A stretch of DNA of 64,000 bases from Pedococcus sp. 5OH_020 (GTDB lineage: Bacteria; Actinomycetota; Actinomycetes; Actinomycetales; Dermatophilaceae): NCBI RefSeq assembly GCF_027812955.1, contig NZ_JAPYZV010000010.1:62001-126000 (forward strand), read 5' to 3'. The notes under the pieces were generated by a model. It was not told where the DNA came from and searched no databases. It worked only from the letters and a program-made list of their open reading frames with translations. Shown piece by piece: positions 1 to 64,000 of this stretch. Made by a program: the position numbers and the translations under genes. The stretch's first letter is position 1. Each line of letters opens with the position of its first letter.

Positions 1-1
1 T

Positions 2-1057
2 CAGCATCCCTGCCGGATCATCGCGGTGGTGCTGGGCAACAAGAGGGGCGTGTCCCGGCTGGACGGCCAGATCCGGGTCGGAGGTGACGCGGGAGCCAGC
101 GAGGTCGTCGTGCTCCGGCTCTACGGCGCGCTGACCGAGCACGGGCGCAGCGTCGTCACGCCGCTGCTGCTGCCGGACTCCCCTGTGGTCGCCTGGTGGC
201 CGCAGGAGGCGCCGCCCAACGTCTCTGCGGACCCGATCGGGTCCATGGCCCAGCGCCGGATCACCGATGCCGCGGCCACCAAGAACCCGCGCAAGGCGCT
301 GCAGGCGCGCGCCAAGACGTATGCCGACGGCGACACCGACCTGGCGTGGACCCGCATCACGCTGTGGCGTGGTCTGCTGGCGGCGGCCCTCGACCAGCCG
401 CCGTACGAACCGGTGCTCGAGGCCACCGTCACCGGAGGCAGCGACTCGCCGTCGACCGACCTTCTGGCGGCCTGGCTCGCCCAGACGTTGCGTTGCAAGG
501 TGACTCGCGCCCGCAGCCGCGCAGGCACCGGGATGGTGAGCGTGCGGCTGGAGCGGCGCAGCGGCGCGGTGGACCTCGTCAGGCCGGACGGTACGACGGC
601 GACCCTGACCCAGCCCAGGCAGCCGGTCCGGCGGATCACGCTGGCTCGGCGTGCCACGGCCGAGTGCCTGGCCGACGAGCTCCGTCGTCTGGACCCCGAC
701 GACGTGTACGAGGAGACGATCCGCAAGGGGCTGCCCCGGGTGGGTGCGAAGACCGTGACGGCCGGCGAGGCCGTCCGTGAGGGTGACGCGCCCTCGACCC
801 AGGAGGCGGCTGCCGAGGTGCGCCGGTTGCGCCGGCAGAACCATCACGCGTCCAGCTCCGCCATGGTGCGCGCCGGTTCAGTTGCGGAGAAGCCGGCGGA
901 CGACACGGCGGTCAAGCACGCTGCGGCCAGCAAGCTCGCGAAGGTCACGACGGGGGCTGACGGTGCCGCCGACCGCGACGGTGACCGTGACCGTGCCCCT
1001 GACGGGGCAAAGGCGGCGGCCGGCAGCGGCAAGCCGGCAGCGAAGAAGTCGCGGTGA
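2..1057 (+). CDS. opcA: Glucose-6-phosphate dehydrogenase assembly protein OpcA (5' truncated)
   Basis: OpcA supports assembly or activity of glucose-6-phosphate dehydrogenase in the oxidative pentose phosphate pathway. The reading frame is open to the left window edge and an HPCRI segment precedes the first in-window GTG (position 26). That segment belongs to the OpcA core, so the true start lies outside the window. Family blocks visible are RLDGQIRVGGDAGASEV, VVAWWP and a GSMAQRRITDA-type stretch. The last 70 or so residues are Ala/Lys/Asp-rich low complexity, common in actinobacterial versions. The stop overlaps the pgl start (GTGA), so the two are translationally coupled. zwf would be expected just upstream. 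Identification is firm. Confidence 0.95.
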   Translation, partial: QHPCRIIAVVLGNKRGVSRLDGQIRVGGDAGASEVVVLRLYGALTEHGRSVVTPLLLPDSPVVAWWPQEAPPNVSADPIGSMAQRRITDAAATKNPRKALQARAKTYADGDTDLAWTRITLWRGLLAAALDQPPYEPVLEATVTGGSDSPSTDLLAAWLAQTLRCKVTRARSRAGTGMVSVRLERRSGAVDLVRPDGTTATLTQPRQPVRRITLARRATAECLADELRRLDPDDVYEETIRKGLPRVGAKTVTAGEAVREGDAPSTQEAAAEVRRLRRQNHHASSSAMVRAGSVAEKPADDTAVKHAAASKLAKVTTGADGAADRDGDRDRAPDGAKAAAGSGKPAAKKSR

Positions 1058-1806
1058 GCACGCCCGCCCGGGTGGTCGTCCACCCCGACAAGCAGGTCCT
1101 CGCCGACCTCTCCGGCGCGCGGCTGCTGGTAGCCCTGGTCGACGCCCAGGCCGCCCGTGGCGAAGCACATGTCGTCCTCACCGGCGGCTCGATGGGGTCG
1201 GCCATCCTCGCGTCGCTCGGGGCGAGCCCCGGCCGGGACGCGGTGGACTGGGGTCGGCTGCACGTGTGGTGGGGCGACGAGCGGTTCCTGCCGTCCGGCG
1301 ACCCCGACCGCAACGAGACCCAGAACCGGGAGGCTCTGCTGGGCTCCGTGCCGCTGGACCCGAGGCGGGTCCACGCCATACCGGGCCCAGACGGGCCCGA
1401 TGGCGACGACGTCGCTGCGGCGGCGAGCCGCTATGCGGCTGAGCTGGCCTCCGCGGCCCCAGACGGCGAGCCGTCCCCTACGTTCGACGTCATGCTGCTC
1501 GGCGTCGGTCCGGACGGCCACATCGCATCCTTGTTCCCGGGGCACCCCGACCAGCTCACCTCCGGCGTCGCGGCAGCCGCCGTCCATGACTCACCCAAGC
1601 CGCCTCCGACCCGGATCACGCTGACGTTCGAGACGCTGCGCCGTTCAGACCGGGTGTGGTTCCTGGTCGCAGGAGCTGACAAGGCGGAGGCTGTCCGGAA
1701 CGGAGTGCACGGCGCAGAACCCAGCGCGTCGTCGGCAGCTCAGGTCCAGGGCCTCCAGGAGACGCTGTGGCTCGTCGACGCGGACGCCGCGTCCGGGCTG
1801 CACTGA
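1054..1806 (+). CDS. pgl: 6-phosphogluconolactonase
   Basis: Hydrolyses 6-phosphogluconolactone to 6-phosphogluconate, the second step of the oxidative pentose phosphate pathway, in the cytosol. The protein has 250 residues, the normal length. It carries the WWGDERF motif at about residues 72-78 and the phosphate-site motif GPDGHIASLFPGH at about 152-164; the SGDPDRNE block follows the first. The GTG start lies inside the opcA stop codon (GTGA overlap), so it is read from the opcA transcript. It is the last gene of the operon and converges on rbpA across a repeat-rich spacer. The bases around its stop codon are duplicated immediately downstream. Confidence 0.96.
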   Translation: MSTPARVVVHPDKQVLADLSGARLLVALVDAQAARGEAHVVLTGGSMGSAILASLGASPGRDAVDWGRLHVWWGDERFLPSGDPDRNETQNREALLGSVPLDPRRVHAIPGPDGPDGDDVAAAASRYAAELASAAPDGEPSPTFDVMLLGVGPDGHIASLFPGHPDQLTSGVAAAAVHDSPKPPPTRITLTFETLRRSDRVWFLVAGADKAEAVRNGVHGAEPSASSAAQVQGLQETLWLVDADAASGLH

Positions 1807-1832
1807 CCTGCGCGTCCGGGCTGCACTGACCT
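1788..1832. repeat. Tandem 22-bp duplication of the pgl 3' end
   Basis: Positions 1788-1809 and 1811-1832 are identical over 22 bases with one base between them. The first copy contains the pgl stop codon (GGGCTGCACTGACCT); the second copy is non-coding. It looks like a local slippage duplication or a scar at the junction with the repeat cluster that begins at 1841. Confidence 0.9.
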
Positions 1833-1840
1833 TGTAGCCC

Positions 1841-1973
1841 GCGACTTTGTATGCGGGATGCCGATCCACCCCGGCCGATAGTGGCCCCCAGCGCGGCCGA
1901 CCGCATACAAAGTCGCCGGATGGTGCGGCTGCCAGCGCGGCCGACCGCATACGAAGTCGCCGGATGGTGCGGC
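1841..1973. repeat. Intergenic repeat cluster: one inverted and two tandem copies of a 16-bp core
   Basis: The core GCGACTTTGTATGCGG occurs at 1841-1856. Its exact reverse complement is at 1901-1916 and a one-mismatch reverse complement at 1945-1960. The two reverse copies are part of a 42-bp direct repeat (1888-1929 and 1932-1973, one mismatch, period 44). The inverted copy can pair with either direct copy to make a 16-bp stem, so alternative hairpins are possible. The cluster lies between the convergent pgl and rbpA genes, where it could act as a two-way terminator or be a copy of a dispersed intergenic element. Confidence 0.85.
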
Positions 1974-1974
1974 G

Positions 1975-2325
1975 CTACTGGATGAGCTTGCGCTCGCGAA
2001 GGGTGGCCAGCGCCTCGTCGAGGATCGCCTTGCCGTCCGCGTCCGAGCGACGCTCCTTCACGTAGGCGAGGTGCGTCTTGTACGGCTCGACCTTCGGTGG
2101 CGCCGGAGGGTTGGCCTCGTCCTGGCCGGCGGGGAAGCCGCACCTCGGGCAGTCCCACGTCTCGGGCACCGCGAGACCGGGCTCCTCGGCGAAGCTGGGC
2201 CGGGTCTGGTGGCCGTTCGCGCACCAGTACGAGACGAACACCCGCGGGGCTGCGTCGCCTCGCTCGGCCTCGCCCATGGGACCGGCGCCGACTCGGCTAC
2301 CGCGGATTGCGTTGCCACCTGCCAT
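1975..2325 (-). CDS. rbpA: RNA polymerase-binding protein RbpA
   Basis: RbpA is an actinobacterial transcription activator that binds RNA polymerase with principal sigma factors and stabilises the open complex. The protein has 116 residues. An N-terminal tail (GGNAIRGSRVGAGPMGE) resembles the sigma- and DNA-contacting arm of the family. A core follows with Cys35, His39, Cys59 and Cys62 (YWCANGH ... WDCPRCGFPAG), a zinc-ribbon-like pattern. The C-terminal helix (KAILDEALATLRERK) matches the sigma-interaction domain. It lies just downstream of secG on the same strand (21 nt), at the end of the gap-pgk-tpiA-secG series, which fits constitutive expression. Confidence 0.96.
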   Translation of the reverse strand: MAGGNAIRGSRVGAGPMGEAERGDAAPRVFVSYWCANGHQTRPSFAEEPGLAVPETWDCPRCGFPAGQDEANPPAPPKVEPYKTHLAYVKERRSDADGKAILDEALATLRERKLIQ

Positions 2326-2346
2326 AGCTGTGAGGCTGCCTTTCGA

Positions 2347-2592
2347 TCAGGAGGAGAAGCGGTCGATGAGGCCGATGCCCACGATGCAGGCGAACCAGAC
2401 GACGCCCACTGCGATGGTGAAGCGGTCGAGGTTGCGCTCGGCCACCGACGACGAGCCCAGTGACGTGGACATCCCTCCACCGAACATGTCGGAGAGACCG
2501 CCGCCCTTGCCCTTGTGGAGCAGGATCAGCAGCGTCAGGAACAGACCACCGATGACCAGCAGGACCTGCAGGCCGATACGTACGGCTTCCAC
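2347..2592 (-). CDS. secG: Preprotein translocase subunit SecG
   Basis: Small auxiliary membrane subunit of the SecYEG protein export channel. The 81 residues hold two membrane segments, at about 6-24 and 58-75, joined by a glycine-rich cytosolic loop (KGKGGGLSDMFGGG) typical of SecG. It follows tpiA by 72 nt and precedes rbpA by 21 nt on the same strand, an arrangement common in actinobacteria, so it is probably carried on the glycolytic transcript. Confidence 0.95.
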   Translation of the reverse strand: MEAVRIGLQVLLVIGGLFLTLLILLHKGKGGGLSDMFGGGMSTSLGSSSVAERNLDRFTIAVGVVWFACIVGIGLIDRFSS

Positions 2593-2664
2593 GATGCACC
2601 AATCTCGAGTCGACTACGGTCCGCCACCACCAAGGCAGCGAGGTTCAGGATACCTGTTCGGTGC

Positions 2665-3471
2665 TCACACGGAGGCAAGGTGGTCGCGGTAGCGGCAGAT
2701 GGACGCGAACTGCGCGGCATCCGTCGAGGCACCTCCGACCAGGGCGCCGTCCACGTCCTCCTGCGCCATGATGGCGGCCACGTTGCTCGCCTTCACCGAG
2801 CCGCCGTAGAGGATGCGCATCCCGTCGGCGACGGAGCCCGAGTACAGCTCGGCGACCTTGGTCCGGATGGCCGAACAGACCTCCTGGGCGTCCTCGGGGG
2901 TGGCGACCTCACCGGTCCCGATGGCCCACACCGGCTCGTACGCGATGACCAGTGGGCCTACCTGCTCCGCCGGGACACCGTCGAGGCACGCCTCCACCTG
3001 CGCCAGCACGTAATCCACGTGGTCACGCGGCTGGCGGACGTGCAGCGGCTCACCGACGCACAGGATGGGCACCAGGCCATGACGCAGCGCCGCCTGCAGC
3101 TTGGCATTGACCTCGCTGTCGCTCTCGCCGTGGTACTCGCGCCGCTCGCTGTGTCCCACCACGACATACGTACAGCCCAGCTTGGCCAGGAAGGCCCCCG
3201 AGATCTCGCCGGTGTAGGCGCCGCTGTCGTGCGTCGAGAGGTCCTGCGCGCCGTGCCGCAGCTCGAGCCGGTCACCGTCGATGAGGGTCTGCACGGAACG
3301 CAGGTCGGTGAAGGGCGGCAGCACGACGACCTCCACCGCGGCGTAGTCGTGCTTTCCGTCGCGCAGCGTCCAGTCGAGCTTCTGGACCAGGTGGGTGGCC
3401 TGGAGGTGGTCCAGGTTCATCTTCCAGTTGCCGGCCATGAGCGGTGTGCGCCCGGCGGTGTTCGCCGCCAT
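2665..3471 (-). CDS. tpiA: Triose-phosphate isomerase
   Basis: Interconverts dihydroxyacetone phosphate and glyceraldehyde 3-phosphate in glycolysis and gluconeogenesis. The protein has 268 residues, a TIM-barrel of usual length. The substrate-binding GNWKMN lies at 14-19, the catalytic histidine at 107 (VVGHSERR), and the catalytic glutamate at 179 inside [11 protein letters not shown]; the phosphate-loop motif [10 protein letters not shown] follows. The start ATG overlaps the pgk stop (TGATG), so translation is coupled. It is the third gene of gap-pgk-tpiA. Confidence 0.98.
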
Positions 3472-4682
3472 CAGTGGCCGGTCTCCTCGTCCAGGACGGC
3501 GAGGCCGGGCAGCTCCTTGCCCTCGAGGTACTCCAGGCTCGCCCCGCCTCCCGTCGAGATGTGCCCGAACTGGTCGTCCTCGAAGCCCAGCTGGCGGACG
3601 GCGGCGGCCGAGTCGCCACCGCCGACGACGGTCAGCCCGCCCTTGCTCGTGACGTCGACCAGGGCCTGCGCCAGCGCGGCCGTGCCCGCGGCGTACGGCT
3701 CCATCTCGAAGGCACCCATCGGGCCGTTCCAGAAGACGGTCCGTGCGTCGCGAAGCTTCTCGGCGAAGAGGACCCCGGACTCGGGTCCGATGTCTACGCC
3801 CATGCGGTCGGCCGGAATGGCGCCGGCGGGCACCACCTCGTACTCGGCGTCGGCGGAGAACCGGGTGGCCGCAACGATGTCCACGGGCAGCACGATCTCG
3901 ACGCCGCGCTCCTTCGCCTGCTCGAGGTAGCCCTTCACCTGCTCGACCTGGTCAGCCTCCAGGAGGCTGGTGCCCACCTCGTACCCCTGGGCCTTGAGGA
4001 ACGTGAAGACCATGCCACCTCCCACGAGCAGCCGGTCGGCAGTCTGCAGCAGGTTGTCGATGACCCCCAGCTTGTCCGAGACCTTCGCGCCGCCCAGCAC
4101 AACCGCGTACGGCCGCTCGGGGTCGACGGTGAGCCGCCGCAGCACCTCGACCTCCCGCTCCACGAGGCCACCCACCGCCGCCGGCAGGAGGCGTGCCACG
4201 TCGTAGACGGACGCCTGCTTGCGGTGCACCACACCGAAGCCGTCGGAGACGTACGCGTCGGCGAGCTCGGCCAGGCTCGCGGCGAACTCCGCTCGCTCCT
4301 CGTCCGACTTCGCCGTCTCGCCCGCGTTGAACCTCAGGTTCTCCAGGACCACGACGTCGCCGTCCTGCGCCGACGCCACCTCGGCGCGAGCGCTCTCGCC
4401 CACGGTATCGGTCGCGAACGTCACGTCCCTGCCCAGCAGCTGGCCCAGCCGGGTGGCCACGGGCCGCAGGGAGTACCGCTCCTCGGGCGCCCCCTTGGGA
4501 CGGCCGAGGTGGGCGCACACGACCACGCGAGCCCCGGCGTCCGCGAGCGCCTTGATGGTCGGGACGGACGCACGGATGCGACCGTCGTCGGTGATGGTCG
4601 TGCCGTCGAGGGGCACGTTGAGGTCGGACCGGACGAGAACGCGCTTTCCGCGCAGGTCGCCCAGCTCGGAGACGGACCTCAT
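3471..4682 (-). CDS. pgk: Phosphoglycerate kinase
   Basis: Transfers phosphate from 1,3-bisphosphoglycerate to ADP, the first ATP-yielding step of glycolysis. At 403 residues it has the standard two-domain length. Recognisable blocks are [11 protein letters not shown] near the N-terminus, HLGRPKG, the [11 protein letters not shown] nucleotide-domain motif, [10 protein letters not shown] and GGGDSAAAV near the C-terminus. It is separated from gap by 4 nt and overlaps tpiA by one base, so the three enzymes are made from one message. Confidence 0.98.
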
Positions 4683-4686
4683 GCCG

Positions 4687-6988
<2,302 letters not shown>

Positions 6989-6992
<4 letters not shown>

Positions 6993-7969
6993 GCGTCGAG
7001 CATGTCGGGGGTGAGGTTCGCGTCGGTGCCCGGGATTCCGAGGTCCTGGGCCCGCTTGTCCGCCATCGCGAGGAGCCGTCGGATCCGGCCTGCGACAGCG
7101 TCCTTCGTCATGGGCGGCTGGGCGAGCTGGCCGAGCTCCTCCAGGGAGGCCTGCTTGTGCTCCAGCCGGAGGGCACCGGCCTCCCGCAGGTGGTCCGGGA
7201 TCTCCTCGCCCAGGATCTCCATCGCACGATGGACCCTGGCTCCCGCCGCCACGGCCGCGCGTGCCGAGCGGCGCAGGTTGGCGTCGTCGAAGTTGGCCAG
7301 TCGGTTCGCCGTGGCCCGCACCTCGCGGCGCATCCGGCGCTCCTCCCAGGCGAGCACAGCCTCGTGCGCCCCCAGCCGGGTGAGCATGGCGCCGATGGCG
7401 TCGCCGTCGCGGATGACCACCCGGTCCACGCCGCGTACCTCGCGGGCCTTCGCCTGGATGCCGAGGCGGCGAGCCGCGCCCACCAGTGCGAGCGCGGCCT
7501 CGGGGCCGGGACAGGTCACCTCGAGCGCGGACGACCGGCCCGGCTCGGTCAGCGAGCCGTGCGCAAGGAACGCCCCACGCCACGCCGCCTCGGCGTCGCA
7601 GGCGGAGGCGCTGACGACCTTCGGGGGCAGACCGCGGACCGGACGGCCACGGGCGTCGATGAGGCCGGTCTGCCTGGCCAGCGCCTCGCCGTCCTGGACC
7701 ACCCTGACGACGTACCGGCTCCCCTTGCGCAGCCCGCCGGCCGCCAGCACCAGGACCTCGCTCGGGTGCCCGTAGAGATCGCCGATGCTCTTGCGGAGCC
7801 GTCGGGCGGCGTTGGCCGTGTCGAGCTCGGCCTCGACGACGATGCGACCCCCGACGATGTGCAGCCCGCCGGCGAACCGCAGGGTGGCCGCCACCTCGGA
7901 CTTGCGGCAGCAGGTCTTAGTGACGTCGAGTCTGCTCAGCTCGTCCTTGACTCTCGCCGTCATCGCCAT
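6989..7969 (-). CDS. whiA: DNA-binding protein WhiA
   Basis: WhiA is a conserved Gram-positive regulator; in Streptomyces it works with WhiB in sporulation, and in other genera it affects division and chromosome segregation. The protein has 326 residues: an N-terminal pair of degenerate LAGLIDADG-type domains (from about residue 20, [16 protein letters not shown]) and a C-terminal helix-turn-helix region ([23 protein letters not shown]). A second in-frame ATG two codons in is an equally good start. It lies between yvcK (51 nt upstream) and ugd (4-nt overlap downstream) in the usual rapZ-yvcK-whiA order. Confidence 0.96.
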
Positions 7970-8020
7970 GCCGTCATCCTGCCATCTCGCGTCGTCGCCT
8001 TGCCGGGCCCGTCGGGTCCG

Positions 8021-8959
8021 TCATGAGCCGAAGAGGTCACGGTATGCCGCAGCGAGCCGCAGCGTGTCATGGTGGCCGGGGGCTCCCCGCTTGGCCACGG
8101 CCGAGATGACCAGCTCCGCTCCCAGCCGCGAGGCGGCCGCCCGCAGCCCGGGCTCGTCGTCCACGGCGCCAGGGTCGGCGAGCACCACGTCGAGGCGGAG
8201 CCGGGGGGCGTGGTCCGCCAGGACCTCCACCTGGCTCGCCGCCGTGAAGCCTGCCGTCTCGCCGGAGCTCTCCAGGTTCAGGGTGAGCACCCGGCGCGCC
8301 GAGGTGTCGTGCAGGGCGTCGCGAAGCGCGGGGACCATGAGATGCGGCATCACGGACGTGAACCATGAACCGGGCCCCAGGATCACCCAGTCCGCGTCCC
8401 GGACCGCTGCGACGGTGGCCGCAGCCGCCGGAGGGTCCGACGGCTCCAGGGCGATGCTGCGCACCGTCCCGCGGGTGGTCGCCACGGCGACTTGGCCGCG
8501 CACTGTGGCGACAGCGTCCGGCTCCTCGGGGTCGACCCCCTGCACCCGTGCCGTGATCTCGAGCGGCACGGCGGCCATCGGCAGCACCCGCCCACGGCAG
8601 TTCAGCAGGCGGCCGACGAGGTCCAGGCCGGTCACCGGGTCGTGGTGCAGGTCCCACAGCGCGGCGATGAGGAGGTTTCCGAGGGCGTGGCCGGCCAGCG
8701 GCCCGTCACCCCGGAAGCGATGTTGAAGCACGTCACGCCAGGTGTGGCCCCATTCGGTGTCGTCGCACAGAGCGGTCAGTGCCATCCGCAGGTCGCCGGG
8801 GGGCAGCACGTCGAACTCGTCGCGCAGGCGGCCGGAGGAGCCACCGTTGTCGGCGACCGTCACGACGGCCGTGATGTCGTCGCAGACGAGCTTCAGGGCC
8901 TCCAGGGACGCGGCGAGCCCATGCCCGCCACCCAGGGCGACGACCGCGGGTCCGCTCAC
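8021..8959 (-). CDS. yvcK: Gluconeogenesis factor YvcK/CofD-like protein
   Basis: A Rossmann-like protein of the CofD/YvcK family, needed in several Gram-positives for growth on gluconeogenic carbon and for cell shape; it binds UDP-sugars. The 312 residues begin with the nucleotide-binding GGGHGLAASLEAL (about 10-22) and the DNGGSSGRLR motif (about 37-47), both diagnostic. The GTG start overlaps the rapZ stop by 4 nt, with a GGGGCAGGA ribosome binding site inside the rapZ end. The presence of ugd three genes along is notable because both proteins handle UDP-sugars, but no direct link is shown. Confidence 0.95.
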   Translation of the reverse strand: MSGPAVVALGGGHGLAASLEALKLVCDDITAVVTVADNGGSSGRLRDEFDVLPPGDLRMALTALCDDTEWGHTWRDVLQHRFRGDGPLAGHALGNLLIAALWDLHHDPVTGLDLVGRLLNCRGRVLPMAAVPLEITARVQGVDPEEPDAVATVRGQVAVATTRGTVRSIALEPSDPPAAAATVAAVRDADWVILGPGSWFTSVMPHLMVPALRDALHDTSARRVLTLNLESSGETAGFTAASQVEVLADHAPRLRLDVVLADPGAVDDEPGLRAAASRLGAELVISAVAKRGAPGHHDTLRLAAAYRDLFGS

Positions 8960-9897
8960 TCCTGCCCCAGGTCGCGATGCACGACGAAGGTGGCGACGTC
9001 GGCACTGGTGAGCCGGTCGCGCAGCGCCTCGGCGACGGCCACGGACCGGTGCTTCCCACCGGTGCAGCCGACGGCGAGGGTGGCATAGCGCCGCCCCTCG
9101 CGGACGTACCCGTGGGTGACGGGTGCCATGAGGTCGATGACCCGGTCGACGAACTCGGGGGCGCCCTCCTGTCCCAGGACGTAGTCGGCAACGGCCTTGT
9201 CCTGTCCGGTGAAGGGACGCAGCTCGGGGATCCAGAACGGGTTGGGCAGGAAGCGGAGGTCGAAGACGAAGTCCGAGTCCAGCGGCACACCGTACTTGAA
9301 GCCGAAGGACATCACGGCGATCCGCACCTTGGGCCCCCGGCTGCCGGCGAAGACGGAGTGCACCTTCTTGGCGAGCTGGTGGACGTTGAGCCCGGACGTG
9401 TCGATCACGACGTCCGCACCGGAGCGCAGGTCCGCGAGCAGCTCGCGCTCACGCAGGATGCCGTCCAGCAGCCGGCCCTCCCCCTGAAGGGGGTGGGGTC
9501 GCCGCACCGACTCGAAGCGTCGTACGAGGGCCTCGTCGGTGGCGTCGAGGAACACGAGGTTGGGATGCCACCCGGATACCCGGAGCTGGTCGACCGCCGT
9601 CTGCAGGTGGGCGAAGAAGCCGCGAGCGCGCACGTCGACCACCGCCGCGAGCCGGGGCAGCTCGTCACTGCGGGCCGACTCCGTCGCGAGCTCGGCCAGA
9701 GACACCAGCAGATGGGGTGGCAGGTTGTCCACCACGTACCAGCCGGAGTCCTCGAGCACGTTGGCCGCCGTGGAGCGGCCGGCCCCGCTCATCCCGGTGA
9801 CGATGACCAGCTCAGTGTGCCGGTCCCCGCTCTGCGGCGTACTGCTCACTGCGCTGCCCCCTGCGGGTCGAAGGTGGTCCTGGTCCTCACCTGCCAT
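8956..9897 (-). CDS. rapZ: RNase adapter / nucleotide-binding protein RapZ
   Basis: A P-loop ATPase/GTPase family protein. In Escherichia coli RapZ targets the GlmZ small RNA to RNase E and so senses glucosamine 6-phosphate; the actinobacterial role is less clear. The 313 residues contain a Walker A motif GMSGAGRS at 35-42, a WYVVDNLPP switch region just after, and the C-terminal GCTGGKHRSV motif that binds a sugar phosphate in E. coli. The ATG lies 2 nt after the uvrC stop and the end overlaps yvcK by 4 nt. The first 28 residues are poorly conserved, so a slightly later start is possible. Confidence 0.95.
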   Translation of the reverse strand: MAGEDQDHLRPAGGSAVSSTPQSGDRHTELVIVTGMSGAGRSTAANVLEDSGWYVVDNLPPHLLVSLAELATESARSDELPRLAAVVDVRARGFFAHLQTAVDQLRVSGWHPNLVFLDATDEALVRRFESVRRPHPLQGEGRLLDGILRERELLADLRSGADVVIDTSGLNVHQLAKKVHSVFAGSRGPKVRIAVMSFGFKYGVPLDSDFVFDLRFLPNPFWIPELRPFTGQDKAVADYVLGQEGAPEFVDRVIDLMAPVTHGYVREGRRYATLAVGCTGGKHRSVAVAEALRDRLTSADVATFVVHRDLGQE

Positions 9898-9899
9898 CG

Positions 9900-11879
9900 T
9901 CAGCCGTCACCCTCGGCATCGACGATCTCACCGGTCATGAGGTTCACGGCCGGCGCTGCGGTGTCCGTCTTGCCCAACTCTGCCGCAATGGTCGCGGCCA
10001 GCGCAGGCCCGATCCCGGAAACGGACCGAAGGTCCTCGACCTCGGCCGCCCTCAGGCGCTTCACGGAGCCGAAGTGGCGCAGCAGCGCCTTCTTGCGGGT
10101 CTCGCCCAGGCCGGGGATGCCGTCGAGCGCGCTGGCCGTCATCGCCTTCGACCTGCGCTGCCGGTGGAAGGTGATGGCGAACCGGTGCGCCTCGTCCCGC
10201 ACGCGCTGCAGGAGGTACAGTCCCTCGCTCGTGCGCGGGAGGATCACTGGGTAGTCATGGCCGGGCACCCAGACCTCCTCCAGCCGCTTCGCCAGCCCGA
10301 CCACCGCGACGTCGTCGATCCCCAGTGCCGTAAGCGCCGACTGGGCTGCGTTGACCTGCGGGAGCCCACCGTCCACCACGACCAGGTTCGGGGGGTACGC
10401 GAACTTCTTCGGCCGCCCGGTGTCGGGGTCGATGCGCTCCGGACCGGCTTCGGGGTCCATTCCCAGCTCGACGTCGGAGGCGACGTCGCGCTCCTCCAGG
10501 TAGCGCTGGAACCGGCGCGTGAGCACCTCGTCCATGGCAGCCGTGTCGTCGACGTCCTCCCCACGGATGACGAAGCGGCGGTACTCGGACTTGCGCGCCA
10601 GCCCGTCCTCGAAGACCACCATCGAGCCCACCACCTGGGACCCCTGGATGTGGCTGATGTCGTAGCACTCGATGCGCAGCGGCGCGTCCGCGAGGTCGAG
10701 AGTGGCCTGCAGCTCTTGGAGGGCCTGGCTGCGCGCCGTCAGGTCGCCGGCCCGCGCGAGCTTGTGCCGGGCGAGCGACTGCTCGGCGTTGCGCCGCACG
10801 GTCTCCAGAAGGGTCCGCTTGTCGCCGCGCTGCGGGACCCTCAGGTCCACCGAGGACCCCCGCAGGGATGCCAGCCACGCGGACACCGCGTCCGGGTCCT
10901 CCGGAAGAACCGGGACGAGCACCTCCCGCGGGACGCCCTCACCGGACTCCCCGCCATACACCTGCTGCAGCAGGTGTCCCACGATCTCCGGCACGGACTC
11001 CGCGTCCATCTCGGCCACCCAGCCGCGCTGTCCGCGCACCCGGCCCCCGCGCACGTGGAAGACCTGCACGGCGACCTCGAGCTCGTCGTCCGCGAGGGCG
11101 AAGACGTCGGCGTCCGTGCCGTCGCCCAGGACGACGGCAGACTTCTCCAAGGCCTTGCGCAGGGCCCCGAGGTCGTCGCGCAGCCGCGCGGCCTGCTCGA
11201 ACTCCAGCGCCTGCGAGGCGGCGGCCATGTCGCGCTCCAGCCGCTTGACGAAGCGGGTCGTGTTCCCGGCCATGAAGTCGCAGAAGTCCTCGGCGATGGC
11301 CCGGTGCTCCTCGGCGCTCACCCGGCCGACGCAGGGTGCGGAGCACTTGTCGATGTAGCCGAGCAGGCAGGGCCGGCCGACCTGGGCGGCCCGCTTGAAC
11401 ACGCCCGAGGAGCAGGTCCGCACCGGGAAGACCCTGAGCAGCAGGTCGAGGGTCTCCCGGATCGCCCAGGCGTGGGCGTAGGGACCGAAGTAGCGGGTGC
11501 CCTTCCGCTTGGCACCGCGCATCACCTGGGCCCGGGGGAACTCGTCCCCGAGCGTCACCGCCAGGTACGGATAGGACTTGTCGTCGCGGTACTTGACGTT
11601 GAACCGAGGGTCGAACTCCTTGATCCAGGAGTACTCCAGCTGAAGCGCCTCCACCTCGGTGGAGACGACCGTCCACTCGACGCTGGCCGCGGTGGTGACC
11701 ATGGTCGCGGTCCGGGGGTGCAGCTGGGCCAGATCCTGGAAGTACGACGAGAGCCTCGGCCGCAGTGACTTCGCCTTGCCGACATAGATGACGCGCTTCG
11801 CCTTGTCCCGGAACCGGTAGACCCCTGGGTCCACGGGGATCTCCCCTGGAGCGGGTCGGTAGGTCGAGGGGTCAGCCAC
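9900..11879 (-). CDS. uvrC: Excinuclease ABC subunit C
   Basis: The nuclease of UvrABC nucleotide excision repair; it cuts both sides of the lesion after UvrA and UvrB have located it. The 659 residues hold an N-terminal GIY-YIG domain ([18 protein letters not shown] near 20-37), a Cys-rich segment ([13 protein letters not shown]), a UVR motif around residue 210, the RNase H-like second nuclease domain ([14 protein letters not shown]) and a C-terminal helix-hairpin-helix pair ([23 protein letters not shown]). The GTG start is 6 nt after a TAGAGT box, suggesting a leaderless message. It heads the operon running to ugd. No LexA-type box is seen upstream. Confidence 0.97.
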
Positions 11880-11885
11880 GCCTCC

Positions 11886-11891
11886 ACTCTA
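11886..11891 (-). promoter_or_regulatory. Candidate -10 box of uvrC (leaderless)
   Basis: TAGAGT on the minus strand with a 6-nt gap to the uvrC GTG, so transcription would begin at or beside the start codon. Confidence 0.5.
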
Positions 11892-11938
11892 TGAAGTGCC
11901 ACCGACTCTGTGGCGAGGCGGGGAGGCACCTGGCGGCG

Positions 11939-12388
11939 TCAGGTGACCTTGATGCCGTCGCCGCTGACGCTCACCTTCTTCTCGGGCAGTGGCGCGGTGG
12001 CCGGACCGTTCTTCACCGCGCCGGTGGTGATGTCGTACTTGCTGCCGTGACAGGCGCAGTTGATCGTGCCGCCCGCGACGTCGCTGACCACGCAGGCCTG
12101 ATGCGTGCACACGGCGCTGAACGCCTTGAAGTCTCCTGAGGTGGGCTGCGTGACGACGACCTTCGCGTCGGCGAAGACCTTGCCGCCACCCACCGGGATG
12201 CTGGTCTTGGAGATGGCGTCCTTGACCGCGCCGGCCACCGCGTCCGAGGCGGACCCGGCGACGCCTGCCGCGTCCTGGCCGGAGCCGCACCCGGCGAGGG
12301 CAGCGGCGCCGAGGCCGGCGAGCCCCGCCGTGCCCAGCACCGTGCGCCGGCTCGGGCCGGTGGTCCGGAGGTCTTCTGCGTGGGTCAT
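11939..12388 (-). CDS. Rieske [2Fe-2S] lipoprotein, Tat-exported
   Basis: A small stand-alone Rieske ferredoxin-like protein held on the outer face of the membrane, probably passing electrons in a respiratory or detoxifying chain whose partner is unknown. The start at 12388 has an AAAGGA site 5-6 nt upstream and gives 149 residues. A twin-arginine motif (SRRTVLG) precedes a hydrophobic stretch that ends in a lipobox (ALAGC). Cluster ligands are in CTHQAC and CACHGSKYD; the extra cysteine in each loop would form the usual Rieske disulfide. No cytochrome b or c genes are near, so it is not part of a bc1 operon. It is divergent from livK. Confidence 0.92.
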   Translation of the reverse strand: MTHAEDLRTTGPSRRTVLGTAGLAGLGAAALAGCGSGQDAAGVAGSASDAVAGAVKDAISKTSIPVGGGKVFADAKVVVTQPTSGDFKAFSAVCTHQACVVSDVAGGTINCACHGSKYDITTGAVKNGPATAPLPEKKVSVSGDGIKVT

Positions 12389-12657
12389 GCGGTTCCTTTC
12401 GGTGAGCGGCCGCCGGGGGACGGACCGGTGACGAGTATGCAGGTCAGAACTGTGTGAAAGCCGAGGCGTGCCCAAAGGTTCACCGCCGGGGTCCGATTAA
12501 CACAACTTTTGTTGCCTGTGAAGAGGTAACGACACGATCACGCATGTGTGCGATGTCCCCCCACCGGTTGTGAACGGCGGCATAGTCTGCACACACCCCA
12601 CCCGGGGTAACCGTGGGCTCGGTGCCCGCGAGCCCCAACGTGACTTCAGGAGGAGTC

Positions 12658-13791
12658 TTGCGTTCCGTCTTCAAGATTGGCGCGCCGCTCGTGGCGGCTG
12701 CCCTCGCGCTGAGTGCCTGTGGTGGCACCACCAACGACGCCGGTTCCAGCGGCGGCGGCAAGGCGTGCGACCTCAAGATCGGCTTCTTCGGCGCCCTCAC
12801 CGGTGACGCCGCCAACCTCGGCATCAACATCAAGAACGGTGCCGAGCTCGCCGTCAGCCAGTACAACGAGAAGAACGCCGACTGCAAGGTCACGCTCACC
12901 TCGTTCGACAGCCAGGGCGACCCTGCCATCGCGCCCGGCCTCGCCCAGAAGGCCGTCGCCGACAAGAAGCTCGTCGGCATCGTCGGACCTGCCTTCTCGG
13001 GTGAGTCCAAGGCTGCGGACCCCATCTTCGACAAGGCCGGCCTCAACATCATCTCCGCGTCGGCCACCAACCCGGCCCTGTCGGAGAACGGCTGGAAGAC
13101 CTTCCACCGCATCCTGGGCAACGACGCCACCCAGGGCCCCGCCGCGGCGAAGTACATCAAGGAGATCCTCAAGGCCCCCAAGGCGTACGTCGTCGACGAC
13201 TCGTCGGAGTACGGCAAGGGCCTGGCCGACATCGTCCGCAAGGACCTCGGCAGCATGGTGGCCGGGAGCGACGCCATCCAGCAGAAGCAGACGGACTTCT
13301 CCGGCACCGTCACCAAGGTGACCGCCTCCAAGGCGCCGGCCATCTTCTTCGGTGGCTACTACGCCGAGGCTGCGCTCCTGGTGAAGCAGCTCCGCGCTGC
13401 CGGCTACAACGGAACCTTCGTGGCCGCGGACGGCGTCAAGGACGACGGCTTCATCAAGGCCGCCGGCTCCGCCTCCGAGGGCGCCATCGTCACCTGCCCG
13501 TGCCTGCCCCCGGACAAGGCCCCGGAGTTCGCCACCGCCTACAAGAAGGCGTACAGCTCGGACCCCGCGACGTACTCCGCGGAGGCGTACGACGCGGCGA
13601 ACGTCTTCCTCGCCGCCATCAAGGCGGGCAAGACGTCCTCGGCCGACATGACGTCGTTCATCGGCTCCTACTCTCAGCAGGGCGTCACCAAGAACGTCAA
13701 GTTCGACGCCAAGGGCGAGCCCGCCGAGGTCTCCGTCTGGGCCTACAAGGTCAAGGGCGGGAAGATCGTGCCGGATCAGGAAATCAAGTAA
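12658..13791 (+). CDS. livK: Branched-chain amino acid-type ABC transporter, substrate-binding lipoprotein
   Basis: Periplasmic-binding-protein type I receptor that delivers branched-chain amino acids, or a related amide or amino acid, to the LivHM permease. The TTG at 12658 follows an AGGAGG ribosome binding site and gives a lipoprotein signal ending in LSAC. Longer in-frame starts (12613, 12640) lack a ribosome binding site. The 377-residue protein has the family opening KIGFFGALTGDAANLG and the phrase VGIVGPAFSGESKAA. It is the first gene of livKHMGF; a 13-bp stem-loop follows and would set binding protein levels above permease levels. The ligand cannot be read from sequence. Confidence 0.93.
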   Translation: MRSVFKIGAPLVAAALALSACGGTTNDAGSSGGGKACDLKIGFFGALTGDAANLGINIKNGAELAVSQYNEKNADCKVTLTSFDSQGDPAIAPGLAQKAVADKKLVGIVGPAFSGESKAADPIFDKAGLNIISASATNPALSENGWKTFHRILGNDATQGPAAAKYIKEILKAPKAYVVDDSSEYGKGLADIVRKDLGSMVAGSDAIQQKQTDFSGTVTKVTASKAPAIFFGGYYAEAALLVKQLRAAGYNGTFVAADGVKDDGFIKAAGSASEGAIVTCPCLPPDKAPEFATAYKKAYSSDPATYSAEAYDAANVFLAAIKAGKTSSADMTSFIGSYSQQGVTKNVKFDAKGEPAEVSVWAYKVKGGKIVPDQEIK

Positions 13792-13801
13792 CAGCTGTTG
13801 T

Positions 13802-13845
13802 GGTAGCGGCCAGGGCTGACCCATTGGGCGGTCCTGGCCGCTACC
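13802..13845 (+). terminator. Intercistronic stem-loop livK-livH
   Basis: GGTAGCGGCCAGG (13802-13814) and CCTGGCCGCTACC (13833-13845) pair perfectly over 13 bp around an 18-nt loop, 11 nt after the livK stop. It is probably a partial terminator or RNA-stabilising hairpin, lowering livHMGF expression relative to the binding protein. Confidence 0.7.
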
Positions 13846-13909
13846 GTGTTCTCGTCCGGACGCGGACCGAGCCGGCACGCCGCGGCCGTCCACCACACAC
13901 GGAGGTCTG

Positions 13910-14893
13910 ATGGATCTTCTACTCACCCACTTCTGGGAGCTGACGATCACGGGGCTGGCCATCGGGGCCGTCTACTCGCTCGTCGCCCTGGGGTACACGC
14001 TGGTCTACGGCGTGCTGCGCCTGATCAACTTCGCGCACTCCGAGGTCTTCATGTGGGGCAGCTTCGCGGCCGTCTGGGTCCTCATGGCGGCCGGCGCCGG
14101 CAAGGCCTCGGGGCTGGGGCTGGCCGGCTACCTCATCCTCGGGCTCGTGGCCGCGATGGCGGTCTCCGCGATCGTGGCCCTGCTCCTGGAGTTCGTGGCC
14201 TACCGGCCGCTGCGCAAGCGGAACTCCCCACCGCTCATCGCGCTCATCTCGGCGATCGGGGCCTCCTTCACGCTGTCCGAGCTCATGGGCCTGCGCGACA
14301 AGCCGCTGAAGTGGTTCAACGCCAGCGGGCTGCAGGACTACCTCGGCCGCCCGCGGGAGAACCTGCCCTTCCCGCTGCAGGTGGAGACGAAGCGGCTCTT
14401 CTACGTCTTCAACTACCACGTCAGCAACATCGACGTCATCGTCCTGGTGTCCGCCATCGTGATGATGGTCATCCTCGACCAGTTCATCAAGCGGTCCCGC
14501 CTCGGCCGCGGCATCCGCGCAGTGGCGCAGGACCCGGAGGCGGCCGCGCTCATGGGCGTCAACCGTGACCGCGTCATCCGCCTCACCTTCCTCATCGGCG
14601 GCCTCATGGCGGGGGCCGCGGCGATGATGTACCTGCTCAAGATCGGCGTCACCCGGTACAACGCGGGGTTCATCCTCGGCGTCAAGGCCTTCACCGCCGC
14701 GGTGCTCGGCGGCATCGGCAACCTGCGGGGCGCGCTGCTGGGCGGGTTCATCCTCGGCGTGGCCGAGAACTACGGGTCCGCGTTGTTCGGGTCGAACTGG
14801 AAGGACGTCGTCGCGTTCGTCCTGCTCGTCGTCATCCTCCTGTTCCGTCCCACCGGCCTGCTCGGCGAATCTCTCGGGAAGGCACGCGCATGA
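13910..14893 (+). CDS. livH: Branched-chain amino acid ABC transporter permease LivH
   Basis: Inner-membrane permease of the HAAT family, pairing with LivM. The 327 residues contain about eight hydrophobic segments. The family loop EAAALMGVNRDRVIRLTF, which contacts the ATPases, is at about 200-220, and GIGNLRGALLGG follows at about 265. The ATG is preceded directly by GGAGGT. The stop overlaps the livM start (ATGA). It lies 118 nt after livK, across the stem-loop. Confidence 0.96.
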   Translation: MDLLLTHFWELTITGLAIGAVYSLVALGYTLVYGVLRLINFAHSEVFMWGSFAAVWVLMAAGAGKASGLGLAGYLILGLVAAMAVSAIVALLLEFVAYRPLRKRNSPPLIALISAIGASFTLSELMGLRDKPLKWFNASGLQDYLGRPRENLPFPLQVETKRLFYVFNYHVSNIDVIVLVSAIVMMVILDQFIKRSRLGRGIRAVAQDPEAAALMGVNRDRVIRLTFLIGGLMAGAAAMMYLLKIGVTRYNAGFILGVKAFTAAVLGGIGNLRGALLGGFILGVAENYGSALFGSNWKDVVAFVLLVVILLFRPTGLLGESLGKARA

Positions 14894-16017
14894 GCACTGT
14901 CTCCACCACCCTGCATCGCGTCGGCGACCGGTTCAGGTCGCTCCCCCGCCCTGCGAAGCTCGCGCTCGCGGTCCTAGCCGTCCTCCTGGTGTACCTGCTG
15001 CCCATCATCAACCCGCCGCTCATCACGACGACGGACTCCGACTTCGGCGCCGTGCTGTTCTCCTGCGCGATGTACGCACTGGTGGCGATCGGGCTGAACA
15101 TCGTGATCGGGTATGCCGGGCTGCTCGACCTCGGCTATATCGGCTTCTTCGCCGTGGGCGCCTTCACCGTCGGCGTCCTCGGCTCGCAGCACGGCAAGCT
15201 GCCGCTGCTGCTCTGCATCCCGGCTGCCATGGCGGTGACGATGGTCTCCGGCGTGCTGCTCGGGGCCCCGACCCTGCGGGTCCGCGGCGACTACCTGGCC
15301 ATCGTCACCCTCGGCTTCGGCGAGATCATCCGACTGGTGCTCGTCAACACGAACTGGCTGGGGGCCTCCCGCGGCATCTCGAACATCCCCTCGCCGCCAA
15401 GCATCGACCTCTTCGGCGTGCCGCACCTGGTCTGGAACGGGGCGGTGGCCAGTATCGACCTGGGCAACGAGACCCGGTTCCTGCAGTTCAGCGTCACCGA
15501 CTCCATCCCGTTCTACTGGCTGACCCTGACCATCGTGCTGGTCGTGCTCTTCCTCGACTGGCTCATGCAGAACTCCCGCGTGGGTCGGGCCTGGGAGGCG
15601 ACCCGCGAGGACGAGGACGCCGCCGAGCTGATGGGCGTCCCCACCTTCCGCTTCAAGCTGCTCGCCTTCGCGACCGGGGCGGCCATCGGTGGGCTCTCCG
15701 GGGCGTTGTTCGCGACCAAGCAGGCGTTCATCAACCCGGACAACTTCACCATCATCTACTCCGTGCTCTTCGTGGCCATGGTCGTCGTGGGTGGCCAGGG
15801 CAACCGGTGGGGCGTCGTCCTCGCGGCCGCGCTGCTCACCTGGGCTCCGGAGAAGTTCCGGTTCCTGTCCGACGCGCGCTTCCTGCTCTTCGGCATGGCG
15901 CTCATGGCCCTGGCCATCTTCCGGCCCCAGGGCCTGCTGCCGCCACGACGTACCGTCCGGGCGAAGCAGGCGGACGAGGAGACAGAGGTTCTCGAGGAAG
16001 GAGTGGCTCATGCCTGA
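14890..16017 (+). CDS. livM: Branched-chain amino acid ABC transporter permease LivM
   Basis: Second permease of the transporter. The 375 residues have a basic N-terminal tail, then about nine membrane segments. Family features are NIVIGYAGLLDLGYIGFFAVGA near residue 75, TLRVRGDYLAIVTLGFGEI near 130, the cytosolic coupling loop EDEDAAELMGV near 240 and VVGGQGNRWGVVLAA near 300. The C-terminus is a charged tail (KQADEETEV). It overlaps livH by 4 nt and livG by 8 nt. Confidence 0.96.
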   Translation: MSTVSTTLHRVGDRFRSLPRPAKLALAVLAVLLVYLLPIINPPLITTTDSDFGAVLFSCAMYALVAIGLNIVIGYAGLLDLGYIGFFAVGAFTVGVLGSQHGKLPLLLCIPAAMAVTMVSGVLLGAPTLRVRGDYLAIVTLGFGEIIRLVLVNTNWLGASRGISNIPSPPSIDLFGVPHLVWNGAVASIDLGNETRFLQFSVTDSIPFYWLTLTIVLVVLFLDWLMQNSRVGRAWEATREDEDAAELMGVPTFRFKLLAFATGAAIGGLSGALFATKQAFINPDNFTIIYSVLFVAMVVVGGQGNRWGVVLAAALLTWAPEKFRFLSDARFLLFGMALMALAIFRPQGLLPPRRTVRAKQADEETEVLEEGVAHA

Positions 16018-16903
16018 GTCGACGTCCACAGGTGGTGCGACCGGGGCCCAGGTGGTCGCGCCGGAGCCGACCGAGTCGGTGCCCGACACGTCGGTCGACA
16101 TCACCGTGGAGGAGCTGGTCGACCTCCCTCGCGGCAAGATGCTCGAGGTCGACGACGTGACCCTCCGGTTCGGCGGTGTCAAGGCCCTCGACGGGGTGTC
16201 CTTCCACATCAACACGGGAGAGATCCTCGGCCTGATCGGCCCCAACGGAGCCGGCAAGACCACCTGCTTCAACGTCATGACGGGCGTGTACCAGCCGACG
16301 TCCGGGGCGGTGCGCTTCATGGGCGACCCGCTGGGCAAGCGCCAGAAGTTCCAGATCACCAAGCTGGGGATCGCCCGAACCTTCCAGAACATCCGCCTGT
16401 TCCACAACATGACCGCGCTGGAGAATGTGCTGGTCGGCGCCGACGCGCATCACTCCACCGGCATGGTGTCGGCCCTCCTGCGCCTGCCGAAGCACCGCGC
16501 CGAGGAGTCCGAGGGCCTTGACCGGGCATTCGAGCTGCTGAAGTTCATGGGCCTCGACCGACGGGCCAACGAGCTGGCCCGCAACCTGCCCTACGGTGAC
16601 CAGCGTCGGCTCGAGATCGCCCGCGCCCTCGCCACGAACCCCAAGCTGCTCTGCCTGGACGAGCCCGCGGCGGGCTTCAACCCCGCGGAGAAGGTCCGGC
16701 TGATGGAGCTGATCCAGACCATCCGTGACCAGGGCTACACCGTGCTGCTCATCGAGCACGACATGAAGCTCGTCATGGGCGTCACCGACCGGATCGTCGT
16801 CCTGGAGTTCGGCAAGAAGATCGCCGAGGGCCTCCCGTCGGAGATCCAGGACAACCCCGCCGTCATCGCGGCCTACCTGGGAGTTGACGAAGATGCTTCT
16901 TGA
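16010..16903 (+). CDS. livG: Branched-chain amino acid ABC transporter ATPase LivG
   Basis: First of the two ATPases energising LivHM. The start at 16010 has AAGGAG upstream and overlaps the livM stop by 8 nt, giving 297 residues. The ABC core begins only at about residue 44 (MLEVDDVTLRFGG), so there is a 43-residue acidic, Ser/Thr/Pro-rich extension that LivG proteins normally lack. An in-frame ATG at the start of the core is the alternative, but without a clear ribosome binding site. Walker A is GPNGAGKTT, Q-loop FQNIRLF, a degenerate signature LPYGDQRRLEIARAL, and Walker B LLCLDEPAAG. Confidence 0.95.
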   Translation: MPESTSTGGATGAQVVAPEPTESVPDTSVDITVEELVDLPRGKMLEVDDVTLRFGGVKALDGVSFHINTGEILGLIGPNGAGKTTCFNVMTGVYQPTSGAVRFMGDPLGKRQKFQITKLGIARTFQNIRLFHNMTALENVLVGADAHHSTGMVSALLRLPKHRAEESEGLDRAFELLKFMGLDRRANELARNLPYGDQRRLEIARALATNPKLLCLDEPAAGFNPAEKVRLMELIQTIRDQGYTVLLIEHDMKLVMGVTDRIVVLEFGKKIAEGLPSEIQDNPAVIAAYLGVDEDAS

Positions 16904-17612
16904 GGTCGACGAGCTCTGCGTCAACTACGGCCGCATCGAGGCGATCCGCAACATCTCCTTCACCGTGCGCGAGGGCGAGGTCGTCACCCTGATCGGCGCC
17001 AACGGTGCGGGAAAGACGACCACCATGAAGACCGTGTCGGGACTGCGGCCGGTGCGTCAGGGCACGGTGCGGTTCCAGGGCGAGGACATCACCTCCATGC
17101 CGGCGCACGAGCGCCCGGTCCTGGGCATCGCCCAGTCCCCGGAAGGCCGCGGTTGCTTCGTCGGCATGACCGTCATCGAGAACCTGGACATGGGCGCCTA
17201 CGCGCGCCCCGACCGGAAGTCACCGAGGATCAACGAGGACCGGGACCGCGTCTTCGGGCTCTTCCCGCGCCTGGCGGAACGGCGTAGCCAGGTCGCCGGC
17301 ACGATGTCCGGCGGGGAGCAGCAGATGCTGGCGATCGGCCGCGCGCTGATGGCGAACCCGAAGCTGCTCCTCCTGGACGAGCCGTCGATGGGGCTTGCGC
17401 CCAAGCTGATCCAGCAGATCTTCGACATCATCACCGAGATCAACGAGCAGGGCACCACGGTGCTCCTCGTCGAGCAGAACGCGGCTCAGGCGCTGAAGCG
17501 CGCCCACCGGGCCTACATCCTCGAGACCGGGGAGATCGTCCGGGAGGGCACCGGCGACGAGCTGGCCAACGACCCCGCCGTCAAGGCGTCGTACCTCGGT
17601 GGAGACGTCTGA
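16893..17612 (+). CDS. livF: Branched-chain amino acid ABC transporter ATPase LivF
   Basis: Second ATPase of the transporter. ATG 16893, 9 nt after GGGAG, is preferred to the TTG at 16884, which abuts the same ribosome binding site; this gives 239 residues. Walker A is GANGAGKTTT, the signature MSGGEQQMLAIGRALM, and Walker B LLLLDEPSMGLAP, followed by LVEQNAAQAL around the switch region. It overlaps livG by 11 nt and ends the operon; a 17-bp stem-loop follows. Confidence 0.96.
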   Translation: MLLEVDELCVNYGRIEAIRNISFTVREGEVVTLIGANGAGKTTTMKTVSGLRPVRQGTVRFQGEDITSMPAHERPVLGIAQSPEGRGCFVGMTVIENLDMGAYARPDRKSPRINEDRDRVFGLFPRLAERRSQVAGTMSGGEQQMLAIGRALMANPKLLLLDEPSMGLAPKLIQQIFDIITEINEQGTTVLLVEQNAAQALKRAHRAYILETGEIVREGTGDELANDPAVKASYLGGDV

Positions 17613-17635
17613 GGGGAGTGCTCTGCGCACGGCAG

Positions 17636-17672
17636 GCGGCGGCACCCGGGAGCATCTCCCGGGTGCCGCCGC
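17636..17672. terminator. Bidirectional terminator between livF and uvrA
   Basis: Perfect 17-bp inverted repeat (17636-17652 and 17656-17672, loop CAT) including GGCGGCACCCGGGAG. It lies 23 nt after the livF stop and abuts the uvrA stop on the other strand, so it can end both convergent transcripts. Confidence 0.85.
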
Positions 17673-20885
<3,213 letters not shown>

Positions 20886-20922
20886 GCTAGGTGGCTGCAC
20901 TGACAGGTCCCACATCAGCGCC

Positions 20923-20928
20923 TACCGT
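20923..20928 (+). promoter_or_regulatory. Candidate -10 box of the GH15 gene (leaderless)
   Basis: TACCGT with a 7-nt gap to the ATG at 20936; no ribosome binding site is present, consistent with a leaderless message. Confidence 0.45.
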
Positions 20929-20935
20929 GGGGCCC

Positions 20936-22762
20936 ATGACGCCCCCCGCGAGCACCCCGATCGAGGACTACGCCGTCCTGGGGGACACCGAGACTGCAGC
21001 CCTGGTGAGCAGGGGCGGGTCCATCGACTGGCTGTGCCTGCCCCGCTTCGACTCCCCCGCCTGCTTCGCCGCGCTGCTCGGCACGCCGGAGCACGGCCGA
21101 TGGCTGCTGGGGCCGGCCCAGCCGGCTCGGAGCACGCGGCGCTACGTGGAGCACTCGTTCGTGCTGGAGACGACGCATGAGACCGACACCGGTGTGGTCA
21201 AGGTGCTCGACCTCATGCCCATCGCGGACGGTCGTGCGGACATCGTCCGGACCGTGGAGTGCCTCCGGGGACGGGTTAGGATGGTCCACGAGTGGGTCGT
21301 CCGCTTCGACTACGGCAAGGTGCGCCCGTGGGTCTCGCACAGCGTCGGGCACCGGCTGGACAGCGACGTCCTGACCGCCGTGGCCGGCCCCGACATGCTC
21401 GTGCTGCGCGGGACCAGGCTTCCCCGGGCTCGGGACGGGCGGCACGCCGACGAGTTCGAGATGCGGGCCGGGGACACCCATACCTTCTCGACCACCTGGT
21501 TCCCCTCGTACGACGAGGTGCCGCCCCCGCTGGACATCGACTCCCGCATCCGGGAGACGATCACCCTCTCCAACGACTGGGCCGGCCGCTGCACGTACAC
21601 GGGCCCGTACCGGGACCAGGTCGTGCGCTCCCTGCTCACGCTGCGGATGATGACCCATTCGCGGTTCGGGGGCATCGTCGCGGCGCCGACGACGAGCCTG
21701 CCCGAGGACTTCGGCGGCGAGCGGAACTGGGACTACAGGTACTGCTGGCTACGCGACGCCTCGCTGACGCTCGAGGCGCTGCTCGCCTGCGGGTACGTCG
21801 GTGAGGCGAGGCTGTGGCGGAACTGGCTGCTGCGAGCGGTGGCGGGCGACCCGGAGGACCTCCAGATCATGTACACGATCGACGGGTCGCGCAGGCTCCC
21901 CGAGCGCACTCTCGACCACCTGCCGGGGTATGCCGGGTCCGCACCCGTGCGGATCGGCAACGGCGCCGTGGAGCAGCGCCAGTCGGACGTCCTGGGAGAG
22001 GTGATGATCGCCCTCGACGAGGCGCGTCGCCGCGGCCTCGAGATGTCGCCCCAGGCGTGGGCGATGCAGCGCTCCCTGGTGCAGGAGCTCGGTCGTCGCT
22101 GGGACGAGCCCGACAACGGCCTGTGGGAGATCCGGGGGCCGCTGCGTCACTTCACCCACTCGCGGGTGATGGTGTGGGCGGCGTTCGACCGGGCCGTCCG
22201 TGCCGTGGAGGACTGGGGCCTGGAGGGCCCCGTCGACCGCTGGCGGGAGCTGCGCGAACGGGTCCACGCGGAGATCCTCGAGAAGGGCTTCTCGAAGGAG
22301 CGCAACACCTTCACGCAGCACTACGACACGACCGAGGTCGACGCGTCGCTGCTACTCATCCCCATCGTCGGGTTCCTGCCTCCGGAGGACCCGCGGGTCC
22401 ACGGCACCATCGCGGCGATAGAGGCGGACCTCATGCGGGACGGCTTCCTGCTGCGCTACCGGACCGAGACCGGCGTCGACGGGCTGTCCGGCGACGAGCA
22501 TCCGTTCCTCGCCTGCTCGTGGTGGCTGGTCAGTGCCTACGCGATGTGCGGCCTGCTCGACAAGGCGCGTCCCCTGATGGACCGCTTGGTGGGGCTGCTC
22601 AACGACGTGGGGCTCGTCTCGGAGGAGTACGACCCCGTCGGCCGGCGCATGGTGGGCAACTTCCCGCAGGCCTTCTCCCACCTGACCTTCATCGGCGCGG
22701 CGCACGCGATGGCCCAGGCCGAGGCCAAGGGCTCGGCGGACGCCGGGTCCCAGCTGCCATGA
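20936..22762 (+). CDS. Glycoside hydrolase family 15 protein (glucoamylase/trehalase type)
   Basis: A cytosolic GH15 enzyme that would release glucose from alpha-glucosides; related 600-residue actinobacterial proteins are trehalases, others act on maltodextrins. The 608 residues show an N-terminal beta-rich domain ([38 protein letters not shown]) and then the catalytic (alpha/alpha)6 barrel with [19 protein letters not shown] near residue 262 and [13 protein letters not shown] near 520. There is no signal peptide. The upstream frame is open, but the ATG at 20936 lies 7 nt after a TACCGT box. It overlaps the next gene by 4 nt (ATGA), so the two are coupled. Confidence 0.93.
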
Positions 22763-23457
22763 GCGGCACGGTGGACGACCTCGCTCTGGTGTCCCGGCAT
22801 ACGGAGCTCCTCCTCGACACGGCGGCGGGGCTGAGCGACCTTTCGGCGGCCTCGTTGTGCCAGGGCTGGACCCGCGGCCACGTGCTCACCCACGTCGCGC
22901 GCAACGCGGAGGCGGTAGGCCGCCTCAGTCGATGGGCTCTGACCGGCACGAGACACGAGATGTACCCCGGCGGCAGCACCGCCCGCGATGCCGAGATCGA
23001 GGCGGGCGCGGGGCGGGGCACGTCTGAGCAGGTTGAGGACCTCCGTCGCACCGCTGCCGACCTCGAGCCGCTGCTCGCAGCCCTCAGCGGCCCGCGTGCC
23101 GTCGAGGAGGTGGAGATGCGGGGTGGCCTTCGGACCAGCGCCGACCGTCTGCCGTTCCTGCGTCTGCGCGAGGTGGTGTACCACCACGTCGACCTGGACG
23201 CCGGCTTCGGCTTCGCGGACGTGGAGCCTGACCTGCTCCGCCGGTTCGTCGCCGACGCCGTCGAGCGGCTGGCGGCAGACACGCGGGCGCCGGACCTGCT
23301 CGTGCGGTCCGAGGAGGGCGCGGTGTGGTCGACCGGGTCACGGGTGGTCTCGCCGGTGACGGGGCGCTTGGACGGCATCCTCCTCTGGCTCACCCGCCGG
23401 GACCCACGAGGAGTCCACTCGGCGGACCCGCTGCCCGAGCTGCCCAAGGGCGCCTGA
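22759..23457 (+). CDS. Maleylpyruvate isomerase family mycothiol-dependent enzyme
   Basis: A DinB-like four-helix protein of the MDMPI family, whose characterised member isomerises maleylpyruvate with mycothiol; the substrate here is unknown. The 232 residues contain WTRGHVLTHVARNAEA near 38-53 and VVYHHVDLDAGF near 141-152, which supply the metal-binding histidines, and an N-terminal DDLALVSRHTELLL helix. The longer open frame upstream is the shadow of the GH15 gene. The ATG lies in the GH15 stop (ATGA). It implies that the organism makes mycothiol. Confidence 0.9.
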   Translation: MSGTVDDLALVSRHTELLLDTAAGLSDLSAASLCQGWTRGHVLTHVARNAEAVGRLSRWALTGTRHEMYPGGSTARDAEIEAGAGRGTSEQVEDLRRTAADLEPLLAALSGPRAVEEVEMRGGLRTSADRLPFLRLREVVYHHVDLDAGFGFADVEPDLLRRFVADAVERLAADTRAPDLLVRSEEGAVWSTGSRVVSPVTGRLDGILLWLTRRDPRGVHSADPLPELPKGA

Positions 23458-23463
23458 GACCGA

Positions 23464-24156
23464 TCAGGAGGACGAAGCCGAGGAGACGGTCCGGACGCTG
23501 GCGCCGTTGATCCCGGCGCGTCGTGCCACCGCCACGGCTGCCAGCGCCGAGTGCACCTTGAGCTTGTGAAGGATGCTCTGCACGTGGGTCCGTACGGTGT
23601 TGGGCGACACGTGGAGCAGGTCCCCGATCTCGGTGCGGCTCATCCCCTCGACCAGACAGCCGAGCACCTCCAGCTCCCGGCTCGTCAGGTCGTCGATGCC
23701 CTGGACGTGCTCCAGACCCCTGCCGGTCCCCCGGGACAGTGCCATCAGCACCTCGGCCAGAAGGTCGGCGGGCACTCGAGTCTCACCCCGGACGACGCCA
23801 CGGACGGCGTCCACCAACGCCGCCGCGGTCACGGTCTTGGGGACCCACCCTCGTACGCCGAGCTGGACCGCCTCCACGAGCTGGTCGTTGCCCTCCAGGC
23901 CCGTGGCGACGACGATGGCGACGTCCGGATCCCGGAGCAGGGCCTCCCTGGCCACCGTCAACCCGTCCTCCCCCGCCATACCGAGGTCGAGGACGAGTAC
24001 GTCGAAGCCGCCACGGTCCACCAGGCGGACTCCCGACGACAGCGTGGTCGCGGTGCCCACCACCTCGAGGTCGGGGTAGTCCCTGAGGCAGACGGCCAAC
24101 GCGTCGAGGAACACCTCGTGGTCGTCGACCAGGATCACTCGAGTCCGCTCCGGCAT
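23464..24156 (-). CDS. NarL/FixJ-type response regulator
   Basis: Two-domain transcriptional regulator. The 230 residues have an N-terminal receiver domain (acidic pair in VILVDDHEVF, phospho-acceptor Asp in VLVLDLGMAGEDG, Lys in VPKTV) and a C-terminal LuxR helix-turn-helix (LTSRELEVLGCLVEGMSRTE ... VSPNTVRTHVQSILHKL). No kinase adjoins it directly; the nearest is the kinase-regulator pair 120 nt upstream on the same strand, and the two regulators are paralogous in build. A Ser/Ala-rich tail ends the protein. Confidence 0.93.
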   Translation of the reverse strand: MPERTRVILVDDHEVFLDALAVCLRDYPDLEVVGTATTLSSGVRLVDRGGFDVLVLDLGMAGEDGLTVAREALLRDPDVAIVVATGLEGNDQLVEAVQLGVRGWVPKTVTAAALVDAVRGVVRGETRVPADLLAEVLMALSRGTGRGLEHVQGIDDLTSRELEVLGCLVEGMSRTEIGDLLHVSPNTVRTHVQSILHKLKVHSALAAVAVARRAGINGASVRTVSSASSS

Positions 24157-24255
24157 GGGCCCACCCTGACCTGCGCGGAACCTCTGAGAAACCGACCCGC
24201 GCCCGAGCGGGTGCTACGTCAAACAGGGGAAGGGACCAGGTGCCCGACACGGGCC

Positions 24256-24280
24256 CTGAGCAGCCGCGACGGCTGCTCAG
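24256..24280 (-). terminator. Stem-loop at the end of the kinase-regulator operon
   Basis: CTGAGCAGCC (24256-24265) and GGCTGCTCAG (24271-24280) pair perfectly over 10 bp with a 5-nt loop. The hairpin overlaps the stop codon of the minus-strand response regulator and is probably its terminator, separating it from the next regulator gene. Confidence 0.7.
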
Positions 24281-24927
24281 CGCAGGTGGACCGGCCAGGA
24301 CTCCTGGGAGCCGTGGGCCGACATCAGCGCCGCAGCCTGCAACCGCGAGTGCACGCCCAGCTTGGTCAGGAGGTTCTGCACATGGGTCCGCGCGGTGCTC
24401 CGCTGGACCCCGAGCGAGCCGGCCATCTCCTCGGTGGTCTGGCCCTCCATGATGCAGCGCATGACCTGCCACTCGCGGTCGGTGAGGAACTGCAGGGCCC
24501 ACAGCGGGTCCTCGGAGGACTTGTGCGGCCGCAGAGCCCGCTGCAGGAGCGACGGCTCCACCGCCAGCTGACCTCGGACCGCCCGGTCCAGCATCTCGAC
24601 GATCTCGGTGATCGGCTTCTCCTTGCCGACGTAGCCGGACGCGCCCTCGGCGATGGCGCGGCCCACGACGGCGTGGTCGGCCTCCGCGGAGAGCATCACG
24701 ACCTTGGTGTCGGGCGAGGCCTCGCGCAGCTGGTGGATCGCCGCGACGGAGGTCCCGTCGGGGAAGTTCACGTCGAGCAGGCACACGTCAGGCTGGTGCT
24801 CCGCCACGGCCTGCACCGCCTCTTCCGGGTGGCCGGCCAGGGCGACGACCTCGTGGCCTGTTGCCGAGAGCGCCATCCCCAGTGCCTCGAGGAGCAGCCG
24901 GTGGTCGTCGCAGACAACGATCCTCAT
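24277..24927 (-). CDS. LuxR-family response regulator
   Basis: Response regulator encoded with the histidine kinase upstream. The 216 residues comprise a receiver domain (DDHRLLLEALG, phospho-acceptor in VCLLDVNFPDG, Lys in YVGKEKP) and a LuxR-type helix-turn-helix (LTDREWQVMRCIMEGQTTEE ... VQRSTARTHVQNLLTKL). The ATG overlaps the kinase stop by 4 nt, so they are made together and are very likely cognate. The target genes are unknown. Confidence 0.93.
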   Translation of the reverse strand: MRIVVCDDHRLLLEALGMALSATGHEVVALAGHPEEAVQAVAEHQPDVCLLDVNFPDGTSVAAIHQLREASPDTKVVMLSAEADHAVVGRAIAEGASGYVGKEKPITEIVEMLDRAVRGQLAVEPSLLQRALRPHKSSEDPLWALQFLTDREWQVMRCIMEGQTTEEMAGSLGVQRSTARTHVQNLLTKLGVHSRLQAAALMSAHGSQESWPVHLR

Positions 24928-25553
24928 GACGCCACCGACCGCAGCGCCGCAGGAGCGAGACAGATGTCGGCGACCACGCCGCCCTCCCGGGCCGTGTGGA
25001 TCACGAAGGCGCCGTTGCAGGCCGCGACCATCGCACGGGTGGTGGTCAGTCCCAGCGAGGTACGGGGAGACACCTGGCCCAGCCCCGGGCCGTCGTCCAC
25101 GACCGTGAGGTGGACCCCGTCAGCGTCCGAGCGGACGCAGACCCTGACATGCCCGCCCTCCCCGGCCGCACGTACTGCGTTGTCGACCACGCAGGCCAGG
25201 GCCCGGCTCAGGGCGACCGGCCGGGCCCAGACGTCCGGAGCCGGTTCGGCCTGCACGGTGATCTCGCAGGCGGCGGTGGCGCGGGCACGCTGGACGGCCG
25301 CCTCGGCGAGGAGCGTCACGTCCGTCGCCTCGATCTCGTCCGCCGCCGCCTCACTGAGGACGGTGTCGACGAGGTCCGCGAGCCAGCGTGCCTGCCCGGC
25401 GATGCCGTCCATCTTCCAGCCCGCGTCGCCACCCTCGGTCCCGGCCAGCAGCAGGATCGCGGCCAGTGGCTGCCGCAGATCGTGCAGGAGTGCCCGCACG
25501 GTGTCGATGCTGTGACCAGCGACTTTCCCCTGGTCCTGGAGTACTGCACCCAT
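24924..25553 (-). CDS. Soluble sensor histidine kinase (HisKA-type, no sensor domain)
   Basis: A short cytosolic histidine kinase. The ATG at 25553 has GAGGG 5 nt upstream and is preferred to the GTG at 25589, giving 209 residues. The dimerisation helix carries the phospho-acceptor His in ALLHDLRQPLAAI. The ATPase boxes are N (VVDNAVRAA), G1 (VDDGPGLGQ) and G2 (SLGLTTTRAMV). There is no membrane segment and no recognisable sensor domain, so input must come from a partner protein. The H-box is of HisKA type, whereas NarL-type regulators usually pair with HisKA_3 kinases. It is translationally coupled to the downstream regulator. Confidence 0.88.
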   Translation of the reverse strand: MGAVLQDQGKVAGHSIDTVRALLHDLRQPLAAILLLAGTEGGDAGWKMDGIAGQARWLADLVDTVLSEAAADEIEATDVTLLAEAAVQRARATAACEITVQAEPAPDVWARPVALSRALACVVDNAVRAAGEGGHVRVCVRSDADGVHLTVVDDGPGLGQVSPRTSLGLTTTRAMVAACNGAFVIHTAREGGVVADICLAPAALRSVAS

Positions 25554-25950
25554 GTCTTCCCTCACAGACCCGCGGACAGTGGCCGCCACCCCCTGTGTGA
25601 CCCCGTCGCTCCGCGACCGCTCAAACGTAGGACGTCAAAAAGCGGGCCAGCAATAGTCAATAGGGACTAGCCGCGGTCACCTTCTTCCGCCGGTTCCTCC
25701 CGGTTGCCTCCTGTCGGCGGCCGGTGCGTCCCCTGGCATGACGAGAGGTCTGCGGCCACCTGGTACCGAACCGGACTCAGTGGTGCCCATCCCAGGCAGG
25801 TGCGGCTCCTCGACGACACTGGTCCGAATGCCTCCTTCAGGAGTCTGGACGAGCATGGCCCGTCGGGGCGGTGGGCCAGCTCATCACCGTCCGCCCCTCC
25901 TGACCAGTCGTCGACCACCGCCGCATCCGCGGCTCGTTAGAGTGCCCGCC
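25554..25950. other. Intergenic region between the kinase operon and the EamA gene
   Basis: About 400 bp with no supported gene. It holds a conspicuously AT-richer patch at about 25622-25672, including TTGACT on the minus strand at 25655-25660, a plausible -35 element for the kinase operon; no convincing -10 follows at the right distance. The right end holds the EamA promoter. Open frames here look like chance readings. Confidence 0.5.
25938..25943 (+). promoter_or_regulatory. Candidate -10 box of the EamA transporter gene (leaderless)
   Basis: TAGAGT with a 7-nt gap to the ATG at 25951 and no ribosome binding site. Confidence 0.5.
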
Positions 25951-26856
25951 ATGGCCGCGACACGAGGGTGGACGGCACCGCGCTTCCCGGCGCGGCGGTC
26001 CTCAGCCTCTCCCCTCCTGCTCGTGGTCGCCGCCGTGGTGTCGGTCCAGTTCGGCGGAGCCCTTGCGGCCACCCTGGTGCCCCGGATCGGGGCCGCCGGC
26101 TCGGTGACCCTGCGACTGCTGTTCGCCACGGCGATCCTCTGGGCCTACGCCCGGCCGTCGCTGCGCGGCCACACCCGCCGGGCGTGGCTCACCGTGGTGG
26201 CGTTCGGGGTCACTCTGGGCCTGATGAACCTCTGCTTCTACGCCTCGCTCGGCCACCTGCCCATCGGCGTCGCGGTGACGGTCGAGTTCCTCGGACCTCT
26301 CACCCTTGCCACGGTGCTGGCTCGGCGGTCGCGGGACCTGGTCGCTGTCCTGGGAGCCGGAGTCGGGGTGCTGCTGATCTCCCGGGCGTTCGAGGTGCCG
26401 GTGGAGGACGTCGAATGGTCGGGCCTCGTGCTCGCCGCCCTGGCTGGAGCGTGCTGGGCGGGCTACATCCTGGCGAGTGGCCGAGCCGGCCGCGAGTTCC
26501 CCAAGCTGGACGGCCTGGCGCTTGCCATGGCGGTGGCCCTGGTGGTGACCCTTCCACTCGGCGTCCGGGCAGTCCCCCAGTGGACCGGTGAGGCGGTCCT
26601 GAAGGGGCTCGGCATCGCCGTCCTGTCCTCCGTGCTGCCCTACTCGCTGGAGCTCGCCGCGCTGCGCCGGCTGAGCGCCCGGGTCTTCGGGATCCTCCTC
26701 AGCCTCGAGCCGGCCGTCGCGGCGCTCGCGGGTTTCCTCGTGCTGGGGCAGCGGCTGTCCGGGACCCAGCTCGGCGGCATGGGGCTGGTCGTGCTGGCCA
26801 GCGCGCTGGTCATGGGCGCCGGCCAGCAGGCCGACCCGGCCGCGTCAGGAGGCTGA
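25951..26856 (+). CDS. EamA/RhtA-type inner-membrane transporter
   Basis: Drug/metabolite transporter superfamily protein, probably exporting an amino acid (RhtA-like threonine/homoserine exporter) or another small metabolite. The 301 residues contain ten hydrophobic segments in two EamA repeats. Family features include SVQFGGALAATLVPRIGAAG near the N-terminus and LSARVFGILLSLEPAVAALAG near residue 245. The start at 25951 is chosen because a TAGAGT box stands 7 nt before it; the longer frame is rich in Arg/Pro and unlikely to be coded. It converges on terC. Confidence 0.9.
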   Translation: MAATRGWTAPRFPARRSSASPLLLVVAAVVSVQFGGALAATLVPRIGAAGSVTLRLLFATAILWAYARPSLRGHTRRAWLTVVAFGVTLGLMNLCFYASLGHLPIGVAVTVEFLGPLTLATVLARRSRDLVAVLGAGVGVLLISRAFEVPVEDVEWSGLVLAALAGACWAGYILASGRAGREFPKLDGLALAMAVALVVTLPLGVRAVPQWTGEAVLKGLGIAVLSSVLPYSLELAALRRLSARVFGILLSLEPAVAALAGFLVLGQRLSGTQLGGMGLVVLASALVMGAGQQADPAASGG

Positions 26857-26892
26857 GGGCGTCACGAGCGACGACGATACCGTCGAGGTCGC

Positions 26893-27930
26893 TCAGGAGG
26901 CCGAGGACGGCACCTTGGCGTCCTTGCGTGACCTCCACAGGCTGGCCACCGTCGTGACTCCCAGGATCAGCACGATGGCGCCGAGGGAGACGGAGATGGG
27001 GATGTCCGGCGCTGCCGTGACGTGCTGCCCGCCGTTGACGAACGGCAGCTCGTTCTCGTGCAGGGCGTGCAGCACGAGCTTCACGCCGATGAAGGCGAGC
27101 AGCACCGCCAGGCCGAGGGTGAGATAGACCAGTTTCTTGAGCAGGCCACCGATGAGGAAGTACAGCTGACGCAGACCCATGAGCGCGAACAGGTTCGCCG
27201 TGAGGACGAGGTACGGCTCCTTGGTCAGGCCGTAGATCGCGGGGATCGAGTCGAGGGCGAACAGCAGGTCCGTCGTGCCGAGAGCCATGATGACGATGAA
27301 CATCGGGGTGGCCAGCCTCCGACCGTTCACCGTGGTGAAGAGCTTCGCCCCGTCATAGCGGTCCGTGGCACGGAACCGGCGCTCCACCCACGCCATGAAG
27401 CGGTTCTCCTCGTACTCGTCGTCGTCGCTCTGCCCCTCCTTGGCGAGCTTGACCGCGGTGTAGACCAGGAAGGCGCCGAACAGGTAGAACACCCACGAGA
27501 ACTGGTTGATCGCCGCCGCGCCCACCGCGATGAAGATGCCGCGCAGCACGATCGCGATGATGATGCCGATGAGCAGGGCCGACTGCTGAAGCTTCTGAGG
27601 TACGCCGAACCTGGCCATGATGAGCAGGAAGATGAAGAGGTTGTCGACGCTGAGCGAGTACTCGGTGAGCCAGCCGGCGTAGTACTCGGTCATGAACTTC
27701 GCACCGGCCTGGTCGTGGGTGAACCACCAGACTCCCAGTCCGAACAGGACCGCGGCGCCGACGTACAGGACCAGGGCCCCCGAGACCTCTTTCGTGGTGG
27801 GCACGTGAGGGCGCCGGGCCACGACGAAGACGTCGAACAGCAGCACAGCGGCCATCAGCCCGATGGTCAGGCACCAGACCCAGGTGGGGACTTCCATCTG
27901 ACTAGCGGTGGTAGCGGTGAGCACGGTCAC
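26893..27930 (-). CDS. TerC family integral membrane protein
   Basis: TerC-family proteins export Mn2+ or assist metal loading of exported proteins. The 345 residues have about nine membrane segments. Conserved acidic clusters include EYSLSVDNLFIF near 90 and GTTDLLFALDSIPA near 218, and a charged loop (SDDDEYEENRFMAWVERRF) separates the halves. The start is GTG 27930 with GGAGG 5 nt upstream. That ribosome binding site is buried in a hairpin downstream of a yybP-ykoY-like riboswitch, which suggests translational induction by Mn2+. Confidence 0.93.
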   Translation of the reverse strand: MTVLTATTASQMEVPTWVWCLTIGLMAAVLLFDVFVVARRPHVPTTKEVSGALVLYVGAAVLFGLGVWWFTHDQAGAKFMTEYYAGWLTEYSLSVDNLFIFLLIMARFGVPQKLQQSALLIGIIIAIVLRGIFIAVGAAAINQFSWVFYLFGAFLVYTAVKLAKEGQSDDDEYEENRFMAWVERRFRATDRYDGAKLFTTVNGRRLATPMFIVIMALGTTDLLFALDSIPAIYGLTKEPYLVLTANLFALMGLRQLYFLIGGLLKKLVYLTLGLAVLLAFIGVKLVLHALHENELPFVNGGQHVTAAPDIPISVSLGAIVLILGVTTVASLWRSRKDAKVPSSAS

Positions 27931-27935
27931 GGGGT

Positions 27936-28082
27936 CCTCCGGTCACGAAGAAGTGGCCGGAGGTCTCTCCCGCCCCTTGACGGTGCGGACCGGCTCCCCG
28001 GGCCGGTATGCCGCGCCGCCCAGCAGGCAGCGCCACAGACGACCGTGATGACGAGGACACCGCGTGGGGATACTCCCCTCCG
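27936..28082 (-). promoter_or_regulatory. Probable yybP-ykoY Mn2+ riboswitch with ribosome-binding-site-sequestering platform
   Basis: Reading toward terC the leader shows the class hallmarks AGGGGAGTA (28079-28071), TCGTCATCACGG (28054-28043), a GC-rich arm containing CATACCGGCCCGGGGAGCCGG, and AGAGACCTCCGG ending at 27957. The 3' strand CCTCCGG (27963-27957) can pair with the 5' CGGAGG (28082-28077) to close the aptamer. It can instead pair with CCGGAGG (27942-27936), forming an 11-bp hairpin with a GAAGAA loop (plus-strand reading) that masks the terC GGAGG. These folds exclude each other, which gives a simple ON switch for translation. The class assignment rests on remembered consensus plus the downstream terC gene. 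Confidence 0.82.
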
Positions 28083-28090
28083 AGTGGTGG

Positions 28091-28300
28091 CCCCAGTGTC
28101 CCAGAAATCCGGCCAGGACCCCAAACCGGCGCACCCGACGACGGGTTGGCCGGCCTTCGACCGGGTAGCTACGCGGTGGAGAGGCACGACCACATGAGCG
28201 AGACGTCCACCGATATCTCCACCGATATCTCCACCGACATGTCGACCGACACGGCCACCGGCGAGACCCGCTACTGCACAGAGGAGAGGACTGAACGGCG
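28091..28300. other. Spacer between the terC riboswitch and the Rho-N-like gene
   Basis: About 210 bp that must hold the divergent promoters of the terC leader and of the gene at 28301. Four 12-bp tandem units lie inside (28209-28256) within a dubious 46-codon frame. Nothing else is recognised. Confidence 0.4.
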
Positions 28301-28334
28301 ATGCCCCGACGCAAGGATCCCGGCCCGAGCGTGA
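28194..28334 (+). CDS. Doubtful small ORF with STD(I/M/T) repeats
   Basis: A 46-codon frame from ATG 28194, with GGAGAGG about 10 nt upstream, encoding MSETSTDISTDISTDMSTDT and then a mixed tail. The repeats come from four 12-bp tandem units at 28209-28256. It overlaps the start of the next gene by 34 nt in another frame. It could be a short leader peptide or a chance frame; no family is recognised. Confidence 0.25.
   Translation: MSETSTDISTDISTDMSTDTATGETRYCTEERTERRCPDARIPARA
28209..28256 (+). repeat. Four tandem 12-bp units
   Basis: ACCGATATCTCC twice exactly, then ACCGACATGTCG and ACCGACACGGCC. This is a minisatellite-like array with period 12, just upstream of the Rho-N-like gene. Confidence 0.85.
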
Positions 28335-28573
28335 AGGACCCCGAGCTCTACGAGAAGCTTCGGGACGAGGGCAACTCCAAGGAGAAGTCGGCGCGTATCG
28401 CGAACGCCGCCGCGAGGCAGGGGCGGTCAGCCGTCGGACGGCGCGGTGGCAAGAGCGGGGACTACGACGACTGGACCGTCAAGGACCTACGGCGCAAAGC
28501 CGCCGACCTCGACATCCGCGGACGGTCCTCGATGAGCAAGCAGGAGCTCATCTCGGCGCTGCGGAACCACTAG
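28301..28573 (+). CDS. Rho termination factor N-terminal domain-like small protein
   Basis: A small basic protein of unknown role found widely in actinobacteria. Residues 1-45 are a Lys/Arg-rich stretch (DPELYEKLRDEGNSKEKSAR, ANAAARQGRSAVGRRGGKSG). Residues 55-90 form a Rho-N/SAP-like helical domain (DWTVKDLRRKAADLDIRGRS ... SKQELISALRNH) expected to bind nucleic acid. The length, 90 residues, suits the family. Its stop codon overlaps the convergent MmcQ-like gene. Confidence 0.85.
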   Translation: MPRRKDPGPSVKDPELYEKLRDEGNSKEKSARIANAAARQGRSAVGRRGGKSGDYDDWTVKDLRRKAADLDIRGRSSMSKQELISALRNH

Positions 28574-28920
28574 CCCTCCCCCGCAGCGGGCCTCCGGGAC
28601 TTCGGCAGCTTGCTGACGACCGTGTCGTAGGAGGCGTCCATCGCCTCGCGCAGCTCGTCGTCGGGGATGGCGCCCGCGATGGCCAGCGTGTTCCACCCCG
28701 ACCGGCCGATGTAGGGCATGACCGAGGCGTCCTGGGGATACTGCAGCAGCCACTCGTCCGCCTCCGCCCGGGTGGCCCCGCACTTCAGCCCGACGGAGGT
28801 TGTGCCGAGGAAGGCGAAGATCTTGTCGCTGACCTTGGCGACCTGGTCGTCCTCCCACGGCTGGTCCAGCCACGCACCGGGCTTGGCGAGGCAGTAGTCC
28901 CGGACCTCGTCGGGGGTCAT
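28570..28920 (-). CDS. MmcQ/YjbR family protein
   Basis: A small CyaY-like/YjbR-fold protein often annotated as DNA-binding; its function is not established. The 116 residues contain the family pattern MTPDEVRDYCLAKPGA at the start, KIFAFLG near 33-39 and SGWNTLAIAGAIPDDEL near 74-90. It is encoded 13 nt downstream of uvrB's stop on the opposite side of the boundary, same strand orientation leftwards, and its stop overlaps the stop of the Rho-N-like gene. Confidence 0.88.
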   Translation of the reverse strand: MTPDEVRDYCLAKPGAWLDQPWEDDQVAKVSDKIFAFLGTTSVGLKCGATRAEADEWLLQYPQDASVMPYIGRSGWNTLAIAGAIPDDELREAMDASYDTVVSKLPKSRRPAAGEG

Positions 28921-28933
28921 GGGCGTCCAGCCG

Positions 28934-31045
28934 TCATTGCGTAGCCGCCGACATCTGACGGAGCTCCTTCTTCAGGTCGCCGATCTCGTCCCTGAGGCGC
29001 GCGGCGAGCTCGAAGTGGAGGTCCGCGGCGGCCTGGTGCATCTGAGCGGAGAGCTCCTGGATGAGGTTGGCCAGGTCGTTCGCGGGGAGGTTGCGCAGCC
29101 TGTCGGTGGCGACTCCCGAGTCGGCCTGGAGAGCGCCACGTCCGCCGCGCCCCCCTCCGCCCTTGCCTCGGGACTGCGTCCGGCCTGAGCCCATCAGCGC
29201 CTCGGTGTCGGCATCCTCACGCTGGAGGAGGTCCGTGATGTCCGCGATCCTCTTGCGGAGTGGCTGGGGGTCGACGCCTGCCTCCAGGTTGTAGGCGATC
29301 TGCTTCTCACGCCGTCTCTGGGTCTCCTCGATGGCCTCCTGCATCGAGGGGGTGACCTTGTCCGCGTACATGTGGACCTGCCCTGACACGTTGCGCGCAG
29401 CCCGGCCGATCGTCTGGATCAGCGACCTCGCCGACCGCAGGAAGCCCTCCTTGTCGGCATCGAGGATGCTGACGAGCGAGACCTCCGGGAGGTCCAGCCC
29501 CTCGCGTAGCAGGTTGATCCCGACCAGCACGTCGTACTCCCCCAAGCGGAGCTCTCGGAGCAACTCCACCCGGCGCAGCGTGTCCACCTCGCTGTGCAGG
29601 TACCGGACACGGACGCCCTTGTCGAGGAGGTAGTCGGTGAGGTCCTCGGCCATCTTCTTCGTCAGCGTGGTGACAAGCACGCGCTCGTCGCGCTTGGTCC
29701 GCTCACCGATCTCGTGGAGCAGGTCGTCGATCTGTCCCTTGGTGGGCTTGAGGATCACCTCAGGGTCGACCAGGCCGGTCGGACGGATGATCTGTTCCAC
29801 GACGCCGGTGCTCTGGGCCAGCTCGTAGGGCCCCGGGGTGGCCGACAGGTAGATCGTCTGGTCGATACGGTCGAGGAACTCCTCCCAGCGCAACGGCCGG
29901 TTGTCCATCGCCGAAGGCAGCCGGAACCCGTGGTCGACGAGCATCCGCTTTCGCGACATGTCCCCCTCGTACATCGCGCCGATCTGCGGGACGGTGACGT
30001 GGGACTCGTCGATCACGAGGAGGAAGTCCTCGGGGAAGTAGTCGAGCAGGGTGTTGGGGGCCGATCCGCGGGCCCGTCCGTCGATGTGCATGGAGTAGTT
30101 CTCGATCCCCGAGCAGGAGCCGACCTGCCGCATCATCTCCACGTCGTACGTCGTCCGCATCCGCAGGCGTTGGGCCTCCAGCAGCTTGCCCTGCTTCTCG
30201 AAGGCGGCCAGCTGGTCGGCCAGCTCGAGCTCGATGCCGCGGATGGCGCGCTCCATGCGCTCGGGCCCGGCGACATAGTGCGTGGCCGGGAAGACGTACA
30301 TCTCCTCCTCCTCGCGCATCACCTCGCCGCTGATGGGGTGGAGCGTGTAGATGCGCTCGATCTCGTCTCCGAAGAACTCGATGCGGACGGCCAGCTCCTC
30401 GTACACCGGGATGATCTCCACCGTGTCGCCCCGCACTCGGAACGTCCCGCGCGTGAAGGCCAGGTCGTTGCGGGTGTACTGCATCTGGACGAAACGGCGC
30501 AGCAGCTCGTCCCGGTCGACCTCCATCCCGACCCGGAGCCGGGCCATCCGGTCGACGTACTCCTGTGGGGTGCCCAGGCCGTAGATGCAGGAGACCGACG
30601 CCACGACGACGACGTCGCGGCGGGTGAGCAGGGAGTTGGTCGCGCTGTGGCGCAGGCGCTCGACCTCGTCGTTGATCGAGGAGTCCTTCTCGATGTAGGT
30701 GTCCGTCTGCGGGATGTACGCCTCGGGCTGGTAGTAGTCGTAGTACGACACGAAGTACTCGACGGCGTTGTGCGGAAGCAGCTCTCGGAACTCGTTGGCC
30801 AGCTGGGCAGCGAGGGTCTTGTTCGGCGCCATGACCAGTGTCGGACGTTGCACCTGCTCGACGAGCCAGGCGGTGGTGGCCGACTTGCCCGTGCCGGTTG
30901 CGCCCAGGAGGACGGTGTTCTTCTCTCCTGCCTTGACCCGCCGGGCGAGCTCAGCGATCGCCGCAGGCTGGTCGCCGGCGGGCTGGAAGTCGGAGACCAC
31001 TTGGAAGGGTGCCACCGTGCGCTGGAGGTCGGTCGTGGGACGCAT
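28934..31045 (-). CDS. uvrB: Excinuclease ABC subunit B
   Basis: Helicase-like damage-verification subunit of nucleotide excision repair. The start at 31045 gives 703 residues and the family opening [17 protein letters not shown]; the open frame upstream is non-coding. Walker A is [13 protein letters not shown] near residue 43, the beta-hairpin region [18 protein letters not shown] follows near 90, then the DESH box ([11 protein letters not shown]), helicase motif VI (QTIGRAARN) and a C-terminal UVR motif ([19 protein letters not shown]). The ATG lies 6 nt after TACGGT, suggesting a leaderless message. No LexA-type operator is seen between uvrB and the divergent MFS gene. Confidence 0.98.
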
Positions 31046-31051
31046 GGGTAA

Positions 31052-31057
31052 ACCGTA
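31052..31057 (-). promoter_or_regulatory. Candidate -10 box of uvrB (leaderless)
   Basis: TACGGT on the minus strand, 6 nt before the uvrB ATG; no ribosome binding site is present. Confidence 0.5.
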
Positions 31058-31108
31058 AGCCTGCGCACCGACAGTCGAGTCACCGCAGGCGGAGCTCCTG
31101 TCCGCGAG

Positions 31109-31132
31109 GCGTCTCACCATGCGGTGAGACGC
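31109..31132. promoter_or_regulatory. 24-nt dyad between uvrB and the MFS gene
   Basis: GCGTCTCACC and GGTGAGACGC flank ATGC: perfect 10-bp arms, 4-nt centre. It lies 26 nt before the MFS start and 52 nt before the presumed uvrB -10 box. It could be an operator for a dimeric repressor or an RNA hairpin. Confidence 0.5.
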
Positions 31133-31157
31133 GCATGCCATCGCCCGCCGGCTCGCC

Positions 31158-32381
31158 TTGACTGGCGCCGTGCCCTCCACCCAGCTCGTCGCCGAGGTCG
31201 GGACCACCCGCCGCTGGCTCATGCTGGCCGCCAGCACGGCGGCGCAGGCCGCGGCGGCAGTGGCGATGCACGGCCCCGCGTTCCTCATCCCGGTGCTGCA
31301 CGGCCGCGAGGGGCTCACCCTGCCGGAGGCGGGGATGGTCGCCGCCGCTCCCATGCTCGGCGTGATGCTGACCCTGGTCGCCTGGGGAGCAGTGGTGGAC
31401 CGGTACGGCGAGCGGCTGGCGCTGCTCGCGGGCCTGTCGCTGACGGCTGCCGCGGGCCTGGTCAGCACCCTGGCCCACGGACCGCTGCGGCTCGGTGCGG
31501 CCCTCCTGCTCGCCGGCGCCGCCGCGGCCGCCGCGAACGCGGCCAGCGGTCGCGTCGTCGTCGGGTGGTTCCCCGCGCATCGGCGGGGCTTGGCGATGGG
31601 TATCCGCCAGATGGCCCAGCCCCTGGGGGTCGGCTTGGCGGCGGTCACCATGGCGGTCCTGGCCCAGCGGCATGGTGTCGCTGTGGCGTTGTGGGTCCCT
31701 ACGCTGGCCGCAGCCGGCGCCGCAGGTCTCGTCGCACTGGTGGTGGTCGACCCTCCCCGCCCGGCACGTCCCATAGGCGCGCCGTCCAGCGACGCGACGG
31801 CCAGGAGCCCCTACCGGCAGGACCGCTACCTGGCGCGGATCCACGGGGTCTCAATGCTGCTCGTGGTCCCCCAGTTCGTGGTCTGGACCTACGCGCTGGC
31901 GTGGCTGGTCAGCGACCGGCGCTGGTCGGCCGGGGCCGCGGGACTCGTGGTGGCTCTGACCCAGCTGCTCGGCGCTGCCGGCCGGCTCGGGGTCGGACAG
32001 GTCTCGGACATGGTCCGCAGCCGCATGCGTCCGCTGCGATGGGTGGCTGTCGCGGCAGTGGCGACAATGGTCCTGCTCGGGCTGGCGGCGCGCCTGAAGC
32101 TTCCGGTCGCGGTCGCACTCATGGTGCTGGCCAGCGCCGTGACGGTGGCCGACAACGGTCTGGCGTTCACCGCCGTCGCGGAGCGCGCCCGAGCATTCTG
32201 GTCGGGCCGCGCGCTGGGCGTCCAGAACACCGGTCAGTTCCTGGTGGCCGCCGCCGTCCCACCCGGGGCCGGGCTGGTGGTCGCGGTGGGGGGCTACGCC
32301 GCCGCGTTCGCGGCCGCGGCGGTGTTCGCCGCCGCCGCGGTCCCGCTCATCCCCGTCAGCCAGGAGGAGCCTCCTGGCTGA
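31158..32381 (+). CDS. Major facilitator superfamily transporter
   Basis: Twelve-segment MFS permease of 407 residues, substrate unknown. The A-motif-like loop between segments 2 and 3 is [14 protein letters not shown]. Other visible elements are [22 protein letters not shown] after segment 4, as in the CynX/NimT and NNP-like groups, and a long central loop ([20 protein letters not shown]). Starts possible are TTG 31158 or GTG 31170; neither has a ribosome binding site. It stands alone, divergent from uvrB, with a 24-nt dyad just upstream that may control it. Confidence 0.85.
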
Positions 32382-32524
32382 GCGCCGCCCCCGGCATCGC
32401 CACACCTCCACCGACCAGCGCCGGTGCTGTCCACCTCCGGGTCAGCGCTGTGCGTTCGTTGGCCGACGAGGCTGGCGGGTCTGGTTCCTCGCCGACGCGG
32501 TACACGCTGCGTGGTGTGCGGCGG

Positions 32525-33736
32525 TCAGCCATCCGCCCGCGCCAAGCCATCCGCCGGGGCCCAGCCCGTCTCGCGCGCCCAGGCCTCAGCGCGGGGGTGG
32601 ACCGAGTCGAACCACGGCTCCTTGGCCGCGGCGTACTCGGCGGTCGTGGCGCCAGCCGAGGCGAGGCGGCGCTTCTCTGCCTCGTAGTCGCGTCTGGCCG
32701 CCGGGTCCGCGCGCATCCAGTCGCGAAACATGAGCGCCCAGCGCCAGCCGGGGCTGCCGACCTCGCGAACGTGGACGTGGGTGACGCGGCCCGGATCGGC
32801 GTTGCCGTGCATCCGCTTGGGCCACAGGCCTTCGGAGCCCCGGTCGAAGTCCGCGTACACCCCTTGCGCGCGCGGGAAGCCGGCGGCGTCGAGACGGGCG
32901 CGGACCGTCTCATCGTCCGCGGCGTCCAGAGTCCTCACTCCGACCTGAAGGTCGACCACGTCCTTGGAGAGCAGCCCCGGGACTGCGGTACTGCCGACGT
33001 GGTCGCCGGTGACCATCGCGGTCCCGAACGCGAGCCGAAGCCGCGCGAGCAGCCGCTGCGCCGCGGCGGCCCATCCCGGGTCGCTCGGCACCAGGACGAG
33101 CGCCTCGGGTGGTCTGGAGCGGACCCCGTGGCGGACGTTGTGCTCGAAAGGAACGAGTCGCTCGTGCCAGAGACGCTCGACGCTGGGCGCAAGGTCCTCG
33201 CGACGGCCCTCGTTGTCGAGCCAGACGTCCGCGGCGCGACGACGCTCCTCGTCGGTGGCCTGGGCCGCGATGCGGCTCCGGGCGTCGGTCTCGGTCATGC
33301 CACGACTGTGCATGAGGCGCTTCACGCGAAGGTCCGCTCCAGCCCCCACGACCACGACGAGGTGGTACGCGGCGCCCATCGCCTTCTCGACGAGGAGCGG
33401 TACGTCGTGCACTGTGACCGCATCATGCGGCGCCGCAGCGAGGAGCTCCTTGGTGCGGCGGGCGATCAGCGGGTGCGTGATGCCCTCGAGGTCCCGCCGA
33501 GCGCCCACGTCCGAGAACACCAGGGCACCGAGGGCGGCGCGGTTCAACACGCCGTCGTCGTCCAGGACGCCGTCCCCGAACCGCCGGACGACGGCGTCCA
33601 GGCCCTCACTCCCCGTCGCGACGACCTCGCGCGCCAGGAGGTCGGCGTCGATGACCACTGCACCGAGCTCACGGAGCCGGTGCGCCACCGTCGACTTGCC
33701 GGACCCGATGCCTCCGGAGAGGCCGACGCGCAGCAT
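32525..33736 (-). CDS. coaE: Dephospho-CoA kinase fused to a GrpB (UPF0157) domain
   Basis: Catalyses the last step of coenzyme A synthesis, ATP-dependent phosphorylation of dephospho-CoA. Residues 1 to about 200 are the kinase (P-loop GLSGGIGSGKST at 5-16, the DADLLAREVV motif, and VPLLVEKAM). Residues from about 210 to 385 are a GrpB nucleotidyltransferase-like domain (DHVGSTAVPGLLSKDVVDLQ). The same fusion is known in mycobacteria, where the extra domain affects folding or activity. The ATG is 7 nt after TAGGGT, suggesting a leaderless message. It converges on the MFS gene across 143 bp in which I see no clear terminator. Confidence 0.95.
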   Translation of the reverse strand: MLRVGLSGGIGSGKSTVAHRLRELGAVVIDADLLAREVVATGSEGLDAVVRRFGDGVLDDDGVLNRAALGALVFSDVGARRDLEGITHPLIARRTKELLAAAPHDAVTVHDVPLLVEKAMGAAYHLVVVVGAGADLRVKRLMHSRGMTETDARSRIAAQATDEERRRAADVWLDNEGRREDLAPSVERLWHERLVPFEHNVRHGVRSRPPEALVLVPSDPGWAAAAQRLLARLRLAFGTAMVTGDHVGSTAVPGLLSKDVVDLQVGVRTLDAADDETVRARLDAAGFPRAQGVYADFDRGSEGLWPKRMHGNADPGRVTHVHVREVGSPGWRWALMFRDWMRADPAARRDYEAEKRRLASAGATTAEYAAAKEPWFDSVHPRAEAWARETGWAPADGLARADG

Positions 33737-33743
33737 GCGTCCG

Positions 33744-33749
33744 ACCCTA
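33744..33749 (-). promoter_or_regulatory. Candidate -10 box of coaE (leaderless)
   Basis: TAGGGT on the minus strand, 7 nt before the coaE ATG. Confidence 0.5.
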
Positions 33750-33800
33750 CCGGTGGGAGCTTGCGGGCGGCCCGATCGCCGGCATCAGCTCTCGTCGGTA

Positions 33801-34271
33801 TCAGCGCTGGTCGGCCAGCCGCGCGGGGAAGCCACCGGTGGCGACAGGCCCCCAGCGAGTGGGCGTGACGCGGAGCAGCGACTTGTCCTGCTCGACCATG
33901 GCCCGGCGGTACTCCTCCCAGTCGGGGTGCTCACCCGCGATGTTCCGGAAGTACTCCACGAGCGGCTCCACCGACTCGGGGACGTCCAGGACCTCGCAGT
34001 CTCCGTCGACCTGGACCCATGCCCCACCGAAGTCGTCCGACAGCACGACGACGCTCACCTGGGGCCGCTTACGGGCGTTGAGGCTCTTGGCGCGCTCCCG
34101 GTAGCTGGAGATGACCAGGCGTCCACTGTCGTCCACCCCACCGGTTACAGGTGACGCCTGCGGGCGCCCGTCGGCCCGGGTCGTGATGAGCACCATCTGG
34201 TGCCGGGGCCGGACGAACTCGAGCAGGCCCTCGAGGTCCACGGAGGTGTTCGTGGCGATGGTGCGTGGCAT
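33801..34271 (-). CDS. PPOX-class F420-dependent oxidoreductase family protein
   Basis: A split-barrel flavin/deazaflavin-binding protein; this class typically uses F420H2, though the substrate is unknown. The start at 34271 gives 156 residues beginning MPRTIATNTSVDLEGLLEF, matching the family; a longer frame to 34340 is less likely. Diagnostic stretches are MVLITTRADGRPQASPVTGG near 27-46 and VSVVVLSDDFGGAWVQVDG near 75-93, and the C-terminal TPTRWGPVATGGFPA. It lies downstream of rpsA, beyond that gene's terminator, so it is probably transcribed separately. It hints that the organism makes F420. Confidence 0.88.
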   Translation of the reverse strand: MPRTIATNTSVDLEGLLEFVRPRHQMVLITTRADGRPQASPVTGGVDDSGRLVISSYRERAKSLNARKRPQVSVVVLSDDFGGAWVQVDGDCEVLDVPESVEPLVEYFRNIAGEHPDWEEYRRAMVEQDKSLLRVTPTRWGPVATGGFPARLADQR

Positions 34272-34384
34272 CTGCACATCCAACGCCGCACGCGCCGTCG
34301 GGCGCAAACCCTGGACCTCCCCTCTCCTGAAGAGGCGCAAGGCAGGCAGTGAGGTATGCGCTCAGGGACGCGGTCAGGGACGCG

Positions 34385-34418
34385 GAGAGGCCCGGTCCCA
34401 GAGGGGACCGGGCCTCTC
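34385..34418 (-). terminator. rpsA terminator
   Basis: GAGAGGCCCGGTCCC (34385-34399) and GGGACCGGGCCTCTC (34404-34418) pair perfectly over 15 bp with an AGAG loop. It lies 43-76 nt past the rpsA stop on the minus strand and before the PPOX gene. Confidence 0.85.
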
Positions 34419-34460
34419 GGCGCCTTCAGCGTCCGACCCCGCGGGGCCGGCCGGTTCGGC

Positions 34461-35957
34461 TCAGTTGCCGGTGAGCTTCTCGCGCAGCGCAGCGAGCGCC
34501 TCGTCGGAGGCCAAGGTGCCCTCCGAGGCGGCTGCCGCGGGGCGACCGCCCGGCTGGTCGTCGGAAGCCGACGAGCCGGAGTCCGAGGAGTACGACGTCG
34601 CGGTGCCGGAGCCGGAGGCCGCCTCGGCGTCGGCGCGGGTGGCCTCCTCGACCTGAGCCTTGTGGGCCTCCCAGCGAGAGTGGGCCTCCGCGTACTGCTT
34701 CTCCCACTTCTCGCGCTGCGCCTCGTAGCCCTCGAGCCACTCGTTGGTCTCGGGGTCGAAGCCCTCGGGGTACTTGTAGTTGCCCTGCTCGTCGTACTCC
34801 GCGGCCATGCCGTAGAGCGTCGGGTCGAACTCGGCGACCGGGGCGCTGTCGTCGTTCGCCTGCTTCAGCGACAACGAGATCCGGCGACGCTCGAGGTCGA
34901 TGTCGATCACCTTGACGAAGATGTCGGCACCGACGGTGACGACCTGCTCCGGGAGCTCGACGTGTCGTTCGGCCAGCTCGGAGATGTGGACCAGACCCTC
35001 GATGCCGTCGTCCACGCGGACGAACGCACCGAACGGGACCAGCTTGGTGACCTTGCCCGGCACGACCTGGCCGATCGCGTGGGTGCGGGCGAAGTGCTGC
35101 CACGGGTCTTCCTGGGTCGCCTTGAGCGACAGCGACACGCGCTCGCGGTCCATGTCGACGTCCAGCACCTCGACGGTGACCTCCTGGCCCACCTCGACGA
35201 CCTCGGACGGGTGGTCGATGTGCTTCCAGGACAGCTCGGACACGTGCACCAGGCCGTCGACACCACCGAGGTCCACGAACGCGCCGAAGTTGACGATCGA
35301 GGACACGACGCCGGAGCGGACCTGCCCCTTCTGGAGCTCCTTGAGGAACGTGGTGCGGACCTCGGACTGCGTCTGCTCCAGCCACGCCCGACGCGACAGG
35401 ACCACGTTGTTGCGGTTCTTGTCGAGCTCGATGATCTTGGCCTCGATCTCCTTGCCCACATAGGGCTGGAGGTCGCGCACGCGTCGCATCTCGACGAGGG
35501 AGGCCGGCAGGAAGCCGCGCAGGCCGATGTCGAGGATGAGGCCGCCCTTGACGACCTCGATGACGGTGCCCGTGACGACCCCGTCCTCCTCCTTGATCTT
35601 CTCGATCGTGCCCCAGGCGCGCTCGTACTGCGCGCGCTTCTTGGACAGGATCAGGCGGCCTTCCTTGTCCTCCTTCTGGAGGACCAGGGCCTCGACCTCG
35701 TCGCCCACGCTGACGACCTCGGACGGGTCGACGTCGTGCTTGATGGAGAGCTCGCGCGAGGGGATGACGCCCTCGGTCTTGTAGCCGATGTCGAGCAGGA
35801 CCTCGTCCCGGTCGACCTTGACGATGCGACCTTCCACGATGTCGCCGTCGTTGAAGTCCTTGATGGTCGCGTCGATCGCGGCAAGGAGGTCTTCCTCAGA
35901 GCCAATGTCGTTGATGGCGATCTGAGGGGCGGTCTTTTCGACCGTGCTGGCAGTCAT
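34461..35957 (-). CDS. rpsA: 30S ribosomal protein S1
   Basis: RNA-binding ribosomal protein that helps recruit mRNA. The start at 35957 (MTASTVEKTAPQ) gives 498 residues; the open frame beyond belongs to the divergent gene. Four S1 domains are visible: GDIVEGRIVKVDRDEVLLDI near 38, VVTGTVIEVVKGGLILDIGL near 123, GQVRSGVVSSIVNFGAFVDL near 208 and GQVVPGKVTKLVPFGAFVRV near 293. The tail is Ser/Ala/Glu-rich. A strong-looking promoter lies 117-146 nt upstream, leaving a leader of about 110 nt that could serve autoregulation. It is divergent from a methyltransferase gene. Confidence 0.98.
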   Translation of the reverse strand: MTASTVEKTAPQIAINDIGSEEDLLAAIDATIKDFNDGDIVEGRIVKVDRDEVLLDIGYKTEGVIPSRELSIKHDVDPSEVVSVGDEVEALVLQKEDKEGRLILSKKRAQYERAWGTIEKIKEEDGVVTGTVIEVVKGGLILDIGLRGFLPASLVEMRRVRDLQPYVGKEIEAKIIELDKNRNNVVLSRRAWLEQTQSEVRTTFLKELQKGQVRSGVVSSIVNFGAFVDLGGVDGLVHVSELSWKHIDHPSEVVEVGQEVTVEVLDVDMDRERVSLSLKATQEDPWQHFARTHAIGQVVPGKVTKLVPFGAFVRVDDGIEGLVHISELAERHVELPEQVVTVGADIFVKVIDIDLERRRISLSLKQANDDSAPVAEFDPTLYGMAAEYDEQGNYKYPEGFDPETNEWLEGYEAQREKWEKQYAEAHSRWEAHKAQVEEATRADAEAASGSGTATSYSSDSGSSASDDQPGGRPAAAASEGTLASDEALAALREKLTGN

Positions 35958-36073
35958 GTAGTAGGAACTCCGATGGTGGACAGTGAATAAGAGGGTGTGT
36001 GTTGTGGGCCCGCCGTCGTGGTGCGAGAGAGTCACGCAGACACGGCGAGGCGCGCACACGAGAGTGCCTGTCC

Positions 36074-36103
36074 ACCTTACCGAGAGCGTCCCCACGGGGT
36101 CAA
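36074..36103 (-). promoter_or_regulatory. Candidate rpsA promoter
   Basis: TTGACC (36103-36098) and TAAGGT (36079-36074) on the minus strand, spaced 18 nt, a good match to the vegetative consensus. Predicted transcription start is near 36067, about 110 nt from the rpsA ATG. Confidence 0.65.
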
Positions 36104-36122
36104 AACACGAAAGGTATGCCGC

Positions 36123-36932
36123 GTGAGCGACTTTGCGCAGGTCAGCCGAAGGGAGGCCGGTCCGGAGGAGACGGCCGCGGCCAACCGGTCCTGGTGGGAT
36201 GCCGAGGCGGTCGAGTACTACGCCGAGCACGGGCAGTTCCTCGGTGATGCGGAGCTGGTGTGGGGACCGGAGGGCTGGCGGGAGTCCGAGCTCGGGCTCC
36301 TGGGCGACGTGCGCGCCAGACGCGTCCTGGAGGTCGGCGCCGGAGCGGGACAGGGCGCGCGGTGGGTGGCGGCCCGGGGTGGGCAGGTGGTCGGCTCGGA
36401 CCTGTCGGCCGGGATGGTCCGTCAAGGTCTGGACCTCAACCGAAGGGTGAGCCGTCCGGAGTGCGTCGTCCCCTTCGCCCAGTGCGACGCCACGGCCCTG
36501 CCTTTCGGGGAGGGCAGCTTCGACGTCGTGTTCACGGCGTACGGGGCGGTCCCCTTCGTGGCGGACTCGGCGCTGCTGATGCAGGAGGTGGCCCGGGTCC
36601 TGCGGCCGGGCGGCCGGTTCGTCTTCTCGACCACCCATCCCTTCCGCTGGGCCTTCCCGGACGACCCGGGCCAGAACGGGCTCACCGTGACGCAGTCGTA
36701 CTTCGACAGGACGCCATACGTGGAGGCCGACCCCGACGGCGAGGCGACGTACGTGGAGCACCACCGGACGATCGGGGACCGGGTCCGGGAGCTGGTCAGC
36801 GCGGGGCTGGTCCTGGTGGACCTCGTCGAGCCGGAGTGGCCGGAGCGGAACGAGCAGAGCTGGGGCGGCTGGTCACCGCTACGGGGGCGCCTGTTCCCCG
36901 GCACGGCCATCTTCGTGTGTGTCCGGGCCTGA
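36123..36932 (+). CDS. Class I SAM-dependent methyltransferase
   Basis: Cytosolic methyltransferase of 269 residues; substrate unknown. The start is GTG 36123 with AAAGG 8 nt upstream; the frame further upstream crosses the rpsA promoter and is not coding. The SAM-binding motif VLEVGAGAGQGARWVAARGG lies near residue 67, an acidic end of beta-2 follows (VVGSDLSAGM), then FTAYGAVPFV and VLRPGGRFVFSTTHPFRWA. The aromatic segment after WWDAEAVEYYAEHGQFLGD resembles actinobacterial proteins found beside rpsA and polA. It is divergent from rpsA. Confidence 0.9.
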   Translation: MSDFAQVSRREAGPEETAAANRSWWDAEAVEYYAEHGQFLGDAELVWGPEGWRESELGLLGDVRARRVLEVGAGAGQGARWVAARGGQVVGSDLSAGMVRQGLDLNRRVSRPECVVPFAQCDATALPFGEGSFDVVFTAYGAVPFVADSALLMQEVARVLRPGGRFVFSTTHPFRWAFPDDPGQNGLTVTQSYFDRTPYVEADPDGEATYVEHHRTIGDRVRELVSAGLVLVDLVEPEWPERNEQSWGGWSPLRGRLFPGTAIFVCVRA

Positions 36933-37032
36933 GCTGGACCCGAGCTACGCAGGGCGACGGAGGCGACCTCCTGTGGGGCGGCGGATCATGAGCCCTGACC
37001 GAGACCCCGCGGGGGCCCAGAAAGGGAGTTCG

Positions 37033-37281
37033 ATGCCGAAGTTCATGGATGTTCACGAGGGGTTCCACGGTGCGACCCAGGAGCAGCTGGCCGAAGCCCA
37101 TCAGCGGGACCTGGACACCGAGGGGCAGGACGGCGTGCACTTCGAGCACGCCTGGCTGGACCCCGAGTCAGGCAAGGTGTTCTGCCTGTCGACAGCCCCC
37201 GACAAGGAGGCCGTGATGCGGGTGCACGAGCGGTCCGGCCACCCGACCGACCAGGTGTTCGAGCTGCCCGTGGAGGCTTGA
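37033..37281 (+). CDS. DUF4242 / SCO4226-like small protein
   Basis: A small ferredoxin-like fold protein; the Streptomyces SCO4226 relative binds nickel, and the physiological role is unknown. The ATG 37033 follows GGGAG and gives 82 residues opening MPKFMDVHEGFHGATQEQL. Potential metal ligands are His8, His12, His22 and the late HERSGHPTDQVFEL segment. It follows the methyltransferase by 100 nt and precedes the envelope-glycan locus. Confidence 0.8.
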   Translation: MPKFMDVHEGFHGATQEQLAEAHQRDLDTEGQDGVHFEHAWLDPESGKVFCLSTAPDKEAVMRVHERSGHPTDQVFELPVEA

Positions 37282-37311
37282 CCAGGGGGCAGCAGCCTGC
37301 AGGAGCCCCGG

Positions 37312-37317
37312 TAGGCT
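37312..37317 (+). promoter_or_regulatory. Candidate -10 box before the first envelope-locus gene
   Basis: TAGGCT 53 nt upstream of the proposed CTG start at 37365. Predicted transcription start near 37324 leaves about 40 nt of leader with the GGAGG at 37354-37358. Confidence 0.35.
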
Positions 37318-37364
37318 CGTCGTCCGACGGCGGACGCGGGTGACGCCCGGACCGGAGGGCTGCT

Positions 37365-39254
37365 CTGACTACTGGGGGCGAGCCGTACGAGGACGCGGAG
37401 CTCTCGTCCTACCTCCCGTTCAGGACGTGGCTCGCGGCGCAGCCTGGCCGCTCCGTCCACTGTGCTGCGGCATGCCTGCTGCTTTTCCAGGCGCTGGTAC
37501 GTGGGTACGTCAAGCTCGACGGCTGGTTCCTGGCCGACGACATGCTGTTCATCGGGCGTGCCGAGCACCTTCCACTGCTCAGCCGCGAGTACCTCCTCGC
37601 GCCCTGGAACGGCCATCTCATGCCGGGGTCCTTCGCCGTGGTGCGCCTGCTCGACCAGCTATGGCCCGTGAGCTACGTCCCTGTGGCCATCGTGGACCTG
37701 AGCCTTCAGCTGGTCGCGGGAGTGCTGGCCTACCGGTTGCTCGTCGCCCTCTTCGGTGCCCGTGCCGCGATCCTCGTGCCGCTGTCGATGTTCCTCTTCT
37801 CTCCCGTCACCCTGCCCGCGTTCCTGTGGTGGGCCGCCGCACTCAACCAGCTCCCCGGACAGGTCGCCATGATCGGCGTCCTGCTGCTGCAGGTGCGCTA
37901 CCACCGACTGGGAAGGACGCGTGACGGCGTCGCAGGGGCCATGGTTCTGGCAACCGGTCTGCTGTTCTCGGAGAAGCTCCTGCTCGTGCTGCCCGTCGTG
38001 TTCGCCCTCACGCTGTTGTTCCTCTCCTCTGGACGACCGCCGGCCAGGGTGCGGTACGCGGTGAGGAGCAGCTGGCGCGTCTGGCTCGCCCACCTGGCTG
38101 TCGTCGTGCCGTACTGCGTCTACTACCTCTCGCACGTCCCCAGCCCGGTCACCAGGACGCCGAAGGGCGAGGTCGTCCTGCGGACCGCGTGGACAGCGCT
38201 GACCAAGGCCGTCCTGCCGGGGCTGTTGGGCGGACCATGGCGGTGGCAGCAGGTCGGCGTCGGCGCGATAGCCGACCCGGTCGAGGCCGTCGTCGTGGTG
38301 AGCACCGTGGCAGCGGGGCTGCTTGTGGTCGTCTCGGTGCTCCGCCGTCGCCGTGCCGTGTTCGGCTGGGCGGTCGTCGCGGGGTACTGGCTGTCCACGG
38401 CACTTCTGCTGGGCGTCACGCGGGCCCCGTATGTCGGACCGGTCATCGGCGCCGAGTACCGCTACAGCACGGAGGTCTGCATCGTCGTCGCCGTGTTCGG
38501 CACTGCGGCGTTCCTGCCCCTGCACGGCCCCTTCCGGCGTGGTCAGGCGCAGCGACTGGCGCCCCGGCGCCGAGGGCGCCGCCCTATGGCCGCCAGCAGG
38601 CAGCCCCTCGCAGCCGGAGCGCTCTGCGTGGCGGTCGTCGGGGCGTCACTGGTCTCGACGTACCAGTTCGACCGCTTCTGGCGTCAGAACCAGGCCGCGT
38701 CGTACTTCGCGAGGGCACGAAGCGACCTGGCGACGGCCCACCGTCCTCTGACGCTGGTGGAGATGCCGCTCCCGCCGAAGGTCCAGCAGGGCTTTCTCGG
38801 GTCCTTCGTCCACACGTCGACGGTGATGTCGGCGTTCGAGCCGAGACCACGCTTCCTCACCGCCGGCAGGTCGGCCGACGAGCTCTACATGCCCGACGAC
38901 ACGGGCCATCTGCGACGGGTCGCCGTAGAGGGCTTCCCGAACCGGAAGGGGCGCTCGCACGGATGCGGCTGGAGGGTCGAGCGGCAGCCGGTCTCCATCC
39001 CGCTGACCCGGCCGACCCTGCCGTGGCGGTGGACCGCCCGCGTCGGCTACCTGGCGAGCGAGGACGCGACCGCGACCGTGCGTGTCGGATCGGTGACCTC
39101 GATGGTCCGGATCCGCCGGGGCGTCAACACGCTGTTCGTCCTCGGCGAGGGCGTCGTCGACAGCGTCGACCTGACCGGGCTCAGCCGAGGGGCGCTGTGC
39201 ACTGACGACGTCACGGTGGGCTCACCCCGCGCCGTCCCGTACTCCCATCCGTGA
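37365..39254 (+). CDS. Large membrane protein A, GT-C-like, paralogue of protein B; probable CTG start
   Basis: Polytopic membrane protein related to the one at 41178-43127; no named family recognised. The first canonical start (ATG 37542) falls after the first membrane segment. The frame is open upstream to 37344, with no ATG, GTG or TTG. CTG 37365 lies 6 nt after GGAGG and restores the N-terminal segment (CAAACLLLFQALV), giving 629 residues. An acidic pair in the first outer loop (GWFLADDMLF, residues 58-59) recalls GT-C glycosyltransferases. Blocks shared with protein B are WWAAALNQLPGQ, GLLFSEK, HVPSP and GPVIGAEYRY. The soluble C-terminal domain has CGWR, TLPWRWTARVGYL and LCTDDVTVG. It probably acts on a lipid-linked sugar outside the membrane. 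Confidence 0.85.
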   Translation: MTTGGEPYEDAELSSYLPFRTWLAAQPGRSVHCAAACLLLFQALVRGYVKLDGWFLADDMLFIGRAEHLPLLSREYLLAPWNGHLMPGSFAVVRLLDQLWPVSYVPVAIVDLSLQLVAGVLAYRLLVALFGARAAILVPLSMFLFSPVTLPAFLWWAAALNQLPGQVAMIGVLLLQVRYHRLGRTRDGVAGAMVLATGLLFSEKLLLVLPVVFALTLLFLSSGRPPARVRYAVRSSWRVWLAHLAVVVPYCVYYLSHVPSPVTRTPKGEVVLRTAWTALTKAVLPGLLGGPWRWQQVGVGAIADPVEAVVVVSTVAAGLLVVVSVLRRRRAVFGWAVVAGYWLSTALLLGVTRAPYVGPVIGAEYRYSTEVCIVVAVFGTAAFLPLHGPFRRGQAQRLAPRRRGRRPMAASRQPLAAGALCVAVVGASLVSTYQFDRFWRQNQAASYFARARSDLATAHRPLTLVEMPLPPKVQQGFLGSFVHTSTVMSAFEPRPRFLTAGRSADELYMPDDTGHLRRVAVEGFPNRKGRSHGCGWRVERQPVSIPLTRPTLPWRWTARVGYLASEDATATVRVGSVTSMVRIRRGVNTLFVLGEGVVDSVDLTGLSRGALCTDDVTVGSPRAVPYSHP

Positions 39255-39274
39255 CGTGCGGAAGGGGCCTCGGA

Positions 39275-40255
39275 TCACAGCCGGGCGCGTGCCCGACGCT
39301 CGTCCGCGCCGCGGGCCAGGAAGATCCCGAAGCCGGCAAGGATGATCCCCAGGAGCAGAGCCGCCAGGGGCACGATCATGGTGATCCCGGTGATCGACTT
39401 GATGCCGTCGCGCGCGAGTCCGGCCTGCAGCCTGTCCGCCGCCTGGGTGAAGGCCAGCGTGCCCTTGAGCGCAGTCTTGCCGGCCAACGCCGGGTCACGC
39501 ATGTCCGAGCCGGGCTCCGTGGTCGCCAGACCGGTCAGCCGCTGGTCGATCTGCTCCTGGCCGTGGATGATGACGCCGGTCCTCGGCTCCACCCACAGGG
39601 TGCGCACGTTGCTGTAGAGCGAGGGAAAGATGCCCGAGGTCATCGCCGGAGCATCGGTGATCGTCTGGACGAACTTGTAGACCTCCAGGCCCTCCCGCTT
39701 CTCGACGCCCTTGAACTCGATCGGCCAGGCGTGCTTGGACACGGTGTCGAAGTACTGGTAGTCCGTCTTGCCGGTGAACATCGGGAACTTGTAGCCCAGA
39801 CCCCTGTGAGCCACCGGCTCGCCGTCCACGGAGGCCTTGCACTCCTGCGCCCCCGACTCGCCGCACTTCCTGCCCGTCACGGCATACCCGGAGACCCGGT
39901 CGAACGCGATGCGGTCCTGGTAGTTGGCCACGATCCGGTCGTCGTCACGCAGGCACCCCGGGTGCTGGTTGTCGTCGTCCCGTGTCAGGCACAGCGTCTC
40001 GTCGTACACCGCCACGTCATGGTTTCCCGCCGCGACGTCGCCGCGCAGGTGCCGCGTGATGTCGACGGTGATGGGAACGACGCCTCCCGCCTTCGCGTCG
40101 AGGTACTGGAAGCCGGTACCGCCCGCCTTCAGCGTCACGTTGATGTCCAGGGGCGCGCGGACCAGGGCTGGGGCGACCGCGAACCTCACCACGGGCGCCA
40201 TCACCAGGAGGAGGACGCCCAGTCCGAACAGGACCAAGCCCAGCGAGCGCTTCAC
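39275..40255 (-). CDS. DUF3068 / PorA-family membrane protein
   Basis: Membrane-anchored protein of 326 residues with one segment at each end (about 3-27 and 295-315) and a large external domain. The DUF3068 (porin PorA-like) family is typical of Corynebacteriales (Rv0227c). A corynebacterial member has been linked to lipomannan maturation and lipoarabinomannan synthesis (from memory). Visible features are LDINVTLKAGGTGFQYL, the Cys pairs CLTRDDDNQHPGC and CGESGAQEC, and KFPMFTGKTDYQYFDT, a block I recall as conserved. The GTG start has AAAGG 9 nt upstream. It is the only minus-strand gene between the two GT-C-like paralogues. Confidence 0.9.
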   Translation of the reverse strand: MKRSLGLVLFGLGVLLLVMAPVVRFAVAPALVRAPLDINVTLKAGGTGFQYLDAKAGGVVPITVDITRHLRGDVAAGNHDVAVYDETLCLTRDDDNQHPGCLRDDDRIVANYQDRIAFDRVSGYAVTGRKCGESGAQECKASVDGEPVAHRGLGYKFPMFTGKTDYQYFDTVSKHAWPIEFKGVEKREGLEVYKFVQTITDAPAMTSGIFPSLYSNVRTLWVEPRTGVIIHGQEQIDQRLTGLATTEPGSDMRDPALAGKTALKGTLAFTQAADRLQAGLARDGIKSITGITMIVPLAALLLGIILAGFGIFLARGADERRARARL

Positions 40256-40449
40256 GCGTGCAGCCTTTCAGCAGGGTGCCGTCACGCGAGTCGTCGACGG
40301 CGGTGTCCACAGGTGTTCGGCAAAACGTACCAGGGAGTAGCCTTCCTCCGCCGTAACGTTGTCTCGCCGGACCGCGTTGTCGGCGCGTGTCGCCGTCCCG
40401 TGTCGCCAGGGGGCGCTGGCGGCTGGGCGCGGCTGCACAGAGGAGCTCG

Positions 40450-41181
40450 ATGGATCTCGACCGGACGCAGTCCGACTGGACGACCCTCGGCGAGAGGGAC
40501 CCCCTGTGGGCCGTGCTCGTCACGCCCGAGGGGCGGCACGACTCCTGGGACCCGGACGAGTTCCTCGCCACCGGTCGCGCTGAGGTCGCCGACGTGCTGG
40601 AGCAGGTGCGTCGACTGGGTCTCGCTCCTGGGAGCGCGTCGGCCCTCGACTTCGGCTGCGGGGCCGGGCGGCTGACCCAGGCGCTGCGCGACCACTTCGA
40701 CGCGGTGGTCGGCGTCGACTTCTCCGAGCCGATGCTGTCGAGGGCGCGTGACCTGGACCCCGAGCACCGCTGCCAGCTCGTGCACCACGAGGGCCCCGGT
40801 CTCGCCATCTTCCCCAGCGACAGCTTCGACCTTGCCTACTCCTCCCTCGTCCTCCAGCACATCCCCACGCCCCATGCGCGGACGTACCTGTCCGAGCTGG
40901 TCCGCGTCGTCCGGCCGGGCGGGGTCGTCGCCGTGCAGGTCGCGACTCGGCCCGACCTCAGCGTGAAGGGTGTGCTCACGCGAGTGCTGCCCCGGACAGC
41001 GATGCGCTTCCTGCAACGGCGGCTGCTCCGCTACCCCGCCCCCATGGACATGTACCGCCTCTCGCGGGCCGACGTCGACGCCGCGGTCAATCCTGGCGCC
41101 CGCGTGGTCGCCGCCTGGGACGAGCCGATGTACGGCGGTCACTGGGTGTACACGCGCTACCTCGTCGAGGTGGTGCGATGA
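40450..41181 (+). CDS. SAM-dependent methyltransferase of the envelope locus
   Basis: Class I methyltransferase of 243 residues. ATG 40450 follows AGAGGAG by a few bases; the upstream frame is non-coding. SAM-binding motif ALDFGCGAGRLTQALRDHF lies near residue 58, then VVGVDFSEPML, SLVLQHIPTPHA and RVVRPGGVVAVQVA. Its stop overlaps the start of the large membrane protein B (ATGA), so the two are translated together, which suggests that it modifies a substrate of that protein or works in the same glycan pathway. Confidence 0.88.
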   Translation: MDLDRTQSDWTTLGERDPLWAVLVTPEGRHDSWDPDEFLATGRAEVADVLEQVRRLGLAPGSASALDFGCGAGRLTQALRDHFDAVVGVDFSEPMLSRARDLDPEHRCQLVHHEGPGLAIFPSDSFDLAYSSLVLQHIPTPHARTYLSELVRVVRPGGVVAVQVATRPDLSVKGVLTRVLPRTAMRFLQRRLLRYPAPMDMYRLSRADVDAAVNPGARVVAAWDEPMYGGHWVYTRYLVEVVR

Positions 41182-43127
41182 CGGCGGCCGACCCGATCCT
41201 GGACCCGGCAGACGCCGCCGGGCCCACCGAGCAGGTGGACCCACCAGCACCGTCCGCACCACCACGACGTCAGCCCGCCCGCTGGGTCTCACTGAGCGTC
41301 GGCGCCGTGCTCGTGGTCGGGCTGGCGACGCGGGGCTGGGTGGCGTGGCGCGGGTACTACTACCTCGACGACTTCACCTTCATGGCCAAGGCGGCCGGAC
41401 ACTCGGCGCTCGACCCGGACTACCTCCTGGAGCCGTACAACAGCCATCTCATGCCCGGCGCCTACCTGTGGGTCTGGGTGCTGACCTGGACGATGCCCTT
41501 CCACTACGGGGCTGTGGTCGTCGTGACCGTGGCCCTCCAGGCGGTCCTCGGAGGGCTGTTCTACACCCTGCTGCGCCGCCTCTTCGGCGCGTCCCCGCTG
41601 GTGCTCCTACCGTTCGCCGTACTCGTGCTGAGCCCGCTGACGCTGCCCGGCACCACATGGTGGGCGGCCGCCGTGAACCAGGTACCGCAGCAGCTGGCGA
41701 TGGTGGCCGCGCTCCTGGCGCACACCGCCTACCTGCGCACCGGACGAGTGCGACAGGGGCTGCTGGGACCCCTGGCCCTGGTCGGCGGCCTGCTCTTCTC
41801 GGAGAAGACTCTGCTCCTCCTGCCGCTGGTCGCGGGCCTCACGGTGCTCTTCTTCACCACCGGCCCGGCCCGGGGCCGCATCCGGGTAGCGCTCAGCCGG
41901 CACCGCGTCGTGTGGCTCGGCTACGCCGTCGTTGCCCTGCCCTACCTCGGGTACTACGTGACTCATGTCCCCTCGCCCGCCCGGCACCCGGGACAGGGCT
42001 CGGCCCTCGTACAGCTGGGGCTGGAGTCGCTCGTGCGCGGCGTGGTTCCGGCACTGCTCGGCGGCCCCTGGACCTGGGTCCGGATCGGCTACGCGGGGGC
42101 GCTGGCCGACCCGAGCCCCTTCGCGTGCGGGGTGGCCCTCGTGCTGGCGGTCGCGGTGGTGGTGGGGAGTTGCCTGCTCCACCGCGACGCCTGGCGTGGC
42201 TGGGTGCTGGCGACCGGCTACGGGATGCTGAACCTCGTCGTCCTGGCCTTCAGCAGGGCGGCCATCATCGGCCCCGTCATCGGCGACGAGTACCGCTACG
42301 TCACCGACCTCGCCCTCGTCGCGGCCCTCGGACTGGGACTGGCGACCGTCCCTCTCGCCGGACGGTGGCGGCTCGGACCCGCCACCACCCTGGCGCCGCG
42401 GGAGACCGTCCGCAGGTGGTTTGCGTCCTCCCCGGTGCGCGACCAGCTGGCCGAGCTGCCCCGGCCCACGACCGGTGGCGTCGCTGCAGTGGCGACGTCG
42501 GGGCTGGTCCTCAGTGCCACCTGGAGCACGGTGGCCTACGACGAGTTCTGGCACGACAACCCGGCCAGGCCCTGGGTCCGCACCGCCAGTGCCGAGCTCG
42601 CGCGGGCGGACGGCGACGTGGTCCTCGCGGAGGGCTACGTCCCCCAGAAGGTGGCGTGGGCCCTCCTCGGTCCGTACGCCGGCGTCGGCCGGCTGCTCTC
42701 GCCGCTGCCCGAGGCGCCTCGCACTCTGGCGAGCGGCCCAGCCGCCGACGCGTTGTGGATGCTCGACTCGGAGGGGCGCCTGCAGCGGGCAGCCGTCGAG
42801 GGCATCTCGGCTCGCAAGGGCCCGGCGAAGAGCTGCGGCTGGAGGCTCGGGGCCAGGGCGGTCACCATCCCTCTGCAGAAGCGCACCCTTCCGTTCCGCT
42901 GGACCCTGCGCATCGGCTACCTGAGCACGACGTCGACGACCGCCGTCGTGACGGTCGGCGGCCACCGCACCACCGTGCCGTTCCACGCCGGCCTCGGCTC
43001 GGTGTACCTGCTGGTCGACGGCGCTGTCGATCAGGTGACCGTCTCCGCCCTCCAGGACGCGGGCACGCTGTGCACCGACGACGTCACGGTGGGCACCGCC
43101 GTGCCCGCCGCGGGAGGGTCCCGATGA
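41178..43127 (+). CDS. Large membrane protein B, GT-C-like, paralogue of protein A
   Basis: A 649-residue polytopic protein. A Pro/Ala-rich cytosolic leader (1-35) precedes the first segment; the acidic pair at 64-65 (YYYLDDFTFM) lies in the first outer loop, a feature of GT-C glycosyltransferases. About ten segments follow, then a C-terminal domain with CGWRLGARAVTIPL, TLPFRWTLRIGYL and LCTDDVTVG, all echoed in protein A. The two cysteines (CGW ... LCTDD) may form a disulfide outside the cell. It is coupled by 4-nt overlaps to the methyltransferase before it and the acyltransferase after it. It is probably a glycosyltransferase using a polyprenyl-phosphate sugar; donor and acceptor are unknown. 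Confidence 0.88.
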   Translation: MTAADPILDPADAAGPTEQVDPPAPSAPPRRQPARWVSLSVGAVLVVGLATRGWVAWRGYYYLDDFTFMAKAAGHSALDPDYLLEPYNSHLMPGAYLWVWVLTWTMPFHYGAVVVVTVALQAVLGGLFYTLLRRLFGASPLVLLPFAVLVLSPLTLPGTTWWAAAVNQVPQQLAMVAALLAHTAYLRTGRVRQGLLGPLALVGGLLFSEKTLLLLPLVAGLTVLFFTTGPARGRIRVALSRHRVVWLGYAVVALPYLGYYVTHVPSPARHPGQGSALVQLGLESLVRGVVPALLGGPWTWVRIGYAGALADPSPFACGVALVLAVAVVVGSCLLHRDAWRGWVLATGYGMLNLVVLAFSRAAIIGPVIGDEYRYVTDLALVAALGLGLATVPLAGRWRLGPATTLAPRETVRRWFASSPVRDQLAELPRPTTGGVAAVATSGLVLSATWSTVAYDEFWHDNPARPWVRTASAELARADGDVVLAEGYVPQKVAWALLGPYAGVGRLLSPLPEAPRTLASGPAADALWMLDSEGRLQRAAVEGISARKGPAKSCGWRLGARAVTIPLQKRTLPFRWTLRIGYLSTTSTTAVVTVGGHRTTVPFHAGLGSVYLLVDGAVDQVTVSALQDAGTLCTDDVTVGTAVPAAGGSR

Positions 43128-44467
43128 ACCGCGGGCGTCCCGGCCCCGACGCCGGCGCGGACCACGGCGCCTTCCCGGCCCTCGACGGGCTGCGTGCCGT
43201 CGCGGTGGTCGCGGTCGTGCTGACCCACGCCGGCTACTGGACCGGCCGGTACGGCCACGGCTTCGGTGCGGCCTTCCTGGCTCGGATGGACAGCGGCGTC
43301 GCCGTGTTCTTCGTCATCAGCGGCTTCCTGCTCTTCCGCCCCTGGCTGCTCTCCGCGGCCGTCCCGCAGCGGCACACTCCCTCGCTCCAGCGCTACGCCG
43401 TCCGCAGAGCGCTGCGCATCCTGCCCGCGTACTGGCTGGCCGTCGTCCTGTGCCTGGTGCTCGTGCCCCAACAGCAGCACGTCACGGCCCTGGACTGGGT
43501 GCGTCACGCCCTGCTCCTGCAGATCTACCGCTTCGGGTGGTTCCGCGAGGGACTGACCCAGACCTGGAGCCTGGCGACCGAGGCCTCGTTCTACGCGGCC
43601 CTGCCCTTGTTCGGGCTGGCCGTGGCGTGGTGGTTGCGGCGGGCCTGGTCCGCGCCGACCGCCCTGGCGGCGTGCGCGGCGCTCGGCGCGGTACCGGTCG
43701 GCTGGCAGATCTGGCTCCACGCAGGAGCGCACCAGGTCATGGGAGGGTTCTGGCTCCCGGCATACCTCGGGTGGTTCGCCGCCGGTATGGCCCTGGCCGT
43801 GGTCCGCGTGCACCTCGACGCCCACGCCCCGGACCAGGAGTCACGCTGGTGGCGGGCCGAGGCGCTGGGTCGGTACCCGTTCACGTGCTGGGCCGTGACG
43901 GCGGCGGCCCTGCTCGCCGCGATGACGCCGGTGGCGGGACCCCGCTCCCTCACCGCGGACACCGCCGGCCAAGCGGTCACCAAGGCGCTGCTGTACGGCG
44001 TCGTCGGGACGTCGCTGGTGTGGCCGGCGGTGTTCGGCCGGTCACCCCTCACGATGGTGGTGCTGGCGAACCGCCCCCTACGATACCTGGGCGACATCTC
44101 GTACGGCATGTTCCTGTACCACCTGCTGGTACTGACGTGGGTGATGCGCGTACTGGGATATCCGGTGTTCTCCGGGCAGGTCGTCCAGGTGTTCCCGCTG
44201 ACAGTCGTCGGCTCCGCCGCGCTGGCGGCCGTGAGCTTCCGGTTCCTCGAGCGACCGTTCATCCGCCTCGGCCACCGCCGAGGCGAGTCCCAGGGGGAGA
44301 GTCGGCGAGGTGGTCAGCCGCTCTGCGCGCTTCCGCCCGTCTCCGGCGAGGCCGCGCTCGACGCACCGGCACCCGTCGGAGCACAGGTACCCCTCGCAGC
44401 GCTCGAAGCACCGGTACCCACGGGTACCGCGAACCCGAGGCCCAACGCCAGGAGGCACAGCGTCTGA
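43124..44467 (+). CDS. Acyltransferase-3 (OafA/TmaT-like) membrane protein
   Basis: Integral membrane O-acyltransferase of 447 residues with about ten segments. The family opening FPALDGLRAVAVVAVVLTHAGY includes the key His35; SGFLLFRPWLL and LGDISYGMFLYHLLVL follow. In Corynebacteriales a homologue in the equivalent locus (Rv0228) acetylates trehalose mycolates; here a glycan or lipid acceptor is more likely. The family normally ends near RFLERPFIRL; an extra tail of about 60 Ala/Pro/Arg-rich residues runs 154 bp into the convergent aftD gene. The ATG overlaps the protein B stop (ATGA). Confidence 0.9.
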   Translation: MNRGRPGPDAGADHGAFPALDGLRAVAVVAVVLTHAGYWTGRYGHGFGAAFLARMDSGVAVFFVISGFLLFRPWLLSAAVPQRHTPSLQRYAVRRALRILPAYWLAVVLCLVLVPQQQHVTALDWVRHALLLQIYRFGWFREGLTQTWSLATEASFYAALPLFGLAVAWWLRRAWSAPTALAACAALGAVPVGWQIWLHAGAHQVMGGFWLPAYLGWFAAGMALAVVRVHLDAHAPDQESRWWRAEALGRYPFTCWAVTAAALLAAMTPVAGPRSLTADTAGQAVTKALLYGVVGTSLVWPAVFGRSPLTMVVLANRPLRYLGDISYGMFLYHLLVLTWVMRVLGYPVFSGQVVQVFPLTVVGSAALAAVSFRFLERPFIRLGHRRGESQGESRRGGQPLCALPPVSGEAALDAPAPVGAQVPLAALEAPVPTGTANPRPNARRHSV

Positions 44468-47400
44468 GCGGGTGCCGAGCCGGCCGCATAGCTCGTGGAT
44501 CCCCACGGGTCGACGGCGAGCCTGACCACGGCCGCCAGGTAGCACCCGGCGGCGAGCCACGGCAGGGACGCTGCGGCCCTCGCGTGCCGGGAAGCGACGG
44601 ACCACGCCAGCGCCGCCGCTGCACCGACCGCGAGTCCGACCCAGCCGCCGGCGGCAGCGAGCACGACCAGCCCCACCACGGCCGGTGACGGCCCCGTACC
44701 GACGCGGGGCGTGACCGCTCGAGGTGAGCCGCCGCGTCGACCCGGAACGACCGCGCCGAGCAGCAGCGCGAACGCGGCGAGGAGGCCGAGCGCCAGCCCC
44801 GAGCGCATCAGCCGGTCGGGTGCGAAGTCCAGGTGGACCACCGCGGTGGAGGTGCCGCCGGGCACGACATACCCCTGCTGCCAGCCGTCGACCGTGACTC
44901 GGCGCAGCTCACGGCCCGCCACCGTGGCGTGCCAGCCCTCGTTCGCGTTCTCGTGCACCGTGAGCACAGTCTCCTCGCGGCGCGGTCCCACCGTGACGGC
45001 CCGGTGGGTGGGGTCCCAGCGACCCGTCCGCACCTCTGGTGTGGGCGGATCGGCCGTCGGCGCACTCTCGGGAGACTCGGTGGCGGCCAGCACCACTCCG
45101 TCCGGGGTCCACGTCTGCGTGCCGGGGAGCCGCACCCGGTGGGTGCCCTGCTGCACGGTCAGCGACGCCAGACCGCACGGCTGCGCAACCATCGGCTGCA
45201 GTCGGCGCAGGGCGTCCACAGTGGTGTCCACGCGCGTGGCGAAGGCCTGGTCGTCGAGGAACAGGCCAGGGCCCTGCCCGCAGCCGAGATGCACGGGACG
45301 GGAACGGACGGCGTCGAGCGCTGCCGCGGTGGCTGTGTGCGTCACCCGGGGGATCTCCACCTCGCTGACCCCCACGCCGAGATGCACCAGCCGCCGCTGC
45401 GCGGGGTCGTAGCTGGAGGCCAGGGTCGGAGCCCGAACCAGCATGGTGAGGCGGTCCGTGGCGAGCGTGTCGAAGAGCACCTCCCCGTCGGCGCCCACCG
45501 CAACCACCCGGTTGCCGGCCGGACTGGTGATGGTGACCTCGGTGGGCGCCGTGGCGGCGACTGCGGGATCGAGGACGAGCCGCAGGTGGGAGATCCTCCG
45601 GGCGCCGTGCCAGCGGAGCTCCAGCGATGGGCGGGCGTCGGCCGGGTCGGCGACCCAGGCGGTCCCGAGGTCACCGTCGACGGCGGACGCGGCGGAACCC
45701 CCGGGATCCGGGACGGCCGCCGAGGACCCCGTAGCGCTGACCGGCCCACCGGCTGCCCTCCGCAGGAGCCGGTCGAGGGGAGCGCCAGGCGTGGGCACCA
45801 CGGTCGCCTGCACGGCATACCGCTGCGACGTCGGTGAGGTGAACGTCCGGTCGAGGCCGGCGGCATCCTCGCCGGCGGTGGAGCGGCCGGTGGCGCACAG
45901 CGTCCGGGCCGATGTGGACACACACGAGTCCCGACGCCCGGACGTCGTGAGCACCACCGCGCGGAGCGCGACCGGTGTGGTCGACGGGGCCAGCACCACA
46001 GTCCGGCTCACTGTCACGCCCGGGACGGCGAGCTCGCTCACGCCCAGCGGCGCGTCGAGGTCCGCGCCTGCGACCCGGTCCCCCAGCTGGAGCCGTAGGC
46101 CGGCCGCACGAGCGACGGGGACGCGCAGGTCCACGGACGTGGCGCCGTCGAGACGCGTCGTCGCGGACCGGCCGGCCACCTTCACGGTGACGCTGCGCAG
46201 CTGCGACCCCGGCACAACCGTCAGGTGGGTCCTCGAGAGGTCCACGACCCGACCGAAGTCCACCGAGAGCCACTGCTGTGCGACGGGAAGCCCCGGGTTG
46301 GGACGCCAGGCGGTCCGGGGGCTGCCGTCGATGGCCGAGTAGGGCATCGCGGACTGGTCGACCGACGGTACGGCGTCGGCATCGGCTGCCGAGGAGGAGG
46401 CCTCGACCGCGCGGACACCATCGAGGCGCGCCTCGGCAGGCGCCACCTCACCGGCGTCGTAGTCGCGGCTCGGCTTGTCGATCCGGAGTGGGTCCGTCGC
46501 AGAGAGGGTCGCCGACTCGTTGGCCGCGCCCCCGGCGAAGCTGGTCTCGCGACGCCGCGGTGTGTCGGTCAGCACGGTGCCCGAGGAGGTCAGCAGCGCC
46601 GCTCCGCTGCCCAGCTGTCCGGCGTCCTGGAGCGCCACGAGCGACTCGCTACCACCCTGCACCTGCTGGACCTGCGACCGCGGCGTGACGGTCACGCGGC
46701 TGTCGCCGCCACCCCGGATCTCGAAGACCTCGAGGGCGGGGTACGGCACGTTGAGGAACTGGTCGTAGGCGAGCGTCACACTGCCGCGCGAGCCGACGGT
46801 GGGACCGAAGGTCGCGACCCGGACGACGTCCGCCGAGGCCTCGAGGGCCTGGTGCACCAGCACGGGGCTCGTCGCTCCGACCGCCCCGTAGTCCAGGTCG
46901 TTGCGGACCAGCACGTACCGCACGCCGCCTCGCTTGAGGGCCGTCACAAGCCCGGGGCCGCCTCGACCGGCCGAGAAGGCATGTTCCACGGAGTCCAGCC
47001 AGCGGATGTGGCCCGTCGTGGTGAGAGGGATGGTGTTGCGGACGTCCCACGGCTGCCTGGCGAGCGGCTGCAGCGGCTCGTCGTTGGTGTTCCCCCAGTC
47101 GTAGACGCCGAAGCGCGAACCAGGGGCCAGGAGCGTGCGGCCCGTGGCGTCGGCGTGGTCCAGCCAGCGTGCCGCGTCGCTCCAGTACCCCGGCACCGCA
47201 CTGAACCCCTGGGCCGGTGCCGCCTTCATGGACAGCAGCGGTACCGCGGCGCCGAGGACTGCGAAGAGCGCGGCGACGAAGACGAGCGCGCGCGTGGCGC
47301 GGGTCTCGGCCACGCTGCGGCCTCGGCCCAAGGCGTCCACCAAGGCGGCGAGCCCGAGCACCAGTGGCAGCCGAACGGCGACGTCGAACTTATGGACGTT

Positions 47401-48540
47401 GCGCAGCGGCGCCAGCGCACCGTCCAGGGCGGCGCGCAGCGTCTGGGAGCCGAACCCGTCCACACTCCCCACGTGACCGAGAGTCACCAGGACGACTCCG
47501 GCGGCCAGGCTCGCGAGCAGCCAGCGGCGGTGCGGCATCGCCGGGAGGAAGAGTCCTGCGACCCCGGCCGCGGCCACGGCTCCGGTGAGCAGCACGAGCA
47601 CCGGGGACGTGAGCAGCATCGCCCCTGCGGTCGACCCGGACGCCGAGAGGTACCCGATCCAGTCGTGCGTCCCGCGAAGCACCTCGACCAGGTTGGTGGT
47701 GCTCGTCGTCACCGACGCACTCTCGATGTAGCCCAGGAACGGCGGGCTGAAGCGGCCGAGCAACAGCAGGGGCACCAGCCACCACGAGCAGGCCAGCAGG
47801 ACAGCCAGCGCCCACCACCCCGCCAGCGCCGCGAGCGCCCGGTCGAGGCGCCTCGTGGCGAACCACGCCATGGCAGGCACCACAGCGGCCAGGACCAGGG
47901 TGGCGTTGACGCCGCCCATGCACAGCACGGGCACGCCGGACAGGAATGCGGTCCGGCGCGCGGAGCGCGTCGCAGCGGCATCCGAGACGAGCGGGACGAG
48001 GACCCAAGGGGCCAGCGCCATCGGCCACGCCTCTGCGGACACCGGGCCGAGGACGGTGAGGAGGTGCGGCGACACGGCGAACGCCGCGCCTGCCAGGAGC
48101 TGTCCGGCGGGGGACCCGACCCGCAGCCGCCGTGCGAGGGCCACGACTCCGGTGAACCCCACGCAGAGCACCACCGACCACCACAGCCGCTGAACCACCC
48201 AGGCCGGCGCTCCGGCCAGGTGGCCCAGCGCGAAGAAGGGCCCCATCGGGAACAGGTACCCGTACGCCTGGTTCTGGAGCTGGCCGGACGCACCCAGTGG
48301 GTCCCAGAGGTGCAGCGCACGCTGGAGGAACCCGACGGGGTCGACCACGAGGTCCAGCTTGGTGTCGGCCACCGTCGCTCCGCTCGAGGACCCCAGGGCG
48401 AAGGCGGTCAGCAGGGCACAGACCACCACCTGCCGCACGGTCCAGATGAACGACGCCGAGCCGCCCGGTGCCGGCCCGTCGGGACGTGAGAGCTGCCGCG
48501 GAGGAGACGCGGCCCGAGCGGGCTCGGTCATCGCGGCCAC
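44314..48540 (-). CDS. aftD: Alpha-(1->3)-arabinofuranosyltransferase AftD-type (DUF3367)
   Basis: Very large membrane glycosyltransferase. In mycobacteria AftD branches the arabinan of arabinogalactan and lipoarabinomannan using decaprenyl-phospho-arabinose. The 1408 residues match mycobacterial AftD length. The N-terminal GT-C part has about eleven segments with acidic first-loop residues (DTKLDLVVDP near 59). A long external beta-rich middle with carbohydrate-binding-module-like domains (RTAWRPNP ... QQWLSVDFGRVVDLSRTHL) follows, then C-terminal membrane segments. The start may be GTG 48540 or ATG 48531. The 3' end overlaps the convergent acyltransferase by 154 bp. ubiA-dprE1-dprE2, which make the donor, are 4 kb away. 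Confidence 0.92.
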   Translation of the reverse strand: MAAMTEPARAASPPRQLSRPDGPAPGGSASFIWTVRQVVVCALLTAFALGSSSGATVADTKLDLVVDPVGFLQRALHLWDPLGASGQLQNQAYGYLFPMGPFFALGHLAGAPAWVVQRLWWSVVLCVGFTGVVALARRLRVGSPAGQLLAGAAFAVSPHLLTVLGPVSAEAWPMALAPWVLVPLVSDAAATRSARRTAFLSGVPVLCMGGVNATLVLAAVVPAMAWFATRRLDRALAALAGWWALAVLLACSWWLVPLLLLGRFSPPFLGYIESASVTTSTTNLVEVLRGTHDWIGYLSASGSTAGAMLLTSPVLVLLTGAVAAAGVAGLFLPAMPHRRWLLASLAAGVVLVTLGHVGSVDGFGSQTLRAALDGALAPLRNVHKFDVAVRLPLVLGLAALVDALGRGRSVAETRATRALVFVAALFAVLGAAVPLLSMKAAPAQGFSAVPGYWSDAARWLDHADATGRTLLAPGSRFGVYDWGNTNDEPLQPLARQPWDVRNTIPLTTTGHIRWLDSVEHAFSAGRGGPGLVTALKRGGVRYVLVRNDLDYGAVGATSPVLVHQALEASADVVRVATFGPTVGSRGSVTLAYDQFLNVPYPALEVFEIRGGGDSRVTVTPRSQVQQVQGGSESLVALQDAGQLGSGAALLTSSGTVLTDTPRRRETSFAGGAANESATLSATDPLRIDKPSRDYDAGEVAPAEARLDGVRAVEASSSAADADAVPSVDQSAMPYSAIDGSPRTAWRPNPGLPVAQQWLSVDFGRVVDLSRTHLTVVPGSQLRSVTVKVAGRSATTRLDGATSVDLRVPVARAAGLRLQLGDRVAGADLDAPLGVSELAVPGVTVSRTVVLAPSTTPVALRAVVLTTSGRRDSCVSTSARTLCATGRSTAGEDAAGLDRTFTSPTSQRYAVQATVVPTPGAPLDRLLRRAAGGPVSATGSSAAVPDPGGSAASAVDGDLGTAWVADPADARPSLELRWHGARRISHLRLVLDPAVAATAPTEVTITSPAGNRVVAVGADGEVLFDTLATDRLTMLVRAPTLASSYDPAQRRLVHLGVGVSEVEIPRVTHTATAAALDAVRSRPVHLGCGQGPGLFLDDQAFATRVDTTVDALRRLQPMVAQPCGLASLTVQQGTHRVRLPGTQTWTPDGVVLAATESPESAPTADPPTPEVRTGRWDPTHRAVTVGPRREETVLTVHENANEGWHATVAGRELRRVTVDGWQQGYVVPGGTSTAVVHLDFAPDRLMRSGLALGLLAAFALLLGAVVPGRRGGSPRAVTPRVGTGPSPAVVGLVVLAAAGGWVGLAVGAAAALAWSVASRHARAAASLPWLAAGCYLAAVVRLAVDPWGSTSYAAGSAPAQTLCLLALGLGFAVPVGTGASSAARGTCAPTGAGASSAASPETGGSAQSG

Positions 48541-48541
48541 G

Positions 48542-49303
48542 TCAGTGCACCCGCAGGACGATCACGAGGTTCCAGACCGCCACCTCGCGAAGGATAGGTA
48601 CCTTCGCGACCCAGTGGGCCCACCGCGGGTGGTATCTGGGGAAGACGGCGACGACCTCGGCGTCACTGGTCGTGCGTGCCCAGCGAACCAGCCGGCCCGC
48701 GTGGGTGGCGAAGAGGGACCGGCCGAAGTCGTTCTTGGGACGGCGCCCGCGGGACCGCGCGAACCGGTCCGCCGCGTACCGGCCGCCCAGGTAGTGCCAC
48801 GGCGCGGTCTCGTGGCCACCCCACGGCGAGAACCAGGTGGTCCAGGACAGGAACACGATTCCGCCGGGCCGCGTGACGCGGACCATCTCCGCCGCCATCG
48901 CGTAGGGGTCGCGCACGTGCTCCAGGACGTTGCTGGAGTAGCTGAGGTCCACCGCGTCGGTGGCCAGGGGCAGCAGCATCCCGCTCCCCTGCACCGTGTT
49001 GGCCCCCGGCTCGCCCACAGCCCCGAGCTCGCCGGCGTCCGCATCGAGCGCCGCATAGCGAGCCCCCGCGCTCTCGAAGGCCCGGGCGAAGTAGCCGGGT
49101 CCCCCTCCGACGTCCACGACGGTCGCGCCGTCCAGGTCCAGGAAGCGACCGACCTCCCGCACGGAGTCCCGCGCCAGTAGGCCGTAGAAGACCTCTGGAC
49201 GGCTCTGCTCGAGCCGGAAGGCACGGAAGAGCTGCACCGACCGCCGCAGCGAGCCCGGGGGCGCGAGGGGGGTGCTCGCAGTCTGCGAGGCTGCTGCTGT
49301 CAC
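48542..49303 (-). CDS. SAM-dependent methyltransferase (Rv0224c/MtrP-like position)
   Basis: Class I methyltransferase of 253 residues. The SAM motif TVVDVGGGPGYFARAFE lies near residue 61, followed by LSYSSNVLEHVRDPYAM and RVTRPGGIVFLSWTTWFSPWGGHE. The aromatic WTTWFSPWGGHETAPWHYLGG block matches what I remember of the mycobacterial Rv0224c group, whose corynebacterial member affects mycolate transport. It is upstream of and adjacent to aftD (1 nt), and divergent from the GT4 gene, exactly as Rv0224c is divergent from Rv0225. Confidence 0.88.
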   Translation of the reverse strand: MTAAASQTASTPLAPPGSLRRSVQLFRAFRLEQSRPEVFYGLLARDSVREVGRFLDLDGATVVDVGGGPGYFARAFESAGARYAALDADAGELGAVGEPGANTVQGSGMLLPLATDAVDLSYSSNVLEHVRDPYAMAAEMVRVTRPGGIVFLSWTTWFSPWGGHETAPWHYLGGRYAADRFARSRGRRPKNDFGRSLFATHAGRLVRWARTTSDAEVVAVFPRYHPRWAHWVAKVPILREVAVWNLVIVLRVH

Positions 49304-49343
49304 TGCGGGCGTCTCCGATGACTTCTGGCGTGCTACCGGCAGG

Positions 49344-49349
49344 TAGGAT
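49344..49349 (+). promoter_or_regulatory. Candidate -10 box of the GT4 gene
   Basis: TAGGAT 38 nt before the preferred GTG start, with TGACTT 19 nt upstream as a possible -35. It lies within the longer reading of the gene, which argues for the shorter protein. Confidence 0.4.
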
Positions 49350-49386
49350 AACGCGACCTCCGACGACGAAGGACCGCGCGACTACG

Positions 49387-50577
49387 GTGAGCCCCCGCAC
49401 TACCTCGGCACGCCACGTGCTGATCCTGAACTGGCGAGACACGGGCCACCCCGACGGTGGTGGCTCCGAGGTCTACGCCGAGCGCATCGCCGACGGCCTG
49501 GCCCACCGGGGCCACCGGGTGACGCTGCTCACCGCACGCTATGCCGGGTCTGCGGCGGCGGAGACGCGGCCCAGCGGCGTGGAGGTCCGGCGTGCCGGTG
49601 GACGGCTCGGCGTGTACCCCCGGGCGGCGCTCACGGTGCTGCTGCGCAAGGTGGCCCGGCCGGACCTCATCATCGAGACCCAGAACGGCTTCCCGTTCCT
49701 GGCCGCCCTGTGGGCACCTCGGGTCCCGCATGTGGTGCTCGTCCACCACGTCCATCGGGAGCAGTGGCCGGTCGTGTTCCCCGCACCGGTGGCCCGCCTC
49801 GGCTGGTGGCTCGAGTCCCGGCTGGCACCGTGGCTCAACCGGAGTCGTCCCTACGTCACCGTCTCGGACGTGAGCCGTGACGAGCTGGTCGAGCTCGGCA
49901 TCGCCGCCGATCGGATCCGGGTCGTGCACAACGGCGTCATCCCGCCACCGCCGCACGACGTGCCACGCACCCCGCACCCCCAGCTGCTCGTCCTCGGGCG
50001 GCTCGTCCCGCACAAGCGGGTCGAGCTGGCGCTGGAGGTCGCGGAGCGGCTTCGGCCCGAGTTCCCGGACCTTCGGCTCGTCGTCGCCGGGCGTGGGTGG
50101 TGGGAGGACGAGCTGCGCGGTGAGATCGCGTCACGCGGGATCGGCCACTTCGTGCAGATGGCAGGGTTCGTCAGTGCTCAGGAGCGCCATCGCCTGTATG
50201 CCGGGAGCTGGGTCTCGCTGGTGCCGTCCCTGAAGGAGGGATGGGGCCTCGTCGTCGTGGAGGCCGGGCTGCACGAGACACCGAGCGTGGCCTTCCAAGG
50301 CGCGGGCGGGGTTGCCGAGTCGATCATGGACGGCCTCACGGGCGTGCTGGCTCGCCAGGACGACGTCGAGCACTTCACCGAGCTCACCCGCGGGCTCCTC
50401 CGAGACGTCAGGGCTCGCGAGGAGATGGGGGCGGCCGCCATGGCGTTCGCCGGCCGGTTCACCTGGGCAGAGGCCATTGCGCGCTTCGACGAGCTGGTCG
50501 CCGAGCTCACGGACGACGGCTCGTGCCTCAGGCCGACCAGCGGCTCAGGTCGACTGCCTCAGCGGCTGGTGCCGTAG
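49387..50577 (+). CDS. GT4-family glycosyltransferase (Rv0225-like)
   Basis: Cytosolic retaining glycosyltransferase of GT-B fold. GTG 49387 is preferred, giving 396 residues that begin close to the first beta strand (HVLILNWRDTGHPDGGGSEVY); ATG 49318 would leave only 14 nt to the divergent gene and include a -10-like box. The donor-site motif PSLKEGWGLVVVEAG contains the paired glutamates typical of GT4. LVLGRLVPHKRVELALE marks the start of the second domain. It probably adds a nucleotide-sugar to a lipid-linked intermediate on the inner face, for the large membrane enzymes encoded beside it to use or flip. Confidence 0.9.
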   Translation: MSPRTTSARHVLILNWRDTGHPDGGGSEVYAERIADGLAHRGHRVTLLTARYAGSAAAETRPSGVEVRRAGGRLGVYPRAALTVLLRKVARPDLIIETQNGFPFLAALWAPRVPHVVLVHHVHREQWPVVFPAPVARLGWWLESRLAPWLNRSRPYVTVSDVSRDELVELGIAADRIRVVHNGVIPPPPHDVPRTPHPQLLVLGRLVPHKRVELALEVAERLRPEFPDLRLVVAGRGWWEDELRGEIASRGIGHFVQMAGFVSAQERHRLYAGSWVSLVPSLKEGWGLVVVEAGLHETPSVAFQGAGGVAESIMDGLTGVLARQDDVEHFTELTRGLLRDVRAREEMGAAAMAFAGRFTWAEAIARFDELVAELTDDGSCLRPTSGSGRLPQRLVP

Positions 50578-50690
50578 TCGTACAGCGGTGCCTGGCTCTG
50601 CTTCACCGGCGGCTGGGCGGCCTGGTACACGCCATAGCTGGACAGCAGTCCAAGGACAGCGGCCACCACAGCCGTGACAGCGATGCGCAT
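50559..50690 (-). CDS. DUF2613-like small membrane protein (43 aa)
   Basis: A short gene with sequence MRIAVTAVVAAVLGLLSSYG followed by VYQAAQPPVKQSQAPLYDYG and TSR. There is one membrane segment at about 3-20, then a short external tail ending DYGTSR, as in the DUF2613 family of actinobacterial small membrane proteins. GGAGGT lies 10 nt before the ATG. The 3' end overlaps the convergent GT4 gene by 19 nt. The function is unknown; it lies downstream of the large membrane protein at 50750-52663 on the same strand, 59 nt away, and may be co-transcribed. Confidence 0.75.
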   Translation of the reverse strand: MRIAVTAVVAAVLGLLSSYGVYQAAQPPVKQSQAPLYDYGTSR

Positions 50691-50749
50691 GCCGCTCGAT
50701 ACCTCCAGGACTGCCGGGAGCGGCACAGTGCAGCACTGCCCGCCAGACG

Positions 50750-52663
50750 TTACCGAAGAGTATCACCAGGGCCCTCCCGCCGGGTGCGCATAAGGCCGGC
50801 GCGGCGGAGGCCTCGGCGGCCAGCCCGAGCGGCCCCACAGAAGCGGCGCGCGGACACGCCCGATGCCCCGATGGGCGCCACGACCGTCGCCACGACGACC
50901 AGTACGGCCAGCGCGTCGGCGACCAGCACCGCAGTGGCCTTGGGGCGCCATCGACGGTCCGGGTCGCGCGCCGCAGCGTCGTCCACCTGCGGGACCTCGA
51001 AGAGCCGCAGGCTCTGGCTGGCCCAGCGCTCCACGAGACCCCGCGGGACCGGAGCCCCTGACTGGTCGACGACGACCCATCGCACGCCGAGCGCCGCGAG
51101 CGCCGTCGTCGGGTCGTGCTGCATGAGGGCCTGCCGCGTCGCCGCTGCGAACGGGTCCTCCCCGCGGACGCGGACCGCGCGCCCGTCATCACGGCGCACC
51201 ACCAGGTCGGAGCTCGCCACCACCCGCGTCGGCAGCCACCGCGGTAGGGGGTCCAGAGCCGGACGGTCGCGGTTCCACGGGTACCGGCGGTAGGCCTCGA
51301 ACGGCAGCACCACTGTGGCCCCGACGGGAGCGCCGGTCTGCCGGGCAAGCGACCGCTGGGCGTCCATCCTGGCGGCCAGCTCCGCGTACCCCTGGGGGTA
51401 CTGCACCGCGTTCAGGCGGCCCCACAAGCCTGCCGCGGCCGAGGGCAACGCCGCCACGGGCAGCAGGGCCACCACGGCCGCCAGCCCGACACCGCCGACG
51501 GTGCGCCACGGCCCGCGGCGTCGTGCTGCGGCGTCGACCGCCAGCCCCACACCGATACTGACGGCGACGACCCAGGGACCGACCTGCCGGGCGCCGTCAC
51601 GCAGCAGGGCGCCGGCAGGGACACCTACGACGGCGTGGGCGAGGCTGCTCGGCACGGTGACCAGTGCGATCACCATGCCCAGAACCCCCGCGAGGAGCGC
51701 CGCGGCTGCCACGCCACCACGGCCGTCGCCCGTGTCGTCGCCCGCGCCTTCACTCGCGGCGTGACCCACAGGCGGCCGCAGGAGACCCGCCACACCGACG
51801 AGCAGGACCAGCAGGGCGCCTGTCGCACCCACCCAGCTGTCCCGGCCCGCCGGTACGACGGCGTCGTTCCAGATACCGCCGCCGGTGAGCAGGCTGCCCA
51901 CCACGCCCAGTGGCGTGTCGGCTCGTGGCGCGAACACCGCGCCGGCAGCGTCCGCCACGGTGCCGCCGGGTCGGGTCAGGGCCGGCACCGCCCACGGCAG
52001 TGCCATCACCGCGACCAACCCGGCGACCAGCCCGGGCCGCACCGCGAGCAGCCGCCCCCGCGTCGCGAGGGCGCACCCCGCGAAGGCAGCCACAGCCACC
52101 AAGAGCCAGCCTGGCGCGCCGCCGAGGGAACCCAGGACCACCGGGACTGCGACGCCCGACCAGCGTCCCGCGTCCCGCGTCACGCCGCCCTGACGCGTGG
52201 AGGCGGCCCACCGCCACGCTCCGCGCACGACCCACGGCAGGGCCGCGTACCCGACCAGGACCGCCCACTGGCCTGCGGCCAGCCGCTCGGCGACGTACGG
52301 GTTCCAGATCGCTGCGACGGCCGCTGCGGCCGACCCGAGCGCCCCCGTCCGGACGGCGATCGCAGCCCCGGTCCCGGCCGCCACCAGGATGCCGAGCAGG
52401 AGCAGCTTCTGGACGACCTGGCCAGGGAGGAACGAGCTGAGGAGGGCCACGACGGCGTCCGACGGCACGGCCCGGGGCGTCTGTGCGGACAGGCCCACCA
52501 GGGCGGACGTGAACGGCAGGCGAGGCACGAAGACCATGTCCCCGACCAGCACGTACCCCGGCCGCAACGCCGGTCCCAGCACCACCCCGGCCGTGAGGAT
52601 CGCCGTCCCGAGGGCCACCGCGCCGACGTGCCGGGCAGCGCCGGTCCCTCGTCGCACGCTCAC
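50750..52663 (-). CDS. Large membrane protein, GT-C-like (Rv0226c-like position)
   Basis: Polytopic protein of 637 residues from GTG 52663, which lies 7 nt after TAGGGT; the frame beyond is the shadow of ubiA. The N-terminal part has an acidic residue in the first outer loop (GYVLVGDMVFVPRLPF near 33) and about twelve segments follow. A C-terminal external part (QYPQGYAELAARMDAQRS, RYPWNRDRPALDPLPRWL, RWVVVDQSGAPVPRGL) resembles the soluble region of AftD-like and related arabinan/mannan enzymes. In Corynebacteriales the comparable gene, Rv0226c, sits between the GT4 and DUF3068 genes. Function unproven; it may be a glycosyltransferase or lipid-sugar handler. Confidence 0.85.
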   Translation of the reverse strand: MSVRRGTGAARHVGAVALGTAILTAGVVLGPALRPGYVLVGDMVFVPRLPFTSALVGLSAQTPRAVPSDAVVALLSSFLPGQVVQKLLLLGILVAAGTGAAIAVRTGALGSAAAAVAAIWNPYVAERLAAGQWAVLVGYAALPWVVRGAWRWAASTRQGGVTRDAGRWSGVAVPVVLGSLGGAPGWLLVAVAAFAGCALATRGRLLAVRPGLVAGLVAVMALPWAVPALTRPGGTVADAAGAVFAPRADTPLGVVGSLLTGGGIWNDAVVPAGRDSWVGATGALLVLLVGVAGLLRPPVGHAASEGAGDDTGDGRGGVAAAALLAGVLGMVIALVTVPSSLAHAVVGVPAGALLRDGARQVGPWVVAVSIGVGLAVDAAARRRGPWRTVGGVGLAAVVALLPVAALPSAAAGLWGRLNAVQYPQGYAELAARMDAQRSLARQTGAPVGATVVLPFEAYRRYPWNRDRPALDPLPRWLPTRVVASSDLVVRRDDGRAVRVRGEDPFAAATRQALMQHDPTTALAALGVRWVVVDQSGAPVPRGLVERWASQSLRLFEVPQVDDAAARDPDRRWRPKATAVLVADALAVLVVVATVVAPIGASGVSARRFCGAARAGRRGLRRAGLMRTRREGPGDTLR

Positions 52664-52670
52664 CGGTCGG

Positions 52671-52676
52671 ACCCTA
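52671..52676 (-). promoter_or_regulatory. Candidate -10 box of the 637-aa membrane protein gene (leaderless)
   Basis: TAGGGT on the minus strand, 7 nt before GTG 52663. Confidence 0.5.
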
Positions 52677-52686
52677 TGCCACCCGC

Positions 52687-52692
52687 TAGGGT
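52687..52692 (+). promoter_or_regulatory. Candidate -10 box of the ubiA-dprE1-dprE2 operon (leaderless)
   Basis: TAGGGT, 7 nt before GTG 52700. It lies only 10 bp from the divergent -10 box at 52671-52676, so the two promoters overlap. Confidence 0.5.
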
Positions 52693-52699
52693 GACGGGC

Positions 52700-53557
52700 G
52701 TGATCCGCGGGGGCGTACGACTCATGCGCCCGCGCCAGTGGATCAAGAACGTCCTCGTGGGCGCGGCTCCTCTCGCCGCCGGCACCATCCTCCACGGCAC
52801 CACCGCGGTCCGCACGCTCCTCGCGCTCGTCGCGTTCTGCCTGGCCAGCAGCGCGACATACTGCGTCAACGACGTCATGGACCGGGAGGCCGACGCCCAG
52901 CACCCGACCAAGCGCGGCCGGCCCGTCGCCTCGGGCGCAGTACCGCCCTGGGCGGCCCTCGCCCTCGCGGCCGTCCTTGCGGTCGCCGCCGTGGCGGTCA
53001 CCGGCCCACCGGCGTTCCGTCTGGTCGTACTGGGCTATCTCGTCCTGACCGTCTCGTACAGCGTGTGGCTGAAGCACCGCCCGGTCCTGGAGCTCGGGCT
53101 CGTCTCCGGAGGGTTCCTGCTGCGGGCCGTCGGGGGCGGCCTGGCCACCGGGCTGCCGCTGTCACAGTGGTTCCTCATCGTCACGGCGTTCGGGTCGCTC
53201 TTCATGGTCGCGGGGAAGCGGCTCTCCGAGCTCATCGCGGCACAGCACGCCAGCGCCGTCGTCCGCCGCAGCCTGACGTACTACCCGCTGTCCTACCTGC
53301 GCATGGTTCTCGGCATCAGTGCCGGGGTCACCATCACGGGCTACTGCCTCTGGGCCTTCGAGGTGGGCGCCGGGCATCGGGGCGGCACCTGGTCCGCGAT
53401 CAGCGTCGCACCGTTCGTGCTGGCCGTGATGCGCTACGGCCTCGACAGCGACCTCGGCCGGGTGGAGGAGCCGGAGCAGGTCGTGCGCCGCGACGGCACC
53501 CTGCAGGTGTTGGGGCTCGCCTGGCTCGCGACGTTCTCACTCGGCGTGCTGCTGTGA
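52700..53557 (+). CDS. ubiA: Decaprenyl-phosphate phosphoribosyltransferase (UbiA family)
   Basis: Transfers 5-phosphoribose from PRPP to decaprenyl phosphate, the entry step to decaprenyl-phospho-arabinose. GTG 52700 is favoured because TAGGGT stands 7 nt upstream; ATG 52676 and GTG 52691 are alternatives. The 285 residues have about nine membrane segments, the UbiA metal-site motif NDVMDREADAQHPTKRGRP near residue 57, a second acidic motif (YGLDSDLGRVEEPE) near 251, and the family opening RPRQWIKN. The stop overlaps the dprE1 start (GTGA), so the pathway enzymes are made together. Confidence 0.93.
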   Translation: MIRGGVRLMRPRQWIKNVLVGAAPLAAGTILHGTTAVRTLLALVAFCLASSATYCVNDVMDREADAQHPTKRGRPVASGAVPPWAALALAAVLAVAAVAVTGPPAFRLVVLGYLVLTVSYSVWLKHRPVLELGLVSGGFLLRAVGGGLATGLPLSQWFLIVTAFGSLFMVAGKRLSELIAAQHASAVVRRSLTYYPLSYLRMVLGISAGVTITGYCLWAFEVGAGHRGGTWSAISVAPFVLAVMRYGLDSDLGRVEEPEQVVRRDGTLQVLGLAWLATFSLGVLL

Positions 53558-54942
53558 ACACCGGCACGCAGCGCCTCAGCGGTTGGGGGCGGGCCAACAC
53601 CAGCCCGGCGTTGGTGAGCCACGAGGAGTCGACGGCAGCGGTCGCTGCCCTCGTCCGCTCCGCGGCCGCCGGTGGCCTGCCGCGCGGGATCCTGGCCCGC
53701 GGGCTTGGGCGGTCCTACGGTGACGCGGCGCTCAACGCCGGCGGACGCGTTGTGCGTACCGACCGGCTGACCGCCATCGGCGACGTCCAGCCGGACGGCA
53801 CGGTGGAGGTCGGCTCCGGCGTCAGCATCGCGGAGCTCCTGCGGCACGTCGTTCCCCGAGGATGGTTCGTGCCCGTCACGCCCGGCACGGGGCACGTCAC
53901 TCTGGGCGGGGCCGTGGCCGCCGACGTCCACGGCAAGAACCACCACCGCGAAGGCAGCGTGGGGCGACACGTCGTGCGGCTGCAGCTCGTCGACGGGACC
54001 GGCGAGGTACGGACCGTGAGCCCCGGCGACCCGGCCTATGGGGCCGTCGTCGGGGGGATGGGCCTGTCGGGGATCGTCACCAAGGTCACGCTGCGGCTCC
54101 GGCCGATCTCCTCGGCGACCCTCACGGTGCGCACGACGCGGACGGCGGACCTCGACGCCACGATGAGCGCACTGCAGGAGGCCGACCGCACCCACCGCTA
54201 CACCGTCGCGTGGCTCGACACGCTGGCCAAAGGCTCGGGCCTGGGCCGCGCGGTGCTCACCGCGGGAGACCACACGACCAGCGGTGAGGCCCCGAGGGGT
54301 GGCGTCCCGGTCGGAGGTGGCCACTCGACCGCAGGGGAGCCGGCGTCGTCGATCGCCTACTCCCCCGGCCGTTCCCTCCCGGCGCCGCCGTGGGTCCCGT
54401 CGGCACTGCTGTCCCCGACGACCATGCGGGCGTTCAACGAGGCCTACTTCCGCGCGGCCCCGGCTCGTCCCCGCGTCACGACGGAATCCATCGCCTCGTT
54501 CTTCCACCCGCTCGACGTGGTCCGCGGCTGGAACCGGATGTACGGCCGGCCCGGCTTCCTGCAGCACCAGTTCGCGGTCGCCGACCCGCAGTGCCTGCGC
54601 GCCGTCCTCGAGCTCTTCTCGCGCGAACGCGTCCCCGGCTTCCTCGCCGTCCTCAAGCGCTTCGGGCCCTCCTCGGGGCTGCCCCTGTCGTTCCCGACCG
54701 CCGGCTGGACGCTGGCGACCGACGTGCCGGCCTCACCGCAGCTGGGACCGGTCCTGGACCGGGCCGACGAGCTGGTCGCGTCGTACGGGGGCCGCCTCTA
54801 CCTCGCCAAGGACAGCCGCATGCGTCCCGAGCTGCTGCCCGCGATGTACCCGGACCTCGACCACTGGCGACAGGAGCGCGCGCTCCTCGACCCGCACCAC
54901 CTCTTCGTGTCCGACCTCTCTCGAAGGCTGCACCTGTGCTAG
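53554..54942 (+). CDS. dprE1: Decaprenylphosphoryl-beta-D-ribose oxidase DprE1
   Basis: FAD enzyme that oxidises the 2'-hydroxyl of decaprenylphosphoryl-ribose; DprE2 then reduces the product to the arabinose form. The 462 residues start at GTG 53554 within the ubiA stop. FAD-binding GLGRSYGDAALN is at 50-61, HGKNHH at 126-131 (including the mycobacterial His132 equivalent), and the active-site lysine at 419 (YLAKDSR). The position of mycobacterial Cys387, the covalent target of benzothiazinones, is Ala388 here (GWTLATD, codon 54715-54717). A 30-residue Gly/Ser-rich insertion occurs near 240-270. Confidence 0.95.
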   Translation: MNTGTQRLSGWGRANTSPALVSHEESTAAVAALVRSAAAGGLPRGILARGLGRSYGDAALNAGGRVVRTDRLTAIGDVQPDGTVEVGSGVSIAELLRHVVPRGWFVPVTPGTGHVTLGGAVAADVHGKNHHREGSVGRHVVRLQLVDGTGEVRTVSPGDPAYGAVVGGMGLSGIVTKVTLRLRPISSATLTVRTTRTADLDATMSALQEADRTHRYTVAWLDTLAKGSGLGRAVLTAGDHTTSGEAPRGGVPVGGGHSTAGEPASSIAYSPGRSLPAPPWVPSALLSPTTMRAFNEAYFRAAPARPRVTTESIASFFHPLDVVRGWNRMYGRPGFLQHQFAVADPQCLRAVLELFSRERVPGFLAVLKRFGPSSGLPLSFPTAGWTLATDVPASPQLGPVLDRADELVASYGGRLYLAKDSRMRPELLPAMYPDLDHWRQERALLDPHHLFVSDLSRRLHLC

Positions 54943-55700
54943 ACGCTCTTCGCTCACCTCAGTCCGTTCTCGTGCTCGGTGCATCCTCGGACATCGCTCA
55001 GGCCACGGTGGCCGCACTGGCCCGACGTGGCCGTCTGGACCGGGTCGTCCTCGCCGGACGTCCCGGCCCCAGGCGCGACGCGGCCGTGCAGAAGGCCACC
55101 TCGGAAGTGGGGCGACGCGGGGTGGTGCGCGCCCTGGACTTCGACGCCACCCGACCCGACGAGCACGAGGCGGTGGTGGCGGAGGCTTTCGCCGACGGCG
55201 ACGTCGACGTGGTGCTGCTGGCCTTCGGGGTCCTGCCGGATGCGGCAACGGCGGCAGCGCCGGATGCGGCCGCGGCGGTCGTCACGACGAACTTCACGGG
55301 TGCGGTGTCCGCGCTGACTGCCTCGGCGGCCCGGTTGCGCGCACAGGGCCACGGAACCATGGTCGTGCTCTCCTCGGTCGCCGGCGAACGGCCCCGGCGG
55401 TCCAACTACCTGTACGGGGCCACCAAGGCTGGGCTCGACGCGTTCGCGACCGGCCTCGGCGACGACCTCGCGGGGACCGGCGTGGAGGTCGTCGTCGTAC
55501 GGCCCGGTTTCGTCCGGACGTCGATGACCGCCGGACTGGGCCCCGCGCCGCTGTCGGTGGATGCCAGTGACGTGGCTGAGGCCGTTGTCGCCGCGGTCGG
55601 CGGCGGCACCCGGACGGTCTGGGTGCCGGGCGCGCTGCGCCTGGTCATGTCGGTCCTGCGGCACCTGCCGCGCGCCGTCTTTCGCCGGCTGCCGATCTGA
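54936..55700 (+). CDS. dprE2: Decaprenylphosphoryl-2-keto-D-erythropentose reductase DprE2
   Basis: Short-chain dehydrogenase that completes epimerisation of decaprenylphosphoryl-ribose to decaprenylphosphoryl-arabinose. GTG 54936 overlaps the dprE1 stop by 7 nt and gives 254 residues. The nucleotide-binding motif is LVLGASSDIAQATV near 13-26, with catalytic Ser146/147, Tyr160 and Lys164 in LSSVAG ... YLYGATKAG. PGFVRTSMTAG follows. As last gene of ubiA-dprE1-dprE2 it closes the supply line for AftD and any other arabinofuranosyltransferase. Confidence 0.94.
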   Translation: MLDALRSPQSVLVLGASSDIAQATVAALARRGRLDRVVLAGRPGPRRDAAVQKATSEVGRRGVVRALDFDATRPDEHEAVVAEAFADGDVDVVLLAFGVLPDAATAAAPDAAAAVVTTNFTGAVSALTASAARLRAQGHGTMVVLSSVAGERPRRSNYLYGATKAGLDAFATGLGDDLAGTGVEVVVVRPGFVRTSMTAGLGPAPLSVDASDVAEAVVAAVGGGTRTVWVPGALRLVMSVLRHLPRAVFRRLPI

Positions 55701-55743
55701 GCTCGTCCCTCGACCCGGTCCGTCGCTAGGCCGGTCGCAGAGC

Positions 55744-57258
55744 TCAGGACGTGATCTTCGCCTGCGGGTTGGGCCACGCCGGGGGCAGCTCGCTGGGTGC
55801 GTACCCGGTGGTGGCGGCGCCTTCGTCGATAGCCTTGGGGGTGTTCGAGCCGTCACCGCCGTCGAGGGAGAAGCCGAGCTCCGCCGCGATCGCCCCGGAC
55901 GCGGGGTAGGTCCCGTTCCGGACCCAGCCGTCGAGCAGGTCGACGACACCGACGGCTTCCTCCAGGGTGAAGTTGCAGTGCCCCGCGCCATACGGAGCGT
56001 CCTTGTACTTCAACGGAGGCCTGGTGAGGAAGCCGGCCAGCTCCGAGCTCGAGCGCGAGGCGTCGACCCGCTGGCCGTAGACGTTCTCGTTGGCCGCGAG
56101 GACCAGCGGGTCCGCCACCGTGTGCATGGTCAGCGTCGGCACGGAGATCCTGCCGGTGGGGTTCCCGAGCTGGTCAGCCTTCGCACGCGCAGCCGCGTCC
56201 GGGCTGACCCGCCGGCCGCGCGCCAGCTTCGTCACGATGCCGTCGAGCTTCCCCGGGGCCGCGGTCTCGATCAGCCTGCGGTCGTCGGTGCTCAGGCGGG
56301 AGCCGTAGTCGACACCCTCGTTGCCGGAGGGGTTGCCGCCGACCCGCTGCTCCAGCTCGTAGCGCCCGAAGGTGGCGTAGCCGAGGGCGTTGAGGACGCT
56401 CTCGACGATCGCGGTCCCTGTCGACGTGGTGGTGCTGCCGTCCTGGTCCTTGGTCTTGTCCGGCGCGCCGGTGATGGCCTTGAGGGTGAGCAGACCCGCG
56501 ATGGCGTCGGGGCTGCCCTTGCGTGCGGCCGCGACGAGGGTGTCGGCGGCGTGCTCCCAGGCGGCGACCGCCTCCTGGTTCGAGGCGAAGCCGTTCAGCT
56601 TGAGGCTCGGGTCGAACAGGGTCTTCACGCCGTAGGCCACGTCCAGCGCCAGGTCGAGGTTGAGGTTCGTCCCCGCGAGGGGCGCGCACAGAGGCGCTGA
56701 GCCGGACACCCACTCGGGATGCTTCTCGGCGAGCACCTGGGTCGAGAGGCCGCCCAGCGAGGCGCCCCAGACGTACACCCGGTTGGGGGTCCCGAAGGTG
56801 CCCTTGAAGTAGGAGTAGAGGTCCTCGTTCGCCGCGACGCTGTCCAGGACGGCCCAGCCGTTGGTCTTGTTGGCCGATCCGGCCAGGGCATAGCCCTTGT
56901 CGAGCAGCGCCTCGGCGACCTGGTCGGCCCCGGCGACCTCGGCGCTGCGCACGGGCTGCTGGGTGCTGCTGGGGTCGGTCGGGTCGGCAGGGACCGCGTC
57001 GGCTGCGCGGTAGCCGTGCGACCACAGGAGCAGGGTGCCGTTCCACTTGGCGGGCAGCCTGATCTCGAAGGCCGCACCGTTGCGCTCGCCCTTGCAGAGC
57101 GCGTCGGTGCAGGCCTTGCTCAGCGAGCCGGGTGAGGAGACGCGCTCCTGCTCCGCGCGGCTGGTCAGTCCACTCTGAGTGGAGCACGCCCCCAGTGCAA
57201 CCACGGATCCAGCTGCCAGGAGCAGCAGTGGACGACGACCCTTCCCCGGCATACGCAT
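55744..57258 (-). CDS. Alpha/beta-hydrolase lipoprotein
   Basis: Exported lipoprotein of 504 residues with a signal ending VALGAC. Its mature part reads as a serine hydrolase: the oxyanion and nucleophile region is LLLWSHGYRAAD near 75 and VWGASLGGLS near 167 (GxSxG), and a late AGHCNF may provide the catalytic histidine. A helical insertion spans about 205-330. The substrate is unknown; a cell-envelope ester is possible because it converges on dprE2, but position alone does not prove this. A CATAGT box lies 6 nt before the ATG. It could be related to S9-type or tannase-like esterases. Confidence 0.82.
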   Translation of the reverse strand: MRMPGKGRRPLLLLAAGSVVALGACSTQSGLTSRAEQERVSSPGSLSKACTDALCKGERNGAAFEIRLPAKWNGTLLLWSHGYRAADAVPADPTDPSSTQQPVRSAEVAGADQVAEALLDKGYALAGSANKTNGWAVLDSVAANEDLYSYFKGTFGTPNRVYVWGASLGGLSTQVLAEKHPEWVSGSAPLCAPLAGTNLNLDLALDVAYGVKTLFDPSLKLNGFASNQEAVAAWEHAADTLVAAARKGSPDAIAGLLTLKAITGAPDKTKDQDGSTTTSTGTAIVESVLNALGYATFGRYELEQRVGGNPSGNEGVDYGSRLSTDDRRLIETAAPGKLDGIVTKLARGRRVSPDAAARAKADQLGNPTGRISVPTLTMHTVADPLVLAANENVYGQRVDASRSSSELAGFLTRPPLKYKDAPYGAGHCNFTLEEAVGVVDLLDGWVRNGTYPASGAIAAELGFSLDGGDGSNTPKAIDEGAATTGYAPSELPPAWPNPQAKITS

Positions 57259-57264
57259 GCCCGC

Positions 57265-57270
57265 ACTATG
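57265..57270 (-). promoter_or_regulatory. Candidate -10 box of the lipoprotein hydrolase gene (leaderless)
   Basis: CATAGT on the minus strand, 6 nt before the ATG at 57258; weaker match than the other boxes. Confidence 0.35.
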
Positions 57271-57336
57271 GCACAGCGGCCAGGCGGGCGAGTGCAGTCG
57301 ACCTGGCCGCGTGCGTCACGTCACAGACGGAGGTCC

Positions 57337-60009
57337 TCAGTGGGCCGCGTCGTGCCAGGAGCGGCCGACGCCGACACTCACATCGAGTGGGACGTCCAGC
57401 TCCACGGCCCCGCCCATCTCGGCACGCACCACCGCCTCCACGTGGTCGCGCTCTCCCGGCGCGATCTCCAGCACCAGCTCGTCGTGGACCTGGAGCAGCT
57501 GACGTGACCGTGCTCCTGACGCCCGCAGGGCGGCGTCGACGCGGAGCATCGCCACCTTGATGATGTCCGCGGCCGAACCTTGGATCGGGGCGTTGAGCGC
57601 CATCCGCTCGGCCATCTCGCGGCGCTGCCGGTTGTCCGACGTCAGGTCCGGGAGGTAGCGCCGCCGGCCCAGCATGGTCTCGGTGTAGCCGGTGCCCCTG
57701 GCCTGCGCCACGACCTCTTCGAGATACGCCTTCACGCCGCCGAAGCGGGAGAAGTACTCCTCCATCAGACCTTGCGCCTCGCCTGTCGAGATCGTCAGCT
57801 GCTTGGACAGGCCGAACGCGGAAAGCCCGTAGGCCAGCCCGTACGACATGGCCTTCACCTTCGAGCGCATGGCAGCGGTGACGTCCTGCGGGTCCACCGA
57901 GAAGACCCTGGAGCCGACGAAGCGATGCAGGTCCTCACCCGTCCGGAACGCCTCGATCAGCCCTGCGTCACCGGACAGGTGTGCCATGATGCGCATCTCG
58001 ATCTGGCTGTAGTCGGCCGACATGAGGGACTCGTAGCCCTCGCCCACGACGAACACCTGGCGGATCCGGCGGCCCTCGTCAGTGCGGATGGGGATGTTCT
58101 GGAGGTTCGGGTCCGTGGAGGAGAGCCGGCCGGTCGCGGCGATGGTCTGCTGGTAGGTGGTGTGGATGCGGCCGTCGTCGGCCACGGACTTGATGAGACC
58201 CTCGACGGTGACCCGCAGCCGCGAGGCGTCCCGATGCCGCAGCAGCGCCTCCAGGAAGGGGTGCTCGGTCCTGGCGTAGAGGTCGTTCAACGCGTCGGCG
58301 TCTGTGGTGTAGCCGGTCTTGGTCCGACGCGTCTTCGGCAGGCCCAGGGTCTCAAAGAGCACCACCTGGAGCTGTTTGGGCGACCCGAGGTTGATCTGGT
58401 CGCCTCCGATGGCGTCGTACGCGTCGCCCTGCGCCTCACGGACCGCCGCGGCGAAGTCGGCCTCCAGCTCGGTCAGCTGGTCGACGTCGGCGGCGATCCC
58501 GGTCCGCTCCATGCCGGCGAGGACCTGTTCCAGCGGCAGCTCGACGTCCTGCTGGAGAGAGCTGCCGCCGGTCGCCTCGAGCTGGCCCGCGAGCGACGTC
58601 GCCAGGTCGAGCACCGCTCTGGCCCGCACCATCGCGTCCTGCGCGCCGGCGTTGCCCTCGTCGGCGAACTCGAGCAGGCCCTGGCCCGACTCCTCGGTCT
58701 CGGCGCGCAGCTCGCGGCCAAGGTGGCGCAGCACGAGATCCGACAGGTCGTACGATCGCTGGTCCGGCCGCACCAGGTAGGCGGCCAGAGCAGTGTCGGT
58801 GGCCAGGCCGGACACATCCCAGCCGCGCGCCGCCAGGGCGAGGAGCGGTCCCTTGGCGTCGTGGAGGACCTTGGGCCGGTCGGCTGCGGCCAACCAGTCG
58901 CCCACCGCGGCCTCCCCAGCCGGGTCGAGGGTGGTGAGGTCGAGGTAGGCGGCGGCATCACCCTCGGTGGCGAGGCCGAGGGCTGTGGCGTCACCCGTCC
59001 CGCGCCCCCAGTGGCCGACCAGGTGCACGCCCACGCGCACCCCGGGCGGGGCGTACTTCTCCAGCCAGCCGGCGACCTCTCCGGGCTCCAGCACGGCGCC
59101 GTCGAAGTCGAAGCCGTGCTCCGCCTCCTCCTGGGGGGCCTCGAGGTACTCGAAGAGCCGGTCGCGCAGGACCCGGAACTCCAGGCTGTCGAACACGGTG
59201 TGGACCTGTTCGCGGTCCCAGTTCTGGCGCTCGAGATCGGCGATGCTCACGGGCAGAGGCAGGTCGCGGACGAGCTGGTTGAGCCTGCGGTTACGCAGGA
59301 CGGAGTCCAGGTGCTCGCGCAGCGACTCCCCCGCCTTGCCCTTGATCTGGTCCACGTGGGCGACCACCCCGGTGAGGTCGCCGTACTGTCCCAGCCACTT
59401 CGCCGCAGTCTTCGGGCCGACGCCGGGCACGCCGGGCAGGTTGTCGGACGACTCCCCGACCAGCGCCGCCAGGTCGGAGTACCGCTCGGGCGGCACGCCG
59501 TACTTGGCCTCCACCGCGGCCGGCGTCATGCGCGCCAGCTCAGACACACCCTTGACGGGATAGAGGACGGTCGTGCGCTCGTCGACGAGCTGGAAGGAGT
59601 CGCGGTCGCCGGAGCAGATGAGTACCTCCATCTCGTCCTCGGCGGCCTGCGTCGTCAGGGTCGCGAGGACGTCGTCGGCCTCGTAGCCGTCGACCTCCAC
59701 ATACCGGATCTTCAGCGCGTCCAGCACCTCGTGCAGCAGCGAGACCTGGCCCTTGAACTCGTTGGGCGTGGCGGACCTGCCCGCCTTGTACTCGGCGTAC
59801 TCGTCGTTACGGAACGTCTGCCGGGAGATGTCGAAGGCCACCGCGATGTGGGTCGGCTGCTCGTCGCGAAGGACGTTGATCAGCATGGAGGTGAACCCGT
59901 AGACGGCGTTCGTGTGCTGGCCGGTGCTCGTGGAGAAGTTCTCCGCGGGCAGCGCGAAGAAGGCCCGGTAGGCAAGGGAATGACCGTCCAGGAGCAGGAG
60001 TCGACTCAC
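57337..60009 (-). CDS. polA: DNA polymerase I
   Basis: Repair and Okazaki-fragment polymerase. GTG 60009 gives 890 residues opening MSRLLLLDGHSLAYRAFFAL and lies 7 nt after TAGGCT. The 5'-3' exonuclease domain (1-290) keeps its acidic residues (DGYEADDVLATL, CSGDRDSFQLV). The middle 3'-5' exonuclease-like domain lacks the DxE metal site at its first strand (VRVGVHLVGHWG), so proofreading is probably lost, as in other actinobacterial PolA. Polymerase motifs are present: SADYSQIEMRIMAHLS (A), RSKVKAMSYGLAYGLS (B) and LQVHDELVLEI (C). It is divergent from the thioesterase gene with 19 bp between them. Confidence 0.98.
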   Translation of the reverse strand: MSRLLLLDGHSLAYRAFFALPAENFSTSTGQHTNAVYGFTSMLINVLRDEQPTHIAVAFDISRQTFRNDEYAEYKAGRSATPNEFKGQVSLLHEVLDALKIRYVEVDGYEADDVLATLTTQAAEDEMEVLICSGDRDSFQLVDERTTVLYPVKGVSELARMTPAAVEAKYGVPPERYSDLAALVGESSDNLPGVPGVGPKTAAKWLGQYGDLTGVVAHVDQIKGKAGESLREHLDSVLRNRRLNQLVRDLPLPVSIADLERQNWDREQVHTVFDSLEFRVLRDRLFEYLEAPQEEAEHGFDFDGAVLEPGEVAGWLEKYAPPGVRVGVHLVGHWGRGTGDATALGLATEGDAAAYLDLTTLDPAGEAAVGDWLAAADRPKVLHDAKGPLLALAARGWDVSGLATDTALAAYLVRPDQRSYDLSDLVLRHLGRELRAETEESGQGLLEFADEGNAGAQDAMVRARAVLDLATSLAGQLEATGGSSLQQDVELPLEQVLAGMERTGIAADVDQLTELEADFAAAVREAQGDAYDAIGGDQINLGSPKQLQVVLFETLGLPKTRRTKTGYTTDADALNDLYARTEHPFLEALLRHRDASRLRVTVEGLIKSVADDGRIHTTYQQTIAATGRLSSTDPNLQNIPIRTDEGRRIRQVFVVGEGYESLMSADYSQIEMRIMAHLSGDAGLIEAFRTGEDLHRFVGSRVFSVDPQDVTAAMRSKVKAMSYGLAYGLSAFGLSKQLTISTGEAQGLMEEYFSRFGGVKAYLEEVVAQARGTGYTETMLGRRRYLPDLTSDNRQRREMAERMALNAPIQGSAADIIKVAMLRVDAALRASGARSRQLLQVHDELVLEIAPGERDHVEAVVRAEMGGAVELDVPLDVSVGVGRSWHDAAH

Positions 60010-60016
60010 GCATGGC

Positions 60017-60022
60017 AGCCTA
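60017..60022 (-). promoter_or_regulatory. Candidate -10 box of polA (leaderless)
   Basis: TAGGCT on the minus strand with a 7-nt gap to the polA GTG. It lies in the 19-bp space to the divergent thioesterase gene. Confidence 0.5.
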
Positions 60023-60028
60023 TTGGTC

Positions 60029-60460
60029 GTGACCGACACCAACGACTTCGCCTCCGCGCTCAAGACGATGCAGGACCTCAACCCCAGCTCGCTGCTGCAC
60101 CGGATGGAGATCGAGGTCCTCGACGCCACTCCCGAGCGTGTGGTGGGGCGGATGCCCGTCGTTGGAAACACCCAGCCGTACGGTCTCCTGCACGGTGGGG
60201 CGTCGGTGGTGCTGGCCGAGAGCCTCGGTTCGATCGGCTCGGCCCTGCACGCCGGACCGGGCCGCATCGCCGTGGGTCTGGACATCAACGCGACGCATCA
60301 CCGGGCGGCGCGCTCGGGCTTCGTCACGGGCACGGCAACGGCCCTGTCACTGGGCAACACGCTCGCGTCGTACGAGATCGTCATCACCGACGAGCAGGAC
60401 CGGCGGGTCTGCACCTGCCGCCTGACCTGCCTGCTGAGGGACGGCGCTCCGGGCGCCTGA
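60029..60460 (+). CDS. PaaI-family hotdog thioesterase
   Basis: Acyl-CoA thioesterase of the hotdog fold, 143 residues from GTG 60029 (a TTG at 60023 is also possible). The catalytic region is TQPYGLLHGGASVVLAESLG near 47-66, with the HGG motif, and INATHHRAARSGFVTGTATA near 84-103. This matches the YdiI/menaquinone-pathway DHNA-CoA thioesterase-like branch, so phenylacetate or menaquinone intermediates are possible substrates. A polA neighbour of this type is, from memory, common in actinobacteria. Confidence 0.9.
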   Translation: MTDTNDFASALKTMQDLNPSSLLHRMEIEVLDATPERVVGRMPVVGNTQPYGLLHGGASVVLAESLGSIGSALHAGPGRIAVGLDINATHHRAARSGFVTGTATALSLGNTLASYEIVITDEQDRRVCTCRLTCLLRDGAPGA

Positions 60461-60472
60461 GGGGGGCTGCGC

Positions 60473-61054
60473 TCAGCCGGCCAGGCGGTTGGCCGAGGCG
60501 GTGGCGCGGGCCCGGAGCGAGCGGCGGCGGTGCAGCAGGGCCTCGAGCGTGTGCTGGCGTTGCTCGTCGGTGCCGAGCCGGCGCCGCAGCGCGGCCACCG
60601 TCGTGATCCGGCGGACCACCTGGGGGGTGAAGCCGAGGCGGGCGAAGAACCGGTTCGCCTCACGGTGCTGCGCCGGGATGTTGCACCCGATCTGCTCACA
60701 ACCCCGTGAGTCGGCGTACAGGGTGACGGCGCCCAGCAGGTGCCGGGCGACGCCATGCTTGCGGGCTTCGGGGACGACGTACAGCTGGTCGATGGTCACG
60801 CACGGCGCCTCGGTGAGCGCTGAGAAGGGGCTCGTCGCCGCGACGGCGAAGCCGAGCGGACGGCCGTCGCCGACCGCCAGGTAGGCCCGGACGTCGTCGC
60901 GCTGGAGCGCGGACGCGATGCGCCCCTCCGCGGCAGCACGGGCAGCGACCTCGGGACTCGTCCCGCCCTCCACCCGCGCGGACCTCCAGAGCTCGGTGAA
61001 CGACCCCTCCTCGTCCTTGGTGACACGCCTGACACTGATCGCGGGACGGCTCAC
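60473..61054 (-). CDS. GNAT family N-acetyltransferase
   Basis: Single-domain GNAT of 193 residues with unknown acceptor. The acetyl-CoA site is TIDQLYVVPEARKHGVARHL near 87-106; the substrate-side helix AQHREANRFFARLGF follows. The last 40 residues form an Arg/Leu-rich helical extension (AALRRRLGTDEQRQHTLEAL). It is preceded by a 127-bp spacer with a possible promoter (TTGAAG at 61176-61171 and GATAGG at 61152-61147, 18-nt spacing) and ends convergently with the thioesterase gene, 12 nt away. Confidence 0.88.
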   Translation of the reverse strand: MSRPAISVRRVTKDEEGSFTELWRSARVEGGTSPEVAARAAAEGRIASALQRDDVRAYLAVGDGRPLGFAVAATSPFSALTEAPCVTIDQLYVVPEARKHGVARHLLGAVTLYADSRGCEQIGCNIPAQHREANRFFARLGFTPQVVRRITTVAALRRRLGTDEQRQHTLEALLHRRRSLRARATASANRLAG

Positions 61055-61181
61055 CGAACTCCTCCATCGTCGACGGTCTGACTCGTGTACGCGGCTCCCC
61101 CGTAGGCCACCGGCGCCCGCAGAGGCGCCAGACGTAGGACTTTATGCCTATCGGGCCGAGTTCGTGAAGTCTTCAACCGAA

Positions 61182-61733
61182 TCACCGCGGCAGCCGGACC
61201 GATACCAGCGACAGCTCGTAGACGAAGTCGTCCTCGTACCGGTCTCCGACCAGGAACCGCTTGGTGCCCACACGCGTGAAACCGGCCTTGGTGTAGAACC
61301 TCTGAGCGCGCTCGTTGAGCTGGTTCACCCCGAGCCAGACCCCCGTCGCGCCCGCCCGCCGAGCGGTGTCCACGGCTGCCTCCAGGAGCCGCCGGCTGGT
61401 GCCGGCCCCATGGTGCTCGGGCAGCACGTAGAGCTTGCTCAGCTCCGCGGTGGGGCGCAGCGAGACGGCCCGGCGCACGTCCTCGTCGACCGGCTCTCCG
61501 TGCACCACCATGGCGTAGCCCGTCGGCATCCGGTCCTCCTCGGCGAGGAAGACGTCTCGGGCCGGGTCAGCGAGGTAGCGCTCGAAGCACCGCCGCGACA
61601 GGACACCGGAGATGAAGAGGTCGATCGCCTCCACGGTGACGTGCGGCGGGCAGGCGAGCGCGAAGGTCGCCGCCGCCACGTCGGCGAGCACCGGCGCGTC
61701 GTCACCGTTGGCGCGACGCACTTCGACCGGCAC
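61182..61733 (-). CDS. GNAT family N-acetyltransferase
   Basis: GNAT protein of 183 residues, acceptor unknown. Acetyl-CoA motif: LSKLYVLPEHHGAGTSRRLLE near 98-118 (Q/RxxGxG/A form), then VWLGVNQLNERAQRFYTKAGF near 132-152, the usual beta-bulge and Asn/Tyr. The ATG is 2 nt from the PdtaR-like gene, on the same strand, so the two are co-transcribed. It is the better candidate of the two acetyltransferases for a role with the ANTAR system. Confidence 0.9.
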   Translation of the reverse strand: MPVEVRRANGDDAPVLADVAAATFALACPPHVTVEAIDLFISGVLSRRCFERYLADPARDVFLAEEDRMPTGYAMVVHGEPVDEDVRRAVSLRPTAELSKLYVLPEHHGAGTSRRLLEAAVDTARRAGATGVWLGVNQLNERAQRFYTKAGFTRVGTKRFLVGDRYEDDFVYELSLVSVRLPR

Positions 61734-61735
61734 GG

Positions 61736-62374
61736 TCAGGCCTTGTCCATGCCGGTGACGACGGCCTCGGCCACCTCACGCATGCCGAGCCTTCGGTCCA
61801 TGGCCGTCTTCTGGATCCAGCGGAAGGCCTCGGCCTCGGTCAGCTTGAGCTTCTTCATGAGGATGCCCTTGGCACGGTCCACGGCCTTGCGGGTCTCGAG
61901 CCGTTCGCCGAGGTCGGCGATCTCGCTCTCGAGGGCCTTGACCTCGTTCCAGCGGTGCCGCGCGATGTCGATGGCCGGGCCGAGGTCCGAGGCGGTGAAC
62001 GGCTTGACGATGTAGGCCATCACCCCGGCGTCCCGTGCCCGCTCGACCAGCTCCGTCTGGCTGAACGCGGTGAGCATCACGACGGGCGCGAGCCGGTCCG
62101 CGCCTATCGCCTCCGCCGCCGTGATGCCGTCCATGACGGGCATCTTGACGTCCATGATGACGAGGTCCGGCCGCAGCTCCCGGGCCAGCTCCAGGGCCTG
62201 CTCACCGTTGCTCGCCTGCCCCACCACCTCGTATCCGGCCTCTGTCAGCATCTCGGCGAGGTCCAGCCGGATCAGCGCCTCGTCCTCGGCCACGAGGATG
62301 CGGGTCGCGGCGGTGGACGTCGCCGCTGTGGGGGTCGCGGTGGTCGGCGCCGTCTTCGGCTGGGTCTCGCTCAC
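61736..62374 (-). CDS. PdtaR-like ANTAR response regulator
   Basis: Response regulator with an RNA-binding ANTAR output domain, which in PdtaR and relatives acts on structured leaders to prevent termination. GTG 62374 gives 212 residues; a Thr/Ala-rich leader (TAPTTATPTAATSTAA) precedes the receiver domain (ILVAEDEALIRLDL, phospho-acceptor Asp in LVIMDVKMPVMDG, Lys in VKPF). The C-terminal ANTAR helices read RKAVDRAKGILMKKLKLTEA and WIQKTAMDRRLGMREVA. TACGCT lies 6 nt before the GTG. A hybrid kinase gene ends 60 nt upstream on the same strand and may be its partner. Confidence 0.94.
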   Translation of the reverse strand: MSETQPKTAPTTATPTAATSTAATRILVAEDEALIRLDLAEMLTEAGYEVVGQASNGEQALELARELRPDLVIMDVKMPVMDGITAAEAIGADRLAPVVMLTAFSQTELVERARDAGVMAYIVKPFTASDLGPAIDIARHRWNEVKALESEIADLGERLETRKAVDRAKGILMKKLKLTEAEAFRWIQKTAMDRRLGMREVAEAVVTGMDKA

Positions 62375-62380
62375 GGGCCC

Positions 62381-62386
62381 AGCGTA
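62381..62386 (-). promoter_or_regulatory. Candidate -10 box of the PdtaR-like gene (leaderless)
   Basis: TACGCT on the minus strand, 6 nt before the GTG at 62374, in the 60-nt space after the hybrid kinase gene. Confidence 0.45.
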
Positions 62387-62434
62387 TGGGACGGACGTTA
62401 ACGCCACGTTGCCGCAGTGCTTCGTACCGGACAC

Positions 62435-64000
62435 CTACCGGTCGGCAGCATCCTGCAGGGCCGACGCGAGTTCCTCGAGGGCACCCGCTGCCGCCTCCAC
62501 CTCGTCGGCAACGCGGTCCAGGGCCTTCCCGTCCACCACCACGTCGTCCTCGGCGAGGTGCTCGATCTGCTCGCACAGGGCGGCAAGCCGGTGCGCGCCC
62601 AGGTTCGCCGCGCTTCCCTTGAGGGCGTGCGCCAGCCGCCCGAGCTCGTACGCGGTGCCCTCCTCGCGGGCACGTCTCATCTCCGTCGCGGTGCGCCGGG
62701 CGTTGCCGCCGAAGCGTCCGATGAAGCGCAGCAGCATTGTGGGGTCACCGGGGTCCAGGTCCAGCAGCTCGTCCAGCCGAGACCTGTCGAGGATGTCCGG
62801 GTCCACCGGCTCGGCGGATGGGCCGGCGCTGTCCTCCGCCAGGGCGGACAGCTCGACTGCGGGCGACTGACTGGGGGTCGCCCACGGGTCCGGCGCGGCA
62901 CCTTCGCCGCCCTCCGACGCCGCCAGCCACCGCTCCAGGCTCTCCTGCAGCTGCGTCACGTCAACCGGCTTGGTGAGGAAGTCGTCCATCCCCGCGGAGA
63001 GACACCGCTCACGCTCCCCCGCCACCGCCGCTGCTGTGAGGGCGATGATGGGGACCCGTCGACCGGAGCCCTCCAAGGCACGGATCGTCCTGGTGGCCTC
63101 GTAGCCGTCCATCACGGGCATCTGGCAGTCCATCAGGACGGCGTCGACGGCGTACGGGTCGTCGGCGAACCGGCTCACGGCCTCTCGGCCGTCCATGGCA
63201 AGCACCACGTCATACCCCAGGGCGGCGAGGATCCCTTCGGCGACCATCTGGTTCATCGGGTTGTCCTCGACCAGCAGCACCCGACCCTTGGTCGGCGCTT
63301 GCGGCCCGTGGGTGTCGGCTCGAGCTGTCGCGCTGGCCTCCCGTCCAGGTCCCGGTCCGGAGCTGGAGCCGCGTACGGTGCCCGACCTGAGAGCGGCAAC
63401 GGCGTCGAGCAGCCGATGGGCCAGGACCGGCTTGGCCAGCGCACGGTCGACACCGGCATCCGCCAGGCCCGCGGTGTCGAGGTCGCCGGCCGAGGTGAGC
63501 AGCAGCAGCCGCGTCGCATCGTGCCGTCCCTCCTTGCGGACGCGGCGGGCGAACTGGAGGCCGTCGACTCCCGGCATCAGATAGTCCAGCAGCACGACCT
63601 CGAAGGGCGCACCCCCGGCCTGCGCCTCCTCGAGGAGGATCAGCCCTTGTACGGCCGAGGCGGCCGCCCGGCCGTGGGCACCCCACGCCTCGAGCTGGTC
63701 CAGCAGGATGACGCGGTTCGTCTCGTTGTCGTCCACGACGAGAACCCTGGCCCCCCGGACGAGGGACGGAGCCAGCACGTTCGGCGGCGGCTCCTGCGTC
63801 GGATGCGCGAAGGCAGCGGTGAACCAGAAGGTCGAGCCTGAGCCGGGCCTGCTCTCCAGCCCGATCTGGCCGCCCATCGCGTTGACGATCTGGCTGCTGA
63901 TGGCGAGGCCGAGTCCCGTGCCGCCGAACTCCCGGGTGGTCGAGCTGTCACCTTGCGAGAACGCCTCGAACAGGCGGCCCTGCTCGGCCTCCGCGATACC
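62435..64000 (-). CDS. Hybrid sensor histidine kinase with two receivers and HPt domain (5' truncated)
   Basis: The C-terminal 521 residues of a BarA-like multistep phosphorelay kinase; the N-terminus lies beyond the right window edge and the frame is open to it. In order: the end of the HATPase domain ([20 protein letters not shown], then LGLAIS), receiver 1 ([11 protein letters not shown], Asp in [13 protein letters not shown]), a linker, receiver 2 ([12 protein letters not shown], Asp in [16 protein letters not shown], Lys in FLTKPVD), and an HPt domain ([16 protein letters not shown], phospho-acceptor His). All phospho-sites are intact. The ATG at 63877 is internal to the HATPase end and is not the start. 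It precedes the PdtaR-like gene. Confidence 0.94.

What the first reader, a model, noticed from the sequence alone, without database searches (positions are those of the whole stretch)
37365..43127. Two paralogous GT-C-like membrane proteins of an unrecognised family with a shared C-terminal domain
Proteins A (37365-39254) and B (41178-43127) share a first-loop acidic pair (ADDM / LDDF), WWAAA.NQ.P.Q, GLLFSEK, HVPSP, GPVIG.EYRY and an external C-terminal domain marked by CGWR, TLP.RWT.R.GYL and LCTDDVTVG. I cannot place them in a named family. They flank a DUF3068 gene and a methyltransferase inside a locus that makes decaprenyl-phospho-arabinose, so they may be new glycosyltransferases of a lipoglycan pathway.
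Basis: partly seen in the sequence, partly recalled or inferred. Interest (0 to 1): 0.72.

Follow-up and report, generated by a model that had tools for sequence, protein, structure and literature searches.

The report
Unnamed GT-C sugar transferases beside AftD
Two sister membrane proteins in this actinobacterium belong to a protein family that the databases searched here leave unnamed; it is distantly related to enzymes that attach lipid-carried sugars outside the cell, so they are probably new cell-envelope sugar transferases whose exact sugar is still unknown.

Summary
A and B are real paralogs (41% identity over 614 aligned positions) with all the listed motifs. They lie in a locus with PgfA (DUF3068), AftD, MmpA, an acyltransferase, methyltransferases and the decaprenyl-phospho-arabinose genes. 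No Pfam or NCBIfam model and no solved structure identifies them.

The family profile aligns with PMT_2 (ArnT-like) GT-C enzymes at 95.8% probability, with the acidic pair on their Asp-Glu; reversed controls reach 20.8% at most. AftB, AftD, MmpA and Emb give no significant match.

The prediction 'only with dprE1' fails: 5 of 25 family-positive genomes lack DprE1, and outside the mycobacterial family no association remains. The link to AftD is strong (24 of 25). A and B are a lineage-specific duplication. Mycobacteria carry one copy, probably Rv3635 (name recalled).

Best reading: a new family of polyprenyl-phosphate-sugar GT-C transferases acting outside the membrane. Arabinofuranose is plausible here (no Emb, AftA or AftB found) but unproven.

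The parts
37354..37359 (+). GGAGGG, Shine-Dalgarno-like run 5 nt before the CTG at 37365
   Evidence: sequence
37365..39254 (+). Protein A, GT-C-like family member, 629 aa, apparent CTG start
37536..37541 (+). Acidic pair D58-D59 of A (ADDM), equivalent to D64-D65 of B
   Evidence: offset of 6 in the A/B alignment; invariant in 29 of 29
38673..39251 (+). C-terminal external domain of A, disulfide candidate
39275..40255 (-). DUF3068/PorA, PgfA-type protein
   Evidence: PF11271 E 1.6e-65; NF053601 PgfA 203 bits, cut-off 160
40387..41181 (+). Methyltransferase (Methyltransf_11); its stop overlaps the start of B by 4 bp
   Evidence: ATGA seen
41178..43127 (+). Protein B, GT-C-like family member, 649 aa
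41367..41372 (+). Acidic pair D64-D65 of B in the first external loop
   Evidence: invariant in 29 of 29; aligned to the D-E of PMT_2 enzymes
42294..42299 (+). R373-Y374 of B (EYRY)
   Evidence: R in 27 of 29, Y in 25 of 29
42543..43124 (+). C-terminal external domain of B with C553 and C632
43124..44467 (+). Acyltransferase 3 family membrane protein, 4-bp overlap with B
   Evidence: PF01757 E 3.9e-29; ATGA
44314..48540 (-). AftD homolog
   Evidence: PF11847 E 8.5e-233, CBM_AftD E 5.8e-11
48542..49303 (-). Methyltransferase, in the position of MtrP of the mycobacterial/corynebacterial locus (name inferred)
   Evidence: Methyltransf_11; locus compared with PMC8698533 passages
49318..50577 (+). 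GT4-type glycosyltransferase
   Evidence: PF00534, PF13439
50750..52618 (-). MmpA-family membrane protein
   Evidence: NF053599 340 bits, cut-off 210
52724..53557 (+). Decaprenyl-phosphate phosphoribosyltransferase (UbiA type)
   Evidence: NF008978 336 bits, cut-off 207
53554..54942 (+). DprE1-type oxidase
   Evidence: NF053785 463 bits, below cut-off 500
54972..55700 (+). DprE2-type reductase
   Evidence: NF053786 304 bits, cut-off 250

Best explanation
A and B are two members of a so far unnamed family of GT-C glycosyltransferases. Each has a GT-C-type membrane domain of about 10-11 helices with its catalytic acidic pair (D64-D65 in B) just after helix 1 on the outer face, and a disulfide-closed external C-terminal domain that probably recognises the glycan acceptor. 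They take a sugar from a polyprenyl-phosphate donor and add it, outside the membrane, to an envelope glycan or glycolipid handled by the AftD/PgfA/MmpA locus. D64 would be the catalytic Asp and R373 a phosphate or sugar contact. In this organism the likeliest donor is decaprenyl-phospho-arabinofuranose, because its genes lie in the same locus and no Emb, AftA or AftB was found in the genome; in relatives without those genes the family must use another lipid-linked sugar. Shown: paralogy, invariant residues, remote profile homology to PMT_2 GT-C enzymes, locus conservation. Inferred: fold, catalysis, donor, acceptor.
For: Profile-profile: family against the 28-row PMT_2 profile 95.8%, E 7.7e-9, starting at helix 1, D64-D65 on the D-E of HRDE/LDE; reversed controls 20.8% and 12.8%. 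Against narrower PMT_2 profiles: 43.6% (12 rows), 72.8% (5 rows) and 34.6% (24 rows). UbiA, acyltransferase and DUF3068 profiles: 0.2% each. Against 126 single polytopic proteins the nine best-scoring non-family loci are all PMT_2 (43.5 down to 30.1). Acidic pair 29 of 29, R373 27 of 29. In 9 of 19 fetched neighbourhoods the family gene lies with AftD and DUF3068; 2 more are cut by contig ends, 8 lack both. AftD in 24 of 25 family-positive genomes of 396. DPA genes in the window; no Emb, AftA or AftB match in the genome.
Against: No fold was predicted. No significant profile match to AftB, AftD, MmpA or Emb; a single AftA sequence scored 28.9, about the reversed maximum of 28.5. The PMT_2 signal is uneven: against single sequences only 5 of 18 ArnT-like and 3 of 12 type-I proteins exceed the reversed maximum, and the 95.8% came from the broadest profile, in which 10 of 28 rows are 262-302-residue stretches of type-I proteins. 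Some divergent members lack conserved residues: R373 is His in L050 and L012; E209 is missing in 4 of 29 (L048, L050, L012, L052). Five family-positive genomes have no DprE1 and five of ten tested have no clear DPPR synthase, so arabinose cannot be the general donor. I saw no activity data for any member.
Confidence: 0.72

Rival explanations
1. A and B are arabinofuranosyltransferases that use decaprenyl-phospho-arabinose, doing with AftD the work that Emb, AftA and AftB do in mycobacteria. This is the specific form of the best explanation.
For: DPPR synthase, DprE1 and DprE2 in the same locus; DPPR synthase and DprE1 also in the locus of the sister gene in an Aeromicrobium MAG (L003); no match to Emb, AftA or AftB in this genome; AftD present.
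Against: Relatives have the family gene at the same locus with neither DPPR synthase nor DprE1 found (G016, G441, G600); of G204 and G234 only the DPPR synthase was tested, with marginal hits (2.5e-4, 8.3e-4). 64 of 371 family-negative genomes have DprE1.
Confidence: 0.4
2. They are mannosyl-, glucosyl- or aminosugar transferases using another polyprenyl-phosphate sugar, for instance polyprenyl-phospho-mannose or polyprenyl-phospho-N-acetylgalactosamine; the nearby DPA genes serve AftD.
For: Family conserved where DPA genes were not found; in one Mycobacterium-like genome the single copy lies about 7 kb from PpgS (NF058614, 405 bits, cut-off 370); nearest GT-C relatives found are PMT_2 enzymes.
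Against: The one sister gene on the tree, in the Aeromicrobium MAG, also lies with DPPR synthase and DprE1, which fits a donor switch to arabinose.
Confidence: 0.35
3. They are GT-C-like proteins without catalysis: lipid-handling or scaffold partners of AftD, as has been suggested for MmpA.
For: MmpA of the same locus is AftD-like (hhalign 96.6%); the MmpA paper describes it as lacking recognisable catalytic domains, required for acetylated TMCM formation and transport, and possibly a membrane anchor for a complex (PMC8698533, passages).
Against: The acidic pair is kept in 29 of 29 members down to 23% identity with B, and R360 in 29 of 29, more than a scaffold would be expected to need.
Confidence: 0.15
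4. They are members of GT136 (Citrobacter ORF12 pentofuranosyltransferase) that the searches here could not show.
For: Same build as described in PMC11127046 (section 9; CBM range in passages): about 650 residues, GT-C membrane domain, external C-terminal domain after the last helix, candidate catalytic Asp after helix 1, an Arg-Tyr pair 318 residues on (309 here), ArnT as nearest example by sequence.
Against: Two other residues that ORF12 needs, E34 and H106, have no counterpart at equal spacing in A/B (and the alignment). No GT136 sequence was at hand.
Confidence: 0.1

Closest known systems
PMT_2 / ArnT-like GT-C enzymes (PF13231)
   Same: Profile match from helix 1 over the first membrane helices, acidic pair on the Asp-Glu
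   Different: None of the 11 members scanned hits a GT-C Pfam model; extra external C-terminal domain with a cysteine pair
GT136, Citrobacter youngae O1 ORF12 (PMC11127046: abstract, passages, section 9 and part 1 of section 12 read)
   Same: Length, GT-C membrane domain, external C-terminal domain, catalytic Asp after helix 1, Arg-Tyr pair, pentofuranose three-component setting
   Different: E34 and H106 not matched; sequence relation not tested; donor of A/B unknown
AftB (PDB 9dlf, found; PMC12041299: passages seen, abstract among them)
   Same: DD motif after helix 1; an essential Arg about 310 residues on (D62, R372 in AftB; D64, R373 in B)
   Different: No profile match (0.5%; 2.7%); no AftB match in this genome
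AftD and MmpA
   Same: Same locus; AftD in 24 of 25 family-positive genomes
   Different: No significant profile match (6.5% and 6.4%); AftD has CBMs of a named Pfam family
Single-copy mycobacterial protein beside an epimerase gene (Rv3635 by recalled synteny)
   Same: Clear family member; full-length copies of the largest mycobacterial genus code match the profile at E 4.8e-102 to 4.1e-117
   Different: One copy per genome, no AftD in the fetched neighbourhoods; its own clade (100/99)

Membership tests
GT-C superfamily | Acidic residue(s) in the first external loop directly after helix 1 | tested here: met
   DD 13 residues after the predicted helix 1, 29 of 29
GT-C superfamily | Sequence homology to an accepted GT-C family | tested here: met
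   PMT_2 profile 95.8%, reversed controls 20.8% and 12.8%; weaker with narrower profiles, 72.8, 43.6 and 34.6%
GT-C superfamily | 7 to 13 membrane helices | tested here: met
   10 hydrophobic segments by alignment-averaged hydropathy, a rough method (two of them overlap)
GT-C superfamily | GT-CA fold | not testable with these tools
   Structure prediction busy, then switched off
GT-C superfamily | Transfer from a polyprenyl-phosphate sugar | not testable with these tools
   Needs an assay
AftB family | Sequence match to AftB | tested here: not met
   hhalign 0.5%, 2.7% with 10 sequences
AftD family (GT-C_AftD, PF11847) | Match to PF11847 | tested here: not met
   0 Pfam hits for A and B; hhalign 6.5%
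MmpA family (NF053599) | Match to NF053599 | tested here: not met
   0 NCBIfam hits for A and B; the MmpA of this locus is 50750-52618
Emb and AftA families | Match to PF04602, PF12250 or PF12249 | tested here: not met
   0 Pfam hits for A and B; hhalign with Emb 0.2%
GT136 | Sequence match to ORF12 | not testable with these tools
GT136 | Residues that ORF12 needs: D31, E34, H106, R349 (Y350 trace activity) | tested here: inconclusive
   D and Arg-Tyr have candidates at like spacing; E34 and H106 do not (paper section 9)

The most novel reading that the evidence does not exclude
A and B found a new arabinofuranosyltransferase family. In an actinobacterium without Emb, AftA and AftB, they and AftD build an arabinan on a lipoglycan from decaprenyl-phospho-arabinose; the single mycobacterial member near an epimerase gene and ppgS is a further, uncharacterised GT-C enzyme of the mycobacterial envelope.
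Probability: 0.33. Interest if true: 0.76.

Novelty: new member of a known kind. Interest (0 to 1): 0.55.

Why it matters
It adds an unclassified family to the GT-C glycosyltransferases and places it in the AftD/PgfA/MmpA envelope locus of bacteria outside the mycobacterial family. The same family has one member in each family-positive mycobacterial-family genome of the draw, and no paper found here treats it. The locus also shows PgfA, MmpA and AftD together in a genome with no match to Emb, AftA or AftB, so the original job of these genes may be older than arabinogalactan (inference). If A and B use decaprenyl-phospho-arabinose, an arabinan made without Emb becomes directly testable.

Tried and rejected
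Sequence and profile searches of the PDB: P0001 one hit at E 0.77 and P0002 none, A2 none, A3 three hits at E 0.11 or weaker. The C-terminal profile A7 gave only two designed immunoglobulin-like proteins at E about 0.002 over 34-36 residues, too weak to claim a beta-sandwich; Chou-Fasman averages were undecided. PHROGs: best E 0.028 on 17 residues. Direct relation to AftB, AftD, MmpA or Emb: rejected on profile scores, with the caution that accepted GT-C families also fail to find each other this way (PMT_2 against AftB 1.0% and Emb 0.3%). Restriction to dprE1 genomes: rejected. Two first-look matches, L013 and L014, were dropped because their open frames do not look like the family and no frame called in them reached E 1e-3 with the A1 profile. 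L052 is a divergent member with poor ends and was kept in A3, left out of A7; the truncated third copy of L005 was also left out of A7. Paper searches for Rv3635: 0 papers and 0 occurrences in the 5 papers; most subscription papers and all preprints are outside the library. The name Rv3635 and its gene order, and the names galE, topA, PE_PGRS and pks13 used for neighbours, are recalled or read by eye, not from a call. That family code f21 is the mycobacterial family is my inference from such neighbours and from the AftB match to PDB 9dlf.
Full report
Observation. A search of the window's own genome found just these two copies at E <= 0.001. B overlaps the preceding methyltransferase and the following acyltransferase by ATGA. 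A has no ATG, GTG or TTG before its first helix; a CTG at 37365 follows GGAGGG by 5 nt.

Locus. The order is rpsA (reverse), methyltransferase, A, DUF3068/PgfA (reverse), methyltransferase, B, acyltransferase 3, AftD (reverse), methyltransferase (reverse), GT4, MmpA (reverse), DPPR synthase, DprE1, DprE2 (rpsA named by eye). It resembles the mycobacterial/corynebacterial locus with TmaT, NCgl2760/PgfA, MmpA and MtrP (PMC8698533, outline and passages; PMC9678360, passages). DprE1 scores below its NCBIfam cut-off (463 of 500 bits) but at E 1.2e-138. Emb (PF04602), AftA (PF12250) and AftB (profile A4) have no match in the genome.

Family. A scan of genome contigs gave 6 relatives, from Aeromicrobium, Nocardioides and Marmoricola records. 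Draws from the order (248 genomes) and the phylum (396 genomes) gave 7 and 24 positive genomes; two of the 7 are false (L013, L014). With the 29-row profile 25 of 396 are positive, the weakest, G553, by a partial match at E 1.3e-12. The 29-row alignment keeps D64, D65, P93, R360 and G605 invariant, and H90, W161, F207, GGP, R373 and C553 nearly so. No Pfam or NCBIfam model is shared by members. In plasmid records P0001 has two relatives, one annotated 'hypothetical protein', one without a listed feature.

Tree. A and B are sisters (93/92) and join the single Aeromicrobium copy (98/97, starred). The Nocardioides/Marmoricola copies, two or three per locus in L004-L007, form their own clade (100/100), so duplication happened at least twice. 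Eight rows of the mycobacterial family form a third clade (100/99). Congeners of the source organism (G016, G104, G234) carry far more distant members; G016 and G234 carry them at this locus, for G104 the locus was not fetched. Some of these are long branches whose place is unsure.

Neighbourhoods. Of 19 loci examined, 9 have AftD and DUF3068 beside the family gene (L003, L004, L006, L007, L048, L049, L050, L051, L053). L005 (DUF3068 and acyltransferase) and L008 (acyltransferase) lack AftD on contigs that end near the gene. The other 8, L041-L047 from the mycobacterial family and L052, have neither. In L043, a Mycobacterium judged by eye from a PE_PGRS-type neighbour, the gene lies beside what looks like a sugar epimerase and about 7 kb from PpgS. 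From recalled gene order this is Rv3635.

Is it GT-C? Profile-profile comparison with AftB, AftD and MmpA gave 0.5, 6.5 and 6.4%; AftD against MmpA gave 96.6%, so the method works for near kin. PMT_2 enzymes were collected from 59 genomes. The family gave 43.6% with a first 12-row set, 72.8% with a 5-row ArnT-like set and 34.6% with a 24-row type-I set, and 95.8%, E 7.7e-9, with a 28-row profile made after 20 more stretches were fetched. Ten of those 28 rows are 262-302-residue stretches of type-I proteins. The match starts at helix 1 and puts D64-D65 on the Asp-Glu of HRDE/LDE. Reversed controls for the four profiles gave 2.1, 1.1, 1.3 and 20.8% with the PMT_2 side reversed, and 0.7, 1.5 and 12.8% with the family side reversed for the last three. 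UbiA, acyltransferase and DUF3068 profiles gave 0.2% each.

Single proteins. Against 126 single polytopic proteins (108 called from the loci plus 18 ArnT-like ones; 4 of the 108 turned out to be family members) the nine best-scoring non-family loci are PMT_2 (L078 43.5, L098 40.2, L099 40.0, L117 38.3, L103 35.9, L101 31.9, L121 31.0, L086 30.2, L119 30.1). Then come AftB (29.2) and AftA (28.9), about level with the best reversed sequence (28.5). Only 5 of 18 ArnT-like and 3 of 12 clustered type-I proteins exceed 28.5; acyltransferases reach 20.5 and UbiA 16.3. I take remote homology to GT-C enzymes as likely, not proven.

C-terminal domain. After the last predicted helix about 190 residues remain. 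25 of 29 members have exactly C553 and C632 there, including A and B; two (L046, L047) have C553 and C582 instead, so 27 of 29 have exactly two; the third L005 copy, cut by its contig end, shows C553 alone; L052 has three at other positions. A disulfide in an external domain fits. A CBM role is inferred from AftD, Emb and ORF12.

Donor. Across 396 genomes the family goes with AftD in 24 of 25 (51 of 371 without the family) and with DprE1 in 20 of 25 (64 of 371). Without 20 listed members of the mycobacterial family the figures are 5 of 6 against 50 of 370 for AftD, and 1 of 6 against 63 of 370 for DprE1. Relatedness inflates these tests. Of ten genomes searched with the DPPR synthase, G016, G441 and G600 had none and G204 and G234 only marginal matches, although all five carry the family gene with AftD and DUF3068. 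The donor is therefore not arabinose in general. In this genome arabinose is the sugar whose genes are at hand.

Mechanism, by analogy. AftB uses D62 of a DD motif after helix 1, and R221 and R372 are needed (PMC12041299, passages). ORF12/GT136 needs D31 and R349, has ArnT as nearest example by sequence and a C-terminal CBM (PMC11127046, passages, section 9 and part 1 of section 12). D64 and R373 here are similarly spaced (309 residues, against 310 and 318). This spacing is suggestive only.

Novelty. A family of a known superfamily, unnamed in the libraries searched. The paper searches listed no paper that I recognised as treating it; the library lacks most subscription journals and all preprints.

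Noticed in passing
37354-37400: Protein A seems to start at a CTG with a good Shine-Dalgarno run; no ATG, GTG or TTG is available in frame before the first helix. A rare start or an assembly error.
   Followed up: partly
50750-55700: DPPR synthase was not found in congener G016 and only marginally in G234, and DprE1 not in G016, while flanking rpsA (91-94%) and the 36123 methyltransferase (84%) are close there; the DPA genes look gained here or lost in the congeners. The window DprE1 is nearer to those of distant actinobacteria (up to 52%) than to the Aeromicrobium one (42%).
   Followed up: partly
39275-52618: PgfA-, MmpA-, TmaT-position and MtrP-position genes, known from mycolic acid bacteria, stand together in a genome with no match to Emb, AftA and AftB; what trehalose-lipid genes do there is unclear.
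   Followed up: no
44314-44467: The ends of the acyltransferase (+) and AftD (-) overlap by 154 bp in opposite directions.
   Followed up: no
L005 and L007: Three family copies around the acyltransferase in a Marmoricola and a Nocardioides locus.
   Followed up: partly
L066 (G386:C1:1780983-1781807): One Mycobacterium-like genome has a second DPPR-synthase-like gene (45% identity to the window's).
   Followed up: no
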